Shown here one piece after another: positions 1-64,000 of a stretch of 64,000 nt of DNA; the first letter of the stretch is position 1, and each line of letters starts with the position of its first letter. Both the position numbers and the translations under genes were made by a program. This DNA is from Nonomuraea sp. SYSU D8015 (lineage in GTDB: Bacteria; Actinomycetota; Actinomycetes; Streptosporangiales; Streptosporangiaceae): contig NZ_VJYI01000016.1 of NCBI RefSeq assembly GCF_008065375.1, positions 186,001 through 250,000 on the forward strand, in the 5' to 3' direction. Under the pieces are notes generated by a model that saw only the letters and a program-made list of their open reading frames with translations, was not told the origin of the DNA and ran no database searches.

Positions 1-57
1 CGACCGGATCAATGTCCTGTCGATATCCCACAGCACCAGGCGACGATTGTTGACCAT
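1..57 (-). CDS. HAD-superfamily phosphatase, N-terminal fragment
   Basis: Only the first 19 codons are in the window, running off the left edge. The ATG at 57-55 follows a purine-rich GAGGCGG. The peptide reads MVNNRRLVLWDIDRTLIRS, which is the nucleophile segment of a haloacid-dehalogenase phosphatase: Asp11 and Asp13 are the nucleophile and acid/base, Thr15 follows, and Arg14 stands where Gly is usual (DxDGT). The gene diverges from the LuxR regulator at 147. In this setting it could be the phosphatase step of a sugar-nucleotide pathway (a GmhB-like role), but the fragment is too short to separate that from any other HAD phosphatase. Confidence 0.6.
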   Translation of the reverse strand, partial: MVNNRRLVLWDIDRTLIRS

Positions 58-146
58 GTGTCCGCCTCAAGGTAAAAACAACTCACCGGCAGCAATTCGA
101 GTAGGATGTAATTTCTTCACGATTAGCGGCTTGGGGAGAGAACCTA
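58..146. promoter_or_regulatory. divergent intergenic region at the left edge
   Basis: This 89-bp stretch separates the HAD gene (minus) from the LuxR regulator (plus). It is clearly less GC-rich than its surroundings. A GGGGAG at 133-138 is a good ribosome-binding site for the GTG at 147. TAGGAT at 102-107 could be a -10 element, but no convincing -35 is seen. Confidence 0.35.
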
Positions 147-842
147 GTGCGCCTGCTCCTTGTGGACGACGCCCGACTATATGCTGACCCCCTGGCGGAC
201 CGCCTCAGGCGGCATGCACCGGAAATACACGTCACCGTGGTACGCGCCGAGCAGGCTTTGGAGGAGGCGGCGGCCGGCCGCTACAACATCGCGCTGGTGA
301 ACGGCGCCATGGGCGCCGGACACAAGATCGTCCTGCAGCTGTCGCAGCAGCAGATCCTCCCCACGCTCGTCATAGGCATCGACTCCACCGCCGAGGCGAT
401 CCTCCCCTTCGCCGAGGCCGGGGTGAGCGGGTTCGTCTTCAAGGAGGACACGCACGGGGACCTGCTGCGAGCGCTCGCCGCGTGCGAGCGGGGAGAGCTG
501 CTGTGCCCTCCCCGGGTCGCCGCGCTGCTGCTGCGGCACGTCGCGTGCCTGGCCGCGCGGCTCCCGCCCACCGGTCCGCCCGTCTCCCTGACCCGCCGCG
601 AGCGCGAGGTGCTGGCGCTCATCGCCCGCGGCGCGTCCAACCGGGAGATCGCCCGGCAGCTCGTCATCGAGGTGCGTACCGTCAAGAACCACGTGCACAA
701 CCTGCTGCACAAGCTCGGCGTCAGCCGCCGGGGCGAGGCCGCGGCCCGCGCCAGGGAGTTGCTCGGGTGGGGGCTTCCAGCACATGAAGCAGGAATCCCG
801 CCTCCTCATGACGCACGACGACCGGCAGGCGGGAGCGGCTGA
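147..842 (+). CDS. NarL/LuxR-type regulator with non-canonical receiver domain
   Basis: This is a 231-residue cluster-situated transcription factor. Residues 1-120 fold like a response-regulator receiver: the acidic pocket Asp7-Asp8 and the conserved Lys of the GFVFK segment are present, but the phospho-acceptor position is Asn52 (LVNGAM). Residues about 145-205 are a LuxR helix-turn-helix ([15 protein letters not shown], then [17 protein letters not shown]). The GTG start is set by GGGGAG at 133-138. The same Asp-to-Asn change occurs at residue 52 of the regulator at 2799-3356, so the two are probably paralogues. The last ~40 codons overlap the convergent methyltransferase gene by 122 bp. 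It is likely a phosphorylation-independent activator of the polyketide operon (inference). Confidence 0.85.
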
Positions 843-1350
843 GCACCACCTGGTGCACCTCGGCCCCCTCCCACGGGCCAGAGCCGTCGCGCCGGTGCAC
901 GCACACCAGGTGGCCGCCGGGGAGCAGGGCATCGATCACCCGGTCGACGAGCAGCTCCAGGTCGCGCAGCGACAGGTAGTAGAGGAACTCGGACAGCACG
1001 ATGAGGTCGAAGCGCTCCTCCGGCAGGTCCTCCGGAAGGACGGCGCGGGCCACGTGGACGTGCGGGAGGTCCGCCACGGCTCTCGCGGCTGCGGCCACCG
1101 CGTCCGCCGCGCAGTCCACGGCGAGCAGCCGGTCGCACCGGGCGGCCAGCCCGCGGGTGAGGACGCCGATGGAGCAGGCGGGCTCGTAGGCGAGGGCGTA
1201 CCGCTCGTTCGGCAGGCTGGCCAGCGTGACGTCGTACTTGTGCCGCTCGTACCAGCTCGTGGCGAGGTTCCACGGATCGGCCGCCGCCGCGTAGCGGGCG
1301 TCGAAGTAGGCCGGTGTGAGGCTGACCTCGTGACCGGGGCTCACACCCAT
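721..1350 (-). CDS. SAM-dependent methyltransferase (NodS-like)
   Basis: This 209-residue class I methyltransferase opens with the [13 protein letters not shown] segment seen in NodS-type N- or O-methyltransferases. A degenerate SAM-binding motif follows ([14 protein letters not shown], about residues 55-68), then the acidic strand LLAVDCA and the motif-III-like [10 protein letters not shown]. The usual E/DxGxGxG motif I is weak: EPACSIG lacks one Gly, which is common in this subfamily. It is the last gene of the twelve-gene operon, and its ATG overlaps the epimerase stop by 10 nt. A role in methylating the cluster sugar or aglycone is inferred from position. Its 3' end runs antisense to the tail of the LuxR gene. 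Confidence 0.8.
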
Positions 1351-2321
1351 GACGGGACTAGGTCCTGGTTGTCCCGCACCCAGGCCAGATAACGGTCCAG
1401 CCCGGCGCCGAGCGAGGTGTCGGGCCGCCAGCCGAGCGTGCGCTCCAGCAGCTTCACCGTGGCGGCGGCGCCTTCCGGATCGCCCGCCGGACGCGGGCCG
1501 CGCTCGATCGCCGTCCCCGGCACGCGCTCGGCCACCAGCTGCGCGAGCCGGGCGATCGACGTGGCGGTCCCGGTGCCCACGTTCATGGTCTGCCCCTCCG
1601 CGGCGGGGGTGGTCAGGGCGCGCACCACGGCATGCGCCACGTCCTCGACGTAGACGAAGTCACGCACCTGTGACCCGTCGCCGTGGACCACCAGCGGCCG
1701 TCCCTTGACCGCCCGCATCGCGAAGGCGGCCACGGCCCAGCTGTGGCTTCCTTCCTTGGGGACCTGGCCCGGGCCGTAGACACTGAAGAACCGCAGCACG
1801 GTGGCCCGCAGGCCGTGCAGCTCCCGATAGAGCCGGATCTGCTGCTCACCCCAGTACTTGGAGTTGGCGTAGAAGGAACCGGGCGGTCCGGGGGCGTCCG
1901 GCTCGGCGAAGACGCCCGAGGGCGGGGTCGCCTCGCCGTACACCTGCGCCGAGGAGGTGAACAGCAGCCGCTCCACCCCGGCTCTCCTGACCGCTTCCAG
2001 CACGGTCTGGAGCGACGCCACGCCCGCGGCGAAGTCGCGCGCCGGCTCCCGGTTGGTCGCCGCCACATCGGCGCACGCGGCGGCGTGCACCACGGCGTCG
2101 GCCCGGGACACCAGACCGCCGACCAGCTCCGCGTCGGCGGCGTCCCCGTGCACGATCTCGGCGGCGTGCGCGGTGACGCCGAAGCGCTCGGCGTAGTCGA
2201 AGGCGTAGGCGTCCATGGTGTCCAGCACGGTGACCCGCGCCCCCGCCCCGGCCAGCAGCTTGACGACGTGGCTGCCGATGAAGCCGCAGCCACCGGTCAC
2301 CAGGATCCGTGAGCTAGGCAC
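1341..2321 (-). CDS. NAD-dependent sugar-nucleotide epimerase/dehydratase
   Basis: This is a 326-residue extended short-chain dehydrogenase. The Rossmann motif GGCGFIGS is at about residues 10-17, TSSAQVYG (catalytic Ser/Thr strand) at about 123-130, and the catalytic Tyr-Lys pair is in YANSK at about 151. VYGPGQ and the DFVYVEDVA substrate loop are typical of GalE/RmlB/HldD-type enzymes acting on NDP-sugars. Translation begins at a GTG (2321-2319) overlapping the nucleotidyltransferase stop by 8 nt. Together with the upstream kinase and nucleotidyltransferase it probably epimerises or oxidises the activated sugar before glycosyl transfer. The exact reaction cannot be read from sequence. Confidence 0.88.
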   Translation of the reverse strand: MPSSRILVTGGCGFIGSHVVKLLAGAGARVTVLDTMDAYAFDYAERFGVTAHAAEIVHGDAADAELVGGLVSRADAVVHAAACADVAATNREPARDFAAGVASLQTVLEAVRRAGVERLLFTSSAQVYGEATPPSGVFAEPDAPGPPGSFYANSKYWGEQQIRLYRELHGLRATVLRFFSVYGPGQVPKEGSHSWAVAAFAMRAVKGRPLVVHGDGSQVRDFVYVEDVAHAVVRALTTPAAEGQTMNVGTGTATSIARLAQLVAERVPGTAIERGPRPAGDPEGAAATVKLLERTLGWRPDTSLGAGLDRYLAWVRDNQDLVPSWV

Positions 2322-2802
2322 CGTACCTCCCGAGCAGATCGGTGGAGGAGGAGGTGACGAGCGCGTCGGTGAACACCGTCCGTCCCCCCAGCTCCTGGAC
2401 GGCGCGGGACTCGGCGGCGAGCCGGTCGTCCGTGCAGCGGGCGTAGTCGGGGCCTTTGACGTAGAAGTCCGGCCGCAGCGCCCTGATCACCTCGACCGCG
2501 GTCGCGGCGGGGCTGGCGCACACGTAGTCCACCGCCTCCAGCGCCGCGATCACCGTCATCCGGTGCGCCAGGCCGAACGCGGGCCGGCTGGGCCCCTTCG
2601 CGCAGGTCACGTCCGAGCTCACACTCACCACCAGGATGTCCGCCAGCTGCCTGGCCTGGCCGAGGTGATGCACGTGTCCGATGTGCACCAGGTCGAAGCA
2701 GCCGTGGCAGAGCGCCAGCCTGCGGCCCGCCTCACGGGTCTCGCGCGCGGTCCGGGTGAGCCACGCGAGCTCCACGATCTTCTCTTCCGGTGCCCTGCTC
2801 AC
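2314..2802 (-). CDS. HldE/RfaE C-terminal-type sugar-phosphate nucleotidyltransferase
   Basis: This 162-residue stand-alone protein matches the adenylyltransferase half of bifunctional HldE (RfaE). It has LCHGCFDLVHIGHVHHL with the HIGH nucleotide-binding motif at about residues 38-41, KGPSRP, the RMTVIAALEAVD helix, VKGPDY, and a C-terminal TSSSTDLL in place of the usual STTxII. The family transfers AMP (or another NMP) onto a sugar 1-phosphate such as heptose 1-phosphate. The GTG start at 2802 forms a GTGA overlap with the LuxR stop. With the PfkB-type kinase two genes upstream it recreates a split HldE. Glycerol-phosphate cytidylyltransferase is the main alternative, but the VKGxDY and KGxxRP segments favour the HldE group. 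Confidence 0.85.
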   Translation of the reverse strand: MSRAPEEKIVELAWLTRTARETREAGRRLALCHGCFDLVHIGHVHHLGQARQLADILVVSVSSDVTCAKGPSRPAFGLAHRMTVIAALEAVDYVCASPAATAVEVIRALRPDFYVKGPDYARCTDDRLAAESRAVQELGGRTVFTDALVTSSSTDLLGRYGA

Positions 2803-3356
2803 CGGACCGATCCCGTCGCCTGGAAGCGGGCGGCCGCGGCGGCGCGGCTGGGGACGTCCAGCTTGCCGAGGATCGCGTGGACGTGATTCTTCACCGTGCG
2901 CAGTCGTACGCCCAGCCGGTGCGCGATGGCCTCGTTGGACATGCCCGCCGAGATCAGCGCCAGCACCTGGGTCTCCCGGGGCGTGAGCCGCCGTCCGCCC
3001 AGCCGCCCGCGCGCCGCCACCTCGATGATCGCCGCGGCCAGGCTGTCGACCGGCTCCTGCCAGGAGACGAAGCCGACCGCCCCGGCCTGCAGGCAGCCCA
3101 CCACGCTCTCGTGCCGCTCGGCCGCCCCCAGGATGAGGACGGCGGGTCCGCCGGCGCGGTGGAGTTCGGCGACCAGGCGGGCGCTGTCCGGCATGCCGGT
3201 GTTGACCAGCACGACGTCGAAGCGTGCTGCCTCGATCACGTCCAGCCGCCTGCGGACCTCGACGTTCGGCAGTCCCGCGCGGCACAGCCGTACGGCCAGC
3301 GCGTCCGCGTAGAGCAGCGTCTCCTCGAGGATGAGAACAGCGGGCCGGTCTGTCAT
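2799..3356 (-). CDS. LuxR-type regulator with degenerate receiver, inside the biosynthetic operon
   Basis: This 185-residue NarL-like protein has residues 1-115 as a receiver-like fold and about 123-180 as the LuxR helix-turn-helix (LTPRETQVLALISAGMSN, then [17 protein letters not shown]). The receiver is more degraded than in the 147-842 paralogue: the acidic pair is Glu11-Glu12, the phospho-acceptor is Asn52 (LVNTGM), and the conserved Lys is replaced by Trp/Gln (GFVSWQE). Phospho-switching is therefore unlikely. Ligand binding or constitutive dimerisation is more plausible. It lies between the sugar kinase and nucleotidyltransferase genes with 4-nt overlaps on both sides, so it is co-transcribed with the pathway and may feed back on it. 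Confidence 0.85.
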   Translation of the reverse strand: MTDRPAVLILEETLLYADALAVRLCRAGLPNVEVRRRLDVIEAARFDVVLVNTGMPDSARLVAELHRAGGPAVLILGAAERHESVVGCLQAGAVGFVSWQEPVDSLAAAIIEVAARGRLGGRRLTPRETQVLALISAGMSNEAIAHRLGVRLRTVKNHVHAILGKLDVPSRAAAAARFQATGSVR

Positions 3357-4231
3357 GAGATGCCCTCCAGGGGAAAGGCGAAGGCGGTCGTGGTCAGGTC
3401 GGACAGCCGCGCTCGTGGAAAGGCCAGGGAACGCGGGTCGGACACGTGGCGCCAGGCGTACTGCGAGGCCGCCGCCAGGGCCTCCGGCCAGGCACAGCCG
3501 TGCTCGCGGGCGGTGAGCAGGGCGGCGGCGAAGGCCTCACCCGCACCGTTGGCGTTGCGGGCGACGTCCGCCTCCGCCGCCGCGCCGACGGACAGCGCGC
3601 GGTTGCCGGTGAAGACTGTGCTCCCGCGCTCGCCGCGGGTGACCACCACAGCGGGCACCCGATCCAGCTCGGGCAGGTGACGGAGCAGTTCGTACTCGCG
3701 CTCGTTGACGATCACCAGCTCCGTCGCGGCGAGGACGGCCGCGCGGTCCGCGGCGGCCATGGCGCTCAGCTCGCGGCACTGCACCGAGTGCGGCATCAGG
3801 ACCATGCGGCCGCTCACCCGCGTGAGCAGCCGGTCCAGCCGAGTCGGCGAGCAGACGACCGTCACGTCGGCGGAGTGGCGGCGGACCGCGGGACGGGGCG
3901 CCCGCCGATGCGTGACGATCATCGAGTCCCCGTCCGGGTCGATGACGGTGATCGCATGGTCCAGCGCACCGGGGTGGCGCTGTGCGAGCACCGTGACGCC
4001 CTCGGCCTCCAGCGTCTGCAGCGCGAGCTCGCTGTCCGCGCACCGGCCCAGCGTGGTCAGCAGCGTGACCGGATTGCCCAGACGGCGCAGCGCGACGGCC
4101 AGGCACAGACCGGGACCGCCGGGGCTCGGCTCATGGGCGGAGGCCTGCAGGCTCAGGTCGAAGGCGAACGCGGTCTCGCTCCAATAGACGTCGTCCCGGT
4201 ACGTGCCGCCCACGACCAGGTAGTCGCTCAC
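3353..4231 (-). CDS. PfkB/ribokinase-family sugar kinase
   Basis: This 292-residue protein has the ribokinase layout: an N-terminal strand DYLVVGGTYRDDVYW, a Gly-rich segment SPGGPGLCLAVALRRLG (about 37-53), then LVIVNERE and VVVTRGERGSTVF. The C-terminal signature reads NANGAGEAF where DTxGAGDxF is expected, so Glu232 replaces the catalytic-base Asp. Kinase activity may be altered or retained, since Glu can sometimes substitute. GTG at 4231 overlaps the glycosyltransferase stop (GTGA) and the stop overlaps the LuxR ATG. It is probably the phosphorylating step that precedes the HldE-C-like nucleotidyltransferase. The sugar substrate is unknown. Confidence 0.82.
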   Translation of the reverse strand: MSDYLVVGGTYRDDVYWSETAFAFDLSLQASAHEPSPGGPGLCLAVALRRLGNPVTLLTTLGRCADSELALQTLEAEGVTVLAQRHPGALDHAITVIDPDGDSMIVTHRRAPRPAVRRHSADVTVVCSPTRLDRLLTRVSGRMVLMPHSVQCRELSAMAAADRAAVLAATELVIVNEREYELLRHLPELDRVPAVVVTRGERGSTVFTGNRALSVGAAAEADVARNANGAGEAFAAALLTAREHGCAWPEALAAASQYAWRHVSDPRSLAFPRARLSDLTTTAFAFPLEGIS

Positions 4232-5415
4232 CGGGTCTGCTCCCGCACCGCCAGCTTCTCCAGGTCCGCGACGAACTCGTCCAGGGAGGGAAGGGCCAGG
4301 ATGGACCGCTGCATGGAGCGGGCCCGCGCCCGGTAGCCGGGGTCTTCCAGGACGGTGCGGCAGGCGTCGGCTACCGCCGCCGGGGTGAGCGCCTCCCAGT
4401 CGAGGCGTACCGCCAGGCCGAGCTCCACGCAGCGCTGCACGATGATGTGGTTCTCGGCGATCCAGGGCACCGCCACCATGGGCACCCCGAACCGCAGCGC
4501 CTCGCGCACGCTGGTGAAACCACCGTGGGTGAGCAGCAGGTCGGCGCACTCCAGGAGCAGAGGCTGGGCCACCACGTCGGTGAGGTGCACGCCCGCGGGC
4601 GCCGGGCCGTAGGCGGCCGGATCCTTGTCCGCGCCGACCGCCACCACGGCCGCGACGTCGAGCTGCCCGAGCGCTTCGACGATGGTCCGCAGGGTCCGGT
4701 CGGCGGCGCGGAACAGCGGCGCCACGGTGCCGAGGCTGGCGTAGACGAGGGGACGGTCGGCCGGCAGCGCGGCCACGAAGCCGGGCAGGCGGTCTCCCGG
4801 CCGGTCGACCGTGTGGTGCCGGTAGCAGCGCAGCGCCGGGATGGCCAGCTCGGCCGGGTCGTAGTGCGGCGGCATGAGGTGGGCGTGCAGATGCGCGTAG
4901 ATGCGCTCGCCCGCCGGGTCGGGCCGCAGGCCCAGCGCGCGGCGCTGCTCGCCGAGCGCGGGCGCCATCAGCCTGACGTCGAGGAACTCGGTGATCCGCC
5001 CCACCACGCCGACGGACGCGTGCGGGATGGACAGAGACTCGCCGGCCAGGCAGCCGCCCAGCTCGTACGCCTCGCGCACGATCACGTCGGCGCCGAAGTC
5101 CTGGGCGTGGCCGATGACGTCCTTGGCCATGGCCAGCGCGCCCCCGCCCGGGATCCCCGAGGTCACCAGGCGGTTCATCAGCCGGGCGATCTCTTCGGGC
5201 GGGATCTGCTCCTCGCCCATGAGGGGGGCGAGCATCGGAGTGATCCAGTCGCGTCCCGCCGGGAGGTGGCGCAAGCCGTACAGCTCGACCTCGTCCTTGA
5301 AAGAGGGGGTGGAGCACACCGCGACCTCATGCCCACGCCGCCGCGCCGCGTGCGCCACGCTCACCAGGGGTCGCAAGTGGGTCTCCACCGGCAGCGTGGT
5401 GAACAAAATCCGCAT
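4228..5415 (-). CDS. macrolide-type GT-B glycosyltransferase (GT1 family)
   Basis: This 395-residue enzyme belongs to the antibiotic glycosyltransferase group. The N-terminal acceptor domain starts MRILFTTLPVETHLRPLV. The C-terminal donor domain carries PLVYASLGTV (about 237-246) and the nucleotide-binding stretch LLLTHGGFTSVREAL then GVPMVAVPW (about 310-335), including the His and Gly residues that contact the donor phosphates. It is the only glycosyltransferase in the visible cluster, so it most likely attaches the sugar made by the neighbouring kinase, nucleotidyltransferase and epimerase to the PKS-derived core. It is separated from the preceding operon gene by 71 bp containing a strong hairpin. 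Confidence 0.9.
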   Translation of the reverse strand: MRILFTTLPVETHLRPLVSVAHAARRRGHEVAVCSTPSFKDEVELYGLRHLPAGRDWITPMLAPLMGEEQIPPEEIARLMNRLVTSGIPGGGALAMAKDVIGHAQDFGADVIVREAYELGGCLAGESLSIPHASVGVVGRITEFLDVRLMAPALGEQRRALGLRPDPAGERIYAHLHAHLMPPHYDPAELAIPALRCYRHHTVDRPGDRLPGFVAALPADRPLVYASLGTVAPLFRAADRTLRTIVEALGQLDVAAVVAVGADKDPAAYGPAPAGVHLTDVVAQPLLLECADLLLTHGGFTSVREALRFGVPMVAVPWIAENHIIVQRCVELGLAVRLDWEALTPAAVADACRTVLEDPGYRARARSMQRSILALPSLDEFVADLEKLAVREQTR

Positions 5416-5451
5416 GATTCCGCCCTGCGTTCGTGGAGGAGCCGGAGAGGC

Positions 5452-5477
5452 GGGCCGGCGGTCGTCACCGCCGGCCC
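5452..5477 (-). terminator. perfect 10-bp hairpin inside the operon
   Basis: GGGCCGGCGG (5452-5461) and CCGCCGGCCC (5468-5477) are exact inverse complements around a 6-nt loop. They lie between the stop of the 5487-6149 gene and the start of the glycosyltransferase. There is no U-run, so it may be a processing, stability or partial attenuation element rather than a full terminator. Confidence 0.45.
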
Positions 5478-5486
5478 TCCGGGCCG

Positions 5487-6149
5487 TCAGTCGACCAGCC
5501 CGGTCAGTTCGCTATCGGTGCCGATCTTCATGCAGACGATCTGGCCCGCGGCGTTGTACAGCGGAACCAGGCCCTGCTGACGGTACGGCTGGCCGATGGG
5601 CGGGATCTTGGTGAGCTCGCACACCATGACGGCCGGCTCCCGGTTGTGCAGGGTGCCCAGCGGAGTGTCGGCCACCAGGTAGACCTCCTGCACGCTCCGG
5701 ACCGGGTCGGTGCCGAAGTTCACCAGCGGGGAGATCTCCAGGCTGCCGAAGGTGGGCCGCATCAGCGGATCCATCCCACGGCCCACCCGGAGGCGGATCT
5801 CCTCGCCCGGCCAGAGAACCTTGCTCGTCCCGACCGCCTCGTAGGTCCGCGTCTCGAGGTCCAGCCGCATGGCGCCGTCCAGGGTGAGGACGGGGTCGTG
5901 CAGGCGGATCTGCGAGCGCTCGGCGATCAGGGTGATGGTCTCGGTCGGGGTGTCCGCGGTGGCGTCGTCGCCGAGCTTCAGGGTGATGGTGGTCTGCACC
6001 CTCGCCGCGAAGCCCAGCGTGCCGTCGTCCAGCTCACGGCGGGGAACCATCACGTCGACCAGGTGCCTGGCCTTGCTGTGAAGCAGTTCCGCCGCGCTGG
6101 CTGGATCGGCGGCCTGCAAGCGCGACCGCAGATCGTCGATCACTGGCAT
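5487..6149 (-). CDS. unrecognised beta-strand-rich protein of the enediyne operon
   Basis: This 220-residue protein is not one I can assign to a family. The start is taken at the ATG 6149-6147 because GGAAGGGAG precedes it by about six bases; an upstream in-frame Met at 6197 would overlap E10. There is no signal peptide, membrane segment or recognisable catalytic motif. Residues 1-35 look helical (VIDDLRSRLQAADPASAAELL) and the remainder alternates short hydrophobic strands (TTITLKL, SQIRLHDPVLTLDGAM, EVYLVADTPLG), suggesting a beta-barrel or jelly-roll. It lies 35 bp after E10, inside the operon. Possible roles are a cyclase-like step, a carrier or a drug-binding self-protection protein; none is shown by the sequence. 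Confidence 0.7.
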   Translation of the reverse strand: MPVIDDLRSRLQAADPASAAELLHSKARHLVDVMVPRRELDDGTLGFAARVQTTITLKLGDDATADTPTETITLIAERSQIRLHDPVLTLDGAMRLDLETRTYEAVGTSKVLWPGEEIRLRVGRGMDPLMRPTFGSLEISPLVNFGTDPVRSVQEVYLVADTPLGTLHNREPAVMVCELTKIPPIGQPYRQQGLVPLYNAAGQIVCMKIGTDSELTGLVD

Positions 6150-6184
6150 TGCCGCTCCCTTCCGTACTGCCGTGCCGGTCCTCA

Positions 6185-6637
6185 TCAACTGCGCCACGCT
6201 GTCCTGACCGGCTCGGACAGGTAGGCGTCGATTGCATGGAGCAGGGTCGGCGGCACGGGGACGGGAACCAGCTCCGCAGCCTCCCGTCGCAACCAGGCCA
6301 CCTCCTGCTCGCCGCGGGCGACGAGCTCCTCCTCGCCGCCTCGCAGCCGCCAGTACTCGAACCGCAGGGACATGCGGTTCTGCATCACTCGCCCCACCCG
6401 CATCCGCACCGCGATCTCGTCGAAGGCCACCAGTTCGGCCAGGTACGTGCAGGAGACGTGGGTGGTGACGAGCGCGTGCTCCTCGTCCAGGCCGGCGAGC
6501 ACCTCCGGGGCCATCCTGCGCAGGAACAACTCCCGGGCCTGCCCCTGCCAGCGCAGGAAGTGCGCGAAGTAGACGTTGCCCAGCTGGTTGGTCTCCTCGA
6601 GCGTGACCACGTGGCGGTGTTCGAAGACCTCAGGCAT
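6185..6637 (-). CDS. E10: enediyne E10-type hot-dog thioesterase
   Basis: This 150-residue acyl-CoA/ACP thioesterase of the hot-dog fold hydrolyses the nascent polyene from the enediyne synthase in characterised cassettes. The diagnostic N-terminal block EETNQLGNVYFAHFLRWQG (about residues 14-32) is typical of E10 proteins such as those of the C-1027 and calicheamicin clusters, with the Glu/Asn active-site region followed by QARELFLRRM. Length matches the family. Its ATG at 6637 overlaps the PKSE stop by 8 nt, as expected for a partner made in step with the synthase. Confidence 0.93.
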   Translation of the reverse strand: MPEVFEHRHVVTLEETNQLGNVYFAHFLRWQGQARELFLRRMAPEVLAGLDEEHALVTTHVSCTYLAELVAFDEIAVRMRVGRVMQNRMSLRFEYWRLRGGEEELVARGEQEVAWLRREAAELVPVPVPPTLLHAIDAYLSEPVRTAWRS

Positions 6638-9600
6638 CGCGGTCCTCCGCCTCCAGCGCGACGGCCGTCACCAGGCCGCCGGACAGGTGCGTGACGACGG
6701 AGATCCGGCCCGACCTGAACAGCACCATCGCGCCGTCCGTCCCGGCGAAGGTGAGGGGTGCGCCCGGCCGGCCGGCGCACTTGCGTACGGCTTCGCGAGC
6801 CGCCCAGACCCGCGCCGCGCCGTCGTCGCCGAGCAGGGCGCGCAGTTCCTCGTCCTCCGGCCCCAGCGGCTCGAACTGCGCGGCGGGCCCCAGGCGGACC
6901 AGGTCCACGCCGACGGGCACCGTGGCCGTGGCCGCGATCGTGAGGTCCTCCTCGTGGCTCACGGAGATCCGCCGCCCGCCGGAGACCTCGGGACGGCCGT
7001 CCCCCCGCCCCCGGATCACCGTGTCCGGTCCGAACAGGCGGGCCGCCGCTCTCGCCCGGCGCTGCACCCTGCCGCCGCCCGACTCCACGGTCAGCTCCAG
7101 GCCGGTGTCCGCCAGCCGTTCGCGGCAGTACCGCTGGAGGTGGGGCGCGATGAGCGCGGGCGGGATCAGGGCCGGTCCGGCCTCCAGCACCCGCAGACGC
7201 AGCCCCTCCCACCGCTCCAGGACGCGGCCGGAGGCGTCGGCGACCTCGAAGTCGAAGACGTAGGTCGTGCCGTCGCTGTGCCGCTCGCGGGCGTGCAGCA
7301 CGGCGTCGGCGCTCTCGGTCGCCATGATCGTGATCCGCTCCACGCCCACGGGCAGGAGCCGCGCCCGGGGGAGGCAGGCCTGGATCGCGTGGACGGCCGC
7401 GTCCCTGCGGCCGGGGTCGCCCAGCGCCAGGCCGCGGGGCAGGTGACCGGCGAACCAGCGCGCGCCGGCGTCGGCGGCGAGCTCGGCGGCGCAGGCGTAG
7501 CCCGTCAGCATGAGGTAGCCGCGCACCCTGCGGAAGCGTCCGCTCTGGAAGAGCAGGCCGCCGTAGAGCTGCTCGCCGGGGTCGAGCGAGATCGGCTCGC
7601 CGGTCAGGGTGAGGGGCGGCATCAGACGTTCCGAGCCCGCGCCGTTCTTGGCCACGCACGTGGCGGTGAAGTGGTCCACCACGAAGCCGGTCGCCGAGCT
7701 GCGCAACGCCACCCGGATCGCGCCGTCCTCGTCCACCAGGGCGGCCACCCGCACCGTGACCTCCTCGGCGGCCGGGACGGCGATGGGCTGGGCGAAGCGC
7801 ACGTCGGTGAAGACAGGCGGCTGGTCCAGGCCCGCGACCGCGGCGGCCGCCTGCGCCATGGCCTCCAACCCCAGCACGGCCGGGAGCAGCCGGTCGCCGC
7901 CGAAGACATGGTCGTCCAGGTAGAGATCGGTGGCCGTGCTCACGTTCACGTCGGCGACCAGCTCCACGCCCGGCACGAAGCGGCGGGGGTGTTCCAGGAA
8001 CCGGGTCATCGGCAGCTCGGCGGGCTCCCTCCTGACGGTCGGGGCTTCGCCGTACCGGCCGGTCACCACCACCTGGTTCGCCCCGACCGGCGCGGAGACC
8101 AGCCGGGTGAGGACATCCAGACCGGTGTCCACGGGAATGGGATCGATGCCCCGGCGCGCCAGTGCGTCCAGCACGCCGAGCCGCTCTCCCATGCCGGCCC
8201 CGGCCCACACCGACCACTCGATCGCCAGGCTGCGGCAGTCGTCGCCGGACATGTCCGCGACGAGTGCTCCCAGCCAGTCGTTGGCCAGGGCGTAGTGCGC
8301 CTCTCCCGCCAGGCCCGTGCGGGCGATGAGCGAGCTGAACGCCACGAAGAGCCGCAGGCGGTCGCGGTCGACGGCGGCGAGCAGGTTGCGCGCCCCGCGT
8401 ACTTTGGGGGCGAACGTCCGCTCCAGCAGTGCCGCGTCCAGCTGCGCCAGCGGCGTCGGCTCATTGTCGGCGGCGCAGTGCAGGATGCCGGTGACCGGGC
8501 CCAGTTCGGCCTCGGCCCGGCGGCAGGCCTCGGCGACCGCGTCGGCGTCGGTGACGTCCGCCCGGTAGTAGCGGTGCTCGATGCCGTCGAGGCGGTCCAG
8601 GCCGGACCGCAGGCCGGGGTCCTCCGCCGGATCCGACCGGCCGAGGAGGGCGAGCCTCGCACCGGTCCGCCGCGCCAGATGCCTGGCGCACTCCAGCCCG
8701 ATGCCCCTGCCTCCGCCGCTGACGAGCAGCACGTCCTGCGGGCCGAGGTGGCCGGGCCGGCCCTGGGGGAGTGGCTGGAGGCGCAGGACCGGCACCGTCC
8801 TGCGGCCTTGCGCGTCGTAGCGGGCCTCGACGTAGCCGCTGGTGGCTGAGGCCAGTTCGGCCCGGATCCAGGCGGCCGCGTCAGGGGTGTCGGGGACGGT
8901 GATGACGGTCGTCGGGATGCCGGTCTCCAGGTGCGCGCTGCGGGCGAAACCCGCGCCTGCCTCGGCGTGCTGGACCACGACGAGGCGTGGCGCGCCGGGG
9001 AGCGCGGCCGCGGCCTGGGCGAACAGGTCGAAGGGGGGCTCCGCGGCCTCGGGAAGGCACAGGACCAGCGCCTCGGGCAGGTCCGCCAGAGCCGTGGCGA
9101 GGGGGTGACCGGGCGGGGCGAGGACCCGCGCGTGTCCCGCCGGCGTGACCGCGCCCGGGGAGTTCAGCGGCTCCTCGACGTGCTCCACCGTGAAGACCCG
9201 GACCCACGAGTCCACGCCCGCGACGGGGTCCGCGGCGTCCTGTTCGGCCTCCCCGGCGGCCAGCGCCTCGGCGACCTCGGCGATCGAGGCCCCGGCGAAC
9301 TCGGTCAGGTGAACCGGCACCGGTAGCCCCAGCCGCCGGGCCGCCTCGGCGATCAGCTGGGCCACGGTGATGGAGTTCAGATGCAGGTCGGCCGACAGGC
9401 GGCTGGCCGGCGTGACGGCCTCCAGCGGCAGCTCCACCCGCTCGGCGACCAGCCTGCGCACCACCTCCGCCGGATCGTCGCCGTCCGCCTGCGCGGGGAC
9501 CGGCTCCACCCGGACGGGCTCGGCACGCGGCACCGACGCCTCCGGCGCGCGCTCGCACGGGTTGGCCAGGAAGGACGGCGCGTAGGACAGGTCGATCGGC

Positions 9601-12182
9601 CGGATGAGGCGACCGGCGAACAGCGCCTGCAGCTTCAGGTCCTGCCCGAGCACCCAGGCCGCGGCCGCCGCTTGGAGCAGCCCCGCCAGGGTACGGCCCG
9701 CGGCCCCGACGGCGAACGAGGTCCGGCCCATGGCCGCGGCCAGCCCTGTCAGCACGCTGTCCGGTCCGGCCTCGACCCAGCAGGCGATGCCGTCGGCGGC
9801 GCCGATGGCATCGGTGAAGCGGACCGGGGCGGTGATCTGCCGGGTGAGGTGGGCACGCAGGTCGGTGGCCGGATCCACCGGGCCGCCGGTCACCGTGGAC
9901 AGGACGAGCCCTGCCGGCCGGGCGAAGCCCACCTTGTCCAGGTGGCGCGCGAATTCCGCGGCGGCGGGCTCGATGAGCGGAGAGTGGAAGGCGTGGGAGA
10001 CCGGCAGGCGGGTCGCGCCCAGCTCGCGCACCGCGCGGTCGACGCCCTCCCGCGAGCCGGAGATGACGGTGGCCGACGGGCCGTTCAGGCACGCGATCAC
10101 CGTGCCGGGCGGCAGCCGGTCCGCCACGTCCTCGGGGCCGCCGGCCACACTGGCCATCGCGCCGTGCTCCCCCGGGATCGCCGCCATCGCCTCGCCTCTC
10201 GCCCGCACCAGGGCCAGCAGGTCCTCCCGGCCGAGCGCGCCCGCCCAATGAAGCGCGGTCAGCTCGCCAAGGCTGTGCCCGAGCGCCACGTCCGCGACGA
10301 CTCCCAGGTCGCCGAGGGCGAGGAGGGCCGCGATCGAGGCCGTGGTGATCCGCGGCTGCGCCGTACGCGTGTCGGTGTCCGCGGCCTCGCCCACCAGCCC
10401 GGCCTCGGCGTACAGCTCCGCCACGGAAGGGAAGCGGCGGGCCAGCGCGCCGCCGGACGCCGGCGCGCGTGATGCCTGGCCGGAGCAGAGCAACCCGATT
10501 CCCCGGGGCCCGGGCCCGCTGGTGAAGGCACGCGGGCCGAGCAGGCGCTCACCCCTGTCCAGCGCGGCCAGCGCCTCGGCCAGCCCGGCGCCGAGGTCCT
10601 CCGGCGTCGCCGCCACGACGGCCGCGCGGTGCGCGCCCTCGCCGCAGGTGCCCGCCAGGTGAGCGGCGAGGTCGGCGACCTGGGCGCGGGAGAGCAGCGG
10701 GGCCACGCGTGCGGCGGCCGACAGGCGTTCGCGCAGGTCCTTCGCGGTGGGTGCGGCGAAGACCAGCAGCTCGCGGTCCTGGCTGGTACGGCCCAGGGAA
10801 CGCGTACGGCCGTCCAGGCCGCGCCGCCGGTGCGATGCCAGGCCCTCCAGCACCACGTGGGTGTTGATGCCGCCGAAGCCCATGGCGCTGACCGCGGCGC
10901 GCAGCGGGCGATCGGCGGGCCACGGCTCCGGCTCGGCCAGCACACGCAGAGGCCGGTCGCCGGTCAGCAGCTCGTGCGGCTCCTCGCAGGCGATGGCGGG
11001 CGGCAGCGTCTGACTGTGGACGGCCATCACGGCCTTGATCAGACCGGCGGCGCCGGCGGCCGCCTTGGTGTGGCCGATCGCCGCCTTGACCGAGCTGATC
11101 GCGGCGCTCCCGCCCGTCCCGACGACCTGCGACAGGGCGGTCAGTTCGGTGAGGTCGCCGATCGGTGTCCCGGTGCCGTGCGCCTCGAACAACGCCACGG
11201 TGTCGGCGCCGAAGCCGGCGCGCCGGTAGGCACGCTCGAGGGCGCGCCGTTGCCCCGCCACCTCGGGGCGCGTGATGCCGCCTGTGCCGTCGGAGGACAC
11301 GCCCCAGCCGCGCAGCACCGCGTACGGCCGCAGGCCCCAGGTCACCGCGTTCTCCAGGCGGGTCAGCACCAGCATCCCGCAGCCCTCACCAGGCCAGAAG
11401 CCCTGGGCCCGCCGGTCGAAGACGCGCATCTCGGTGGTGGCCAGCGCGCCTGCCCGGGCGAAGCCGACCAGCTCGAACGGGTCCAGGCTGAGGTCGACGC
11501 CGCCCGCGACCACGAGTTGCGCGTCCCGGGACTCCAGGGCCTGGCAACCATGGATGACCGCCAGCAGCGAGGCGGCGCAGGCGCCGTCCAGGGTGTAGCC
11601 GCCGCCGCCGAACCCGAAGTGGCCGCAGATGCGCCCCGCGATGGTGTTCGACAACCCGCCCGCGAGGGAGTCGCCGTCGGGCTCGGGGAAGGGCGCGCGG
11701 AAGCGCCGTCCGAACTCGGCGAGGGTCTCCTGGTCACCGATCAGGCCCGAGGCCACGCGGTGCACGTACGGCCAGCGGGTCCTGAGCACGTGCGCCCTGG
11801 TGAACTCGCCCGTCAGCGTGTTGCCCACGTACACGGCCGTCTCCTCCGCCACCGGCCCCCCGTCGCCGAGGCCCGCGTCGGCCAGCGCCCGGGCGGCCAT
11901 GTCCAGGGCGAGCCAGTGCGTCAGGTCGGTGGCGCGGTAGGTCGGGCCCGACACGCCGTAGGCGATCCGGTCGAAGGCGTAGCCCTCCAGCACGGCGGCC
12001 TGGGTGAGGGCGATGCGGTCGGGGTCGACGCCCTCGGCGTCGTAGTAGTCCTCCAGCCGCAGGCGTTCCGGCGGTATGCGGCGGAAGGCCCGCCGTCCCG
12101 CCAGCGCGTTCTCCCACAATTCGCGTGGGGTGGCGGCGCCGGCGTAGACGCATGCCATGCCCACGATGGCTATGTCCGTCAT
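6630..12182 (-). CDS. pksE: iterative enediyne polyketide synthase (PKSE)
   Basis: This 1,850-residue multidomain synthase builds the linear polyene precursor of an enediyne core from malonyl units. Domains in order: ketosynthase (about 1-440) with active-site Cys202 in TLDGACAASL and His motifs in EAHGTGTPIGD and IGHTKAAAG; acyltransferase (about 520-840) with Ser637 in GHSLGE; acyl carrier protein with Ser937 in DLHLNSITVAQ, a PKSE-specific motif; ketoreductase with GGGRGIG near 1155 and Tyr1297 in EAHYALAND; dehydratase with His1425 in LDDHVFGGDRLLP; and a C-terminal 4'-phosphopantetheinyl transferase with Asp1760 in VGVDLVRLG and WAAREAVRKC. There is no methyltransferase or enoylreductase domain. 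The ATG at 12182 forms an ATGA overlap with the E5 stop. Size is slightly below the roughly 1,900 residues of known PKSEs. Whether the product is a 9- or 10-membered enediyne is not resolvable here. Confidence 0.96.
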   Translation of the reverse strand: MTDIAIVGMACVYAGAATPRELWENALAGRRAFRRIPPERLRLEDYYDAEGVDPDRIALTQAAVLEGYAFDRIAYGVSGPTYRATDLTHWLALDMAARALADAGLGDGGPVAEETAVYVGNTLTGEFTRAHVLRTRWPYVHRVASGLIGDQETLAEFGRRFRAPFPEPDGDSLAGGLSNTIAGRICGHFGFGGGGYTLDGACAASLLAVIHGCQALESRDAQLVVAGGVDLSLDPFELVGFARAGALATTEMRVFDRRAQGFWPGEGCGMLVLTRLENAVTWGLRPYAVLRGWGVSSDGTGGITRPEVAGQRRALERAYRRAGFGADTVALFEAHGTGTPIGDLTELTALSQVVGTGGSAAISSVKAAIGHTKAAAGAAGLIKAVMAVHSQTLPPAIACEEPHELLTGDRPLRVLAEPEPWPADRPLRAAVSAMGFGGINTHVVLEGLASHRRRGLDGRTRSLGRTSQDRELLVFAAPTAKDLRERLSAAARVAPLLSRAQVADLAAHLAGTCGEGAHRAAVVAATPEDLGAGLAEALAALDRGERLLGPRAFTSGPGPRGIGLLCSGQASRAPASGGALARRFPSVAELYAEAGLVGEAADTDTRTAQPRITTASIAALLALGDLGVVADVALGHSLGELTALHWAGALGREDLLALVRARGEAMAAIPGEHGAMASVAGGPEDVADRLPPGTVIACLNGPSATVISGSREGVDRAVRELGATRLPVSHAFHSPLIEPAAAEFARHLDKVGFARPAGLVLSTVTGGPVDPATDLRAHLTRQITAPVRFTDAIGAADGIACWVEAGPDSVLTGLAAAMGRTSFAVGAAGRTLAGLLQAAAAAWVLGQDLKLQALFAGRLIRPIDLSYAPSFLANPCERAPEASVPRAEPVRVEPVPAQADGDDPAEVVRRLVAERVELPLEAVTPASRLSADLHLNSITVAQLIAEAARRLGLPVPVHLTEFAGASIAEVAEALAAGEAEQDAADPVAGVDSWVRVFTVEHVEEPLNSPGAVTPAGHARVLAPPGHPLATALADLPEALVLCLPEAAEPPFDLFAQAAAALPGAPRLVVVQHAEAGAGFARSAHLETGIPTTVITVPDTPDAAAWIRAELASATSGYVEARYDAQGRRTVPVLRLQPLPQGRPGHLGPQDVLLVSGGGRGIGLECARHLARRTGARLALLGRSDPAEDPGLRSGLDRLDGIEHRYYRADVTDADAVAEACRRAEAELGPVTGILHCAADNEPTPLAQLDAALLERTFAPKVRGARNLLAAVDRDRLRLFVAFSSLIARTGLAGEAHYALANDWLGALVADMSGDDCRSLAIEWSVWAGAGMGERLGVLDALARRGIDPIPVDTGLDVLTRLVSAPVGANQVVVTGRYGEAPTVRREPAELPMTRFLEHPRRFVPGVELVADVNVSTATDLYLDDHVFGGDRLLPAVLGLEAMAQAAAAVAGLDQPPVFTDVRFAQPIAVPAAEEVTVRVAALVDEDGAIRVALRSSATGFVVDHFTATCVAKNGAGSERLMPPLTLTGEPISLDPGEQLYGGLLFQSGRFRRVRGYLMLTGYACAAELAADAGARWFAGHLPRGLALGDPGRRDAAVHAIQACLPRARLLPVGVERITIMATESADAVLHARERHSDGTTYVFDFEVADASGRVLERWEGLRLRVLEAGPALIPPALIAPHLQRYCRERLADTGLELTVESGGGRVQRRARAAARLFGPDTVIRGRGDGRPEVSGGRRISVSHEEDLTIAATATVPVGVDLVRLGPAAQFEPLGPEDEELRALLGDDGAARVWAAREAVRKCAGRPGAPLTFAGTDGAMVLFRSGRISVVTHLSGGLVTAVALEAEDRDA

Positions 12183-13147
12183 GCCGTGGCACCCCGCTGA
12201 GAGCAGCCGAACAGGTACAAGCCGCGCACCGCGCACACGATGGTCAGCGCGAAGAACATCCCGAAGGCTACGTGCAGGCTGGTCAGCAGGCCGTAGAGCG
12301 CTGCCGCCCCCGCGCCGAAGAACACCTGGTTGAGCGGCTTCACCGGCGTCGTCGCCGGGTCGGTGATCATGTAGTTGGTGAAGAGGACGAAAGCCAGGCC
12401 GGTCATCGGGAGCAGCACGCTCGCCGGCGGCGCGTCGAAGAGCGCCACCCGCACCAGGCCCTGGGCCGCGAAGCCGCCCACCCACGCCGCGATCAGCGGC
12501 ATGCGCTTGGTGAGCTTGGCGTTGAGCAGCGTCCCGGTGGTGATGATGATCGCGGGGAGCAGCCAGTCCCACAGGCCGGTGACGTTCTCGGTGAAGTGGT
12601 ACGGCGGTGCGATCCCCACCCAGGTGAAGCAGAGCAGCGTGACGGTGATCCCGAAGTTGGAGGGGTTCATGACGTGGCGGTCGCCACGGCCCATGCGCAC
12701 GCGCAGGAGAGTCTTGCCGCCCAGCGCCACGACCACGCCGAAGACCACCGGCCACACCTGACCGCCGGAGTAGAGCAGCATGCTGACGGCCAGGGCGGTG
12801 ATGTGGGCGGGGAGCAGGAAGTCCACCAGCCCGCGGACCCCGGCGCCCAGGAAGCGGGGCGGGCGGCGGCGCATGCGGGCGTCGAGGTACTCCAGGCCCA
12901 GGTCCATCGCGTAGGCGGTGGCCAGTGCCGCGATGGGGCAGATGAGGGCGGGCTCGAAGCCGAGGATGGCATACCCGGCGATGTTGAGCACCGTGATGGC
13001 CAGGGCGAAGCGACGCAGGGCTGTGATGCGCACGTCCTTCGCGGCGGCCGCGGCCGGGGCCGTCGGCGTGGCACCGGGCGCGCTGGTGACGTCCCCTTGC
13101 GGCAGGCCGGGGACTTCGGCTGGCTGGGGGCGGGTCGTCGTCATCAC
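12179..13147 (-). CDS. unbU: enediyne E5 / UnbU-like integral membrane protein
   Basis: This 322-residue polytopic membrane protein has about eight to ten hydrophobic helices from residue 40 onward (for example AITVLNIAGYAILGF and LLPAHITALAVSMLLY) after a Pro/Ala-rich cytosolic N terminus. MNPSNFGI and YMITDPATTP resemble the conserved loops of RnfD/NqrB-type redox membrane subunits, a known relationship of UnbU proteins. Its biochemical role in enediyne assembly is unsettled, but its position between E4 and the PKSE is invariant in the cassette. It overlaps both neighbours by 4 nt. Confidence 0.92.
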   Translation of the reverse strand: MMTTTRPQPAEVPGLPQGDVTSAPGATPTAPAAAAAKDVRITALRRFALAITVLNIAGYAILGFEPALICPIAALATAYAMDLGLEYLDARMRRRPPRFLGAGVRGLVDFLLPAHITALAVSMLLYSGGQVWPVVFGVVVALGGKTLLRVRMGRGDRHVMNPSNFGITVTLLCFTWVGIAPPYHFTENVTGLWDWLLPAIIITTGTLLNAKLTKRMPLIAAWVGGFAAQGLVRVALFDAPPASVLLPMTGLAFVLFTNYMITDPATTPVKPLNQVFFGAGAAALYGLLTSLHVAFGMFFALTIVCAVRGLYLFGCSQRGATA

Positions 13148-15057
13148 GAGCTCCTCATGCCGGTGGGGGACGGGACCGCGCGATCGGTCAGCAGGACCGC
13201 GGTGCGGCCCGGGGTCAGGGTCAGCGACTGGCGGTGGGGCCGACCGTTCTCGTCACGCCAGCCGATCTCCACGGCCAGCGGTCCCGGATCGGGGCCCAGG
13301 CCGAAGGAGACCTCCGGGCTGCGCTTGCCGGAGTGGCCGCTGCCGCCGTCCGACTGCGCCACGTGCCGGGCGCCCCGCTGGTCCCGCACGGTCACCGTGG
13401 CTCCGATCAGCGGCGTCGTGCCGTGCTCGGCCGGACGGGCCAGGCTCAGGGTCAGCGAGGCGTTGCTCCGGGCCGTGGGCGAGTCGTTGCGGTAGAAGAC
13501 CGGAGCCGCCCACTGGTTGGCGACCGCGACGTCCAGGTCGCCGTCGCCATCCGCGTCGCCCAGGGCGATGCCGCGGCTGATCGTGCTCTCGCCCATGCCG
13601 ACCAGGCCGGAGATCTCGGAGTAGCGGGCGCCCTCGCCGGTCTTGGCGAAGAACTTGACGCCGCCGTCGCCGGCCAGGTCGGTTCCCGGGCCCAGGAGCG
13701 GCCATCGGTCCGGGTCGGCGAGCACCTCGTCGTTCATCAGCGCGAGTTCCTGGACCTCGGGCCAGCGGTTGACCGCGCCGCGGACGAACCCGGTGGCCTG
13801 CAGCACCTCGACGATCCCGTCGTTGTCGAGGTCGGCCATCCTGGCGTCCCAGCCCCAGCCCGTGCGGCTCAGGCCGTACTCCTCGCTGCGGTCGGTGAAC
13901 GGCGCCTGCCCACGGGCCAGGCCCTGCGCCTGCCCGGTGTTCACCCAGACGAAGTTGCTCTCCTGCAGGGCGAACTCCTCGGTGATGTTGCTCACCACGA
14001 TGTCGAGGTGACCGTCGCGGTTGATGTCGCCGAAGTCGGTCGCCATGCCCTTGAAGGAGTCGTGCCCGAACCGCTTGGAGCCGGGCGTGGTCAGCGTACG
14101 CGCCCCCTCGGCCAGGGCGAAGGCAGGCGCCCCCGGCTTGGAGCGGTTGTGCAGCAGCCGGTCGGGACCCATGTCGTTGGCCATGTAGATCTCCGGCAGC
14201 AGGTCGCCGTCGAGATCCTGCGCGCCGAGCGCCAGCGTCCAGCCGTCGGACATCTCCCAGGTGAACGCCTTGCTGGCGTCCTTGAACAGGCTCGTGTCGC
14301 CTGTCCCGAGGAACAGCCGGTTGCGACCGGCGTTGAAGGCACGTGACCAGGAGTGGTTCATCCACACGGGGCCCTGTCCCGCGGCGTCCAGCACCGCCGT
14401 GTCGTCAGGGAAGTAGTTGCCGATGATCAGGTCCAGGCGGCCGTCGCCGTCCACGTCGGCCGTGGAGGCCGCGTTGGTGTTCCAGCGCTCGGTGCTGCCG
14501 GGCACCAGATCCGTGGCGCGGTACGTGCCCGGCGACGGGGTGCGGCCGGTGGCGAGGTGCAGCGTGGGCGTGCGGCCCCAGTAGTACACCAGCAGGTCCA
14601 TGCGGCCGTCCGCGTTGGCGTCGAGCGGCAGGCACCCCATGGGCGCCATGGCGGCGTCGTACCGCAGCGACCCCACGTCCAGGGCGAAGGGCTGATATCT
14701 GGCCGGGCCGACCGGAGCGGGCGCCACGACGGCCCTGTCCACGCGCGGGTCCACATAGCACAGGTCGTTGGCCAGCCCGTCGCCGTCCAGGTCGGTCATC
14801 GCGATCCCCGCGCCGACCGACGACATCCACGCCTGGATCCGCCGGTAGTCGGGGTGCACCTGCCTGATGGTCTGTTGCGGCAGGCCCTGCGGCATGGCGA
14901 TGGGCAGGGCGGCGAAGCGGTACCGCTCTCCGAGCCGCTGCCGCTCCTCCGCGCCCGCCTCGGGCAGCCGGGTGACGAGGAAGGCGGCGACCACCAGGAG
15001 AAGTGCTAAGCCGCGTGCGACATACGGGCGGACACGCTCCATGCGGTCAGGCGACAT
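13144..15057 (-). CDS. unbV: enediyne E4 / UnbV-like FG-GAP repeat protein
   Basis: This 637-residue protein has an N-terminal membrane anchor or uncleaved signal (GLALLLVVAAFLVTRL, residues about 15-31) and an extracytoplasmic beta-propeller. Repeated Ca-binding-like DxDxDG blades are visible (DLDGDGLANDL, DANADGRMDLL, DVDGDGRLDLI, DLDGDLLPEI, DINRDGHLDIV, DLDNDGIVEV, DADGDGDLDVA). The C-terminal ~100 residues form the ASPIC/UnbV domain (GATVTVRDQRG, and the YVDP/GWRDENG region). It is a member of the conserved enediyne cassette with unknown reaction. It overlaps E5 by 4 nt and E3 by 11 nt. Confidence 0.93.
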   Translation of the reverse strand: MSPDRMERVRPYVARGLALLLVVAAFLVTRLPEAGAEERQRLGERYRFAALPIAMPQGLPQQTIRQVHPDYRRIQAWMSSVGAGIAMTDLDGDGLANDLCYVDPRVDRAVVAPAPVGPARYQPFALDVGSLRYDAAMAPMGCLPLDANADGRMDLLVYYWGRTPTLHLATGRTPSPGTYRATDLVPGSTERWNTNAASTADVDGDGRLDLIIGNYFPDDTAVLDAAGQGPVWMNHSWSRAFNAGRNRLFLGTGDTSLFKDASKAFTWEMSDGWTLALGAQDLDGDLLPEIYMANDMGPDRLLHNRSKPGAPAFALAEGARTLTTPGSKRFGHDSFKGMATDFGDINRDGHLDIVVSNITEEFALQESNFVWVNTGQAQGLARGQAPFTDRSEEYGLSRTGWGWDARMADLDNDGIVEVLQATGFVRGAVNRWPEVQELALMNDEVLADPDRWPLLGPGTDLAGDGGVKFFAKTGEGARYSEISGLVGMGESTISRGIALGDADGDGDLDVAVANQWAAPVFYRNDSPTARSNASLTLSLARPAEHGTTPLIGATVTVRDQRGARHVAQSDGGSGHSGKRSPEVSFGLGPDPGPLAVEIGWRDENGRPHRQSLTLTPGRTAVLLTDRAVPSPTGMRSS

Positions 15058-16048
15058 GACTGCTCCCTGTGGTCGTGAGTTCTCGTGCCACCCGCCGCCG
15101 CCATTCCTCGTAGGCCGGCACCGGGCCCGTGTGGCCTGCCAGCCCCGCCAGCACCCGGTCGGTCACCGCCGCCGCCTCGGCGCTGCCGACACCGGCCAGC
15201 GCCAGCGTGGCCGCCTCGGTGTGCGCCGGCGGCACGCCCAGGCGGATCCGCGCCTTGGCGGCGAACGCCGCGCCTTGGGCCAGGGCGGGCGCGTGGGCTC
15301 CCGCCAGCCGGGGGAGGCGGGTGACGTGGTCCTGCGGGCCTCCGGCGTACGTCGCGGCGAGCCCCACGCCGCTCCACACGTCGCCGTGGAACTCGGGACG
15401 GTAGCGGCGTACCTCGCCGGCGACGAGGTCGGCGTCGCCGCAGCAGAAGAACCAGAGCGCTCTTCCGGCCCCCTGCGCGGTGGCGTGCGCCACGTAACCG
15501 GGCAGTGGTGCGCGGACCGGCTCTCGGGGGTGGAAGAACACCTGGTGGAAGCCGTAGCCGTCCCAGGCGAGCCAGCCGAGCAGGGGGTCCAGGCGGCACA
15601 ACAGCGGGCGCCAGCGCCATCGGGGCAGCCGGGCCAGTGCCCACCCGACGCCCACGTTGACCGTGTAGACGCTCCGGGCGGCGGGCCCCTCCCGGAAACG
15701 CGCCAGGCGGTCGCCGGGGATGGGCGACAGGGCGTCCAGGAGGGACAGGGCCATGGCCGCGCCTTCGAAGACGAAGCCGATGCCGTCGGCACGTCCGCCG
15801 CCGCCGTGATCGGTGTCCGCGCCCCGCGCGAGTGAGGCCCTGGCGCGGCCCTCGGTCGCATCGATGACCCGCCCGACGTGCTCGGGCTCGCCGATGTCCA
15901 ACGCGAGCTGGTATCCCCGGACGAAGGCCGCGCCCGCGGCCTCCAACCGCGACCGGGTCTCATGATCACCAAGGTGGAACCCGCGGACGCTGAAGCTCAC
16001 CTCTCGTGGCGAGATGCCCAGCATCCGGCGTCGAACCTTTCGAAGCAT
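15047..16048 (-). CDS. E3: enediyne E3 / DUF1702 protein
   Basis: This 333-residue protein belongs to DUF1702, one of the five families in the enediyne PKS cassette. Recognisable features are the N-terminal MLGISPREVSFSVRGF, the Trp/Phe-rich middle (LLGWLAWDGYGFHQVFFHP), the paired Cys of LWFFCCGDAD, and the C-terminal Ala-rich helices. It is the promoter-proximal gene of the long minus-strand operon, with the divergent intergenic region 16049-16203 upstream. The ATG at 16048 has a GGGGGCGG Shine-Dalgarno-like stretch. The function of the family in core maturation is not established. Confidence 0.9.
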   Translation of the reverse strand: MLRKVRRRMLGISPREVSFSVRGFHLGDHETRSRLEAAGAAFVRGYQLALDIGEPEHVGRVIDATEGRARASLARGADTDHGGGGRADGIGFVFEGAAMALSLLDALSPIPGDRLARFREGPAARSVYTVNVGVGWALARLPRWRWRPLLCRLDPLLGWLAWDGYGFHQVFFHPREPVRAPLPGYVAHATAQGAGRALWFFCCGDADLVAGEVRRYRPEFHGDVWSGVGLAATYAGGPQDHVTRLPRLAGAHAPALAQGAAFAAKARIRLGVPPAHTEAATLALAGVGSAEAAAVTDRVLAGLAGHTGPVPAYEEWRRRVARELTTTGSSHVA

Positions 16049-16203
16049 GGCCGCCCCCGTGCATCGACGTTTCGCGCAAGAGCGAGCCTAGAAGCGGGGG
16101 GCGGATGCTGAAATGAGACCTTGGGCCCGGTGATGGGTCCAACTTAGGTGGATAAATGCGGTTAATCCTCCCTCTCGGTGTTTGGCCGGTTTAAGACGGA
16201 ACG
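16049..16203. promoter_or_regulatory. divergent promoter/operator region of the enediyne cluster
   Basis: This 155-bp region feeds the E3-to-methyltransferase operon (minus) and the FAD gene (plus). Two dyads stand out: TTGGGCCC (16121-16128) with GGGTCCAA (16135-16142), one mismatch; and GGAT (16150-16153) with ATCC (16165-16168) within a GGATAA...TTAATCC near-palindrome. They are plausible binding sites for the cluster's LuxR regulators (inference). No strong -35/-10 pair is certain. Confidence 0.5.
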
Positions 16204-17529
16204 GTGATAGTCGTCGTCGGAGCCGGGCTGGCCGGCCTGGCCTGTGCTGATCGCCTGCGCCGCGCGGGCGTGGACGTCCAGGTCTACGAAGCCGCCGAAC
16301 GTGTGGGTGGCAGGTGCTGGACCCTGCGCGGCCACTTCTCCGGAGGCAGGCACGCCGAGCGCGGCGCGCAGCTCGTCGACTCCGGCGACAGCGCCCTGTT
16401 GTCCCTGCTGGACGAGCTGGAGATCCCGGTGGTGGACCTCCAAGCGGTCATGCCGCCCGGCGCCGCGCCACGGCTGTGGATCGACGGAGCGGAATACCCG
16501 CTGGAGGAGGCCGCCAAGCACTTCGCGGACGTCCAGCCGGCGATCCGGGCGGACCTCCTGGCGACCGGTCCGAGGCCCGGCCACGCCGACGCGACAACGC
16601 GCGCGGTGGAGCTGGATCGGCTGTCCATCAGCGACTACCTCGAGTCCATCGGCGCCGCCCGGCGCCTGCGCCGCTTCCTGGAGGTCGCCTACACCTGGGA
16701 GCTCGGCGCCGACGCGACGGAGCTCAGCGCCCTGCATCTCGTGACGCTCCTGGGACGGAGCCCTGAAGGGGAGTTCGAGCTGTTCGGCCCGGGGGATGCC
16801 CGCTACGCGATCCCCGACGGCGTGGACCGGATCGCCGAGCGCCTCGCCGAGCGCGTCGGAGACCGCGTCAACCCGGGCGCCGAGCTGGTCGCCGTCCGCC
16901 GCGACGACTGGGGCCGCTTCGTGCTCACCTTCCAGCGCGGCGTGGCCGTGCAGGACGTCCCGGCTGATCAGGTGGTGCTCGCCCTCCCGTTCTCGGTGCT
17001 GCGGGCCTCGGTCGACATCAGCCGGGCCGGGTTCTCGCCGCTCAAGACCCGCGCCATCGGCGAACTGCCCATGGGCGGCGCGGTGCGGACGCACCTGGAG
17101 GTGGTCGGACGGCCCTGGCTGGCCTCGGGCTGCGACGGGGCGACGGTCTCCGACACCGGCTACCAGACCTGCTGGGAGGAGACCCTGGGCGTCCCCGGCG
17201 AGACCTCGATCCTGGTCAACCTCCGATCGGGGGCGGACGCGACGCGGCCCGTGCCGCCCGATGCCCTCATAGGCGAGATCGACAAGGTGATCAGCGGGGT
17301 GGCGGCCGCGTGGACGGGCGGCTGGGCCTCCTTCGACTGGTCCGCCCATCCCTGGTCGCTGGGCTGCTACGCCTTCTACCGGCCGGGACAGTTCACCGCG
17401 TTCGCCGGCGAGGAGGCCCGTCAGGAAGGCGCCTGCCACTTCGCGGGCGAGCACACCAGTCCCTTCGACAGCGGCATGAACGGGGCCGTGGCCAGCGGAT
17501 GGCGCGCGGCGGCGGAGGTTCTGACATGA
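16204..17529 (+). CDS. flavin amine-oxidase-like FAD oxidoreductase
   Basis: This 441-residue flavoenzyme has the dinucleotide fold VVVGAGLAGLACADRL (GxGxxG at residues 6-11), the ADP-ribose Glu in QVYEAAERVGGRCWTLRG (a GGR motif typical of monoamine oxidase and phytoene desaturase relatives), and the C-terminal FAD motif HFAGEHTSPFDSGMNGAVASG. Translation starts at GTG 16204; the upstream ribosome-binding site is weak. It diverges from the PKSE operon and is coupled by ATGA to the membrane protein that follows. It probably oxidises a pathway intermediate or an amino-sugar; the substrate is unknown. It is not part of the conserved enediyne cassette. Confidence 0.87.
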   Translation: MIVVVGAGLAGLACADRLRRAGVDVQVYEAAERVGGRCWTLRGHFSGGRHAERGAQLVDSGDSALLSLLDELEIPVVDLQAVMPPGAAPRLWIDGAEYPLEEAAKHFADVQPAIRADLLATGPRPGHADATTRAVELDRLSISDYLESIGAARRLRRFLEVAYTWELGADATELSALHLVTLLGRSPEGEFELFGPGDARYAIPDGVDRIAERLAERVGDRVNPGAELVAVRRDDWGRFVLTFQRGVAVQDVPADQVVLALPFSVLRASVDISRAGFSPLKTRAIGELPMGGAVRTHLEVVGRPWLASGCDGATVSDTGYQTCWEETLGVPGETSILVNLRSGADATRPVPPDALIGEIDKVISGVAAAWTGGWASFDWSAHPWSLGCYAFYRPGQFTAFAGEEARQEGACHFAGEHTSPFDSGMNGAVASGWRAAAEVLT

Positions 17530-18050
17530 CCACGACCATGAATTCCGTACGGCACAAGCAGGCGCTGACGATCTTCCTCGTCATCGTGGTGGCGCATTGG
17601 GCCGAGCACATCGCGCAGGCGATCCAGGTCTACGCGCTCGGCTGGCCGTTGCCGGAGGCCCGCGGCGTCCTGGGCATCCCCTTCCCCTGGCTGGTCACCA
17701 GCGAATGGATGCACTACGGTTACGCGCTCATCATGCTGGCCGGCCTCTGGTTCCTGCGCCAGGGGTTCGTCGGCCGGTCGCGGACCTGGTGGAACATCGC
17801 GCTCGGCATCCAGGCCTGGCACCACTTCGAGCACCTGCTCCTGCTGTTGCAGGCGCTGACGGGATATCACCTCCTGGGCAAGCCGGTCGTCACCAGCATC
17901 GTCCAGCTGATCATCCCGCGCGTGGAACTGCACCTGTTCTACAACACCCTGGTGACGCTCCCCATGATCGTGGCGATGATCCTCCACCGGCGGCCGAGCC
18001 TGGCCGAACGCCGGCGGATGACGTGCTCCTGCGCCGTCGCCACGGCATGA
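17526..18050 (+). CDS. His/Glu-rich integral membrane protein, candidate metalloprotein
   Basis: This 174-residue protein has about four membrane helices (near 14-37, 56-78, 88-110 and 121-152) and an unusual set of polar residues in or beside them: H24-x-x-E27-H28, E60-x-x-H63, H99-H100-x-E102-H103 and E134-x-H136. The repeated HxxEH pattern in two helices is what one sees in membrane di-iron or heme proteins, but I do not recognise a family. It is translationally coupled (ATGA at 17526-17529) to the flavoenzyme, which suggests a joint redox function or an electron-acceptor role. A transport or resistance role remains possible. It is the last gene before housekeeping cmk. Confidence 0.75.
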   Translation: MTTTMNSVRHKQALTIFLVIVVAHWAEHIAQAIQVYALGWPLPEARGVLGIPFPWLVTSEWMHYGYALIMLAGLWFLRQGFVGRSRTWWNIALGIQAWHHFEHLLLLLQALTGYHLLGKPVVTSIVQLIIPRVELHLFYNTLVTLPMIVAMILHRRPSLAERRRMTCSCAVATA

Positions 18051-18146
18051 AACCGGTGCCACCGGGCCACGACCGATCGCCGTGCCGGATCTCGCGCCGG
18101 AGGCGGTAGCCTTCTCAGGTTGGATAAACGTGAAGAGGGAGAGGCC

Positions 18147-18803
18147 GTGGCCGGTCTGGTCGTCGCCATGGACGGCCCTTCGGGGTCGGGTAAGTCAAGC
18201 GTGTCGCGCGGGGTCGCCCGCGCGCTGGGCCTGCGTTACCTCGACACCGGGGCCATGTACCGCGCGATGACCTGGTGGATGCTCCAGCAGGGCGTCGACC
18301 TCGCCGACCACGCCGCGATCGCGGCCAGGTGCGGCGAGCCGCGGATCGTCTCCGGCACCGACCCCGACGGTCCCGCGATCCACGTCGACGGCGTCGACGT
18401 GGCGGGGCCGATCAGGGAGGCCGAGGTCACGGGCGCCGTCTCCGCCGTCGCCGCCGTCCCCGAGGTGCGGGCGCGCCTGGTCGCGCTGCAGCGGGAGATC
18501 ATCGGCGACGGCGACATCGTGGTCGAGGGCCGCGACATCGGCAGCGTCGTCTGCCCCGACGCCACCGTCAAGATCTACCTGACGGCCAGCGCGGAGGCGC
18601 GCGCCCGGCGGCGCAGCGCCGAGCTGGCCGGCACCACGGTGGAGGCCCAGCAGGAGGCCATGGCCCGGCGTGACACGCTCGACTCGACACGTAAGGCTGA
18701 CCCGCTCTCGATGGCGGCTGGCGCCGTCGAGCTCGACACCACCGCGCTGACCCTCGAAGAGGTCGTCGCGGAGGTGCTGAGACTGGTCAAGGAGCGCACC
18801 TGA
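18147..18803 (+). CDS. cmk: cytidylate kinase
   Basis: This 218-residue enzyme phosphorylates CMP and dCMP with ATP in the cytosol. The P-loop GPSGSGKSS lies at residues about 9-17, followed by YLDTGAMYRAMT, the CMP-binding VEGRDIGSVV and the LID region RARRRSAEL. The start is placed at GTG 18147, which follows GAGGGAGAGG closely; an upstream TTG at 18120 would lack a ribosome-binding site. The der gene follows after 32 bp, the usual actinobacterial pairing, while the genes commonly found just upstream (scpAB, rluB) are absent because the enediyne cluster abuts here. Confidence 0.95.
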   Translation: MAGLVVAMDGPSGSGKSSVSRGVARALGLRYLDTGAMYRAMTWWMLQQGVDLADHAAIAARCGEPRIVSGTDPDGPAIHVDGVDVAGPIREAEVTGAVSAVAAVPEVRARLVALQREIIGDGDIVVEGRDIGSVVCPDATVKIYLTASAEARARRRSAELAGTTVEAQQEAMARRDTLDSTRKADPLSMAAGAVELDTTALTLEEVVAEVLRLVKERT

Positions 18804-18835
18804 GGGTGCGGTACTCACATGAAGGATGAAAATTC

Positions 18836-20227
18836 GTGTCAACGGGGGACTGGGTCGAGGCCGAGCTCGACGACCTTGAGATCATCGAGCACGGCGACAC
18901 CACGCCGCTGCCCGTCGTCGCCATCGTAGGACGGCCCAACGTCGGCAAGTCCACGCTGGTCAACCGCATCATCGGCCGCCGTGAGGCGGTCGTCGAAGAC
19001 GTGCCCGGCGTCACCCGCGACCGCGTCACGTACGACGCCAACTGGCGCGGCCGCCGCTTCACCGTGGTCGACACCGGCGGCTGGGACCCCGACGCCACCG
19101 GGATGAACCTGCGCATCGCCGAGCAGGCCCAGATCGCGGCCGAGCTCGCCGACGTGATCCTGTTCGTGGTCGACGCCACCGTCGGCGCGACCGACGCCGA
19201 CGAGATCGTCGGCTCCATCCTGCGGCAGTCCGGCAAGCCGGTCATCCTGGCCGCCAACAAGGTCGACAACCAGCAGCTGGAGCTGGAGGCCGCCGCACTG
19301 TGGTCGCTGGGGCTCGGCGAGCCCTACCCCGTCTCCGCCCTGCACGGGCGGGCCAGCGGCGACCTGCTCGACGTGGTGCTCGACGCGCTGCCCGAGACGC
19401 CGCGGGTCACGTTCGAGGCCCAGCGCGGCCCGGCCAGGGTGGCGCTGCTCGGCAAGCCCAACGTCGGCAAGTCCTCGCTGCTCAACAAGCTGGCGGGGGA
19501 GGAGCGCGTGCTGGTCGACCCCATGGCGGGCACCACGCGCGACCCCGTGGACGAGCTGATCGAGCTGGGCGGGCGCACCTGGCGCTTCGTCGACACGGCG
19601 GGCATCCGCCGGCGCGACCGCGAGCTGCAGGGCGCCGACTTCTACGCCGCCATGCGCACCCGCGCCGCCCTGGAGCGCTCGGAGGTGGCGGTCGTGCTCA
19701 TCGACGCCAGCCAGCCGCTCACCGAGCAGGACCTCCGCATCATCGGCCTGGTCATCGAGTCGGGGCGGGCCATGGTGGTCGCGTTCAACAAGTGGGACCT
19801 GGTCGACGAGGACCGCCGCTACTACCTCGAGAAGGAGATCGACCGCCAGCTCGTCCGCACGCCGTGGGCGCTGCGCGTCAACATCTCCGCCAAGACCGGG
19901 CGGCACGTCGACCGGCTGGTCCCCGCACTGGAGAAGGCGCTCGACTCCTGGTCCACGCGCGTGCCGACGGCGCGGCTCAACGCGTTCCTGACCGAGCTGG
20001 TGCAGCAGACGCCACCGCCGGTGCGGGGCGGCAAGCAGCCCAAGATCCTCTTCGCCACGCAGGCGTCGACCGAGCCCCCCAAGTTCGTGCTGTTCACCTC
20101 GGGATGGCTGGAAGACACCTACCGGCGCTTCATCGAGCGGCGCATCCGCGAGGAGTTCGGCTTCGCCGGCTCCCCGATCGAGGTCACGATGAAGATCAGG
20201 GAGAAGCGGCCGAAGAAGGACAAGTAA
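18836..20227 (+). CDS. der: ribosome-associated double GTPase Der (EngA)
   Basis: This 463-residue protein acts in 50S subunit maturation. It has two tandem G domains: first GRPNVGKST (P-loop), DTGGWDP and NKVD at about residues 35-195; second [16 protein letters not shown] and NKWD at about 205-385. A KH-like C-terminal domain ends in a basic tail (REKRPKKDK). The GTG at 18836 follows GAAGGATGAA. It is probably co-transcribed with cmk. Confidence 0.97.
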
Positions 20228-20261
20228 TCGCTTTGCCGGTGGCTCCGGCGTGGCCGTAAGA

Positions 20262-20520
20262 TCGACGGCAAACGTTGACGGAGACGAGTAGCCGCGGATC
20301 CGCACGGGTCCAGAGAGCCGCCGGCAGCTGCGAAGGCGGCCCCGCGCCCCGCCGGCGAAGACACTCCCGAGTGCGGGGAGGAAATGCCCCGCCGGTCTGA
20401 CCCCCGTCATCGGGTCGCCGAGGCCGCCCCGTGGCGGGGCGGCGAAAGTGCGGTGGCACCGGGAGCACCCTTCTCCCCCGCACTCCCAAGGGATCATGCA
20501 CATCCTTTCCGAGGAGCTGT
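20262..20520 (+). promoter_or_regulatory. T-box riboswitch, Asp (GAC) specifier, translational type
   Basis: This leader of the aspartyl-tRNA synthetase gene has all the T-box landmarks. Stem I begins with the conserved AGTA (20287-20290), with the AGAGAGCCG apical motif (20312-20320). The specifier strand reads GAA-GAC-ACT with the Asp codon at 20360-20362. The T-box bulge TGGCACC (20454-20460) sits between helix arms AGTGCGG (20447-20453)/CCGCACT (20478-20484) and GGGAG (20461-20465)/CTCCC (20473-20477). CTTCTC (20470-20475) can pair fully with the Shine-Dalgarno GAGGAG (20511-20516), allowing one U-G pair, and it overlaps the antisequestor arm. Uncharged tRNA-Asp should therefore free the ribosome-binding site. 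No terminator U-run is present. Confidence 0.92.
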
Positions 20521-20521
20521 A

Positions 20522-21784
20522 ATGATCTCTCGTGTCATGTCCGCGGAGCTCGCCGAGCACGCGGGGCGACGAGTGACGATCGCCGGCTGGGTGCACCGCC
20601 GCCGGCAGCTGAAATCCGTGTCCTTCCTCGTCGTCAGAGACCGGACCGGCCTCTCCCAGGTGGTCGCCGGGCGCGACCTGCCCGGCGAGGAGAGCGTCGT
20701 CCGGGTCACGGGGACCGTGATGGCCAGCGCACAGGCGCCCGGCGGCGCCGAGCTGGTCGAGCCGGAGATCGAGGTGCTGTCCGAGCCCGGCGCGCCGCCG
20801 CCGTTCGAGCTCTACCGGCCGGTGGTGCCGGCGGCGCTGCCGACGGTCCTCGACCACGCGCCGGTCGCGCTGCGGCATCCGCTGCTGCGGGCGCCGCTGG
20901 AGATCTCGGCCGCGAGCGTGGCCGGGTTCCGCGAGACGCTCGACCGGCTCGGTTTCACCGAGATCCACACCCCGAAGATCGTCGGCTCCGCCACCGAGTC
21001 GGGCGCGAACGTCTTCGGCATCGACTACTTCGGGCGGCCCGCGTACCTCGCCCAGTCGCCGCAGTTCTACAAGCAGGCGATGGTCGGGGTGTTCGAGCGG
21101 GTCTACGAAGTGGGGCCGGTGTTCCGCGCCGAGCCGCACGACACCGTGCGCCACCTGGCCCAATACACCAGCCTCGACGCTGAGCTGGGCTTCGTCGCCG
21201 GCCACAGGGACGTCATGGCGGTGGTGCGGGAGGCGATGGCGGGCATGCTGGAGTCGGTACGCCAGCGCGCCGCATCCGCCGTCTCGCTCCTCGGGGCCAC
21301 GCTGCCCGGCGTGCCCGCCGAGATCCCGGCCGTCCACTTCACCGAGGCCCAGCGGATGACCTCGTCCGACGAGCCGGACCTGTCGCCCGCGCAGGAGCGG
21401 TGGCTGTCGGAGTGGGCGATGCGGGAGCACGGGTCCGAGTTCCTCTTCGTCACCGGTTACCCCATGGCCAAGCGGCCCTTCTACACCCATCCCGACCCCG
21501 CGCGGCCGGGGCACTCCAACGGGTTCGACCTGCTGTTCCGGGGGATGGAGCTGGTGACGGGCGGGCAGCGGCTGCACCGGTACGAGGACTACCTGGCGGC
21601 GCTGGCCGAGCGTGGGGAGCCGGTGGAGCCGTACGAAGGGTACTTGCAGGCGTTCCGGTACGGGATGCCGCCGCACGGCGGGTTCGCGCTGGGGCTGGAG
21701 CGGTGGACGGCGCGGCTGACGGGCGCCGCCAACATCCGCCAGACCACCGCCTTTCCCCGCGACCTCCACCGGCTCTCGCCATAG
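20522..21784 (+). CDS. aspS: archaeal/eukaryal-type aspartyl-tRNA synthetase
   Basis: This 420-residue class II synthetase lacks the ~100-residue GAD insertion of bacterial AspRS, so it is the short archaeal-like type that is often non-discriminating (charging tRNA-Asp and tRNA-Asn). Features: an N-terminal OB fold (VTIAGWVHRRRQLKSVSFLVVRD); motif 1 region FTEIHTPKIVGSATESGANVF; motif 2 GPVFRAEPHDTVRHLAQYTSLDAE; and motif 3 GGFALGLERWTARLTG. The ATG at 20522 follows GAGGAG (20511-20516), inside the T-box sequestor. An in-frame upstream Met at 20384 lies inside the riboswitch and is not used. A bacterial-type aspS probably exists elsewhere (inference). A weak GCCCT/AGGGC hairpin follows the stop (21785-21805). 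Confidence 0.93.
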   Translation: MISRVMSAELAEHAGRRVTIAGWVHRRRQLKSVSFLVVRDRTGLSQVVAGRDLPGEESVVRVTGTVMASAQAPGGAELVEPEIEVLSEPGAPPPFELYRPVVPAALPTVLDHAPVALRHPLLRAPLEISAASVAGFRETLDRLGFTEIHTPKIVGSATESGANVFGIDYFGRPAYLAQSPQFYKQAMVGVFERVYEVGPVFRAEPHDTVRHLAQYTSLDAELGFVAGHRDVMAVVREAMAGMLESVRQRAASAVSLLGATLPGVPAEIPAVHFTEAQRMTSSDEPDLSPAQERWLSEWAMREHGSEFLFVTGYPMAKRPFYTHPDPARPGHSNGFDLLFRGMELVTGGQRLHRYEDYLAALAERGEPVEPYEGYLQAFRYGMPPHGGFALGLERWTARLTGAANIRQTTAFPRDLHRLSP

Positions 21785-21869
21785 GCCCTTGCCCACACCG
21801 AGGGCTTTCCGTCGACGGGTCCCTCCACCGCCAGGGCGAACGCTCTGGGAGTGTCGCCTCGACAGGCGA
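21785..21869 (+). terminator. weak hairpins downstream of aspS
   Basis: GCCCT (21785-21789) and AGGGC (21801-21805) form a short stem followed by TTTCC. A second perfect 6-bp hairpin, TCGCCT-CGAC-AGGCGA, lies at 21854-21869. Either could limit read-through into the phosphatase gene, but neither is a classic intrinsic terminator. Confidence 0.3.
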
Positions 21870-21942
21870 TTCGACGTCCACTAGAAAGGATCAAAGGTCA
21901 GGATTGGGGAAGTGACGTGGGACGAACCCAAGAGTAATTCAC

Positions 21943-23058
21943 GTGGTGTTCCCCGTCGGATGTGGGATCGGGGCGCGGATGGACCCACCCTCCATGAGGT
22001 GGCCCCGGTACGTCTGGTTCATACCGGCCGCACTGATGGTCATCGGCACCGTCCTGAATATTCTGTCTCCGCGCGACTATTGGGGCGACTACCAGCTGGG
22101 TGCCGCGGTCGTGCTGGCCGGAGCACTGCTCTCGCTCCGGCACACGATCGCGGCCGGAGCGGCCCTTGTCCTGATCGAGCTGGCACTGCTGATCAAGGAC
22201 GGTTACTTCGGTCGTGCCGCCGGCACCTTCTCGCTGATCGACGCGGTGTTCACCGCGCTCGTCGGCCTCGGGGTGAACCAGGTGATCGCTCGCCAGGGGC
22301 GCCGTCTGGAAGCGGTGCGTTCCGTCGCCGAGGCCGCCCAGCGTGCCGTGCTGCCCGCTCCACCGGCAGGTGTCGGCCCGCTGGCGATCGCCGCCGTCTA
22401 CAAGACCGCGCAGATCGAGGCCTTGATCGGCGGAGACGCGTACGCCGTGCAGGACACGCCGTACGGCACCAGGCTCCTGATCGCGGATGTGCGGGGCAAA
22501 GGCCTGGGCGCGGTCGGCACCGTGTCCGTACTGCTGGGCGCATTCCGGGAGGCGGCAGACCGGGCACCCGACCTTGTGGCGCTGGCCGGGCGTATAGAGC
22601 GCGCACTGGTCAGAGAGGTCTCCTCGCGCGAGGAGGACGTCCGGATGGAAGGGTTCGTCACGGCGGTGCTCGGCGAGATCACGGCGAGCGCGGACCGTGT
22701 GCGGCTGCTGAACTGCGGCCACCCCTCGCCGTATCTCGTCGAGGGCGACGCGGTGTCCCCGCTGGATCCGGGCGAGCCCAGTCTTCCTTTGGGCATGAGC
22801 GGCCTGGGTGTGCCGCAGGCAGAGCCCAGGGACTGGCCGTTCCCGATGGGGGGCACGCTCCTGCTGGTCACCGATGGAGTGACGGAGGCCCGAGACCGTT
22901 CCGGCACCTTCTACGACCCGGTGAGCCGGCTCGCCGGGCGGGGCCCGTTCCGGAAGCCGGACGAGGTGGTCCAGGTCCTGGTACGTGATGTCGAGCGCTG
23001 GACCGGCGGTCCGCGCGATGACGACATGGCGATTCTGGCGATCACCCGGTGCGGCTGA
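21943..23058 (+). CDS. membrane-anchored SpoIIE/PP2C-type serine phosphatase
   Basis: This protein is about 371 residues long. The N-terminal third has three or four hydrophobic helices (FIPAALMVIGTVLNIL, GAAVVLAGALLSL, AAGAALVLIELALLI, DAVFTALVGLGVNQV). The rest is the SpoIIE phosphatase domain, with VGPLAIAAVYKTAQIEALIGGDAY (metal-binding Gly-Asp), LLIADVRGKGLGA, LLNCGHPSPYLV, LLLVTDGVTEARD and the C-terminal DDDMAILAI. In streptomycete relatives such enzymes dephosphorylate anti-sigma antagonists. The GTG at 21943 has no clear Shine-Dalgarno; the Met codons at 21979 and 21994 are alternative starts. No partner anti-sigma gene is adjacent. Confidence 0.85.
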   Translation: MVFPVGCGIGARMDPPSMRWPRYVWFIPAALMVIGTVLNILSPRDYWGDYQLGAAVVLAGALLSLRHTIAAGAALVLIELALLIKDGYFGRAAGTFSLIDAVFTALVGLGVNQVIARQGRRLEAVRSVAEAAQRAVLPAPPAGVGPLAIAAVYKTAQIEALIGGDAYAVQDTPYGTRLLIADVRGKGLGAVGTVSVLLGAFREAADRAPDLVALAGRIERALVREVSSREEDVRMEGFVTAVLGEITASADRVRLLNCGHPSPYLVEGDAVSPLDPGEPSLPLGMSGLGVPQAEPRDWPFPMGGTLLLVTDGVTEARDRSGTFYDPVSRLAGRGPFRKPDEVVQVLVRDVERWTGGPRDDDMAILAITRCG

Positions 23059-23132
23059 CGTGCATGTCGGCTGCGGCAGGTCTCATGCCTGGGATGCCAC
23101 CGGATCCGGCGGCGGCCACCCCCGGGGCAGGG

Positions 23133-24842
23133 CTACGCGGGTTCGCGAAGACCACCCTGTGACCGCCCGGAGCCGGGCATCAGCAGCGCGATGGCCGCGC
23201 CCAGCAGGCAGATGAGCGCCGTGACCAGGAACATCTCCGTATATTCGGTGTGCAGCGCCGCCTGCACCTTCGCCGTGTAGTCGGCCAGTCGCCGCTGGTA
23301 GGTCTCCGGGTCCACGCCGAACGGCAGCGGCGTGTCCAGATGCGCGGTCAACGACTGGAACCGGTAGAAACCCCACGCCGACACGGCCGCGATGCCGATC
23401 AGCATGCCCATCATCCTGGCCACCACGATCGCCGCCGACGCCACACCGTGCTGGGCCGCCGGGCTCACCCGCAGCACCGCCGACGACACCGGGGCGATGA
23501 CCACGCCGAGGCCCAGACCCGACACCACCAGGTCGACGTCCACGACCAGGCCCGCGCCCGCCAGGTCGAGCGGCCAGCGGCTCATCAGCCAGTAGCCGGC
23601 CGCCGCCACCGCCATGCCCGCCACCGCCACGAGCCGCTCGCCCACCTTCCTGGCCAGCAGGCCGCCGAGCAGGGCGCCGACGGTCAGCGCGCCCAGGAAC
23701 CTGGCCAGGACGAGCGCCCCGCCGAACTCGTCCTCGCCCAGCAGGGTCTGGGCGGTGAACGGGACGAACACCATCGTGACCAGGAGTGCCGCGCCCGCCA
23801 GGAAGCTCACGCCCAGGGTGGCCAGCAGCGGGCCCTTGCGGGTGCCGGACAGGTCGAGCAGGCGTACGGGGGAGCGGATCTCCCACCAGACGAAGATCAC
23901 GGCCGCCACCGCTCCGGCCGCGATCACCGGCAGGCCCCACGGCGGCAGGACGGACTTGGCCGGGTCGGGGTTGTAGAGGCCGACGACGAGGAGCGCGAGC
24001 GCCAGCGCCAGCAACGCCCCGCCGATCACGTCGACCCGCCCCACCGGGCCCGACCGGCCTGTCGCTCCTGCTCCGCCGGTGGAGGGGGCGGCCGCCGACC
24101 GGCCCACCGCGTCCGCGGACGGTCCCGGCTGGCCGGATGGCGGATCGGGGTGAGCGGTCCGCCCGCCGGCCGTGCCGACGTCGGCTGTCGTCCGGTCCGC
24201 GGCGCCGGGAGAGGGGGCGGTGGGGAGGCTGCCCGGGGCATCCACCGGACGCCCCGGGATCGCGCGGTGGACCGCCACGGCGGCCAGCGCCGTCAACGGG
24301 ACGTTGATCCAGAAGATGGCGTGCCAGCCGCCCAGCTCCACCCCCGCCACCATGAAGGCGGAGATCTGCGCCACCAGTCCGCCGTACAGCGGTCCCAGCG
24401 CGCTCCCCAGCTCCTGAGCCGCCCCCACCGCCCCCAGGGCGAGGGGCCTCTCGCGTTCGTCCCACAGGTCGCCGATGAGCGCCATCGTGATCGGCAGCAG
24501 CGCCCCGCCGGCCACCCCCTGCACGGCACGCCCGGCGACCACCATCACCACACTGCCCGCCAGCGCCGTCAGCACCGACCCGAGCGCGAACGCCGCCAGG
24601 CAGGCGTGGATGAGCGGCCGCCGCCCGTACCGGTCGGAGAGCTGCCCGAGCAGCGGCATGGCCGCGATGTACCCGAGCAGGAACCCGGTCACGATCGGCG
24701 TGGCCCGCTCCAGATGGTTGAGCGGAATGCCGACGTCCGTGGCGATGGGGATGAGGACGGTCGCCACCACGTACGCGTCGAGCGCGGCCAGCAGCACCAC
24801 CGCGCCCCCCGCGCCGAGCGCGACCCGGCGGGCGCGCCTCAT
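23133..24842 (-). CDS. P55-like MFS (DHA2) exporter coupled to LprG
   Basis: This 569-residue major facilitator has about 14 membrane helices. Motif [14 protein letters not shown], lies after helix 2, and a long Pro/Gly/Ala-rich hydrophilic insert sits at about residues 195-275 in the central loop. [16 protein letters not shown] opens helix 1. The ATG at 24842 overlaps the lipoprotein stop (ATGA), the same gene order as Rv1411c-Rv1410c (lprG-p55) of mycobacteria, where the pair exports triacylglycerol and confers drug tolerance. By analogy it may move lipids to the outer surface. It converges with the phosphatase at 23058. Confidence 0.88.
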
Positions 24843-25486
24843 CCGGCGGCGGGCGGCGTGATCGTCACCGGCGCGTCGTAGTCGCTGAACGACACCGTCA
24901 CGGTGCCGTTCTGCAACGGCAGGCTGGCCTTGGTGAGCCTGCTGGTGGCCTGGTCGAGCCAGACCTTGCCGTTGACGCCCTGCGTGACGCCGGGCACGAT
25001 CTGCCCGACCACCTGTCCGGGGAACGTGGTGGCGACTCGGTACGAGCCGCTCTCCACACCCTCGACCTTCGGGTCCGTCGCCGAGGCGAGCAGCTGCGCG
25101 ATGCCCTTGGTCGGCTCCAGGATCACCGACGGGTCGTAGAACTGCGCCAGCTGTTGCCTGGTCATCTTCTGGAACCCGCCCGTCGGGCCCTTGAAGTGCA
25201 CGGTGTCGCCGATGAGGGCGAAGGTGACCTCCTGCAGAGTGCCCAGGACGTCGAGCGTGATGGTGCCGTCGGCGTCACCGGCGGCGGTGAGCCGCCCGTC
25301 GGCCTTCTTGACCGGCACGTTCGGCTTGCCTTCGGTGGAGATCGAGAAGGTGGCCGACTTGACCCCCTTCATGGCCTCCGCGGCCTTCTTCATCAGATCG
25401 GGACCGGCGGGCAGCTGGTCCCCACCGCCCGACGAGCACGCCGTTGCCAGCGCGAGAACCGCCAGGACGAGCAGCTTTCTGAGCAT
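24839..25486 (-). CDS. lprG: LprG/LppX-family lipoprotein
   Basis: This 215-residue secreted lipoprotein has a signal peptide with lipobox (LALATAC, Cys17), followed by a short Ser/Gly linker. The mature part matches the LppX/LprAFG lipid-binding fold: [19 protein letters not shown] near the N terminus, [16 protein letters not shown] strands, [26 protein letters not shown], and a final strand [14 protein letters not shown]. In mycobacteria LprG binds triacylated lipids and works with the P55 exporter encoded next to it, exactly the arrangement here. Confidence 0.88.
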
Positions 25487-25567
25487 GACCGGATCGTAGC
25501 GAGCGCTTGGGAACGCCGTGGTGCGTCACCGATATCGGTTGGGTGTCGGCGCGGCCTCCTCAGCTGA

Positions 25568-26026
25568 TCAGCGCAGCTTCTTGAGGTGTTCCACGATCGG
25601 CGCGAACGCCGCCTCGATCGCGTTGAGCTGGTCGTCGGTGAGCCGGTCGACGAAGTGCTCGCGCACGCCCGCCACGTGGTGGGGCGCCACCCGCTGGATC
25701 GTCTCCCAGCCCTCGTCGGTCAGCACCGCGAACGTGCCCCGCCGGTCGTCCCGGCAGTCTTCCCTGGTCACCAGGCCCTTGGCCTCCATGCGGGAGATCT
25801 GGTGCGACAGGCGGCTGCGTGACTGGATCGTCGCGTCCGCCAGGTCGCTCATGCGCATGCGGCGTCCCTGGCTCTCCGACAGGTTGACCAGGATCTCGTA
25901 GTCGTTCAACGACAGGGAGTGCTCCTGCAGCTCGCGGTCGAGCCGGTGCATGAGCAGCTTGTGCAGCGCCAGATGCGTGCGCCAGGCACGCTGTTCGGCG
26001 GGAGAAAGCCAGCGAGGCGCGCTCAT
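25568..26026 (-). CDS. MarR-family transcriptional regulator
   Basis: This 152-residue winged-helix regulator has dimerisation helices at both ends (EQRAWRTHLALHKLLMHRLDREL and LNAIEAAFAPIVEHL). The recognition region DLADATIQSRSRLSHQISRMEAKGLV is followed by the wing VTREDCRDDRRGTFAVLTDEG. The start is taken at ATG 26026 because GGAG lies four bases upstream; an in-frame TTG three codons earlier would absorb that site. It lies upstream of lprG (81 bp gap) and may control the lprG-p55 pair. Its ligand is unknown. Confidence 0.9.
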   Translation of the reverse strand: MSAPRWLSPAEQRAWRTHLALHKLLMHRLDRELQEHSLSLNDYEILVNLSESQGRRMRMSDLADATIQSRSRLSHQISRMEAKGLVTREDCRDDRRGTFAVLTDEGWETIQRVAPHHVAGVREHFVDRLTDDQLNAIEAAFAPIVEHLKKLR

Positions 26027-26129
26027 GATCTCCAATCTAGCGCACCGTACGTGAGCTGCACGGGGGAGAGGCAGAGCGGCCGGCGCTCGGCGATCCGCTC
26101 CTCGACCGGTTTCCGGTAGAACATGCCCG

Positions 26130-26723
26130 TCAGCCTATTCGCTGGATGAGCGCCCTCTTCGCGGGATGGTCCGTGACGACGGCCACCCTGATGTCCGGCC
26201 CGGCGGTCCACTCCAGCAGGTGCCGGCCCGTCAGGTCGCCGTCGGCCGAGCCGAACCGGTCGAGCGACAGCTCGCCGCGCTTGACCAGCGCCTCCTTGCG
26301 CACCCAGTGCCGGATCAGCTCGTCGTTGCCGGTGACCAGCACGCGTTCGCGCGGGGTGAGGACCCGGTCGGCCAGCATCCCGTCCAGCGGGCCCGGCGGC
26401 ACGTGCTCGGCGTCCACCCCGACCTTGCCGGGACCGGCCGCGGCGCACACGTACCCGCGTGTGTGGCTCAGGCTCACGCCTAAGCCGGGGGCCTGCTCCA
26501 GGTACGGCCTGCCGTGCCCGGGGCCGTGCACGTCGCAGTGCTGCAGGAGCGTCAGCTCGCCGGGGTCGGCGTCGAGCGCGGCGGCGGCGCAGAGCCGTAC
26601 CAGCAGGTGGGCGGCGACGAACGCGGCGCGGTCGGACTCGAACCGGAACCGCGCGGCCCGCTCCCGCTCCACCTCGGTGAGCCATTTCTCTGGGGCGCGC
26701 ACCTCGTCGGGGCGGCCGCCCAT
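26130..26723 (-). CDS. Sfp-type 4'-phosphopantetheinyl transferase
   Basis: This 197-residue enzyme transfers phosphopantetheine from CoA to carrier-protein serines. Family motifs: GRPYL (P1-like), VSLSHTRGYVCAAAG (P1b), KVGVDAEHV (first metal-binding Asp/Glu), and WVRKEALVKRGE (P3, with Trp, Lys, Glu and the second Lys). The N-terminal ERERAARFRFESDRAAFVAAHLLVR is the usual helical block. It sits 17 bp from the end of the Mce-associated gene. It could serve stand-alone PKS/NRPS or lipid synthases; the enediyne synthase carries its own PPTase domain. Confidence 0.9.
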   Translation of the reverse strand: MGGRPDEVRAPEKWLTEVERERAARFRFESDRAAFVAAHLLVRLCAAAALDADPGELTLLQHCDVHGPGHGRPYLEQAPGLGVSLSHTRGYVCAAAGPGKVGVDAEHVPPGPLDGMLADRVLTPRERVLVTGNDELIRHWVRKEALVKRGELSLDRFGSADGDLTGRHLLEWTAGPDIRVAVVTDHPAKRALIQRIG

Positions 26724-26740
26724 CGCGATGGGGCCGATCG

Positions 26741-27706
26741 TCAGTCCTTCTTCTTGGCGTCGCCGCCGTCGAGGGAATACTGGTCCTCCGAGGCCGCGCC
26801 GAGCACGGTCACGTCGTGGACCTTCCAGGTGCCCTTCTCCTTCACAAGAGCGATCTTAAGGTGCGAATCCTTCACGGAGCGGATCGCCTCCGAGGTGTTC
26901 ACCTGCTGGTCGACGACGACGATGGCGTGCGCGGTGGCCTCGTCCACGTCGGCCAGGTAGACCTCGCGCACGGTGGCCTGCGAGGTGGCCTTGAGCTTCA
27001 CGATCACCTGCGCCATCGCGCCGCCGAACGCGGTGTCGTACGTGGCCAGGAAATCGCCCGTGGCCTGGGCGCTGAGCGTGGCCCGGGTGGTCTGCAGGTC
27101 CCGGTAGTCGTAGCTGAGCAGGGCCTTGCTGAAGGCGCTCGCCGCCCCGGACACCTCGAGCCGCAGCGCGCGCTCGACCGCCAGCTGGGCCCGCGCGTCC
27201 TCGGCCTGGGCGGCGGTGACCCACTGCAGGACGGCGGTCGCGGCGACGGCGGCCACCACCATCGCGGCCACCGCCCCGGCGATCCTGGCCCGCGTCACCC
27301 GCCCGAACCGCCGCCCTCCTCCGGCCCCGGCGGCCGGCCGCTCGCCGTCCGCCGGCTCCCCGTCACCGGACACCACGCCGGTGGCCGTCCCCTGAGCGTC
27401 GTCGGACGTGCCGGTGGCGTCCGGCCGAGAGCCGCCCGGCCCTGTGCCCGCCTCCGTGCCCTCGGCGTCGGTTGCGCCTGCCGGTGCCGCGCCTGCTTCC
27501 AGGCCCTCGGCGCCGGACGCCACGTCCGTCACAGGGCGGTCGTCGTCGGCGGTTTGCGGGTGCTCGCGGCCGGCAGGCGTGTGCGGCGCCTCCGCGGGGG
27601 TGTCCCCGGAGCCGGGGTCGGCGGCCGCGGCGTGGGGTGCGGCGGCGTCCTGCTCGGGGGGCATGGGGTCCTGCTCGGGGGTCATGGGGTCCTGTTCGGG
27701 GGTCAT
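26741..27706 (-). CDS. Mce-associated membrane protein
   Basis: This 321-residue protein begins with an acidic, disordered N-terminal region (about 1-130) whose first 21 residues are a threefold MTPEQDP-type repeat, so any of three Met codons could start translation. One membrane helix (IAGAVAAMVVAAVAATAVLQWV, about 141-162) and an extracytoplasmic domain follow. That domain has the typical Mam pattern (SYDYRDLQTTRATLSAQATGDF, VREVYLADVDEATAHAIVVVDQ, GTWKVHDVTVLG). Mam proteins stabilise Mce complexes in actinobacteria. Its ATG overlaps the mceF stop by 4 nt, so it closes the mce operon. Confidence 0.85.
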   Translation of the reverse strand: MTPEQDPMTPEQDPMPPEQDAAAPHAAAADPGSGDTPAEAPHTPAGREHPQTADDDRPVTDVASGAEGLEAGAAPAGATDAEGTEAGTGPGGSRPDATGTSDDAQGTATGVVSGDGEPADGERPAAGAGGGRRFGRVTRARIAGAVAAMVVAAVAATAVLQWVTAAQAEDARAQLAVERALRLEVSGAASAFSKALLSYDYRDLQTTRATLSAQATGDFLATYDTAFGGAMAQVIVKLKATSQATVREVYLADVDEATAHAIVVVDQQVNTSEAIRSVKDSHLKIALVKEKGTWKVHDVTVLGAASEDQYSLDGGDAKKKD

Positions 27707-29055
27707 GGGGACTCCTCACGGCGGCGGGCGGCCCGGCCCGCCGCGATCCAGCCCACGATGCCACCACCTGCCACGACGGCGAGGAAGATCGCGACAATCA
27801 GCGGGACGGGGTTCGGTGCGGTACGGGACGACGCGGCGCCGGTGGCGGCCACGCCGCTGGGCGACGTCTCGGCGGCGTGCCGGGCGTCCTCGGGTTCCTC
27901 TGTCTTCGCCGGAGGCCGGGGGGACTCGGCGGCATCCTGGTGGCGGTCGCTCCCAGGAGCACCCGGGTCTCCCGCGTCCGCCGCATCGGCCGTGACGTCG
28001 GGGGCGGGCCGGCGATCCGGGCAGGCACGCAGGCGGGGCACCGAGGGCGGCCCCACCGGCCCGGCGTACTCCTCGGCCGGCGTCGGCCCGCCGGGCACGC
28101 TGAACACGAACGCCGCCTTCCCGTACACGGTCCCGTCGCGCCGGTCGCTGATGTCGTCGGCCAGGCTCAGCGCGGTCGGCACGATGCTCAGAAGATGGTG
28201 CACGTTCCGCTCGGTGCCGGCCGAGAACGCCGGCCGGTGCGGCAGCCCCGCCGCCGTCAGCAGGCACGAGAACCCCGGCCTGGACGCCCTGACGGCCGAG
28301 TCGATCTCCGCGAACACCCCCGGCCCGTGGTCGAGGAAGGCGTTCAGGTCGGTACGGGACGCCCGCAGCGTCGCCGTCACCGTGCTCAGATCCGTGATCC
28401 CGGACGCCAGCCGGTCCTTCTTCCCGGCCAGCGTGTGCGTGAGCCGGGTGAGCTGCACCGACAGGTCGTCGAGCACGTCGGCGTTGTCGGCCAGCGTGCC
28501 GGTCAGGGAGTGGGCGTCGTCGATGAGCTTCCTGATCGACGGCGCCCGGCCGTCCAGCGCGACCGCCAGCTCATGGGTGATCGTCTTGGCGTCCCTGGGC
28601 GGCACGGCGTTCAGCAACTTGCCGACGCCCTCGAAGAGCTCCTTGTAGTCGAGCGGCACCGTCGTCTTGGTCAGCGGGATCGTGTCTCCCGCCGCCAGCG
28701 CCGGCCCTCTGACCCCGGTGGCGGGCGGCGAGAGCTCCACGTACGGCTCCCCGATGGCGGACTTGCGCCGCACCTCGGCCGTCACGCCCTTCGGCAGCCT
28801 GACCTCCCTGTCGATGTCCAGCCCGACGACGATCCTGCCGGGCGCCAGCCGCACGTCGCCGATCTTGCCGACGCGTACGCCCAGGTAGGCCACGTCGAAG
28901 CCGCGCACGAGCCCGGGCGAGGAGACGAACTCGGCCGACACCCGGTACGGCCGCTCGATCGCGTCGAGCCGGATGATCGTGCTGAAGGCCCAGATCGTCA
29001 TGACGACCCCCAGCACCACGAAGAACCCCAGGTTGAGATAGATCCGGTTTCTCAT
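27703..29055 (-). CDS. mceF: MceF, MlaD/MCE-domain protein with an extra C-terminal membrane helix
   Basis: This 450-residue protein has an N-terminal anchor (YLNLGFFVVLGVVMTIWAF), an MCE domain at about residues 38-115 (YRVSAEFVSSPGLVRGFDVAYLGVRVG), a long helical needle region to about 300, and then a Pro/Ala/Glu-rich linker. It ends in a second hydrophobic helix (PVPLIVAIFLAVVAGGGIVGWIA) followed by an Arg-rich tail. The C-terminal helix is not usual for Mce proteins and would tether both ends to the membrane. Overlaps of 4 nt on both sides show tight coupling in the operon. Confidence 0.88.
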   Translation of the reverse strand: MRNRIYLNLGFFVVLGVVMTIWAFSTIIRLDAIERPYRVSAEFVSSPGLVRGFDVAYLGVRVGKIGDVRLAPGRIVVGLDIDREVRLPKGVTAEVRRKSAIGEPYVELSPPATGVRGPALAAGDTIPLTKTTVPLDYKELFEGVGKLLNAVPPRDAKTITHELAVALDGRAPSIRKLIDDAHSLTGTLADNADVLDDLSVQLTRLTHTLAGKKDRLASGITDLSTVTATLRASRTDLNAFLDHGPGVFAEIDSAVRASRPGFSCLLTAAGLPHRPAFSAGTERNVHHLLSIVPTALSLADDISDRRDGTVYGKAAFVFSVPGGPTPAEEYAGPVGPPSVPRLRACPDRRPAPDVTADAADAGDPGAPGSDRHQDAAESPRPPAKTEEPEDARHAAETSPSGVAATGAASSRTAPNPVPLIVAIFLAVVAGGGIVGWIAAGRAARRREESP

Positions 29056-30050
29056 CGCGGCGGCTCCAGCAGCAGGCGGAAGTCCTCGACCCGGTTCGGC
29101 CGCGGCCCGCTGTCCGACCTCTGGGGCAGCAGCACGCCCTTCAGCCAGACGTAGATCAGCACCTGCCCGTTCACCGTGATCGGCGGCGCGTCCAGGTACT
29201 TCTGGACCTTCGCCACCAGCGCCTTCAGGTCCTCTTTGCCCCGCTGCATCGAGGAGGAGACGGCTTCGAGCTCGCGCAGCAGCGTGCGCAGCCGGGCGGC
29301 GTGGCGCGGGTAGACGGTCAGGTTGGCCTCCCGCGCCAGGTTCGTCAGCGCGACGATCGTCTTCTTGATGTGCTTGCGCCCGTGCGCGACGCGCGAGGTG
29401 GCCGCGGCCAGCGTTCCCGGCAGCCGGTCCAGCTCGGCGCTGCCCTTCGCCAGGTCGTCGCCCAGCCTGGCGAGCGCGTCGATGCTGGTGGCCAGGTCGG
29501 CGCGGGCGGCGGAGTACGCGTCGGTGACCTCGGCCGTCTGCCTGATCAGCTTGTTGACGTCGTCGCCCTGCCCGGCGAACGCGGTCGAGGCCGCGTCCAG
29601 GATGGCGTTGACGTCCTGCGCGCCGAGCGCCTCGATGAGCGGCCCCGCCTTGGCGGTGACCTGCTCGATGTCCGGCTCGACCGACGTGTCGGCGATGGTC
29701 GCCCCGGTGGGCAGGTACGGGCCCGTGGACAGGTCCTTGCCCTTCGGCGGGGTGAGCAGCACGTAGTTCTCGCCCAGGACCGACGTCTTGGCCACGGTGG
29801 CGGTGCTGCCCTGCGGCACCCGGTGCTCCGACTTGATCGACATCGTCACCTTCGCCCGGTAGCCCTGCAGCCGGATGTCGGTGACCGTCCCCACCCGCAC
29901 GTCCGCGATCTGCACGCTGTGCCCGGCCACCAGGCTCTGGACGTCGTCGAAGACCGCGTGCAGCGTCAGGCCGCCGGTGGGCGCGCCGAGCGTCTGCAGC
30001 GAGCACGACGCGGTGACGAACAGGGCCAGGCATCCGGCCGCGATCCTCAT
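29052..30050 (-). CDS. mceE: MceE, lipid-anchored MCE protein
   Basis: This 332-residue protein begins with a short signal peptide and lipobox (LFVTASC, Cys16), so it is a lipoprotein like mycobacterial LprK/MceE. The MCE domain (LTLHAVFDDVQSLVAGHSVQIADVRVG) spans about residues 28-105, followed by predicted coiled-coil helices (DLAKGSAELDRLPGTLAAATSRVAHGRKHI). It is a component of the lipid-conducting Mce tunnel between the membrane permease and the outer layers. Confidence 0.88.
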   Translation of the reverse strand: MRIAAGCLALFVTASCSLQTLGAPTGGLTLHAVFDDVQSLVAGHSVQIADVRVGTVTDIRLQGYRAKVTMSIKSEHRVPQGSTATVAKTSVLGENYVLLTPPKGKDLSTGPYLPTGATIADTSVEPDIEQVTAKAGPLIEALGAQDVNAILDAASTAFAGQGDDVNKLIRQTAEVTDAYSAARADLATSIDALARLGDDLAKGSAELDRLPGTLAAATSRVAHGRKHIKKTIVALTNLAREANLTVYPRHAARLRTLLRELEAVSSSMQRGKEDLKALVAKVQKYLDAPPITVNGQVLIYVWLKGVLLPQRSDSGPRPNRVEDFRLLLEPPR

Positions 30051-31072
30051 CGCCGCCTCCCGCGCTGCTCGAAGGGGCAGTTGCTCAGCCCGTTGGGCAG
30101 GCACGGCACCCGCCCCAGGTTCAGGGCCTCGAACAGCGGCGTCAGCCACGCCCTGGTCATCGCGTTGAGCACGACGCGGATCTTCAGCACGTGCTGCTTC
30201 CTGTCCCATGCCTCGATCACCACGTCCGCGAAGTCGGCCGCGCCCTGGACCGCCTGCGCCATGGACGCGCTGTTGGCCCGGACCGTCAGCACCAGCTCGG
30301 CCAGCGTCCCCGCGGCCTGCGGCAGCCGTTCGGAGTACTGCTCGATGACCACGTCGCCGCGCCGTACGAACTCCGCCATGCTCGACACGAAGCCGCGCAG
30401 CCGCCGCCGCTCCTCGGCCAGGATCGCGCTGGCCTCGGAGAACGCGTCGATCGCGCCGGTCACCTGCCTCTCGCGCTCGTTGAGCGTGGTGGCGAGCCGG
30501 TTGAGGCCCTTGGCCAGGTCGATGAGCTGCTGGTCCTGCTTGGCCAGGGTGCCGGTGAGCTCCGCGGTGTCGGCGATCGCGTTGTTGATGGTCTTGCCGC
30601 GGCCCCTGACCCCGTCGGCCAGGTCGCCGGCCACGTCGCCCAGCTTCTCGTCGTCGAGCGCGTCGGTCAGCTTGGTGAACGCGTCGAGCGCGTCGTCGAT
30701 CTCCACCGGCAGGTCGGTGCGCTCCAGCGGGATGATGGTGCCGGGCGCGATCCGCTGGTCGCCGGGTTTCCACGGGGGATAGAGGACGACGTTCCGCTCG
30801 CCGAGGGTGTTCTGGGGCGCGACCACGGCCTTGACGTCGGCGGGCAGCGGCACGTTCCGGTCGACGCGCAGGCCGACGCGGACCTTGTCGCCGTCGATGC
30901 GGATGCTGTCCACGTACCCGGCGTCCAGGCCCATCACCTTGATCCGCGCCTCTTCGTACAGGGACGGGGCCTTGCTGAAGATCGCGACCAGCCGGTACGG
31001 CTCCGCTCCGAGTACGGAGCATCCGGACGCCAGGAACACCCCGGCGACCAGCACCGCCACGAACCCCCTCAC
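30047..31072 (-). CDS. mceD: MceD, lipid-anchored MCE protein
   Basis: This 341-residue protein has a signal peptide and lipobox (LASGC, Cys18), the MCE domain YRLVAIFSKAPSLYEEARIKVMGLDAG at about residues 26-100, a long helical segment, and a C-terminal DAM-like block (VLNAMTRAWLTPLFEALNLGRVPCLPNGLSNC) with two Cys. Translation starts at GTG 31072, forming a GTGA overlap with the stop of the low-complexity ORF 31069-31644. Two adjacent lipoprotein Mce subunits (D and E) differ from mycobacterial Mce1, where only E is one. Confidence 0.87.
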   Translation of the reverse strand: MRGFVAVLVAGVFLASGCSVLGAEPYRLVAIFSKAPSLYEEARIKVMGLDAGYVDSIRIDGDKVRVGLRVDRNVPLPADVKAVVAPQNTLGERNVVLYPPWKPGDQRIAPGTIIPLERTDLPVEIDDALDAFTKLTDALDDEKLGDVAGDLADGVRGRGKTINNAIADTAELTGTLAKQDQQLIDLAKGLNRLATTLNERERQVTGAIDAFSEASAILAEERRRLRGFVSSMAEFVRRGDVVIEQYSERLPQAAGTLAELVLTVRANSASMAQAVQGAADFADVVIEAWDRKQHVLKIRVVLNAMTRAWLTPLFEALNLGRVPCLPNGLSNCPFEQRGRRR

Positions 31073-31644
31073 AGGCCCTCCCCTCTACCGCCCGAACCCG
31101 ACCCGCCCTCCACCCCTCCTGGGCACACCGCCCCCTTGCACCCACCCGCGACCCTCGGCAGGACCCGGCGGGGCGCGTCAACAGGCGACCTGAGAGCCGG
31201 GCCGAACGCCTCAACGGAGCGCGGGGAGGCAGGGATGTCGGCGGATGCCGTGCGCGCCGGGCTGGGCGCTTCGGCAGAGGGACGTCGCCGCTCACGGCCC
31301 GACCACCGGCCACCTGGCGGCCCGCAACGCCCGCGCGACAGCGGACGGTGCCATCGACGCGCGGGATTCGCCGGCTGGGGGAGAGCCGGGGCGGGCGAGG
31401 CCGATGGCGCAAGGACGGGGTCGGGCGCGCCGGCGGGTCCCATGAGCCCCGGCCCGCACGTCTCGGCGGGTCGCGCCGAGGCCGGGGCAGGCGGCCCGGT
31501 GCGCCCCGGTGAGTGTCGGGGAGTCGAGGCGGGGCACGCCGGCGTGGAGGCAGGGAGGGGCGGTCCGGACGCCCCAGCGGGGCGCGGGGCGGGGGAGCAG
31601 GCCCGGAGGGCGAGGGGGCAGGTGCGGTCAGGGGGAGGGGTCAT
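31069..31644 (-). CDS. candidate Pro-rich low-complexity gene between mceC and mceD
   Basis: This open frame of 191 codons exactly fills the gap between mceC and mceD. Its ATG (31644-31642) forms an ATGA overlap with the mceC stop and its TGA (31071-31069) forms a GTGA overlap with the mceD start, as every other junction of this operon does. The product would be rich in Pro, Ala, Arg, Gly and Ser with several Cys, without a membrane helix or known domain. Against it: codon use is poorer than in the neighbours (many CCT, GGA, CGA, CCA and AGG codons), and long open frames arise by chance in such GC-rich DNA. It may be a disordered protein, a decayed insertion or a spacer. Confidence 0.35.
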   Translation of the reverse strand: MTPPPDRTCPLALRACSPAPRPAGASGPPLPASTPACPASTPRHSPGRTGPPAPASARPAETCGPGLMGPAGAPDPVLAPSASPAPALPQPANPARRWHRPLSRGRCGPPGGRWSGRERRRPSAEAPSPARTASADIPASPRSVEAFGPALRSPVDAPRRVLPRVAGGCKGAVCPGGVEGGSGSGGRGEGL

Positions 31645-32669
31645 CGGTCGTTCCTCCTGTCCTTGGCGATGGCGGCGAGCACCTCCGGGTTGATCGGCCC
31701 GAGACCCGTGGCTATGGCCTCGAGCCACGGGCCCTGGCCGCCCATCGTGGACAGGCCGGTGAACGTCGGCCCCGCCCACGCCAGCAGCGAGTTGAGCTGC
31801 TCGTTGCTCCCGCTGAGCCGGGTGGTGATGGCCGCGTTGTCGTCCAGCACCTGCACCAGCGCCCGCTCGTGCTCGTTGATCAGCCGCGTGGTGCTCTGCA
31901 CCAGATCGCTGCCGTCACCGAGCAGCACGCGCAGCTCGTTCCGGCGTCGACGCAGCTCGCTCAGCATGATCTCGATGCCGTCGATGAGCCGCACGAGCTG
32001 CTTGTCCTTCTTCTCCAGGACGTCCATGATCTTGGTGCCGTTGTCGAGCAGCCGCTGGAGCTGCGGCTCGCTCTTGCTGATCGTGTCCGAAAGGTCGCCG
32101 ATGTTCTCCAGCAGCCGGGTGATCCGGCCGCGCCTGGCGAGGTCGACCTTGCCGAGCTCGGTGAGCAGGTCGTCCACGGCCTCGGTGTCCAGCCGCTCCA
32201 CCAGGCGGGTCGCGTCCTTGATGGCGTCGTTGATCAGTGTGGGCACGCCGGTCCGGTCCATCGGGATGCGCCGCTGCGCCTCGGGGAGCTGGTCCATGTA
32301 CGGGGGGGCCGACACGGCGCCGGTCAGCTTCAGGTAGCGGCCGCCGAGCAGGTTGGACAGGGCGACGTCGGCGCGGGTGCTCCGGCCGAGCCGCACGCCG
32401 TCGTCCACCCGCCAGGTGACGATCACGTGACCCTGCGCGTAGTCGGCGCGCACCTCGGTGACCTCGCCGACGCGTACCCCCGCGATCCGCACGTCGTTGC
32501 CGCTGCGCAGCCCGCCGGAGTCGGCGAAGACGCCCGACATGGTGTAGCCGCCCTCCAGCAGGCCGAGATTGCCGACCAGGAACGTGGCGACGAGGATCGT
32601 GGCGAGCGTGGCCAGCGACACCAGCCCGACGGCGTACTTGTTGCGGTCGCGGAAGGACTTGAGCGCCAT
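31641..32669 (-). CDS. mceC: MceC, MCE-domain protein
   Basis: This 342-residue protein has one N-terminal membrane helix (AVGLVSLATLATILVATFLVG), the MCE domain YTMSGVFADSGGLRSGNDVRIAGVRVG at about residues 42-118, and an extended helical region typical of the Mce needle (RITRLLENIGDLSDTISKSEPQLQRLLDNG). Its ATG shares one base with the mceB stop (TGATG). The C terminus lacks the Pro-rich tail often seen in MceC, and the next 568 bp instead hold the low-complexity ORF. Confidence 0.9.
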   Translation of the reverse strand: MALKSFRDRNKYAVGLVSLATLATILVATFLVGNLGLLEGGYTMSGVFADSGGLRSGNDVRIAGVRVGEVTEVRADYAQGHVIVTWRVDDGVRLGRSTRADVALSNLLGGRYLKLTGAVSAPPYMDQLPEAQRRIPMDRTGVPTLINDAIKDATRLVERLDTEAVDDLLTELGKVDLARRGRITRLLENIGDLSDTISKSEPQLQRLLDNGTKIMDVLEKKDKQLVRLIDGIEIMLSELRRRRNELRVLLGDGSDLVQSTTRLINEHERALVQVLDDNAAITTRLSGSNEQLNSLLAWAGPTFTGLSTMGGQGPWLEAIATGLGPINPEVLAAIAKDRRNDR

Positions 32670-33709
32670 CACCGGCCGCCCACCATGAGCTTGCGCAGGT
32701 CCTCGGTGCTCTGGACCCGGCTGTTGCGCAGCGGCGGCGGCGACTGCATCCCGTACGGGCACGGCGCCGGCCCCAGAGCCAGGCAGGGGACCGCGGTGAT
32801 GAAGTAGTGGCCCCGGTTGACGGTGGAGTAGCCGCGGGCGAGCGACGGCTGCAGCGTGGCGACCGCCTTGTCTATCTTGTCCACGTTGCGCCGGATGCCG
32901 CCGGTGAGCCCGGTCAGGTTGTCGACCAGGGCGCCGAGCTCGCCGGCGTTCTTGCCGAGCACCTCGTTCTGGGTGCGGATCGTGGTCGAGAGCTCCACCA
33001 GCGAGTCGTCGATCAGCTTGCGGTTGGCGGCGAAGGCGTCCGTCAGCGTGACCAGGTTGTCGACGAGCCGCTCGATCTGCTGGTCCCGGCGGGCGACCAC
33101 GTCGGTGACGGTGGCGTAGTCCTTCAGCAGCTGCTCGATGGTCTTCCTGCGGTCGTTCACCGTCGTGGTGATCGCGTTGACGTTGTCGAGCAGCCGCGGG
33201 ATGTTGCGCTGGTTGCCTTTGAGCGACTTGGCGGCCGCGGTGAGAAGCTGGTTGATCTGCTCGGGGTCGAGGCTGCGGGTGAGCGGGCCGAGGTCGCTGA
33301 CCAGCTCCCCGATGTCCACCACGGAGGAGGTGCGGGCGATGCGGCCGCCGGGCGGCAGCCGGTCCGGCGCGGTGCCGGGCAGCAGGTAGACCACGCGCTG
33401 GCCGACGGCGTTGCGCCAGCGGATGGCGGCCTCGGTGTCGGCGGGGACCCGGACCGCGTCCTGCACCTCCATGGTCACCTCGGCCCGGCCGTCCACCACA
33501 CTGATCGCGGACACCTGGCCCACCGGCGCTCCGGCGATCTTGACCTGGTCGCCCTCGGTCAGTCCCGACACGTCGTCGAAGGTGGCGACGAGCCGGTAGC
33601 CGCCGCCGGCGCCGATCCGCTCGATCTGCACGCTGATCAGCACGATCAGCGAAACGGTCAGCCCGACGAACAGCGCGAACCTGACGAACAGCCATCCCCG
33701 GCGGGCCAT
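32669..33709 (-). CDS. mceB: MceB, MCE-domain protein
   Basis: This 346-residue protein has an N-terminal membrane helix (FVRFALFVGLTVSLIVLISV), the MCE domain YRLVATFDDVSGLTEGDQVKIAGAPVG at about residues 38-112, a helical barrel segment, and a C-terminal region with two Cys (VPCLALGPAPCPYGM). It forms a hetero-hexameric Mce tunnel with A and C-F. It is spaced 1 bp from mceA. Confidence 0.9.
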   Translation of the reverse strand: MARRGWLFVRFALFVGLTVSLIVLISVQIERIGAGGGYRLVATFDDVSGLTEGDQVKIAGAPVGQVSAISVVDGRAEVTMEVQDAVRVPADTEAAIRWRNAVGQRVVYLLPGTAPDRLPPGGRIARTSSVVDIGELVSDLGPLTRSLDPEQINQLLTAAAKSLKGNQRNIPRLLDNVNAITTTVNDRRKTIEQLLKDYATVTDVVARRDQQIERLVDNLVTLTDAFAANRKLIDDSLVELSTTIRTQNEVLGKNAGELGALVDNLTGLTGGIRRNVDKIDKAVATLQPSLARGYSTVNRGHYFITAVPCLALGPAPCPYGMQSPPPLRNSRVQSTEDLRKLMVGGR

Positions 33710-33710
33710 C

Positions 33711-34730
33711 TCAGCGCCTCCCGTCGGTGGGACCGCAGGCGCCGACGATCAGCTCGCACACGTCGGTGGCGACGAACGCCTCGACCTGGAGCTGGCGGGT
33801 GTTGCCCGGGCCCTGCGCCTCGATCAGCTCGTTGAGGAGGTCGACCAGGCGGTTGAACCCGCGTACGCCGTCGCCGGCCAGGCCGAGCTGGGCGTAGATG
33901 AGGGCGGCCACGCGCTCGCCCGAGTGCACGCCTGCCCGCAGGTTCTGCCGGTGCTTGCGCAGGCCGTGCGCCGCCTGGCCGGAGACGGAGGTGACCTCCT
34001 GGAGCAGGGCGCGCACCTTGCCTGCGCGTTCGAGCAGGTCGGGGGTGATGACGTTGACGTCGGACGAGATCGACACCAGCTCGTCGCCCTTGTCCGACAG
34101 GGCCGTGCCGAGCGCGGCGGCGTCGTGCAGGAACTGCCTGGCCCGGTCTCGGTGCCGGTGTGCGACCCCGACGACGGTGCCGGCGTCGCCGATCAGCTCG
34201 CGCAGGTGCTTCCCCTCGCCGTCGAGTCCCTTGGCGAGGGTGTGCACGATCACCGTGACCTCGCGCGGGTCCACGGCGTCCAGCCCGCGGTAGGCGTCGC
34301 CGAGCGTGTCGGACAGGTCGATCGGCCCCTCCGTCTTCGTGATGATCGCGCCGCTGCCCAGGTAGGGGCCGGTGGTCTCGCCCGTGCCCGGCGTGAGCGC
34401 GACGAACTTGGGCCCGAACACCGACGACGGCTCGATGGAGGCGACCGTGGTCTCGGGCACCCTGACGCCGGGCTCCAGGTGCATGGTCACCACGGCCCGG
34501 CCTTTGGCGTCGAGTGACACGGCCGTCACGTCGCCGACCGTGATGCCGCGGATCTTGACCGGCGAGTTGGTGTCCAGCCCCTGGCCGGAGCGGGCGAACA
34601 CGGCGTCGATCCGCGTTCCGCTGATCTCGGTCGCCGTGCGTACGACGAACACCGTCGCCGCCGCCAGCAGGGCGAGCACGGCGAACGCGATGCCCATCCG
34701 GGCGGCGAGGGAGAGTTCGAATCGGCCCAC
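33711..34730 (-). CDS. mceA: MceA, MCE-domain protein
   Basis: This 339-residue protein is the first Mce subunit after the permeases. It has an N-terminal membrane helix (MGIAFAVLALLAAATVFVV), the MCE domain TRIDAVFARSGQGLDTNSPVKIRGITVG at about residues 39-118, and a helical region ending with two Cys (VCELIVGACG). The start is GTG 34730, four bases after the YrbEB stop, so translation is probably coupled. Confidence 0.9.
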   Translation of the reverse strand: MGRFELSLAARMGIAFAVLALLAAATVFVVRTATEISGTRIDAVFARSGQGLDTNSPVKIRGITVGDVTAVSLDAKGRAVVTMHLEPGVRVPETTVASIEPSSVFGPKFVALTPGTGETTGPYLGSGAIITKTEGPIDLSDTLGDAYRGLDAVDPREVTVIVHTLAKGLDGEGKHLRELIGDAGTVVGVAHRHRDRARQFLHDAAALGTALSDKGDELVSISSDVNVITPDLLERAGKVRALLQEVTSVSGQAAHGLRKHRQNLRAGVHSGERVAALIYAQLGLAGDGVRGFNRLVDLLNELIEAQGPGNTRQLQVEAFVATDVCELIVGACGPTDGRR

Positions 34731-34734
34731 CGGC

Positions 34735-35589
34735 TCACCCCGTCAGCGGTATGTTGCCGCCGCCGCCCCAGAACAGGTACGACAACAGCAGGTTGAGGAG
34801 CACGATCGTGACGATCGACTGGCGGATGGCGCGGCCCGCCGCCACCCCCACGCCGACCGGGCCGCCGGTGGCGTTGAAGCCGTGGTAGCAGTGGATCACG
34901 ATGACCGCGAACGCGAACACGCCCACCTTGGCGACGCTGAAGAGGATGTCGCTGACCGGCAGGTACAGGTAGAAGTAGTAGTCGTAGACCCCGGGCGCCA
35001 GCCCGAAGAGCACCGTGCACATCAGCCGCGTGGCGAAGAAGCTGGCGAACAACGCGATGAGATAGATCGGCATCAGCGCCAGCAGCGCCGCCACGACCCG
35101 GGTGCAGATGAGGTAGGTGAAGGCGTTGATGCCCATCACCTCCAGCGCGTCGATCTCCTCCGAGATCCGCATCGCGCCCAGCTCCGCCGTGAACGACGAG
35201 CCCACCTGCGCCGCCAGCGCCGTGGCCGCGATGATCGGCGTGATCTCGCGGACGTTGGCGAAGCTGCCCACCAGGCCCATGAACGACTCCGCGCCGATCG
35301 CCTGCAGCCCCTGGTATCCCTGCAGGCCGACGGTCGCGCCCACGACGAACGCCATCGTGAACACCACGAAGATCATGCCGCCGCCGATGACGGTCGCCCC
35401 GACGCCCACGACGACGTCGCTGACCTGCCGTAAGACGACCTTGAAGTAGCGCAGCCGCAGCACCACGTCGCGGACGGAGTAGTACAGCACCTTCCACACG
35501 AACAGCGGCCAGTCGGCCAGCGTCGCGAACCGCTCGGCGAGATCCCGCCCCCGGTGGGCGAGCCTCAGGCCGGCCGTCCGCGTCACCAT
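34735..35589 (-). CDS. yrbEB: YrbEB/MlaE-family permease subunit
   Basis: This 284-residue polytopic membrane protein of the MlaE family has about five or six helices. It contains the conserved stretch EITPIIAATALAAQVGSSFTAELGAMRISEEIDALEVMGI, the MlaE signature that couples to the MceG/MlaF ATPase. The ATG at 35589 shares one base with the upstream permease stop (TGATG). No ATPase (mceG) gene lies in the operon, as is usual in actinobacteria, where it is encoded elsewhere. Confidence 0.92.
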   Translation of the reverse strand: MVTRTAGLRLAHRGRDLAERFATLADWPLFVWKVLYYSVRDVVLRLRYFKVVLRQVSDVVVGVGATVIGGGMIFVVFTMAFVVGATVGLQGYQGLQAIGAESFMGLVGSFANVREITPIIAATALAAQVGSSFTAELGAMRISEEIDALEVMGINAFTYLICTRVVAALLALMPIYLIALFASFFATRLMCTVLFGLAPGVYDYYFYLYLPVSDILFSVAKVGVFAFAVIVIHCYHGFNATGGPVGVGVAAGRAIRQSIVTIVLLNLLLSYLFWGGGGNIPLTG

Positions 35590-36392
35590 CACAGAGACCT
35601 CGGCGGGTAGGCGAGGAAGTAGACCGCGGAGATCACGTAGTTGAACGTGAACACCAGCATGAACGTCACCACGGTCGCCTGGTTGACTGCCCGCCCCACG
35701 CCGACCGGGCTGGTGGCGCACGTCATGCCCTTGTAGCAGGCGACCGCCGCCGCGATGAACCCGAAGATCCACGCCTTGAACAGCGTGACGTACAGGTCGG
35801 AGGCCACGACGAGGGACAGCGCCCCGTCGAAGTACGCGCCCGGCGTCACGCCCTGCACGACCACGTTGAAGAAGTAGCCGCCGCTCGCGCCCGCCAGGAT
35901 CACCAGCGGGCACAGGCACACCGCGATCGTGCTGGCCGCCCACATGCGCGGCGTGACCAGACGGTGGATCGGATTGACCGACATGACCTCCATCGCCGAC
36001 AGCTCGTCGCGGATGTGCCGCGCGCCGATGTCGGACGTCATGGCGCTGCCGCCGGCCCCGGCGATGAGCAGCGCGCTGGCCAGCGGCGCCACCTCGCGGA
36101 TGAGGCCGACGAAGACCGCGCTGCCGGTGGCCGAGCCGGCGCCGAGCTGCCAGGCCAGCTCGCCCACCTGCAACGCCACGGTTGCGCCCAGCGGCAGGGA
36201 GACCAGCAGGACGGGCACGCTGGTGACGCGGGCCAGGAACACGCACTGGTCGACGAACTCCCACCACCAGCTCTTGACGTCCCAGCTGCGGCGCAGCCCC
36301 TCCAGGGCGATGACGAACAGGTCGCCGACCTGCCCGAGCACCGACCCGGCCTTGCGTCGGACGTATCCGGACGCATTCCCGGACAGCGCCAT
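35589..36392 (-). CDS. yrbEA: YrbEA/MlaE-family permease subunit
   Basis: This 267-residue membrane permease opens the mce operon. The MlaE signature is REVAPLASALLIAGAGGSAMTSDIGARHIRDELSAMEVMSV, followed by helices such as TIAVCLCPLVILAGASGGYFF. The ATG at 36392 follows GGAGGTGG at a 7-nt spacing. With YrbEB it forms the transmembrane core through which the Mce tunnel delivers lipids or sterols. Confidence 0.92.
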   Translation of the reverse strand: MALSGNASGYVRRKAGSVLGQVGDLFVIALEGLRRSWDVKSWWWEFVDQCVFLARVTSVPVLLVSLPLGATVALQVGELAWQLGAGSATGSAVFVGLIREVAPLASALLIAGAGGSAMTSDIGARHIRDELSAMEVMSVNPIHRLVTPRMWAASTIAVCLCPLVILAGASGGYFFNVVVQGVTPGAYFDGALSLVVASDLYVTLFKAWIFGFIAAAVACYKGMTCATSPVGVGRAVNQATVVTFMLVFTFNYVISAVYFLAYPPRSL

Positions 36393-36533
36393 GAGCTGAC
36401 CACCTCCGCCGCCTACGGATCAGTCACCCTACTGACGGCCTGTCTAGTAGTCGACGCTTTCGCGGGAATTTGAGGAAAAGGTATGAGACCCACGTCACAC
36501 GTTGTCAGCCCAGCACGAAACGTGTCCGCTTCG
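36393..36533 (-). promoter_or_regulatory. mce operon promoter/operator region
   Basis: This is the intergenic stretch upstream of the mce operon, and it also follows the stop of the aminopeptidase gene. It contains an interrupted inverted repeat at 36429-36450 (arms CTACT and AGTAG around a GGCC centre), suited to a TetR/FadR-like dimer. On the minus strand a CTGACA and a CATACC lie 17 bp apart and could be -35/-10 elements. Both assignments are tentative. Confidence 0.4.
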
Positions 36534-37925
36534 TTACACCAGTGCACCCATCCAGGACTCGACCTCGTCCGCGCGGCGGGGAAGCCCGCCGGACATCAGG
36601 GCGGCGCCGCCGGCGGTGACGACGAGGTCGTCCTCGATGCGGATGCCGATGCCGCGCAGCTCCTCGGGCAGCGTCAGGTCGTCCGGCTGGAAGTAGAGTC
36701 CGGGCTCGACGGTCAGCACGTGGCCCTCCTCCAGGACGCCGTCCAGGTAGACCTCCGCCCGCGACCGCGCGCAGTCGTGCACGTCCAGGCCGAGCATGTG
36801 GCCGCTGCTGCACAGCGTGTACCGGCGGTAGAGTCCCGTCTCCATGAGCTCGTCGGTCGAGCCTTTCAGCAGGCCCCAGTCGCGCAGGCCGTCGCAGATC
36901 ACCCGCATGGCCGCCAGGTGGAAGTCGCGGAAGCGGGCGCCCGGCCGCAGCGTGGCGATGGCCGCCGTCTGCGCCTCGTACACCAGCTCGTACGCCTGCC
37001 GCTGCACCGCGCTGAACCGCCCCGACAGGGGGAACGTCCGGGTCACGTCGGCCGTGTAGAGCGTGTCGCACTCCACGCCCGCGTCCAGCAGCAGCAGGTC
37101 GCCGGCGTTGAGCGCGCCGTCGTTGCGGATCCAGTGCAGCACGCACGCGTGCGCCCCCGAGGCGACGATGCTCTCGTAGCCGACCGCGTTGCCCTCCAGC
37201 CGCGACCGCAGCCCGAACACGCCCTCCAGGTACCGCTCGCCCCGCGGGTGCCCGAGCGCCTGCGGCAGCGCGCGGACGACGTCCTCGAAGCCGCGCACGG
37301 TGGCGTCCACGGCCGACTGCAGCTCGCCGAGCTCCCACTCGTCCTTGACCAGCCGCATCTCCGCCAGGAACGACTCGAACTCCGCGTCGCCCGAGCCGCG
37401 CGGCACCCGCGCGTCGACCGAGGCGTCCACGCCGCGCAGCACCCGGGCGGGCCCGTCCAGCTCCAGGTCGCGGATGTGCCGGCACTCCACCTGGTACAGC
37501 TCCGCCGCCTCGGCCAGGTCCGGGCGGCGGCCGGCCCAGAACTCGCCGTAGCGGCGGTCGCGGTAGAACTCCTGTCCCTCCTCGCGCGGCGAGCGCGGCC
37601 GCACGTACAGGACGCTCTCCCCGGACGGCTCGACGACCAGCACGTCGTCCGGTTCGCCCGCGCCGGTCAGGTACGAGTACGCGCTGTGCGGCCGGAACCG
37701 GTAGTCGCAGTCGTTGCTGCGTACCTTGAGCGTGCCCGCCGGGATCACCAGCCGCTCGCCGGGGAAGCGCGCGGCCAGCGCGGCGCGGCGCTTGGCGGCC
37801 CAGGGCGCGATCGGCAGCGCGGTCACGTCGAGGCGCCGGGTGTCCGCCCAGCCGGTGCGCATGAACGCGGCCAGCTCCTCCGTGATGGGCAGGTCGTGGC
37901 TTCCGACGTTGAGCGGCTCGGTCAT
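36534..37925 (-). CDS. pepP: Xaa-Pro aminopeptidase (M24B)
   Basis: This 463-residue cytosolic metallopeptidase releases N-terminal residues before proline. An N-terminal creatinase-like domain (YRFRPHSAYSYLTGAGEPD) precedes the pita-bread catalytic domain. Visible metal ligands are the Asp pair in LLLDAGVECDTLYTADVTRTFP, His in SSGHMLGLDVHD, Glu in LTVEPGLYFQ and Glu in GIRIEDDLVVT. The ATG at 37925 starts the family-typical N terminus. It stands alone, divergent from the CBS protein. Confidence 0.95.
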   Translation of the reverse strand: MTEPLNVGSHDLPITEELAAFMRTGWADTRRLDVTALPIAPWAAKRRAALAARFPGERLVIPAGTLKVRSNDCDYRFRPHSAYSYLTGAGEPDDVLVVEPSGESVLYVRPRSPREEGQEFYRDRRYGEFWAGRRPDLAEAAELYQVECRHIRDLELDGPARVLRGVDASVDARVPRGSGDAEFESFLAEMRLVKDEWELGELQSAVDATVRGFEDVVRALPQALGHPRGERYLEGVFGLRSRLEGNAVGYESIVASGAHACVLHWIRNDGALNAGDLLLLDAGVECDTLYTADVTRTFPLSGRFSAVQRQAYELVYEAQTAAIATLRPGARFRDFHLAAMRVICDGLRDWGLLKGSTDELMETGLYRRYTLCSSGHMLGLDVHDCARSRAEVYLDGVLEEGHVLTVEPGLYFQPDDLTLPEELRGIGIRIEDDLVVTAGGAALMSGGLPRRADEVESWMGALV

Positions 37926-38069
37926 CTGGCTCCATCCCTGGTTAGGCGGGTTTTGGCTCCCTGTACGTAATTTGTACCGGAAGCAGCCTAGGGGAATGGT
38001 TGACGCCGTCCCCACGGGCTTGTTTGCCTTGACCCAAGGTTTGGAACACTGAGGGCAGAGGTGGTGCAC

Positions 38070-38498
38070 ATGCTCATCGGGACGATCCTTCGCGCCAAGG
38101 GCAGCGACGTGACGACGGTGGCTCCGGAGTCGTCCGTCCGCGAGCTGCTCGCCAAGCTCGCCGAGCACAACATCGGCGCTGTGGTGGTGTCCACCGACGG
38201 CGTCACCATCGCGGGGATCGTCTCCGAGCGCGACGTCGTGCGCCATCTGCACGACCGCGGCGCGGCGGTCCTCGAGGAGCCGGTCTCCGCCATCATGACG
38301 ACGGACGTCCGCACGGTCGGCCCCGGCGACAACGTCGACGCGCTGCGGCGGACCATGACCACCCAGCGGTTCCGGCACATGCCCGTGGTCGAGAACGGCC
38401 GCCTGGTGGGCATCGTCAGCATCGGCGACGTGGTGAAGAGCGCCATCGAGGAGCTGGAGACGGAGAAGGCGTCCCTCGTGGACTATCTCCACCGTTGA
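38070..38498 (+). CDS. tandem CBS-domain protein
   Basis: This 142-residue protein is made almost entirely of two CBS motifs (about residues 8-62 and 75-130), with the characteristic IGAVVVSTDGVTIAGIVSERDVVRHL and RHMPVVENGRLVGIVSIGDVVK. Such stand-alone pairs usually bind adenine nucleotides. The ATG at 38070 is preferred because AGAGGTGG precedes it, but GTG codons at 38061 and 38064 are possible. No partner enzyme is fused or adjacent. Confidence 0.9.
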   Translation: MLIGTILRAKGSDVTTVAPESSVRELLAKLAEHNIGAVVVSTDGVTIAGIVSERDVVRHLHDRGAAVLEEPVSAIMTTDVRTVGPGDNVDALRRTMTTQRFRHMPVVENGRLVGIVSIGDVVKSAIEELETEKASLVDYLHR

Positions 38499-38523
38499 CA
38501 GGGATGGCACGCTTGGGTCCGTG

Positions 38524-39135
38524 ATGTACGGGCCGCCTCATGGATATCCCCCGCCCGAATACCCGCGGGCGACGAGCAGTCCGCCGATCATCCTGCTCGT
38601 CTCGGGGCTCGCCGCGCTGCTGGGCTTCCTGCTGGGGATCTTCGTGGGGTTCGGCGCGGGGTCGCCGTCCGAGTCCTCCGAGCCCAGGGTCACGGTGACG
38701 ATCGAGGACACCCAGCCGCCCACCGACCAGCAGCAGCCGACCGAGGCGCCCCAGCCCGGCGCCACCCAGCCCGGCGCCACCCAGCCCGGCGCCACCCAGC
38801 CGGGGCCCACGCAGCCCGGCGCGACGCAGCCCGGGGCCACGCAGCCGGGCGCCACACAGAGCGGCTCGCCCGGCGGGACGGGCGCCGACCCCGTGACCAA
38901 CTCCGCCGCCCTGCGCATGCTCATCGTCGGCAAGGACATCCAGCCGGGGAAATACCGCACGGCCGGGCCGGCCGCCGGGTTCACCACGTGCTTCTGGGCC
39001 CGCATGAAGGGGACGTCCGCGAGCCCGGCGGACGTGATCGCCTCCGACATGCCGACGGGCCCGTCCACCGTCACCATCGAGGCCACCGACAAGGCCTTCT
39101 CGACCGGCGGATGCGCGGAGTGGATCCGAGCATGA
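38524..39135 (+). CDS. membrane-anchored protein with QPGAT tandem repeats
   Basis: This protein of about 203 residues has a Pro-rich cytosolic N terminus, one membrane helix (IILLVSGLAALLGFLLGIFVGFG), an acidic/Gln linker, and seven 5-residue repeats QPG(A/P)T (residues about 77-111). A compact C-terminal domain (LIVGKDIQPGKYRTAGPAAGFTTC to GGCAEWIRA) has two Cys that could form a disulfide. The repeats look like a flexible stalk holding the domain away from the membrane. A GTG at 38521 is an alternative start. I do not recognise the C-terminal family beyond a resemblance to small secreted actinobacterial domains. Confidence 0.75.
   Translation: MYGPPHGYPPPEYPRATSSPPIILLVSGLAALLGFLLGIFVGFGAGSPSESSEPRVTVTIEDTQPPTDQQQPTEAPQPGATQPGATQPGATQPGPTQPGATQPGATQPGATQSGSPGGTGADPVTNSAALRMLIVGKDIQPGKYRTAGPAAGFTTCFWARMKGTSASPADVIASDMPTGPSTVTIEATDKAFSTGGCAEWIRA
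38752..38856 (+). repeat. 15-bp tandem repeat, seven copies
   Basis: Seven in-frame units of CAGCCCGGCGCCACC with scattered synonymous changes encode QPGAT; the fourth unit has Pro for Ala. The number of units is likely to vary between strains. Confidence 0.9.
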
Positions 39136-39292
39136 TTCTTTTGCGGAACTGCTGGAAGCCCGCGCTCGACACCAGCCGGCAGTGGCAGCTCTCCTCCCTG
39201 CCCGCGAAGCCCTACCAGCCGCTGGAGCTTCAGCGGGTTGAAGTAGCCCATGCGGGAGGGGAGGATGCGCTCAGCCCATCAAGGAGGATGAC

Positions 39293-40066
39293 ATGTCGGT
39301 GTTGCAGAGCTTCGTGGACCACGTGCGCAGCGGCGCGATCGAGGTGATCGACCTCACCGCGCCCCTCTCGTCCGAGACGCCGATCCTCCAGCTGCCCGGG
39401 CCGTTCGGCAACACGATCCCGTTCCGGCTGGAGGAGATCAGCCGGTACGACGATCGCGGCCCCGCCTGGTACTGGAACGACATCCACACGGGCGAGCACA
39501 CGGGGACGCACTTCGACGCCCCCATCCACTGGATCACCGCCCGCGACGGCCAGGACGTCTCCCAGGTGCCGGCCCGCAGCCTGATCGCGCCCGCCGTCGT
39601 GCTCGACTTCTCCGCCGAGGCGTCCAAGGACCCCGACTTCCTCCTCCAGGTCGACCACGTCAAGGAATGGGAGCGTGCCAATGGGCCGCTGCCCGACGGC
39701 GGCTGGCTCCTCTACCGCACCGGCTGGGACACCCGCGCCTCCGACCAGGCCGCCTTCCTCAACGCCGACGAGACCGGCCCTCACACCCCGGGCATCTCCG
39801 TCGAATGCGCCTCCTGGCTGGCCTCCGACACGCCGATCATCGGGGTCGGCGTCGAGACGGTCGGCACCGACGCCGGGGCCGCCCACTCCTTCGACCCGGC
39901 CTTCCCCTGCCACTCGTTCCTGCTCGGCGCGGGCAAATACGGCCTGACCCAGCTGCGCAACCTCGACCGTCTGCCCGTCACCGGCGCCGTCGTGGTCGCC
40001 CCGCCGCTGCCCATCGTGGGCGGCTCGGGCAGCCCCGTCCGCGTGCTGGCCCTGGTAGAGCGTTGA
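39293..40066 (+). CDS. cyclase family / kynurenine formamidase-like metal hydrolase
   Basis: This 257-residue protein has the cyclase-family metal motif HTGEHTGTHFDAPIHW (HxGTHxDxPxH, about residues 65-80), the opening IEVIDLTAPLSSETPI and the C-terminal AHSFDPAFPCHSFLL. The family includes arylformamidases and hydrolases that act on cyclic amides or 1,3-diketones with Zn or Mn. A strong AAGGAGG precedes the ATG. The stop overlaps the start of a TPP-dependent enzyme (TTGA), so the two probably act in one pathway. The substrate cannot be deduced. Confidence 0.87.
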   Translation: MSVLQSFVDHVRSGAIEVIDLTAPLSSETPILQLPGPFGNTIPFRLEEISRYDDRGPAWYWNDIHTGEHTGTHFDAPIHWITARDGQDVSQVPARSLIAPAVVLDFSAEASKDPDFLLQVDHVKEWERANGPLPDGGWLLYRTGWDTRASDQAAFLNADETGPHTPGISVECASWLASDTPIIGVGVETVGTDAGAAHSFDPAFPCHSFLLGAGKYGLTQLRNLDRLPVTGAVVVAPPLPIVGGSGSPVRVLALVER

Positions 40067-41952
40067 TCGTCGCGGAGGCCGTGGGCCGGGCCCTGGCCGC
40101 GTGCGGCGCCGGGGCCGTCTTCGGCGTGGTCGGCAGCGGCAACTTCCACGTCACGAACGCCCTCGTGGCGGCCGGCGTGCGCTTCGTCGCGGCGCGGCAC
40201 GAGGGCGGGGCCGCCACCATGGCCGACGCGTACGCGCGGATGAGCGGGCGGGCCGGGATCGTGTCGGTGCACCAGGGGCCCGGGCTCACGAACGCCATGA
40301 CCGGCATCGCCGAGGCCGCCAAGAGCCGTACCCCACTGATCATCCTGGCCGGTGAGGCCACCGACGCCCGCTCCAACTTCCACATCGACCAGGACGCGCT
40401 GGTCGCGGCGGTGGGGGCGGTGCCGATGCGGGTCACGTCCGCGGAGGGGGCGTGGGAGCAGGCGGTGGAGGCGTACCGTGTGGCCACGGAGGAACGCCGC
40501 ACCGTCCTGCTGAACCTCCCGCTCGACATCCAAGCCCTCCCCGTCCCCTCCGAGCACGCCCGGCCGGATCACACTCCCGCCACTGTCCCGGGCATCGGCC
40601 CGTCGCGCTCGCGGGCCACCGTCTACGGGGCCGACCCGACGCGCCCGGCCGCCACCGTCGAGAGGGCCGCTCCGGCGCCCTCGCCCGACGCCGTTCAGAG
40701 GGCCCGTCCGTCCCTTCCCGCAGACGGTGAGGTGGAGGAGCTCGCGCGCCTGCTGGCGGAGTCGCGACGGCCCGTGTTCATCGCGGGGCGCGGCGCACGG
40801 CATGCGCGGCGGGAGCTGGAGGTCCTGGCCGACCGCGTGGGCGCCCTGCTGGCCACGTCGGCGGTGGCCAAGGGGCTGTTCCGGGGCAGCCCGTGGGACC
40901 TGGACGTGAGCGGCGGCTTCGCGACCCCGCTGGCCGCCGAGCTGATCCGCGGCGCGGACCTGGTCGTCGGGTGGGGGTGCGCCCTCAACATGTGGACCAC
41001 CCGCCACGGCTCACTGATCCCGGCGGACGGGAAGGTGGCCCAGGTGGATCTCGACCGGGCGGCGCTCGGCGCACACGTGCCCGTCGACCTGGGCGTGGCA
41101 GGCGACGTGGCAGCGGTCGCCACCGCCCTCACCGCCCACCTGACCATCCCGCCCACCGCCCCTACCGCCCCGCGAGCCGGCACGACCGCCCCCAGCGCCG
41201 CACCCGCCGCTCCGCGATCCGGCACGACGGCCGCATCCGCCGCCGCCGAGCCCGCCGTACCGGCCGTGGAGGCCGGCGGGCCGGTCGGTGCCGCGGGCTA
41301 TCGCTCACCCGAGATCGCCCGCCGCATTCAGGCCGAGGGCCGGTGGCGGGACGTGCCGTACGAGGACGAGAGCGGCGACGCCCGGATCGATCCGAGGACG
41401 CTCTCCATCGGCCTGGACGACCTGCTGCCGATGGAACGGATCGTGGCCATCGATTCCGGAAATTTCATGGGATATCCGTCGATGTTCATCGATGTCCCGG
41501 ACGAGGGCGGGTTCTGCTTCACGCAGGCGTTCCAGTCGATCGGGCTCGGCCTGGCGACGGCGATCGGCGCCGCCGTGGCCCGGCCGGACCGGCTCCCGGT
41601 GGCCGCGCTCGGCGACGGCGGCGCCCTCATGAGCATCGCGGAACTGGAGACCGTCGTCCGCCTCGGCCTGCCGATGATGATCGTGGTGTATGACGACGAG
41701 GCGTACGGCGCCGAGGTCCACCACTTCGGACCCCACGGCCACCCGCTGGACACGGTCACGTTCCCGCCCGCCGACCTGGCCGCCATCGCCCGGGGACACG
41801 GCTTCGCCGCCGTGACCGTCACCGAGCAGGCCGACCTGGCCGGCGTGGCCGACTGGCTCAAGGGGCCGCTGGACCGGCCGCTGCTGATCCACGCCAAGGT
41901 CACGCGGGAGCGCGGCTCCTGGTGGCTGGAGGAGGCGTTCAAAGGCCACTGA
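40063..41952 (+). CDS. thiamine-pyrophosphate-dependent acetolactate-synthase-like enzyme
   Basis: This enzyme of about 629 residues has three domains. The PYR domain carries the catalytic Glu in RHEGGAATMADAYARMSG (about residue 45) and GPGLTNAMTGIAEA; the central domain includes RPVFIAGRGARHARRELEVLAD; the PP domain carries GDGGALMSIAELETVVRLGLP followed by YDDEAYG, the Mg/TPP motif. Two Ala/Pro/Thr-rich linkers (about 165-220 and 350-390) are unusually long for the family. The first codon is a TTG overlapping the cyclase stop (TTGA), with an in-frame GTG at 40081 as an alternative. It likely carries out C-C bond cleavage or ligation on the product of the cyclase. Confidence 0.87.
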   Translation: MIVAEAVGRALAACGAGAVFGVVGSGNFHVTNALVAAGVRFVAARHEGGAATMADAYARMSGRAGIVSVHQGPGLTNAMTGIAEAAKSRTPLIILAGEATDARSNFHIDQDALVAAVGAVPMRVTSAEGAWEQAVEAYRVATEERRTVLLNLPLDIQALPVPSEHARPDHTPATVPGIGPSRSRATVYGADPTRPAATVERAAPAPSPDAVQRARPSLPADGEVEELARLLAESRRPVFIAGRGARHARRELEVLADRVGALLATSAVAKGLFRGSPWDLDVSGGFATPLAAELIRGADLVVGWGCALNMWTTRHGSLIPADGKVAQVDLDRAALGAHVPVDLGVAGDVAAVATALTAHLTIPPTAPTAPRAGTTAPSAAPAAPRSGTTAASAAAEPAVPAVEAGGPVGAAGYRSPEIARRIQAEGRWRDVPYEDESGDARIDPRTLSIGLDDLLPMERIVAIDSGNFMGYPSMFIDVPDEGGFCFTQAFQSIGLGLATAIGAAVARPDRLPVAALGDGGALMSIAELETVVRLGLPMMIVVYDDEAYGAEVHHFGPHGHPLDTVTFPPADLAAIARGHGFAAVTVTEQADLAGVADWLKGPLDRPLLIHAKVTRERGSWWLEEAFKGH

Positions 41953-42049
41953 TCCGCCGGCCAAGGCCCGCTGGTCCACGGGGCGAGGCCGCTGGTCCGC
42001 GGAGCGGGGCCGCTGGTCCACCGGGCAGGGCCCGCCGCGGGGGCAGGGC
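41953..42049. repeat. degenerate GCCGCTGGTCC repeats
   Basis: The spacer after the TPP enzyme holds three or four imperfect copies of a motif containing GCTGGTCC spaced about 22-25 bp apart. It seems to be non-coding and leads into the hairpin at 42050-42081. Confidence 0.5.
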
Positions 42050-42081
42050 CCGCTGATCCGCGGGCGTCCGCGGATCAGCGG
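42050..42081. terminator. 14-bp perfect hairpin between convergent genes
   Basis: CCGCTGATCCGCGG (42050-42063) is the exact inverse complement of the segment 42068-42081, with a GCGT loop. It lies between the stops of the TPP enzyme (+) and the glycosidase (-), so it is a likely bidirectional transcription barrier, without U-runs on either strand. Confidence 0.7.
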
Positions 42082-42090
42082 CCACCGGAG

Positions 42091-43749
42091 TCAGCTCTTG
42101 GGGAGGACCACGATGGCGTCCCCGTCCGGCCGCTCGCCGGTGCTGTCGCTCGGCGTGCCCTGTAGCGCACCGCCGACGACCATGGCCGTCGACCCGCCGC
42201 CGTCGAGATTGATCGCGTCCACCGCTCCCAGGCTGCGCATGACCTCGGCGACCTCCGGGATGCTCAGCCCCACGCTGTGCGCGGGGCGGCGCCCGTCGAC
42301 GGTGAGCAGGATGATCTGCCCGTCACGGCCGACGCCCGCGGCCGTACGCGGGTTCCTGCGCAGGTACCAGCCGTTGTAGAAGGCGCCGCGGTCGGCGCCG
42401 CCGATGTCCTGCGGGCTCCACCCGTCCCGTACCGGGTCCAGCGCGACCGCGCCATCGCGCAGCAGCAGCGGCCCGCCGTTGACGATCGAGCTCTGCGGCC
42501 GCAGCGGCAGCGGCGTGCCGCGTTCCGCGTCGATGACGGAGCGGCTCAGCGCGAGGTGGGCGCCGGGGCGGGCGTGGTCGCGCAGCCACTGGGCGCCGGT
42601 GCCGGTGCCCTGCAGGACGGTGCCCTGCGCGGACATCGCGCCCCCGAGCCCGTCCTTCGCGGCCACGACGACGCCTCGCCGGTCGATCGTCACCTGGTGG
42701 CCCTCGCCCTCCGGCAGCCGCGGTCCGAAGACGGGCGTGAACGCGATCACCTCGTTGTCGTTTCCGCAGGTGTAGTCGTGAGCAGGCTGCGCCAGCGGGT
42801 AGGCGTCCCCGACGCCGCCGCAGTTGACGATCAGGCCGGGCCTGCGGTTGAGGCCCGTGACCTCGCGGCGGACGCCGCTCGCGGCCCGTGCCGACAGGCG
42901 GGTCTCGAGCCGTCGTACGGCGGCGCCGCTTCCCGAGCCGGTGGGGACGACCAGGGCCGGGCGGCCGTTGACGGCTTCGGAGACGAGGTCGCCGCGGACC
43001 ACGGAGATGCCGGCGAGGTCGCCGTCGGTGCCGGCGAGCCCGGGGCCGGGCTTGCCGCCGTCGCCGGCGGAGATGACGAAGTAGCCGCCGTTGACCGCGG
43101 CCAGCGCCTCGGTCCGCTGGGCGATCGAGCTGGTGGTCTCCCGTCCCGGCACGATCCCCGTGGCCAGTTCGGACCCGAGCCGTCCGCGGAAGCGGCGTGG
43201 ATCGATGACGAGGAGGTCGATCGACCAGGGGCCGGTCGTCGGGTGACCGTCCTCGCCGGTGAACTGGACGCTGCCGCGCAGGCCCTTGGCGGCCAGGCCG
43301 TCCGCGGCCGCCTGCGCCGCCTGCTGATCGGCGTGCTTGCCGACCCGGACCATCCAGCCGAGTGGCCGGTCGTCCGGGCCGAGCGGCGAGGCGCCGGCGG
43401 CGGGGTCCCGGCGCGGCTCGTACCCCGCCGCGCGGATCCGCCGCTCCAGCTCGCTCGCCTCTTCCTCGGTGGTCGCCACGCCGATCGTGACCGTCCAGAA
43501 GTCGCCGGGGGAGCTCTGGCCGCGTTCGATGGCGACGTGGGTGACGCCCGGGGCCACTTGGCGGGAGGTGCGTTCCTCCCGCAAGGACGCCGGTCCGAGC
43601 GGGAGGCGCGCGGCCGACGTCACGGACACCGGTCCGGACGGCAGGCGCTCTGCCGACGGGATCGGCGCGGCCGTCGCGACCTGCCCGGCGACGAGGCAGG
43701 CCACGGCCAGCCCGCCGATCACTCCGAAACGTCCGGCTCTACGGCGCAT
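42091..43749 (-). CDS. secreted phosphodiester glycosidase (NAGPA-like) with SPOR-type domain
   Basis: This 552-residue secreted protein has a signal peptide (RFGVIGGLAVACLVAGQVATAA) followed by a Sporulation-related repeat region (FWTVTIGVATTEEEASELERRIRAAGYEP and WMVRVGKHADQQAAQAAADGLAAKG, about residues 85-165). The C-terminal half is a phosphodiester glycosidase/exopolysaccharide-related domain with AAVNGGYFV, IVNGGPLLL and the signature AINLDGGGSTAMVV. It probably trims phosphodiester-linked sugars in the wall or in extracellular polysaccharide; SPOR domains bind denuded peptidoglycan glycans. Confidence 0.85.
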   Translation of the reverse strand: MRRRAGRFGVIGGLAVACLVAGQVATAAPIPSAERLPSGPVSVTSAARLPLGPASLREERTSRQVAPGVTHVAIERGQSSPGDFWTVTIGVATTEEEASELERRIRAAGYEPRRDPAAGASPLGPDDRPLGWMVRVGKHADQQAAQAAADGLAAKGLRGSVQFTGEDGHPTTGPWSIDLLVIDPRRFRGRLGSELATGIVPGRETTSSIAQRTEALAAVNGGYFVISAGDGGKPGPGLAGTDGDLAGISVVRGDLVSEAVNGRPALVVPTGSGSGAAVRRLETRLSARAASGVRREVTGLNRRPGLIVNCGGVGDAYPLAQPAHDYTCGNDNEVIAFTPVFGPRLPEGEGHQVTIDRRGVVVAAKDGLGGAMSAQGTVLQGTGTGAQWLRDHARPGAHLALSRSVIDAERGTPLPLRPQSSIVNGGPLLLRDGAVALDPVRDGWSPQDIGGADRGAFYNGWYLRRNPRTAAGVGRDGQIILLTVDGRRPAHSVGLSIPEVAEVMRSLGAVDAINLDGGGSTAMVVGGALQGTPSDSTGERPDGDAIVVLPKS

Positions 43750-43812
43750 GACAGTCCTCTCTGATGGGGAAGGGCCGGCTCACCCGTGGCCGGCGATGGT
43801 CGGCGCCGAGTG

Positions 43813-45536
43813 TCAGGACTCGACGTCGATGAAAATGGGGTTGGTGTAGAACCAGATGTCCAGCCACGGGTCTCCGTCGCCGGGCGTGTGGGCGATCGGC
43901 CCGTGCGGGTCGATGTCGCCGCCGAGCAGACCGGGACCGTGACGGCGCCCGTCGCTGCCGCGCAGCCGCAGGTAGCACGGCTCGGTGACCGGGCCGACGG
44001 GGATCCGCAGCGTGTACGTGCCGGTCCTGCCGCCGACGTCGAAGCTGCGGACCACCCGGGTGTCCGGCGCCCTCCAGGAGTCGCGGTCGGCCGCGGGGCC
44101 GCGGACCACTCCCTTGATCACGTCGACGTGGGCGAGCTTCGGCAGCTCCCCGTGGTAGTTCGGGCGGGACGCGGTCGTGATGGTGACCAGCAGGTGCAGC
44201 GGCTGCCCGCGACGGGCCCGTACGCGGCCGCCGAGCGTGGCGCCGCTGCCGCCGCCGGATCTGCCGACGAGCCGGACCTCGATGCCGTCGATGAGCTGGC
44301 CGTGGTCCACCCACACCCGGCCCGCCCGCAGGCCCTCCATCACCTCCAGGTAGCCGTACTTCCGCACGCCCACGTGGGTGCGGCTGAACTGCCCGGGCCA
44401 GAAGTCGCTGCCCGGCTGAGGGGTGCCGGTGTCCACCGGGTCGGGCAGCCTGCCGGTGTCGTCGAAGCTCTGTCCGGCAGGCCAGTCGCCGTTGCGCCAG
44501 GTGTCGCCGACGGTCCGTGGTTGTCGGAGTTGGAGGTGATCGAGAACAGCCGGCCCTCGGACAGCAGGGCGTCCCACAGGCCGCCGACGGTGGCGGTCAT
44601 CCAGTCGAAGCCGCCATAGGTCACGTACGCCTCGCCGGGATAGCCCGGCCACGACTGCCCGGACGGCTTGTTCTCGTACTCGCCGCGGATGCTGCTCGCG
44701 CCGCGTCCGGGCAGGGCGGCGCCCTGCGCACCCGGTGCGCCCTCCATACCGATCATGATCTCCGGATCGGCGTCGTTCCAGGCACGCAGCTCGTGCGGCG
44801 AGTCGATGCCCAGCCGGGACGGATGATTGGCCAGCACCAGCACGTCATCGACGAAACCCGCCCGCTTGCGCTCGGCCAGCCATTTGATCGCCTCCACCGC
44901 GAGGGCCTCGTTGGCCGCCGTGCCGGCATGCGTAGGACCGCCCTCGGTCCGCTTCAGCAGCTTGCCGTCGTAGGCGAGTTCGAACTGGCGCAGGATCTCG
45001 GCCTCGTTCTCGCCCGGAGCGGCGAACACGGTGCAGTGCTCTGCCGCGGGGATGTACCACTCCAGACCCTGAAAGATCAGCATGCGCGGGTTCTCGGCGC
45101 GTGCCTTGAGCACCTCGGCGTGTTCGGCGAGCGCACCACCGGCGTTGGCGTGGCCGAAGTTGCTGTGCTCGGTGAAGACCATCCAGTCCAGGCCGAACTG
45201 GGCGGCACGCATCGCCTGCTGGGAGAAGGTGTACTTCGCGTCGTGGCTGTAAACGGTGTGCACGTGGTGGTCACCGACGAGGTACGCCAGCTCGGGGTCG
45301 TCCCCGCCGGGCTTGCCCTGCCGGGCGGCGGCCGGCTGGGCGCCCCCACTGGAGACGGCGCCGGCGATCGAGGCCGCGGCGAACCCCGCGCCGAACAAGC
45401 CCGCCCGGCGGAGCAGACCGCGCCGGGCCACGCCTTGAGTGTCCAGCCGCTCTTCCTCGACGTCGGGGTCGGCCCAGACGGGCAGCGGGTGCCGCTGGCC
45501 CGAGTCCGATCCCGTCCAATGCCGCTGTCCGGCCAT
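43813..45536 (-). pseudogene. CehA/McbA-type PHP metallohydrolase, frameshifted
   Basis: The coding sequence is split by a single-base frameshift near 44514-44517. The upstream part (45536 to about 44517) has a twin-arginine signal (RRGLLRRAGLFGAGFAAASIAG) and the PHP motifs GDHHVHTVYSHDAKYT, FTEHSNFGHA, LANHPSR and TSNSDNHG. The reading then continues in another frame (TVGDTWRNGDWPAGQSFDD to PIFIDVES, stop at 43813), which completes a normal CehA-like C-terminal beta domain. One missing G after the His-Gly codon pair (CAC-GG-ACC) would restore a full ~574-residue enzyme. This may be a genuine mutation or an assembly error. The intact enzyme would be an exported metal-dependent phosphoesterase or esterase. 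Confidence 0.75.
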
Positions 45537-45670
45537 GTGCCCATCCACCTCGGTCGTGCCGTTGTCTGGCCGAACGCTAGGCCAGGCAGATGGCGGGACG
45601 GTGATTAACGGTTGGCCGAATCCAGAAGCGTGAGCTGACCGCAAGAGGACGCCCGGCAGCCGCCGCGCAC

Positions 45671-46045
45671 CTAGAGCTTGCGGAAAATGCGGGCCTCCTC
45701 GGCCGCGGCCAGCACGTCGGCCAGCGGCGCTCCCGTGCCCGCCGTCACAGCCGCCGCGATCGCGCCCTCCACGAACGGCGCATCCGCCAGCACGACCCGT
45801 CCGGGCTCCTCCACCAGCCGGGCGGTGAGCACCGAGCTGCCGATGTCAGGCACGAGGAGCACCCCATCACCTTGATCGACGGCCTGTATCGCCGCCTCGA
45901 TGAGGTCCAGACTGGTGCCCAGCCCACCGTCGTCCGTCCCACCGGCCACCGCCACCGGCGCGTCGTGCCCGGCGATCCCGCGCACCAGCGCCGCCGCCTC
46001 CGCCGCCAGCCCCGCACTGTGCGACACCAGCACCAGCCCCACCAT
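45671..46045 (-). CDS. dhaM: PTS-dependent dihydroxyacetone kinase phosphotransfer subunit DhaM
   Basis: This 124-residue EIIA-Man-type domain has the phosphorylated His in VLVSHSAGLAAEA (His9), with VPDIGSSVLTARL further on. It relays phosphate from HPr to ADP bound on DhaL. The ATG at 46045 follows GGAGG; a GTG one codon earlier is an alternative. It is the short single-domain type, without fused HPr and EI domains. It is third in the dhaKLM operon, 64 bp after dhaL. Confidence 0.92.
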   Translation of the reverse strand: MVGLVLVSHSAGLAAEAAALVRGIAGHDAPVAVAGGTDDGGLGTSLDLIEAAIQAVDQGDGVLLVPDIGSSVLTARLVEEPGRVVLADAPFVEGAIAAAVTAGTGAPLADVLAAAEEARIFRKL

Positions 46046-46112
46046 CACCCAACCTCCGCCCGCGCCCGCAGGGGCCGTTTCGCGAGGATCCCGTGGCCCT
46101 CAAGGGGCGGCA

Positions 46113-46739
46113 TCACGCCGCGGCGGTGGCCAGCGCGGCCATGAACAGGGCCGCCGAGGCCGCGCCCGGGTCCTCGTGGCCGACGCTGCGCTCGCCCAGA
46201 TAGCTGGCCCGCCCCTTGCGCGCCTGTAGGGGGATCGTCGCCTTCGCGCCCTCCGCCGCCGCACGCGCCGCCTGCTCGAACGCCTCCCGCGCCCCCACCC
46301 CATCCCGTACGGCCAGCGCCAGCGCGCGGGACGCGGGAGTCAGCGCGTCCACCATGGTCTTGTCGCCCAGAGCCGCTTTCCCCAGCCGCTGCAGCGCCAC
46401 CACGCCCTGGTCGAACGCCGCCGCGAACCCCGCAAGCGTCACCGGCGTATCCAGCGCCTTGCTCATCTGGCGGAACACCGACCCGTACAGCGGCCCGGAG
46501 GCCCCGCCGACGCGGCGGATCAGCGTCGCGCCGGCCGAGCTCAGCACCTGCACCGGCGAGCTCGGCGGCCACTCGGCCAGGGCCTTGGTGACCTCGGTGA
46601 GGCCGCGGTCGAGGTTCGTGCCGTGGTCGGCGTCGCCGATCGCGGCGTCCAGCTCCGTCAGCCGGTCGCGGTCACGCCGCACCAGCCTGGCCGCCTCCTC
46701 GAACCAGGCCACGAAGAAGCCCGTGTCCATGGTGTCCAT
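46113..46739 (-). CDS. dhaL: dihydroxyacetone kinase ADP-binding subunit DhaL
   Basis: This 208-residue subunit holds the nucleotide. The Mg-binding Asp cluster LDAAIGDADHGTNLDRG (about residues 30-46), the GGASGPLYG loop and DKTMVDALTPA are all present. The ATG at 46739 shares a base with the dhaK stop (TGATG). It works with DhaK and DhaM to phosphorylate dihydroxyacetone to DHAP, linking to glycerol and sugar-alcohol use. Confidence 0.94.
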   Translation of the reverse strand: MDTMDTGFFVAWFEEAARLVRRDRDRLTELDAAIGDADHGTNLDRGLTEVTKALAEWPPSSPVQVLSSAGATLIRRVGGASGPLYGSVFRQMSKALDTPVTLAGFAAAFDQGVVALQRLGKAALGDKTMVDALTPASRALALAVRDGVGAREAFEQAARAAAEGAKATIPLQARKGRASYLGERSVGHEDPGAASAALFMAALATAAA

Positions 46740-47719
46740 CAGCGCCCCCAGCGCAGCCCCGGCGTCTCGACCGGCGCGTCCCACAGCCGGGTCAGCGCGT
46801 CGTCGAGCCGGCAGACCGTCACGGAGAAGCCCTGCATGTCCAGGCTCGTCACATAGTTGCCGACCAGCGACCGGGATACGCGGGCCCCCTTCCCCTTGAC
46901 GAACGACGCCACCTCGGCGAACACCACGTACAGCTCCATGAGCGGTGTGCCGCCCATGCCGTTGACCATGACCAGCAGGTCGCCGTGGAGCGGCATGTCC
47001 CCGTGGATGGCCTCCATCGCGATCGCGGCCAGCTCGCGGGCCGAGGCCATCGGCGCCCGCGTCCGCCCCGGCTCGCCGTGGATGCCGATGCCCAGCTCCA
47101 CCTGGTTGTCGGGCAGGTCGAAGGTCGGCTTGCCGGCGTGCGGCGTCGTGCACGAGCTCAGCGCGATCCCGAACGACCTGCTGCGCTCGTCCACCTCGCC
47201 CGCCACCCTGGCCACCTCGGCCAGCGGCGCCCCCTCCTCGGCCAGCGCGCCCGCCATCTTCTCCACGAACAGCGTCGCGCCGGTGCCGCGGCGGCCCGCC
47301 GTGTAGAGGGAGTCCTGTACGGCCACGTCGTCGTCGACCAGCACGCTCGCCACCTCGACGCTCTCGACGAGCTCGGCGGCCATCTCGAAGTTGAGCACGT
47401 CTCCGGTGTAGTTCTTGACGATGTGCAGGACGCCCGCGCCGCCGTCCACCGCCCTGGTGGCCTCGATGATCTGGTCGGGCACCGGTGAGGTGAAGACCTC
47501 GCCCGGGCAGGCCGCGTCGAGCATGCCGTACCCGACGAATCCGGCATGCAGCGGCTCGTGCCCGGACCCGCCGCCCGAGACCAGGCCGACCTTGCCGTGG
47601 CGCGGGCCCTCGGCCCGGTAGACCACCTGATCGCGGATCCGCAGCGAGGGATGGGCCGCGGCCATGCCGTTCAGCGCATCCTCAACGAGGGTGTCCGCCG
47701 TGTTGATGAGCTTCTTCAT
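46739..47719 (-). CDS. dhaK: dihydroxyacetone kinase substrate-binding subunit DhaK
   Basis: This 326-residue subunit binds dihydroxyacetone covalently through a His, seen in ELGIGIHGEPGRTRA (about residue 214). Other signatures are LVSGGGSGHEPLHAGFVG, NYTGDVLNFEMA, VNGMGGTPLMELYVV and SLDMQGFSVTV. The ATG at 47719 begins MKKLINTAD, the family N terminus. It is the first gene of dhaKLM. The upstream spacer contains prominent inverted repeats. Confidence 0.95.
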   Translation of the reverse strand: MKKLINTADTLVEDALNGMAAAHPSLRIRDQVVYRAEGPRHGKVGLVSGGGSGHEPLHAGFVGYGMLDAACPGEVFTSPVPDQIIEATRAVDGGAGVLHIVKNYTGDVLNFEMAAELVESVEVASVLVDDDVAVQDSLYTAGRRGTGATLFVEKMAGALAEEGAPLAEVARVAGEVDERSRSFGIALSSCTTPHAGKPTFDLPDNQVELGIGIHGEPGRTRAPMASARELAAIAMEAIHGDMPLHGDLLVMVNGMGGTPLMELYVVFAEVASFVKGKGARVSRSLVGNYVTSLDMQGFSVTVCRLDDALTRLWDAPVETPGLRWGR

Positions 47720-47950
47720 CAGGTGTCTGGGGCTGAAACCCCGGGCTTCGGCCCGACGAGAAAGCCCCTCCCTCCTTCCGCGTGATGTAGGCATACCCGT
47801 CTTCTCGTCGGAGGAGACGAAAAGTGTTGATGATGGATGCCTTGGACGGTGCCGTGGGCGGTGCTGATGGTGAAGCAGCCGGTGGTACGGACGGCGACGC
47901 GCCCGGAAGCGCGCCGACAGCGCGGACGGTCGCGTCGGCTTTCCCTCGGG
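47720..47950. repeat. inverted repeats upstream of dhaK
   Basis: This spacer between dhaK and the acyltransferase stop holds CCGACGAGAA (47753-47762) and its exact inverse TTCTCGTCGG (47802-47811), 39 bp apart. It also contains a GGGC-TTCG-GCCC tetraloop hairpin near 47743-47754 and a CTTxTCGTC/GACGAxAAG dyad at about 47801-47824. The TTCG hairpin and nested arms recall the ends of IS200/IS605 elements, but no transposase is present. They could equally be operators for dhaKLM. The stretch 47825-47950 shows nothing further. Confidence 0.45.
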
Positions 47951-48697
47951 TTACGCCTTCTTGGCTCTCGCCTCGGCCTCGGCCGCGTCCATGGCGGCGG
48001 CCTCCTCCGGGGTCGGAGCCGTGCCGCCCAGGTGGGCGGGCTGCCACCACACCCCCGGCGGCACCTCCGGATAGGTGCGCTGCGCCCGGTCGACCAGCTC
48101 CGACATGCGGGCGTGCAAATCGGCGGTGTGCTGGTTGACGTCATCGCCCCGCTTCGGGTGCATGGGCTCGCCGACCAGGATGGTGAGCGGCACGTGACGC
48201 TGCAGCAGGTTGCGCGGCCGCCCCTTGGTCCAGAACCGCTGGCTGCCCCACAGCGCCACCGGGATCAGCGGCGTGTTCGTGGCCTGCGCCATCCGGATCG
48301 CGCCGTTCTTGATGTCCTTGACGGTGAACGAGCGGCTGATCGTGGCCTCCGCGAAGACGCCCACCACCTCGCCGGCCTTCAGCATGCGCAGCGCCGTCGC
48401 GTACGACCCCGCGCCCGCCCCCCGGTCGACCGGAATGTGGTGCATGCCGCGCATCAGCGGACCCGAGATCCGGTGCTTGAACACGTCCTCCTTCGCCATG
48501 AAGCGCACCAGCCGCTTCGACGGCAACGCGGCGAACCCGGCGAAGATGAAGTCGAGGTAGCTGATGTGGTTGCTCACCAGCACCGCTCCTCCGGACCGCG
48601 GCACGTGCTCGGTCCCCTCCAGGTGGAAGCGGATGTCGAGCACGCGAAAGAAGGTCCGCGCGGCGGCGATCACCGGCGGGTACACGATCTCAGCCAT
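47951..48697 (-). CDS. 1-acylglycerol-3-phosphate acyltransferase (PlsC family)
   Basis: This 248-residue peripheral membrane acyltransferase has block I SNHISYLDF (NHxxxxD, about residues 43-50), the block III-like FAEATISRSFTVKDIKNGA and the block IV P in LIPVALWGSQR. One hydrophobic N-terminal segment precedes the catalytic site. It probably transfers acyl chains to lysophosphatidate or related lipids. It lies immediately after the P450 gene (24-bp gap), possibly co-transcribed. Confidence 0.9.
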   Translation of the reverse strand: MAEIVYPPVIAAARTFFRVLDIRFHLEGTEHVPRSGGAVLVSNHISYLDFIFAGFAALPSKRLVRFMAKEDVFKHRISGPLMRGMHHIPVDRGAGAGSYATALRMLKAGEVVGVFAEATISRSFTVKDIKNGAIRMAQATNTPLIPVALWGSQRFWTKGRPRNLLQRHVPLTILVGEPMHPKRGDDVNQHTADLHARMSELVDRAQRTYPEVPPGVWWQPAHLGGTAPTPEEAAAMDAAEAEARAKKA

Positions 48698-48720
48698 GTG
48701 CAGAACGTACCGCAGCTTGC

Positions 48721-49896
48721 TCAGGCAGGTGTGACGGTGGTCGGGAGGCTGATCATTCCTCGGACGTTGCCGTGGGTGGTGCGTCTGATCCCCTCCTCGT
48801 GGACCTCGTACTCGGGCGAGACGGCCTTCGTCAGCTCTTCCAGCGTCACCCGCGCCTCCAGCCTGGCCAGCGGGCCGCCGAGGCAGTAGTGGCGGCCGAC
48901 CCCGAAGCTGATGCCCTTCGAGGTGTCGCGCGTCAGGTCGTAGACGTCGGGGTCGGGGAAGACCGACTCGTCGCGGTTGGCGGAGCCGATCAGGAGCCAG
49001 ATCTTGGCGTCCTTGGGAACGAGCGTGCCGTGCAGTTCGGTGGGCTCGGTGAGGCGGCGGGCGAGGCCGTGCGCCGGGGTGTCGTACCGCAGCGATTCCT
49101 CCACCCACGACGCTATCGCCCCGCCGAAGGCGGCGGCGCGCTGGGCCGGGTTGCGCCACGCCCAGTACCAGGCGGCGCTGAGCAGGTGCGTCGTGGTCTC
49201 CGAGCCGGCGCCGATCAGGAGGAAGATGAACGCCACGATCTCCTCGTGGGTGAGCTCGCCGTCGGCGACGAGCGCGGAGACGAGGTCGTCGCGCGGCGTG
49301 GCCCGGCGCTCGGCGATGATCGAGGTGTAGTAGTCGCCGAGCGACAGCAGGCCCTGGAGCGCGTCGTCCGCCATCTTGCCCTGGGGGTTGTAGTTGACCA
49401 GGGTGAGGGACTTGCGGCGCACGTCGGCCCGGTCGGACGGCGGCACGCCCATCAGCTCGGAGATCACGTCGAGCGGCAGCTTGGCGGACAGGTCGCGGGC
49501 GAAGTCGAACGTGCCCCGTTCGAGTCCCCGCTCGATGTAGCCCCGCGTGAGCTTCCTGATCATGGGTTCGAGGGCGGCGACCCGGCGCGGGGTGAAGGCC
49601 CGCGACACGATGGCGCGCATGCGGGTGTGCTCGGGCGGGTCCATGGCCACGAACGACAGGTACGTCCGCGCCTGCGGCCCCCACGCGCCCCGGTCGAGCA
49701 TGGGCCCGTGGTCGCTGGAGTAGCGGGCGCTGTCGGGGAGCGCGGCCGAGACGTCGGCGTACCGGGACAGCGCCCAGAAGTCGAGGTCCGGATTGTGATA
49801 GACCGGCGCTTCCCGGCGTAACCGCGCGTAGACGGGGTACGGATCGTCGTTGATCGACGGATCGTAGGGGGTGTAGACGACATCCACCCCCTCCAC
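48721..49896 (-). CDS. cytochrome P450
   Basis: This soluble bacterial P450 is about 391 residues long. Motifs: I-helix LIGAGSETTTHLL (oxygen-binding AGxET), K-helix EESLRY (ExxR), and heme-binding FGVGRHYCLGGPLARLE with Cys338 as thiolate ligand. The start is uncertain: GTG 49896 or GTG 49887 give the family-typical N terminus (TPYDPSINDDPYPVYARLR), while a longer frame to 49995 has no support. No ferredoxin gene is adjacent. The sequence is closest in style to fatty-acid or terpene-oxidising CYP families, but the substrate is unknown. Confidence 0.9.
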   Translation of the reverse strand: MEGVDVVYTPYDPSINDDPYPVYARLRREAPVYHNPDLDFWALSRYADVSAALPDSARYSSDHGPMLDRGAWGPQARTYLSFVAMDPPEHTRMRAIVSRAFTPRRVAALEPMIRKLTRGYIERGLERGTFDFARDLSAKLPLDVISELMGVPPSDRADVRRKSLTLVNYNPQGKMADDALQGLLSLGDYYTSIIAERRATPRDDLVSALVADGELTHEEIVAFIFLLIGAGSETTTHLLSAAWYWAWRNPAQRAAAFGGAIASWVEESLRYDTPAHGLARRLTEPTELHGTLVPKDAKIWLLIGSANRDESVFPDPDVYDLTRDTSKGISFGVGRHYCLGGPLARLEARVTLEELTKAVSPEYEVHEEGIRRTTHGNVRGMISLPTTVTPA

Positions 49897-50037
49897 GCTA
49901 GCCGTCCACCGTCGGCACCGACAGTCTCCGCCTCGGAGGATCTCCTCTTCGCCGTCTGCGGGGAGCGTCGGCCAAGGCGTTCGGACGGTGTTCAACGGCG
50001 CTGAGCCGTCGGCTTCGTCGTCCCATGGGCGATGGGA

Positions 50038-50844
50038 TCAGATGGCGGTCTGGTAGGTGCTGGCGCGCATCCCGGCCAGGAGGCCCGCCGTCTGCTCCGG
50101 CGTGAAGCGGCGTACCGGGTCGTGGTGCAGCAGCCCCTCGATCAGGGGACGCATCACCCCGGCCCGGCGGGGCGGCGGGTAAGGGCCGCTCCTGGCCATG
50201 CCCAGCACCGTGGCGGCGTCCTGGCCCGGATAGGGCGGCTGGCCCTCGACGGCGCTGTAGAGCGTGGCGCCGAAGGACCACATGTCGGCCTCCTTGCTGG
50301 CCGGCCCGCCGTGCAGGCGCTCGGGCGCCATGAACGCGGGCGTGCCGCGCAGCCGCCGCGACGTCGTCATGCGGATGTCGCCCTCGGCCGTGGCGATGCC
50401 GAAGTCGGTCAGCACCACCCGGTCGCCGGTCAGCATGACGTTGGCGGGCTTCACGTCGCGGTGCAGCACACCGGCCTGATGGGCCGTGCGTAATGCGGCG
50501 AGCAGGTGCTGCCCGATGGCCGCCACCGACTGCGCCGGAAGCGTGCCGACCTGGGAGAGCAACTGGTGCAATGAGAGCCCGTCCAGGTATTCCATCACGA
50601 TCCAGAGCTTGCCGCCCTCTTCGATCAGGTCGTGGACCGTGACGATGTTGGGGTGCGTCAGACCGGCAGCCATTCTGGCCTCACGCAACACCCGGCGGCG
50701 AACCATCTCGACCTCACCGGCCAAGGTCAGCTCCTTAAGCGCCACCGTACGGTGGAGGAGCTGGTCGAACGCACGCCAGACGACTCCCATACCCCCACGA
50801 CCGGCCTCCTCGTTCAGGAGGTACCGTCCGCCGATCTCCCGCAT
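50038..50844 (-). CDS. small cytosolic Ser/Thr protein kinase
   Basis: This 268-residue Hanks-type kinase consists of the catalytic domain alone, with no membrane helix or PASTA repeats. The Gly loop GRGGMGVVW, catalytic Lys37 in VALKEL, HRDVKPANVML catalytic loop, DFGIA metal site, and GTPAFMAPERL activation-lobe motif are intact. A TCCCAT/ATGGGA hairpin (50021-50037) lies just past the stop and may end transcription. Substrates are unknown. Confidence 0.92.
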   Translation of the reverse strand: MREIGGRYLLNEEAGRGGMGVVWRAFDQLLHRTVALKELTLAGEVEMVRRRVLREARMAAGLTHPNIVTVHDLIEEGGKLWIVMEYLDGLSLHQLLSQVGTLPAQSVAAIGQHLLAALRTAHQAGVLHRDVKPANVMLTGDRVVLTDFGIATAEGDIRMTTSRRLRGTPAFMAPERLHGGPASKEADMWSFGATLYSAVEGQPPYPGQDAATVLGMARSGPYPPPRRAGVMRPLIEGLLHHDPVRRFTPEQTAGLLAGMRASTYQTAI

Positions 50845-50900
50845 ACCATCCCCTCTTGCTCGGGGATAATCATGTCACTTCAGCACCGGCTGTTGGGTGC

Positions 50901-52151
50901 CTAACGTTGCCTGGATATGTCAGAAAACGCAGGTGCGCTGGTCAGCGGCCTAGAAATTCGATCCGATAAGGCGCGCCATACCAGCCCGACCCCCACCAAA
51001 CATACTCCTGCGGCGCCTGCGAGGACGGCTGCAATGCCCGTGAACTCTGCCACCAGGCCCCCGAGCGCCGCCCCTGCGGGCATGCCGCCCATGCCGACGA
51101 GGCGGTATGCCGAATTGACCCGCCCGAGCAACTCGGCGGGGATCAGCCGCTGCCGCGTCGAGACCACGAGCACGTTGCCCCCCGCCCCCACCACGCCCCA
51201 CAGGACGGCGGTCGGGTAGAGCGCCCACGGCGTGGGCGCCGCCACGGGCACCAGGAGCAGGAGGCTGCTGATCAGCCACGCCCCCACGATCGTGCGGAAC
51301 TCCCCGAAGAGCCCCGCCGCCCGCCCGGACAGCAGGGACCCGGCCACCGCCCCGGCCGCGAACGCCGCCATCATCAGCCCGTATTGACCGGGCTCCAGCC
51401 CGATCATCGACCCGTCGCCCACGGCCCACAGCACGAAGACGGCGAAGTATGCGGCGTTGGCGAGGTTGAGCAGGCCCGCCGTGATCGCCAGGCTCCGCAG
51501 CACCCGGTGCGACCTCAGGTAACGCAGCGCCTCGCCGATGTCCCGCCGCAGCGGGCGGCGCTCCGGGCGGGGGGCGGGTAACCGGTACGGGCCGCGCATG
51601 CCCAGCAGGAGCAGCCCCGCGGCGCCGTACAGCAGGGCAGGGGCGCCGAAGACGGCGGCGGGGAGCGCTCCGGCGAGGAGCCCGGCCAGAGGGGCGCCGG
51701 CGAAGTCGTTGCCGGCGAGCTGGGCGCTGGACACGCGGCCGTTCGCCCGGGGCAGGTCGTGCGCGGGCACGGTCATCGGCAGGATCGACTGCGCCGAGGT
51801 GTCGGCGAAGACCTCCGTCACGCCGGCCGCCAGCACGGCGGCGAGCAGCACCCAGAGGTCCAGCAACCCCAGTGATGCCAGCAGGGCGACGGCGGCGAGG
51901 ATCGCGGCGCGGACGGCGTTGGCCGCCCCCATGACCCGGCGGCGGTCGGCCCGGTCGGCGATCGCGCCCGCGTGCAGCGCCAGCAGCAGCCAGGGCGCAG
52001 TCGCCGCGGCGCCCACCAGGGAGACCAGCGTGGGGGAGCGGGTCATCGACACGGCCAGCAGGGGCGCGCCGATCTTCAGCACGCCGTCGGCGAGGTTCGA
52101 CAGCGCGGTGGACGACCACAGGAAGGCGAACGAGCGCCCGAGACCCGGCAC
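50901..52151 (-). CDS. MFS exporter regulated by a divergent ArsR protein
   Basis: This 416-residue major facilitator of the enterobactin-exporter-like (MFS_3) type has about 12 helices. It shows FLWSSTALSNLADGVLK at helix 1, DRADRRRVM (motif A) and the mid-protein RRDIGEALRYLRSHRVLRSLA. It starts at GTG 52151. It is divergent from the ArsR regulator 37 bp away, a common repressor-efflux pair, so it is likely a drug or metabolite exporter. Confidence 0.88.
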   Translation of the reverse strand: MPGLGRSFAFLWSSTALSNLADGVLKIGAPLLAVSMTRSPTLVSLVGAAATAPWLLLALHAGAIADRADRRRVMGAANAVRAAILAAVALLASLGLLDLWVLLAAVLAAGVTEVFADTSAQSILPMTVPAHDLPRANGRVSSAQLAGNDFAGAPLAGLLAGALPAAVFGAPALLYGAAGLLLLGMRGPYRLPAPRPERRPLRRDIGEALRYLRSHRVLRSLAITAGLLNLANAAYFAVFVLWAVGDGSMIGLEPGQYGLMMAAFAAGAVAGSLLSGRAAGLFGEFRTIVGAWLISSLLLLVPVAAPTPWALYPTAVLWGVVGAGGNVLVVSTRQRLIPAELLGRVNSAYRLVGMGGMPAGAALGGLVAEFTGIAAVLAGAAGVCLVGVGLVWRALSDRISRPLTSAPAFSDISRQR

Positions 52152-52224
52152 GGCCGACTCCCCCTAAAGTAGACGTGTACAAGAGAAAGTGTGCATAGAT
52201 TTCTTTGCAAAGATAGGCTTGCAC
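52152..52224. promoter_or_regulatory. operator region of the MFS/ArsR pair
   Basis: An AT-rich stretch lies between the two divergent genes. It contains a perfect CTTTGCAAAG palindrome at about 52203-52212. TAGATT near 52196 may be a -10 element for the plus-strand gene. The palindrome lies upstream of the alternative ArsR start at 52225 and would then be an operator. Confidence 0.4.
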
Positions 52225-52839
52225 GTGAAGCGGAGCAAGAGCTTTTCCGCGCGTACGCTCGACGCGAACGCGCTGAAGTCGTTCGCCCACCCCCTGCGCT
52301 TGCGGATCTACGAGCTGCTGGACGAGCACGGGCCGTCCACCGCCACCGGCCTCGCCGGTCTGCTGGGGCAGAACACCGGGGCGACGAGCTACCACCTGAG
52401 GGAGCTGGCCAGGCACGGCATGATCGAGGTCGCGCCGGAGATGGGGCGCGGCAAGGAGAAGTACTGGAGGATCGTGCCGGGCGGCTTCACCTACGGTGAG
52501 CCGCCGGACGACCCCGAGACGGCCGGCGCCCTGGAGCTCCTGCTCGACGACCTAGTGCGGCAGCGGGGGGCGGAACTGGCCAGGTGGCGGGAGCACATGT
52601 CAATGGCGCCCGAGGAGTGGGAGCAGGCCAGTGGATTCGCGCGACGGTCGCTGCGGCTCACGGCGGCGGAGACGGCCGAGCTGCGGGACGAGGTGCTGGA
52701 GGTGCTGGAGAGGTACCGCACGGTGTCGGATCGCAGGCGACGCGAGTCCCCGGAGGCCGCCGAGCGTTCCACCGGACACGTGGTCGTCCACTTCGACGTC
52801 CTGCCGCTGGGGGCCATCGGGGACGCGGACCAGGAGTGA
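52189..52839 (+). CDS. ArsR-family winged-helix regulator
   Basis: This regulator of up to 216 residues has a winged helix in the N-terminal half (ANALKSFAHPLRLRIYELLDEHG, then LAGLLGQNTGATSYHLRELARHGMIEV) and a helical C-terminal extension (about 110-216) for ligand sensing or dimerisation. There is no Cys metal site like that of classic ArsR, so it is probably a small-molecule sensor. The GTG at 52189 or GTG 52225 could start it; the palindrome between them favours the second. It controls the divergent exporter (inference). Confidence 0.85.
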   Translation: MCIDFFAKIGLHVKRSKSFSARTLDANALKSFAHPLRLRIYELLDEHGPSTATGLAGLLGQNTGATSYHLRELARHGMIEVAPEMGRGKEKYWRIVPGGFTYGEPPDDPETAGALELLLDDLVRQRGAELARWREHMSMAPEEWEQASGFARRSLRLTAAETAELRDEVLEVLERYRTVSDRRRRESPEAAERSTGHVVVHFDVLPLGAIGDADQE

Positions 52840-52924
52840 TGCGCAGACCTCTGGGCCCGCCCGACATCGGGCCCGGACGGGCAGCGCCCCGTCCCGGGCT
52901 GGAGGGCCGGAGACGCGTGCTTCG

Positions 52925-53548
52925 TCAGCTGAGCAGGTTGAGCGCGCGTTGCCTCGTCTCCTCCGACGCCGTACCGGGCGAGCCCGCGTTGAACGGGGGC
53001 CGCGGGTCGTACTCGATGGCGAGTTGCACCGCCTGCGCCGTCTCCGCGCCGCCCGCCGCGGCCAGCAGCGTCAGGGCCATGTCGATGCCCGACGACACCC
53101 CGGCCGCGGTCACGATCTTGCCTTCGATGACGACCCGCTCGCTCACCGGCTCGGCGCCGAACCGTTCGAGCAGCTCCAGCAGAGCCCAGTGGGTGGTCGC
53201 CTTCAGTCCCCGCAGCAGACCGGCCTCGCCGAGCAGGAACGAGCCGGTGCACACCGAGGTGGTCCACCGGGTGTGCCGGTGGGCCTCGCGGATCCAGCCG
53301 ACCAGGGCCTCGTCGGACAGGGCGTCGAGCGTGCCGAGCCCGCCGGGCACGACGATCACGTCGGGGTCGGGCAGGTCCGCGTACGAGGCCGCGGCGGTCA
53401 GGGTCAGCGTGCCCTGGTCGTCGGTCACCGGCCCCGCCTCGGCCGCCACGAACGTGACCGTGCAGCCGGGCGCGGTGGCCAGCACGGTGTACGGCCCGAC
53501 CGCGTCCAGCGCGGTGTACCGGGGATAGAGCGGGATGGCCACGCGCAT
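52925..53548 (-). CDS. DJ-1/PfpI-family protein
   Basis: This 207-residue single-domain member of the DJ-1/ThiJ superfamily has the nucleophile elbow SVCTGSFLLGEAGLL (Cys about residue 100) and VVPGGLGTLDAL preceding it. It resembles isonitrile-hydratase-like or glyoxalase-III-like proteins of this group. The ATG at 53548 lies 2 bp from the stop of the GlxA-type regulator, so the two are co-transcribed. Confidence 0.85.
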   Translation of the reverse strand: MRVAIPLYPRYTALDAVGPYTVLATAPGCTVTFVAAEAGPVTDDQGTLTLTAAASYADLPDPDVIVVPGGLGTLDALSDEALVGWIREAHRHTRWTTSVCTGSFLLGEAGLLRGLKATTHWALLELLERFGAEPVSERVVIEGKIVTAAGVSSGIDMALTLLAAAGGAETAQAVQLAIEYDPRPPFNAGSPGTASEETRQRALNLLS

Positions 53549-53549
53549 G

Positions 53550-54608
53550 TCAGTGCTCCTTCGGCTGGAGGCCGCGGTCCCCGGACGAGGACCGCTCGTT
53601 CGGCTGGAGGCCGCGGTCCCGCGCCGGGGACCGCTCGTTCGAGGGGAGGCCGCGGTCCCGGGACCGGAACCTGCGGCGGTGATCGCCCGGCGAGACCCGC
53701 CAGTGGCGGCGGAAGACGCGGTAGAGCGTCTCCGCCGTGCCGAGCCCCGACTCCCTGGCCACGGTGTCCAGCGGATGGTCGGTGACCTCCAGGAGCCGCC
53801 TGGCGGCTTCGGCGCGGCTGAGCTCGACGTACCGGCCGGGGGACAGGCCGGTCTGGCGGGTGAAGACGCGGGAGAAGTGGCGCTCGCTCATCCCCGCGCG
53901 CAGGGCGAGCGCGGGCACGCTCAGGTCCGCGGCCGGGTGGGCGTCGATGTACGCCTGCAGCTCCCGCAGCGGCTCGCTGCGCGGCGTCAGCGCCCGCATC
54001 GGCGTGCTGAACTGGCTCTGCCCGCCCGGCCGGTGCAGGTACACCACGAGCCCGCGGGCCACGTCGCGGGCCACCTCGTGGCCGTGGTCCCTGGCCACCA
54101 GCGCCAGCGCGAGGTCCACGCCGGACAGCACGCCCGCCGAGGTCCACACGTGGCCGTCCTCGATGTAGAGAGGGTCCGCGTCCACCTCCACGCACGCGTA
54201 CCGGGACCGGAGCTCGCCGGCGGCCAGCCAGTGCGTGGTGGCCCGCCGGTGGTCCAGCAGCCCGGCCTCGGCCAGCAGGAACGCGCCGTTGCAGACGGAG
54301 GCGATGCGCCGCGCGGCCCCGGCCAGCCGCAGAACGCCCTCGACGAGCTCCCGGTCCGCCAGGTGATCGGGCACCGACATCCCGCCCGCCACGAGCAGCG
54401 TGTCGATCGGCCCCGCGACCTCGCCGAGCGCCGAGGCCGTCACGGCGACGCCGTTGCCGGCCGGCACCGTGCCCGCGCGCACGGCCACGACCTCCACCCG
54501 GTAGCCGCCCCGCACGAGCAGCGCCGCCGTCGCGAACACGTCGGCGGGCCCGGCCATGTCGAGCAACTGGAACCCGGGGAAGACGACGATCACCACCCGC
54601 CGCTGCAT
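53550..54608 (-). CDS. GlxA-type AraC regulator with DJ-1-like domain
   Basis: This 352-residue protein has an N-terminal DJ-1/PfpI-like sensor (VVIVVFPGFQLLDMAGPADVF, then SVCNGAFLLAEAGLL) and a C-terminal AraC DNA-binding pair of helix-turn-helices (LRELQAYIDAHPAADLSVPALALRAGMSERHFSRVFTRQTG, and AARRLLEVTDHPLDTVARESGLGTAETLYRVFRRHW), about residues 200-310. The ATG at 54608 is preferred; a GTG at 54650 is possible. The last ~36 residues are three copies of a DRGLxPxERS-like unit encoded by 39-bp repeats, an unusual tail. It probably regulates the coupled DJ-1 gene. Confidence 0.87.
   Translation of the reverse strand: MQRRVVIVVFPGFQLLDMAGPADVFATAALLVRGGYRVEVVAVRAGTVPAGNGVAVTASALGEVAGPIDTLLVAGGMSVPDHLADRELVEGVLRLAGAARRIASVCNGAFLLAEAGLLDHRRATTHWLAAGELRSRYACVEVDADPLYIEDGHVWTSAGVLSGVDLALALVARDHGHEVARDVARGLVVYLHRPGGQSQFSTPMRALTPRSEPLRELQAYIDAHPAADLSVPALALRAGMSERHFSRVFTRQTGLSPGRYVELSRAEAARRLLEVTDHPLDTVARESGLGTAETLYRVFRRHWRVSPGDHRRRFRSRDRGLPSNERSPARDRGLQPNERSSSGDRGLQPKEH
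53563..53667 (-). repeat. 39-bp tandem repeat in the GlxA C terminus
   Basis: Units begin at 53563, 53602 and 53641, each carrying a (GG/GA)-TGGAGG-like start followed by CCGCGGTCC. They encode the DRGL...ERS tail of the AraC-type regulator and end near its stop. Confidence 0.8.
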
Positions 54609-54683
54609 GCCCTCATGCTGGTCGCGATCATCTCGTGGCGTCAACGACACGACGATTGCAGATTACGCCACGAGACCGCGGGG

Positions 54684-55490
54684 TCAGCGTCCGCGCGCGG
54701 CGGGCGCCACGGTGACACCGACGCCCTTGCGCCGCAGCCGCTCCACATGCTCCGGCGGCGTCCGCCAGTCGACGATGACGTGGTCGAACTCGGTCAGCGG
54801 CGCGAGGGCGTGCAGGGCCCGGCGCTCGAACTTGGTGTGATCGACGATCAGCAGGCGGGTGGCCGCCGAGTCGAACATGGCCCGCTTGGTGTCGACCGTC
54901 TCCTCGGTCTGGTGGAAGCAGATGTCGTCGGTGATGGCCGAGGTGGACATGATGACGATGTCGGCGCGCACCTCCCGGATCGCCGCGACGGTCATGTGGC
55001 CCATGAACGAGTTGGCCCAGGGGTGGAACCGGCCGCCGAGCGCGATGAGCGTGAGGTCCGGCTCGCCGGTCAGGTCTTCGATGACCGGCAGGAAGTTCGT
55101 GATCACCGTCAGGGGCGCCTTGTCGCCGAGCATCGGGACGAGGTGCAGGGTGGTGGTCGAGTCGTCGAGGATGACGGCGTGTCCCGGCTCGATCCACGCG
55201 CAGGCGGCCCGGGCGAGCGCCGCCTTCTCGGGCTGCTGCCGGCCGCGGCGGAACAGGTCGCTGGCCTCGACGAGGCTGGAGGGCAGGGCGGTGACCACGC
55301 CGCGCGACTTGCGGACGATCCCCCGGGCGACGAGCGCGTCGAGGTCGCGGTGGGCGGTCATCAGGCTGATCCCGTGTTTCTCCGCGATCGCCTCGATGCG
55401 GACCGAGCCTTCCGCCATCACGTCCGCGGCGATCGCGCGCTGGCGCGCGCGCTGCCGTTCCAGGCGGCCCTCCGCGGGCGGCTCCTTCAT
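54684..55490 (-). CDS. DeoR-family transcriptional repressor
   Basis: This 268-residue regulator has an N-terminal DeoR helix-turn-helix (RQRAIAADVMAEGSVRIEAIAEKHGISLMTAHRDLDALVARG) and a C-terminal sugar-phosphate-sensing domain (VILDDSTTTLHLVPML, ALGGRFHP, VDTKRAMFDSAATRLLIVDHTKFERRAL). AGGAGG sits six bases before the ATG. It is the last gene of the minus-strand catabolic block. It probably binds the dyads in 59406-59632 and responds to a phosphorylated pathway intermediate. Confidence 0.92.
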   Translation of the reverse strand: MKEPPAEGRLERQRARQRAIAADVMAEGSVRIEAIAEKHGISLMTAHRDLDALVARGIVRKSRGVVTALPSSLVEASDLFRRGRQQPEKAALARAACAWIEPGHAVILDDSTTTLHLVPMLGDKAPLTVITNFLPVIEDLTGEPDLTLIALGGRFHPWANSFMGHMTVAAIREVRADIVIMSTSAITDDICFHQTEETVDTKRAMFDSAATRLLIVDHTKFERRALHALAPLTEFDHVIVDWRTPPEHVERLRRKGVGVTVAPAARGR

Positions 55491-55527
55491 CGCACCTCCT
55501 GCTCGATCCGGATGTTTCAGCCTCCGA

Positions 55528-56289
55528 CTATCGCGCATCCGGCCGGCCCACGTGACGGCCCGCGGCCGCGATGCGGACCAACGCGAGGAAATCCGCGACG
55601 TCCCACGCGGCCCGGCCGACGAACAAGCCGTCGATCCCGGGCACGTCGAGCAGCGCCGCCGCGTTGCGTCGGTTGACGCTTCCCCCGTAGAGGACGGCAC
55701 GGACCCCGAAACCGGTGGACAGCGTCTCCATGACGGGGGCGATCTCGTACGTCACCGGTTCGCGGCCGCGCTCGCCGATCGCCCAGACGGGCTCGTACGC
55801 GACCACGACCTCGTGCAGGTCGCCGGCGGCGAGCCTGGACAGCCCGCGGGTCACCTGCCCGGCCACCCAGTCGATCTCCCGTCCGGCGGCGCGCACCGCG
55901 CCCGGTTCGCCGACGCACAGCAGCGGCGTGAGACCCGCCGCGACGGCGGCCTCGACCTTGAGCGCGACGGTGTCGTCGGTCTCGCCGAAGTGCTCCCTGC
56001 GTTCGGAGTGGCCGATCTCGACGAGCGTGGCGCCCGCGTCGGCGACCATCCCCATGGACACCTCGCCGGTGTAGGCCCCGGCGGGCGCCCAGTGCGCGTT
56101 CTGGGCCCCGATGAGGACGGGGACGTCGGGCGGCAGGCGCTCGCGTACGGCGGCGATCGCGGTGTGCGCGGGGATGACGAAGGCCGTGACCCCGTCGAAG
56201 GCGCCGCGGGCCGCGACCAGCCCGTCGGCGAACGCGCGGGCCTCGGCCAGCGTCTTGTTCATCTTCCAGCTGGTGCCGATCCACGTCAT
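55528..56289 (-). CDS. triosephosphate-isomerase-like enzyme of the sugar-alcohol operon
   Basis: This 253-residue TIM barrel has the N-terminal GTSWKMNKT (Lys), the catalytic His in EIGHSERREHFGETD, and the catalytic Glu in VVAYEPVWAIGE, plus LYGGSVN near the C terminus. The ATG overlaps the kinase stop (ATGA). Because the cell's glycolytic tpiA usually lies with gap-pgk, this copy is more likely a specialised isomerase, such as the EryH/TpiB type that acts on erythrulose phosphate; that is inference from context. Confidence 0.88.
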   Translation of the reverse strand: MTWIGTSWKMNKTLAEARAFADGLVAARGAFDGVTAFVIPAHTAIAAVRERLPPDVPVLIGAQNAHWAPAGAYTGEVSMGMVADAGATLVEIGHSERREHFGETDDTVALKVEAAVAAGLTPLLCVGEPGAVRAAGREIDWVAGQVTRGLSRLAAGDLHEVVVAYEPVWAIGERGREPVTYEIAPVMETLSTGFGVRAVLYGGSVNRRNAAALLDVPGIDGLFVGRAAWDVADFLALVRIAAAGRHVGRPDAR

Positions 56290-57773
56290 CCGAGCTCGGC
56301 CCATACCGCCGTCATCCTCTCCACGACGCGCTGGTAACGCCGGTAGTTCTCCTCCTGCCGCGCCACGCCGCCGGGCGTCGGCTCGCAGACGGCGGGCGGC
56401 GCGGCGACCGCGGCGGCGGCCTCCGCCAGGTCGGCGTAGACGCCCGCCGCGATGCCGGCCAGCATGGCGCAGCCGAGCGCGCCCGCCTCCCGTACGGGAC
56501 TCACCCCCACCGGGGCGGCCAGGGCGTCGGCGAACATCCGCACCCACCGGGGGTTGCCTGCGGCCCCGCCGGTGAGCCGGATGTCGGTGACGTCGAAGCC
56601 GTCCCGCAGCGCGTCCACGTGGTGACGGTGGTTGAAGACCACTCCTTCCATCACCGCCCGGACGAGGTGGCCGCGCTCGTGCCAGCCGCGCAGCCCGACG
56701 AAGGCCGCGCTGGCGTCCACGGGGTAGGGGGAGCCGAAGAGGAACGGCAGGTACACCAGGTCGCCGGGGCTGGACTCGACCGCGCGCAGATCGTCCTCGA
56801 CGAAGCCGAAGGGCCGGCCCGCGTGCGCGTCGGCGGCGAGCCGCGTGGCGAACCACTCGAGGTTGGCCGCGCTCGACGGGGACAGCGCCATGTTCATCCA
56901 CTGGCCGGGCACGACGAACGCGCGGGCGTTCCAGCGCTCGTCCACCCGGGCCACGTCGGAGATCACCTCGTTGATGCTGAACGTCCCCGCGATGATCGCG
57001 AGCTGGCCCTGCAGCACCGTGCCCATGCCGATGGCCCCGCAGTCCACGTCGTGCGCCCCCGACGCGACCGGGGTGCCGGGGGCGAGGCCGCACTGCTCCG
57101 CCGCCGCGCCGGTGACCTCGCCGGCGACCTCATGGGACCCGATCACCTCGGGCAGCAGGCCGAACAGCTCCTCGACGCCGAAGATCCGCAGCGTCTCGCG
57201 GTCGTACTCCTGCGTGTGCACGTTCGTGAACGACAGGCTCGACTCGGTGGGGTCGGTGGAGACGACGCCGGTGAGCCGCTGCTTGATGACGTCCTTGCAC
57301 GGGAGCGCGTACGCCGTGCGGGCCAGGACGTCGGGCTCGTTGCGCAGCAGCCAGGCGAGCACCGACACCGGCGAGCCCGGCCAGGGCTTCTGCCCGCTGA
57401 GCGGCAGGACGGCGGCGCAGCGGCCGGCGCGCTCCCACTCGGCGACCAGGCCCGCCGCGCGGGTGTCGAGCGACAGGATGCCCGGCCGGGTCGGCCGGCC
57501 CCGCTCGTCGACCAGATAGATCCCGTCGCCGTGTGAGGTGACGGCGACGCCCGCGACCTCCGCGGGCCGGACGCCGGCCGCGGCGACGACCTCCCTGATG
57601 ACCGCGCAGGTCACCTCCCACAGCTCGTCCTGGTCGCGCTCCACGTGGTGGGGGCGCGGATAACGATGAGGCACCCGCCGCGCCGCCTGGCCGACCTCGG
57701 CGCCGGTCACGTCGAAGAGCACGGCCTTGGTGACGGTCGATCCGGCGTCGACGCCGAGGAGGTAACGTCCCAT
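56286..57773 (-). CDS. FGGY-family carbohydrate kinase (possible erythritol kinase)
   Basis: This 495-residue kinase has an N-terminal phosphate loop YLLGVDAGSTVTKAVLFD, SGAHDVDCGAIGMG, the segment AGTFSINEVIS and the adenosine-binding LTGGAAGNPRWVRMFADAL. Its length fits FGGY kinases. The GTFSINE motif is shared with EryA/L-xylulose-kinase-type members more than with GlpK. It sits between a GlpD-like dehydrogenase and a TIM-like isomerase, the order expected for polyol phosphorylation followed by oxidation of the phosphate. Erythritol or a related tetritol is my best guess for the substrate. Confidence 0.87.
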   Translation of the reverse strand: MGRYLLGVDAGSTVTKAVLFDVTGAEVGQAARRVPHRYPRPHHVERDQDELWEVTCAVIREVVAAAGVRPAEVAGVAVTSHGDGIYLVDERGRPTRPGILSLDTRAAGLVAEWERAGRCAAVLPLSGQKPWPGSPVSVLAWLLRNEPDVLARTAYALPCKDVIKQRLTGVVSTDPTESSLSFTNVHTQEYDRETLRIFGVEELFGLLPEVIGSHEVAGEVTGAAAEQCGLAPGTPVASGAHDVDCGAIGMGTVLQGQLAIIAGTFSINEVISDVARVDERWNARAFVVPGQWMNMALSPSSAANLEWFATRLAADAHAGRPFGFVEDDLRAVESSPGDLVYLPFLFGSPYPVDASAAFVGLRGWHERGHLVRAVMEGVVFNHRHHVDALRDGFDVTDIRLTGGAAGNPRWVRMFADALAAPVGVSPVREAGALGCAMLAGIAAGVYADLAEAAAAVAAPPAVCEPTPGGVARQEENYRRYQRVVERMTAVWAELG

Positions 57774-59405
57774 TCACGCCACCGGTCCCGGTTCGAATTC
57801 GCGGAAACGCCGGAGATAGCGTACGTACGCGGCCTTCTGCCGGGCGGTCTCCGCGTCGTCCCAGCCGAGCTCGGCGGCGCAGGCCGCGGCGACCGCGTCC
57901 ATGGCCCCCTGGCCGAGGTCGGGTTCCAGGCCGATCATCGTCCGGCGGGCGAGCACGTCGGCGAGGGTCACGGCCTCCTCCTCCCTGATCGCGAACGCCA
58001 CCTCGCCGGCCCGCACCCCCGTCGCCACGGTCAGGGAGAGCGGCTCGGAGGCGGCGATGAGGTCGGCGACCCGGCCCGCGCGGGCTCCGTAGACGCGTGT
58101 CAGCCGGCGGGACTCGGCGGCCGGCAGCCCGCTCGACCGCTCGAACGCGCGGGCGTGCTCCGCCGGCCCCTCGGGCGGGCGGCCGGGGAGGCCGAGCCCG
58201 CGGGTCCGCGACCTCGCCTTCCTGCCCAGGCGCCTGCCCACCTCGTCGACGGCGTGCTCGGCGAGGGTGCGGAAGGTGGTCAGCTTGCCGCCGACGACCG
58301 AGAGCAGCCCGTCGAGGCGCGGGCGGTGGTCGTGCAGAATGTGCCGGCGCGTGATGTCCCCGGGATCGCCCTCCGGCACGAACGGAAGGGGTCTCACCCC
58401 GGTGTAGGTGTACAGGATGCTGTCCTCGGTGAGGCCGGCGGCGGGGAACAGGCGGTTGGTCTCGGCCAGGATGTAGTCGATCTCCCCCTGGTCGGCGGCG
58501 GCCGTGCCGGGGTCGCCCGTGAACCGCTCGTCGGTGCTGCCGATGAGATATCTGCCGAGCCACGGGATCACCATGAGCGGGCGGCCGTCGCTGACGGCCT
58601 CGTAGTACATCGCGCAGTACGGCGCGCCGGGAAACGGGTCCACGACGAGATGCGTGCCCTTGGTGCCGCCGATCAGCCGTTCGGTCCCTGCGGCCGAGCC
58701 GGCGAGCACGGAGTCGGCCCACGGCCCCGCCACGTTGACGGTGAAACGCGCCGTCACCTCGTGGACGGCGCCGGTGAGCACGTCGCGGACCGACGCCCCG
58801 ACGACTCGGCCCTGCTCGACCCGCAACCGGGTGGACTCGGCGTGGTTGAGCGTGGCCGCCCCGGCGGCGCGCGCGGCGAGCATGATCTCGACGCAGAGCC
58901 GCTCGGCGTACTCGACCTGCGCGTCGTGGTAGACCGCCGCGCCCTGGAGCCCGTCCGGGGACAGGCCGGGCAGCAGGGCGGCGGTCTTCCGCCGCCCATA
59001 GGTCCGGTGGAGCGGCAGCGACTTGTCGAAGGAGAGGACGTCGTAGAGCACCATCCCGGCGCGCAGCGCGAACCGGTGGTGCCTGTTGCCGCGGTAGAAC
59101 GGCAACGCGAACGGCAGCGGCGCCACGAGGTGCGGCGCGCCACGCAGCAGCCACTCCCGGTCCCGCAACGACTCGCGGACGAGCCCCATGTCGAGCTTGT
59201 CGAGGTATTTGAGCCCGCCGTGGATCATCCGGGAGGACCACGACGACGTGCCGCCGCCCCAGTCGCCCTTGTCGATGACCAGCACGGACAGGCCGCGGTC
59301 GGCCGCGTCCCACGCGATGCCGAGCCCGTTCACGCCGCCGCCGATGACGAGCAGGTCGAACGTGTGCCGAAGGCGTTGGAGTGCGCGGTCCCGGTAGCTG
59401 CTCAT
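57774..59405 (-). CDS. GlpD-like FAD-dependent polyol-phosphate dehydrogenase (possible EryB)
   Basis: This 543-residue flavoprotein has the dinucleotide motif DLLVIGGGVNGLGIAWDAA, the GlpD signature WGGGTSSWSSRMIHGGLKYL, GTKGTHLVV and the C-terminal helical domain (LTRVYGARAGRVADLI, then EEEAVTLADVLARRTMIGL). Glycerol-3-phosphate is the textbook substrate; EryB homologues of this family oxidise erythritol phosphate. It has no membrane helix. The gene leads the minus-strand operon and diverges from the transporter operon. Confidence 0.88.
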   Translation of the reverse strand: MSSYRDRALQRLRHTFDLLVIGGGVNGLGIAWDAADRGLSVLVIDKGDWGGGTSSWSSRMIHGGLKYLDKLDMGLVRESLRDREWLLRGAPHLVAPLPFALPFYRGNRHHRFALRAGMVLYDVLSFDKSLPLHRTYGRRKTAALLPGLSPDGLQGAAVYHDAQVEYAERLCVEIMLAARAAGAATLNHAESTRLRVEQGRVVGASVRDVLTGAVHEVTARFTVNVAGPWADSVLAGSAAGTERLIGGTKGTHLVVDPFPGAPYCAMYYEAVSDGRPLMVIPWLGRYLIGSTDERFTGDPGTAAADQGEIDYILAETNRLFPAAGLTEDSILYTYTGVRPLPFVPEGDPGDITRRHILHDHRPRLDGLLSVVGGKLTTFRTLAEHAVDEVGRRLGRKARSRTRGLGLPGRPPEGPAEHARAFERSSGLPAAESRRLTRVYGARAGRVADLIAASEPLSLTVATGVRAGEVAFAIREEEAVTLADVLARRTMIGLEPDLGQGAMDAVAAACAAELGWDDAETARQKAAYVRYLRRFREFEPGPVA

Positions 59406-59632
59406 CGCGCTCCTGAGTGATCATCTCATCTTTTCATGAGATTCATCGTGTTACTTCTAACGTGACTCGTGTAGACGCTATCGCGAGCCACGTGATAAAT
59501 CTAGGCAGGCGTGACTTGAGTCACAACATCTCCGCATCCGCTGGTGCTCGTAACAGAAGAATCTTGATAGATAACGATTTGTTCTGTTACGTTCACGTGA
59601 ACGCGTGTTGCTGGAAAGGAGCCCCCCGTCCG
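59406..59632. promoter_or_regulatory. divergent control region with three perfect dyads
   Basis: This AT-richer region lies between the dehydrogenase and transporter operons. It holds CGTAACAGAA (59549-59558) with exact inverse TTCTGTTACG (59582-59591), centres 33 bp or three helical turns apart. It also holds the 14-bp palindrome CGTTCACGTGAACG (59590-59603) and ATCTCAT-CTTTTC-ATGAGAT (59423-59442). A GTTA-CTTC-TAAC dyad lies near 59450-59461. These are likely operators for the DeoR protein and another regulator. Confidence 0.7.
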
Positions 59633-60286
59633 ATGAGCAGCGCAGCCGCCGCCCCTCCCCGCCTGATCGCGCGCCTGTTCTGGCCGGTCGCGATCGCGGC
59701 CCTCCTGGTCGCCATGGCCCTGGACACCCGGTTCCTGTCCAGGCAAGAGGTGAGCGCGCTCAACCCCGCGGAGTTCAACGCCAAAGACTTCGCCGCCGCC
59801 GAATACCCCAAGATCGTGGCGGTCGTCGAGGCGAAGGCCGCGGATCTCAAGGAGGTCGCCGCCGCGGTGGCCGCCGACCCCTCGGCCGCCGGCCCCAAGT
59901 ACGGCAACATCGCGGGCACCGACAAGTACGCGATCCCGGTGCGCTTCACCGGCAAGGTCACCGAGGCCGACGCGGGTCTGCTCACCGTCGACGTGGCGGG
60001 GCTGCCCGAGCGCAGCGTGGTCCGCGTCGCCCTCGGCCAGGCCGCCAACGGCACCGCCCTGCGCGACGCCCCGGGGACGCTGAAGTTCAAGGACTTCCAG
60101 AACCAGACCGACTACCAGCAGACGGCCAACGAGTTGAAGGCCAGGATGCTCGCGGAGGTCGCCGCCAAGATCGACCTCGCCGCCGCGAAGGGCGGGACCG
60201 CGACGGTGACCGGCGTCTACGTCACCAACACCGGACCGGAGGGCAGCTACCTCGTCACGCCCGTGAAGGTCGAGGTGGCGGGCTGA
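59633..60286 (+). CDS. DUF2291 membrane-anchored protein of the sugar transporter operon
   Basis: This 217-residue protein has an N-terminal hydrophobic anchor (LFWPVAIAALLVAMALDTRFL) and an exported domain with short strands (IPVRFTGKVTEADAGLLTVDVAGLPERSVVRVALG, TVTGVYVTN). DUF2291 members are regularly found in front of ribose-type ABC transporters for polyols, including rhizobial erythritol loci. Their role is unknown; an accessory or periplasmic stabiliser is plausible. GGAAAGGA lies about 12 bases before the ATG. The stop shares a base with the ATPase start (TGATG). Confidence 0.82.
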   Translation: MSSAAAAPPRLIARLFWPVAIAALLVAMALDTRFLSRQEVSALNPAEFNAKDFAAAEYPKIVAVVEAKAADLKEVAAAVAADPSAAGPKYGNIAGTDKYAIPVRFTGKVTEADAGLLTVDVAGLPERSVVRVALGQAANGTALRDAPGTLKFKDFQNQTDYQQTANELKARMLAEVAAKIDLAAAKGGTATVTGVYVTNTGPEGSYLVTPVKVEVAG

Positions 60287-61857
60287 TGTTCCCGGACGCC
60301 GCGACCCCCGTCGTCCTGCGGGCCATCGACATCACCAAGCACTACGGCGCCACGCAGGCACTCAAGGGCGTCAACTTCGAGGTGCACCGGGGCAAGGTGA
60401 CCGCCCTGTTCGGCGAGAACGGCGCCGGCAAGTCGACCCTGATGAAGATCATCGCCGGCGTCGAGTCCCCGACCTCCGGACACCTGGAGCTCGACGGGCA
60501 GGCGATCGAGCTGCGCTCGCCCGGCCAGGCCGTCGAGCACGGCATCTCGATCATCCACCAGGAGCTCAACCTCTGCCCGAACCTGAGCGTGCGCGACAAC
60601 ATCTTCATCGGCCGCGAGCGCACGGGCCTGTTCGGCACGGTCGACTACCGCGGCGAGCGCGAGGTCGTGCGGCGGCTCATGGAGCGGCTCGAAGAGGACA
60701 TCGACCCCGACACCCTCGTCGCCGACCTGCGCATCGGGCAGCAGCAGATCGTCGAGATCGCCCGAGCCCTGGCGCTGGACGCCCGCATCCTCATCATGGA
60801 CGAGCCCACCTCGGCGCTCAGCGCCCCGGAGGTCGAGGTCCTTTTCAAGGTCATCAAGGACCTCACCGCCAACGGGGTCGCGATCGTCTACATCTCCCAC
60901 CACCTGGAGGAGGCGATCGAGATCGCCGACCACGCCGTCGTGTTCCGCGACGGCGAGCTGGTCGCCACCGCGGACGCGGCGGACATCGACCTGGCCTGGG
61001 TCGTCGGCAAGATGGTCGGCCGGGCCGCCGAGTACGACTTCCGCGACGCCGAGCGCGACTTCGGCGACGTCGCGCTGAGCATCCGCGACGTCAAGATCGT
61101 CGACGCCACGGGAGAGGGCCGCCTCGCGGTCAACGGCGTCTCCCTGGACGTCAGGCACGGCGAGATCGTCTGCCTCTACGGGCTCATGGGCGCCGGCCGC
61201 ACCGAGCTGGTCGAGGCGCTGGCCGGCCGCGGGGCGATCGCCTCCGGCCGGGTCGAGCTCGGCGGCAGGGACCTGTCCGGCGCCTCCGTCGCGGAGCGGA
61301 TCGAGCTCGGCATCGGCCTCGTCCCGGAGGACCGGCAGCGCGACGGGCTGGTCCAGTCGATGTCCGTCGGCCAGAACCTGTCCCTGTCGAGCCTGCTGGA
61401 GCTGACCAGGTCCTTGGTCGTCGCCGGCTTCGTCTCCCGCAGGCGTGAGGCGGGCCGCGTCCGGGACGGGATCTCCGAGGTCCAGGTGAAGACCTCCGGC
61501 CCCGGCGCCCCGATCACCTCGCTGAGCGGCGGGAACCAGCAGAAAGTGGTGATCGGCAAGATGCTGCTCACCGGCCCGAAGGTGCTCCTGCTCGACGAGC
61601 CGGCCCGCGGCATCGACGTCGGCGCCAAGGGCGAGATCTTCTCGCTGCTCTTCCGCGAGGCGCGCAAGGGCCTCGCGGTCCTCTACGTCACCAGCGAGAT
61701 CGGGGAGGCGATCACCGCCTCGCACCGCATCGTCGTCATGTCCAAGGGCCGTGTCGTGCGGGAGTTCGACCCGCGCACGGCCTCCCGTGAAGAGATCATG
61801 GCCGCCTCCGGGGAGTCCGAGGCCGGCGTCCACGCGATGGGAACCGCCAGTGAGTGA
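60286..61857 (+). CDS. ribose-type ABC transporter ATPase (duplicated ABC domains)
   Basis: This 523-residue RbsA-like protein has two ATPase halves. The first has Walker A GENGAGKST, signature LRIGQQQIVEIARAL and Walker B LIMDEPTSALS. The second has the degenerate Walker A GLMGAGRTEL, signature SLSGGNQQKVVIGKM and Walker B LLLDEPARGIDVG. This asymmetry (second Walker A lacking the Lys) is normal for the family. It powers uptake of a sugar or polyol with the permease and binding protein that follow. Confidence 0.94.
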   Translation: MFPDAATPVVLRAIDITKHYGATQALKGVNFEVHRGKVTALFGENGAGKSTLMKIIAGVESPTSGHLELDGQAIELRSPGQAVEHGISIIHQELNLCPNLSVRDNIFIGRERTGLFGTVDYRGEREVVRRLMERLEEDIDPDTLVADLRIGQQQIVEIARALALDARILIMDEPTSALSAPEVEVLFKVIKDLTANGVAIVYISHHLEEAIEIADHAVVFRDGELVATADAADIDLAWVVGKMVGRAAEYDFRDAERDFGDVALSIRDVKIVDATGEGRLAVNGVSLDVRHGEIVCLYGLMGAGRTELVEALAGRGAIASGRVELGGRDLSGASVAERIELGIGLVPEDRQRDGLVQSMSVGQNLSLSSLLELTRSLVVAGFVSRRREAGRVRDGISEVQVKTSGPGAPITSLSGGNQQKVVIGKMLLTGPKVLLLDEPARGIDVGAKGEIFSLLFREARKGLAVLYVTSEIGEAITASHRIVVMSKGRVVREFDPRTASREEIMAASGESEAGVHAMGTASE

Positions 61858-62956
61858 GCTGAGCCAGGCCGCCGTCAAGGCGACGGCGCCCCGCCCCCTC
61901 CGCAAGATCAACACCAGGGCCCTGATGATCGAGGGGCGTGCGCTGCTCGCGCTCGTCCTCATCGTGGTCGTCTTCTCGCTGCTGTCGCCCAACTTCCTCA
62001 GCGCGGACAACCTCATCATCATGACCCGGCACGTCGCGATGAACGCCATCCTCGCGATCGGGATGCTGCTGGTGATCCTCAACGGCGGCATCGACCTGTC
62101 GGTCGGCTCGATCGTGGGCCTGTCCGGCGTCACCGCGGGCCTGTTGCTCGAAGGACTCGAGATCGGCGGCCTCGACCTGGTCGTCTACCCCGCCGCCTGG
62201 GTCGTGATCGTCGTCTCCCTCGGCGTCGGCACCCTGCTCGGCTGGGTGAACGGGCTGGTGGTCGCGAGACTCAACGTCGCGCCGTTCATCGCCACCCTCG
62301 GCATGCTGTACGTCGCCCGCGGCATCGCGCTGCTCATCACCAACGGCACCCCGTTCTCCAAACTCGGCGGCGAGGAGACGCTGGGCAACACCGGCTTCCT
62401 CACCTTCCTCAAGAGCGCCCCGCTCGGCCTGCCCATGCCGGTCTGGGCGATGATCCTCTTCGCCGCGGTGTTCGCGCTGGTGCTCAGCAAGAGCCCGTTC
62501 GGCCGCTGGCTCTACGCCACCGGCGGCAACGAGCGCGCGGCCGAACTGTCCGGCGTCCCCGTCAAGAAGGTCAAGACCCGCATCTACGTCCTGTCCGGGC
62601 TGTGCGCGGCCGCGGTCGGGCTGCTCCTGACGGCCGACCTGTCCTCGGCGACCCCGGCGGCCGGCGAGTTCTTCGAGCTCAACGCCATCGCCGCCGTGGT
62701 GATCGGCGGCGCCGCGCTCTCGGGCGGCCGCGGCACCATCCGCGGCACCCTCATCGGAGCGTTCGTCATCGGGTTCCTCGTGGACGGCCTCGTCCTCGTC
62801 GGGGTCTCCCAGTTCTGGCAGCAGATCATCAAGGGCGCCGTGATCGTCGTCGCCGTCGCGCTGGACCAGCTCCAGCAGTCACTCCACAAGCGCCGGTCCG
62901 CCAAGGCCGCGCTGTCACCCCCCAAGCCGTCGGAGCACGCGCCGGCCCCGGTGTGA
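61850..62956 (+). CDS. ribose-type ABC transporter permease
   Basis: This 368-residue membrane protein of the BPD_transp_2 family has about ten helices. It carries the conserved NGGIDLSVGSIVGLSG segment, FIATLGMLYVARGIALLITNG and the EAA-like loop YATGGNERAAELSGVPVKKVKTRIYVLSG. The GTG at 61850 overlaps the ATPase stop by 8 nt. It forms the homodimeric channel of the importer. Confidence 0.93.
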   Translation: MSELSQAAVKATAPRPLRKINTRALMIEGRALLALVLIVVVFSLLSPNFLSADNLIIMTRHVAMNAILAIGMLLVILNGGIDLSVGSIVGLSGVTAGLLLEGLEIGGLDLVVYPAAWVVIVVSLGVGTLLGWVNGLVVARLNVAPFIATLGMLYVARGIALLITNGTPFSKLGGEETLGNTGFLTFLKSAPLGLPMPVWAMILFAAVFALVLSKSPFGRWLYATGGNERAAELSGVPVKKVKTRIYVLSGLCAAAVGLLLTADLSSATPAAGEFFELNAIAAVVIGGAALSGGRGTIRGTLIGAFVIGFLVDGLVLVGVSQFWQQIIKGAVIVVAVALDQLQQSLHKRRSAKAALSPPKPSEHAPAPV

Positions 62957-63011
62957 CCCCGACGTACCCCGGACGGCCACGCGCCGTCTGCACCACCCAG
63001 AAAGGCTCCCC

Positions 63012-64000
63012 ATGTTCCGAAAGATCGCCGCCGTCGCCGCGGCCAGCGCGCTGGCACTCGGCCTCGCCTCCTGCGGCTCGTCAGGGTCCGGCACCTCCGC
63101 CGCGGCCCCGAGCCCCGCGGCCGCCGCGGGCGGGACCATCGCCGTCATCACGGTGGACCTGGCCAACTCCTACTGGCAGGCGGAGGCGGACACCGCCAAG
63201 ACCGAGATCGAGAAGGCCGGCTACCAGGCCACGGTCAACGCCCACGGGGCCGACCCCGACAAGCAGAACCAGCTGATCGACACCGCCATCAGCAACAAGG
63301 TCAAGGCCATCATCCTCGACCCGGCCGGCGCCGACGAGTCCGTGGCCGCCGTCCAGAAGGCCACCGACGCCGGCATCCCGGTCTTCCTCGTGAATGCCGA
63401 GATCGCCAAGCAGGGCGTCGCCAAGGCGCAGATCATCTCCAACAACGCCCAGGGCGCCACGATCGGCGCCGAGGCCTGGGTGAAGGCGATGGACGGCAAG
63501 GGCAAGTACGTCGAGCTGTTCGGCAACCCGACCGACAACAACGCCCAGGTGCGCTCCGACGGCTACGCCGCCGTCATCTCCGCCTACCCCGACCTCAAGA
63601 AGGTCGGCCAGGAGACCGCGAACTGGGACCGCGTCCAGGGCAAGGAGAAGATGGAAGGCCTCCTGGCCGCCCACCCCGACCTCGACGGCGTCATCGCAGG
63701 CAACGACGAGATGGCCCTCGGCGCGATCGAGGCGCTCACCGACGCCAAGAAGATCGACAAGGTGAAGGTGCTCGGCTTCGACGGCAACGCCGACGCGGTC
63801 GCGGCGGTGAAGGCCGGGACCATGGTCGCCACCGTGCTCCAGCCCATCGTCCAGGGGACGACCAACGCCGTCGCCCAGGCCGTCGAATACCTCAAGACCG
63901 GCAAGACCGGCGTCGCCGACGAGAAGCAGAGCATCGACTGCGTGCTGATCACCAAGGACAACGCCGACAAGTACAAGGGGCCGTTCGTCCTGGACAAGTG
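63012..64000 (+). CDS. periplasmic-binding-protein-like sugar-binding lipoprotein (right edge)
   Basis: This 329-codon open frame reaches the window edge; the last two bases TG could begin a TGA, so it may lack only its stop. A signal peptide with lipobox (LGLASC, Cys21) and Ser/Gly linker precede a type I periplasmic-binding fold: IAVITVDLANSYWQAEADTAKTEIEKAG, KAIILDPAGADESVAAVQ, VELFGNPTDNNAQVRSDGY and GVIAGNDEMALGAIEAL. Relatives bind ribose, xylose, erythritol and similar compounds. It lies 55 bp after the permease as the last component of the importer. Confidence 0.92.
   Translation, partial: MFRKIAAVAAASALALGLASCGSSGSGTSAAAPSPAAAAGGTIAVITVDLANSYWQAEADTAKTEIEKAGYQATVNAHGADPDKQNQLIDTAISNKVKAIILDPAGADESVAAVQKATDAGIPVFLVNAEIAKQGVAKAQIISNNAQGATIGAEAWVKAMDGKGKYVELFGNPTDNNAQVRSDGYAAVISAYPDLKKVGQETANWDRVQGKEKMEGLLAAHPDLDGVIAGNDEMALGAIEALTDAKKIDKVKVLGFDGNADAVAAVKAGTMVATVLQPIVQGTTNAVAQAVEYLKTGKTGVADEKQSIDCVLITKDNADKYKGPFVLDK

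Follow-up and report, generated by a model that had tools for sequence, protein, structure and literature searches.

Does the enediyne-type gene cassette of Nonomuraea sp. SYSU D8015 belong to one of the known enediyne families, or does it specify something new? The window, by which we mean the whole stretch of 64,000 nucleotides analysed (contig NZ_VJYI01000016.1, positions 186,001 to 250,000), was predicted to hold a compact operon with all five families that define enediyne biosynthesis, in canonical order. Pfam matches and open reading frame (ORF) calls bear this out:

15047..16048, - strand: E3, DUF1702 protein, single copy (Pfam PF08012, 8.8e-87)
13144..15057, - strand: E4, UnbV/ASPIC FG-GAP protein (Pfam; 46% to C-1027 E4)
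12179..13144, - strand: E5, UnbU, NQR2/RnfD-like membrane protein (Pfam; 55% to C-1027 E5)
6630..12182, - strand: PKSE, 1850 aa, KS-AT-ACP-KR-DH plus a C-terminal region (Pfam, ORF calls, trees)
6185..6637, - strand: E10, hot-dog thioesterase, 4HBT (Pfam, structure matches, tree)

Neighbouring genes overlap by 11 nt (E3/E4), by 1 or 4 nt according to where E5 starts (E4/E5), by 4 nt (E5/PKSE) and 8 nt (PKSE/E10). The residues proposed as catalytic in the synthase (Cys202, Ser637, Ser937, Tyr1297, His1425 and Asp1760) are all present at these positions of the 1850-aa protein; the C-terminal region that holds Asp1760 looks PPTase-like by eye and has no Pfam match. E10 matches the solved structures CalE7, DynE7 and 4i4j ('ACP-polyene thioesterase') with E values of about 1e-33 to 1e-36, and the 4i4j stretch is identical to the C-1027 thioesterase. 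Of the 20 related loci fetched, 15 carry the same five genes in the same order, which goes beyond chance. No E2 paralogue adjoins E3, and the cluster has one DUF1702 gene. The same genome carries another DUF1702 gene at C6:50092, which stands alone: the surrounding 100 kb that we fetched hold no further cassette gene. We accordingly rejected DUF1702 by itself as an enediyne marker.

A KS domain placed outside the PKSE clade would have spoken against the enediyne assignment. Our trees, which took in 48 of the 238 PKSE proteins listed, place it inside: 68 PKSEs are monophyletic (100/100) against three other PKSs, on outgroup branches flagged as long. Full-length CalE8 and DynE8 were left out, as were the PKSEs of L011, L012, L013 and L071, where the gene caller found no ORF above 1500 aa. 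Within the clade the synthase forms a lineage of its own (support 100/98 or 100/100 in two trees), outside the clades with the C-1027 (SgcE), esperamicin (EspE) and tiancimycin-producer (CB03234) synthases. E3 falls in its own clade together with three related loci, outside those of SgcE2 and SgcE3, and the thioesterase clade is likewise separate and apart from DynE7. With one outgroup the lineage is sister to all other PKSEs (95/92, long branches flagged); because a second outgroup did not resolve the root, we do not claim this position. Among the best 120 of 6954 PKSE matches, the named ones that follow Nocardiopsis come from Acidobacteriota and cyanobacteria, phyla for which PMC10308959 describes no reported enediyne, a point against the enediyne assignment.

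The original prediction had also called for the sequence to the left of position 1. Once fetched, it showed conserved members to about window position -4961, past the window edge. The cluster comprises 20 genes over about 23 kb (C16:181,040-204,050; window -4961 to 18050). To the left of the window lie an aminotransferase, a methyltransferase, most of a HAD phosphatase and a glyoxalase-fold protein. Within it, the cassette is accompanied by:

1..57, - strand: HAD-type phosphatase, 5' end (57 nt); the gene continues to about -650 in the flanking sequence, L007 (Pfam HAD; 46-48% in 3 relatives)
721..1350, - strand: NodS-like methyltransferase (NCBIfam score below cut-off)
1341..2321, - strand: NAD-dependent sugar epimerase/dehydratase (domain matches)
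2314..2802, - strand: nucleotidyltransferase, RfaE domain II-like (TIGR02199, 7e-35, below the curated cut-off)
2799..3356, - strand: LuxR-type regulator (syntenic; 42-58% in 3 relatives)
3353..4231, - strand: PfkB-family sugar kinase (Pfam; 49-55% in 3 relatives)
4228..5415, - strand: GT1-type glycosyltransferase (Pfam EryCIII-like_C/UDPGT; 66-71% in 3 relatives)
5487..6149, - strand: U220, 220-aa beta-barrel with the DynF fold (structural alignments)
16270..17529, + strand: AO, flavin amine-oxidase/desaturase-like oxidoreductase, divergent from E3 (Pfam PF01593, 5e-45; 54-61% in 3 relatives)
17526..18050, + strand: U174, membrane protein of four helices, His/Glu invariant (the C-1027 cluster has an orthologue)

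The same 20 genes are found in four of the six neighbourhoods compared: the window and the uncharacterised clusters of Thermobifida cellulosilytica TB100, Nocardiopsis sp. Huas11 and G421. Their identities range from 41.6 to 77.7% (60 of 60 pairings), while the other two neighbourhoods, picked as next-best thioesterases, have just 3 and 4 cassette genes in common. All four clusters keep the genes from the NodS-like methyltransferase through to AO in one order. In the three relatives AO and U174 are separated by the aminotransferase, the MT2 methyltransferase and the glyoxalase-fold gene, and M147 adjoins U174, whereas in the window's genome these three genes and M147 are found at the opposite operon end; the window's cluster also has one YCII gene beyond the shared set. 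Titles and abstract openings of the open-licence literature yielded no description of this cluster type. Among the gene sets for enediyne-type molecules, which resemble DNA-damaging antibiotics, it represents a rare and separate branch with its own compact group of finishing enzymes.

These finishing enzymes are more numerous than first proposed: to the glycosyltransferase, the kinase/nucleotidyltransferase route and the flavoenzyme must be added the aminotransferase, the methyltransferase, the HAD phosphatase, the glyoxalase-fold protein and U220. Structural alignments give U220 and DynF only 14-15% identity, and searching PDB sequences with a profile (E up to 10) found nothing, DynF included. 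For both the neighbouring aminotransferase and methyltransferase the best NCBIfam model is a daptide enzyme (MpaD and MpaM, respectively), at scores that miss the cut-offs (265 of 450 and 76 of 175 bits). In the daptide pathway this pair acts on a ketone, as described in PMC10036551. The kinase, HAD phosphatase, RfaE-II-like nucleotidyltransferase and epimerase form an activity set like that of the HldE/GmhB/HldD heptose route, but the kinase, phosphatase and epimerase are generic. GmhA has sub-cut-off homologues in G000, Huas11 and G421. In T. cellulosilytica, which has the sugar genes, the best GmhA match reaches just 26 bits; the heptose hypothesis is weakened and, for this reason, unproven.

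The 9-membered C-1027 system of Streptomyces globisporus (NZ_CP013739.1) has E3, E4, E5, PKSE and E10 in common with the cluster (38-55% identity), as well as a distant glycosyltransferase (25%) and epimerase (31%), but its PKSE falls in a different clade. C-1027 also has E2, E1, E6-E9 and E11, which have no match here: blastp and tblastn searches (E 1e-3) with E1, E6-E9 and E11 gave no match in a 184-kb region. Since these genes are unmatched and no E2 stands beside E3, the core pathway may lack steps. Nor does the window's cluster match the C-1027 genes annotated as chromoprotein, dTDP-sugar, aminodeoxychorismate and tyrosine-aminomutase. Two features expected of a 9-membered system, an E2 paralogue and a PKSE in the SgcE clade, are thus both lacking, and so is the 10-membered counterpart, a PKSE in the EspE or tiancimycin-producer clade. 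The PKSE family is common to the cluster and to the 10-membered esperamicin and tiancimycin/dynemicin systems, and with dynemicin the cluster also shares a DynF-fold protein; its glyoxalase-fold gene is reminiscent of TnmS1-3 of tiancimycin, proteins of this same fold.

The flanking genes had been described as unlike those of well-studied enediynes. This holds for the tailoring genes, which differ from those of C-1027, but not for the membrane protein U174, whose C-1027 orthologue is 67% identical. M147 (45%) adjoins it there, so that the U174/M147 pair is common to both clusters. Of 145 U174 copies listed for the host family, 72 have a listed enediyne thioesterase no more than 100 kb away on the same contig, compared to about 3.5 expected by a rough estimate. 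For another 53 the genome has a listed thioesterase that is not so near (contig breaks counted as not near). The remaining 20 are in genomes without a listed one, 7 of which do match in the genome table, leaving 13 without. We rejected U174 as an enediyne-only gene in view of these copies and of a second U174/M147 pair in the same genome (C4:65907-66881), on a contig with no DUF1702, KS or thioesterase match. Nor did its fold link U174 to a known metalloenzyme, as the PDB gave no match below E 0.001.

The analysis shows which genes are present and conserved, that the catalytic residues are in place, where the lineage falls and that U220 has the DynF fold; each chemical step, and the product, we infer. 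Building and releasing a conjugated polyene is the known chemistry of the PKSE and E10 families, and the pair would do so here. E3-E5 would then convert the polyene to an acetylenic enediyne-type core. By analogy with DynF, U220 may hold the greasy chain, which the AO flavoenzyme would oxidise. By analogy with MpaD/MpaM, the aminotransferase and methyltransferase could turn a ketone into an N,N-dimethylamine. An activated sugar would be supplied by the kinase, HAD phosphatase, nucleotidyltransferase and epimerase and joined by GT1 to the product, which the glyoxalase-fold protein may sequester. That the locus is a complete 20-gene cluster of a separate enediyne-type PKS lineage, yielding core, dimethylamine and sugar in this way, is the reading towards which we lean.

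The product could instead be a glycosylated, aminated conjugated polyene or shunt polyene, with E3-E5 serving just redox or transport. CalE8 and its homologues yield conjugated polyenes, as reported in PMC3107222, the C-1027 genes E6-E9 and E11 are absent, and none of the clades that hold the characterised synthases used includes the lineage. Nevertheless, E3, E4 and E5 are all kept overlapping with PKSE and conserved across the four related loci, and a glyoxalase-fold gene and DynF-fold protein fit a reactive core; we regard a polyene as rather unlikely. A 10-membered enediyne of the ordinary kind, akin to dynemicin and tiancimycin, would account for these same two genes and for the missing E2, a 9-membered marker according to PMC5181780. 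It is improbable given a PKSE outside the EspE and CB03234 clades, E3 and thioesterase clades of their own, and a DynF likeness at 14-15% identity that the profile search did not recover. Finally, U220, the marker of the cluster, was found in 0 of 35 other genomes of the genus and 0 of 58 other genomes in all, as might be expected if the cluster were decaying or silent and made no product. Its ORFs are open, the six checked catalytic residues intact and its 20 genes common to loci of two other genera at 42-78% identity, which makes a decaying or silent cluster very improbable.

The favoured reading, a separate branch with its own finishing enzymes, makes a new relative of known enediynes the probable product. 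The original suggestion of a new enediyne or related polyene gains support from the distinct PKSE lineage and from tailoring genes unlike those of C-1027. We tentatively raise a wider possibility, itself less probable: a third structural class, outside both the 9-membered and the 10-membered type as now known, with a small core made without C-1027 E2, E6-E9 and E11, an N,N-dimethylamine from the daptide-like pair, a sugar from an Hld-like route and a DynF-fold chaperone; its lineage may branch as sister to the remaining PKSEs.

The compact 20-gene cluster, which keeps the five-gene cassette and lacks much of the C-1027 accessory set, offers a small system in which to dissect the route from the PKSE polyene to the enediyne core and the genes truly required for it, with close relatives in named Thermobifida and Nocardiopsis isolates. 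U220 represents a second family with the DynF fold and a candidate polyene binder, and the cluster is a candidate for a new product class.

The five families of the enediyne cassette lie head to tail with small overlaps on the minus strand of the window, according to ORF and Pfam calls, as expected from the original prediction of an E3-E4-E5-PKSE-E10 operon. The six catalytic residues that it assigned to the enediyne polyketide synthase (Cys202, Ser637, Ser937, Tyr1297, His1425 and Asp1760) are all found at these positions in the 1850-aa PKSE, and the thioesterase (TE, E10) has matches among solved structures, namely CalE7, DynE7 and the C-1027 thioesterase. The cassette is both real and intact.

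The same five genes are found in the same order at 15 of the 20 loci taken around matches to DUF1702, the E3 family. A full cassette, 36-53% identical to that of the window, is carried outside the Actinobacteria by a rhizobial symbiosis plasmid, pSymA of Sinorhizobium meliloti T073 (L140, NZ_CP021805.1:244279-259224). The window covers G000:C16:186001-250000 of the host genome (12.4 Mb, 71 contigs). This genome has an orphan DUF1702 gene (L020, G000:C6:50044-50985) whose surrounding 100 kb contain none of the other cassette genes; DUF1702 by itself is therefore no enediyne marker. At another locus (L067, G367:C13:104000-123900), four tandem DUF1702 matches adjoin a distant PKS, around 31% identical to the window PKSE, with no E4, E5 or E10 match in these 20 kb. 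On a Candidatus Angelobacter metagenome contig (L013, 1-13 kb), E4 and E5 matches are repeated around the PKSE.

A thioesterase match (E up to 0.001) is present in 151 of the 341 genomes of the host family, and matches of at least 70% identity occur at only four places among them: in the host (G000), Thermobifida cellulosilytica TB100 (G678), Nocardiopsis sp. Huas11 (G530) and a third related genome (G421). We compared these four neighbourhoods and those of the next-best thioesterases (G270 and G439), after adding 100 kb to the left and 20 kb to the right of the window and calling genes by a simple codon-position script. Twenty genes are common to the four, with 41.6-77.7% identity to those of the window in 60 of 60 pairings. 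The G270 and G439 neighbourhoods have only three and four cassette genes in common with the window. The first 14 shared genes encode a NodS-like methyltransferase, an epimerase, a nucleotidyltransferase, LuxR, PfkB, a glycosyltransferase (GT1), a beta-barrel protein (U220), TE, PKSE, E5, E4, E3, a flavin amine-oxidase-like oxidoreductase (AO) and a membrane protein (U174). The other six are located to the left of window position 1 in the host, where the original prediction had proposed to look for remaining tailoring and self-resistance genes:

Shared genes 15-20 (window coordinates)
-4961..-4518, M147, partner gene of U174
-4287..-3781, plus strand, DUF3224 protein
-3765..-2437, aminotransferase
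-2437..-1703, methyltransferase MT2
-1554..-1192, glyoxalase-fold protein
-650..57, HAD phosphatase, extending 57 nt into the window

As the glyoxalase-fold, MT2 and aminotransferase genes are placed between AO and U174 in the three relatives, they are part of the cluster. The host alone among the six neighbourhoods has a YCII gene, at -1144, and none of the other five contains an equivalent of cmk, der or the tRNA-synthetase-like gene (18147 onward). U220 was found in 1 of 59 genomes searched, its own, and a word-based search of 5.8 billion gave 10 proteins including its own. The window also holds a minus-strand Mce operon (27703-36392) that encodes six proteins with MlaD domains as well as two MlaE permeases and has no relation to the enediyne-type cluster.

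To place the synthase, we built three trees of 68 PKSEs (48 drawn from 238 listed database proteins, 14 loci, SgcE of C-1027, the window and four related loci; those of L011, L012, L013 and L071 were left out). These comprise a full-length tree (68 rows), a KS tree rooted on three other PKSs (71 rows) and a KS tree in which the outgroup is a Gloeothece PKS and an additional rhizobial PKS is included (70 rows). All three recover a clade of 10 rows that unites the window with T. cellulosilytica, Nocardiopsis and three other database proteins, with support of 100*, 100/98 and 100/100, respectively. Outside it fall the PKSEs of Acidobacteriota and cyanobacteria, SgcE, and EspE of Actinomadura verrucosospora (P0157), the esperamicin synthase. 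The PKSE of the tiancimycin producer Streptomyces sp. CB03234 (PMC5181780), P0235, taken to be TnmE, is likewise outside. All 68 PKSEs form one clade in the 71-row tree (100/100), so the predicted placement of the window KS among PKSEs holds, as a separate lineage. There the remaining 58 PKSEs form the sister group of the window clade (95/92), with long branches flagged by the program, and the backbone of the 70-row tree is unresolved; accordingly, we claim a separate lineage and not its rank. The other trees agree: E3 falls outside the SgcE2 and SgcE3 clades (39 rows), and TE joins those of the three relatives and of G270, away from both CalE7/SgcE10 and DynE7 (27 rows, support partly weak).

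Two tests for the 9-membered group are negative (no E2 paralogue; PKSE outside the SgcE clade), as is one for the 10-membered group (PKSE outside the EspE and tiancimycin-producer clades). In comparison with the characterised references used, namely SgcE, EspE and the CB03234 PKSE, the lineage is new. A KS survey places all 11 MIBiG enediyne KSs within one Actinobacteria lineage (PMC10308959).

Homologues in the C-1027 sequence (NZ_CP013739.1) cover E3 (matched by E2 too), E4, E5, PKSE and E10, with distant matches to the glycosyltransferase (25%) and the epimerase (31%). C-1027 E1, E6, E7, E8, E9 and E11 have no match at 1e-3 by blastp and tblastn in the 184-kb region. The name SgcE6 comes from the C-1027 record and E10 was identified as equal to 4i4j; E1, E7, E8, E9, E11 and other names are our presumed assignments. 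Beyond the cluster limits, a P450 (48721-49887) shares 33% identity with another P450 of C-1027. U174 (17526-18050, plus strand), originally regarded as unusual, has an orthologue in the C-1027 cluster (WP_010056327.1, 67%), whose neighbour is 45% identical to M147. Thus U174 is shared, whereas the larger part of the C-1027 accessory set has no counterpart here.

U174 has no Pfam or NCBIfam match, and its model (four long helices, mostly helical, pLDDT 83) no PDB match under 0.001. In alignments of 18 and 17 sequences, H24, E27, H28, H63, H99, H100, E102, H103, E134, H136, H154 and a C-terminal C-x-C are invariant, which suggests a membrane metal site. U174 is present in 123 of the 341 family genomes, and 72 among the 145 copies listed have a listed thioesterase no more than 100 kb away, compared to a roughly estimated 3.5. 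U174 also occurs in 13 genomes that lack a thioesterase match, and is therefore not restricted to enediyne-type clusters. The host carries a second U174/M147 pair (L143, G000:C4:65907-66881), and the contig of this pair has no match to DUF1702, KS or the thioesterase.

The tailoring genes make up a distinctive set. PKSE/TE pairs are able to release methyl ketones of polyenes, which would be a fitting substrate for the aminotransferase and MT2. Both of these have a daptide enzyme as their best NCBIfam model, with scores under cut-off; in daptides, a ketone is transaminated by MpaD and the amine then dimethylated by MpaM (PMC10036551). The four activities of the sugar genes (kinase, HAD phosphatase, RfaE-II-like nucleotidyltransferase, epimerase) follow the logic of a heptose route, but all except the nucleotidyltransferase are generic, and GmhA gives only a 26-bit match in T. 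cellulosilytica. TnmS1-3 have a glyoxalase fold. They sequester tiancimycin (PMC9854587), and the glyoxalase-fold gene of the cluster (Pfam 1e-4, over cut-off) is a candidate resistance gene.
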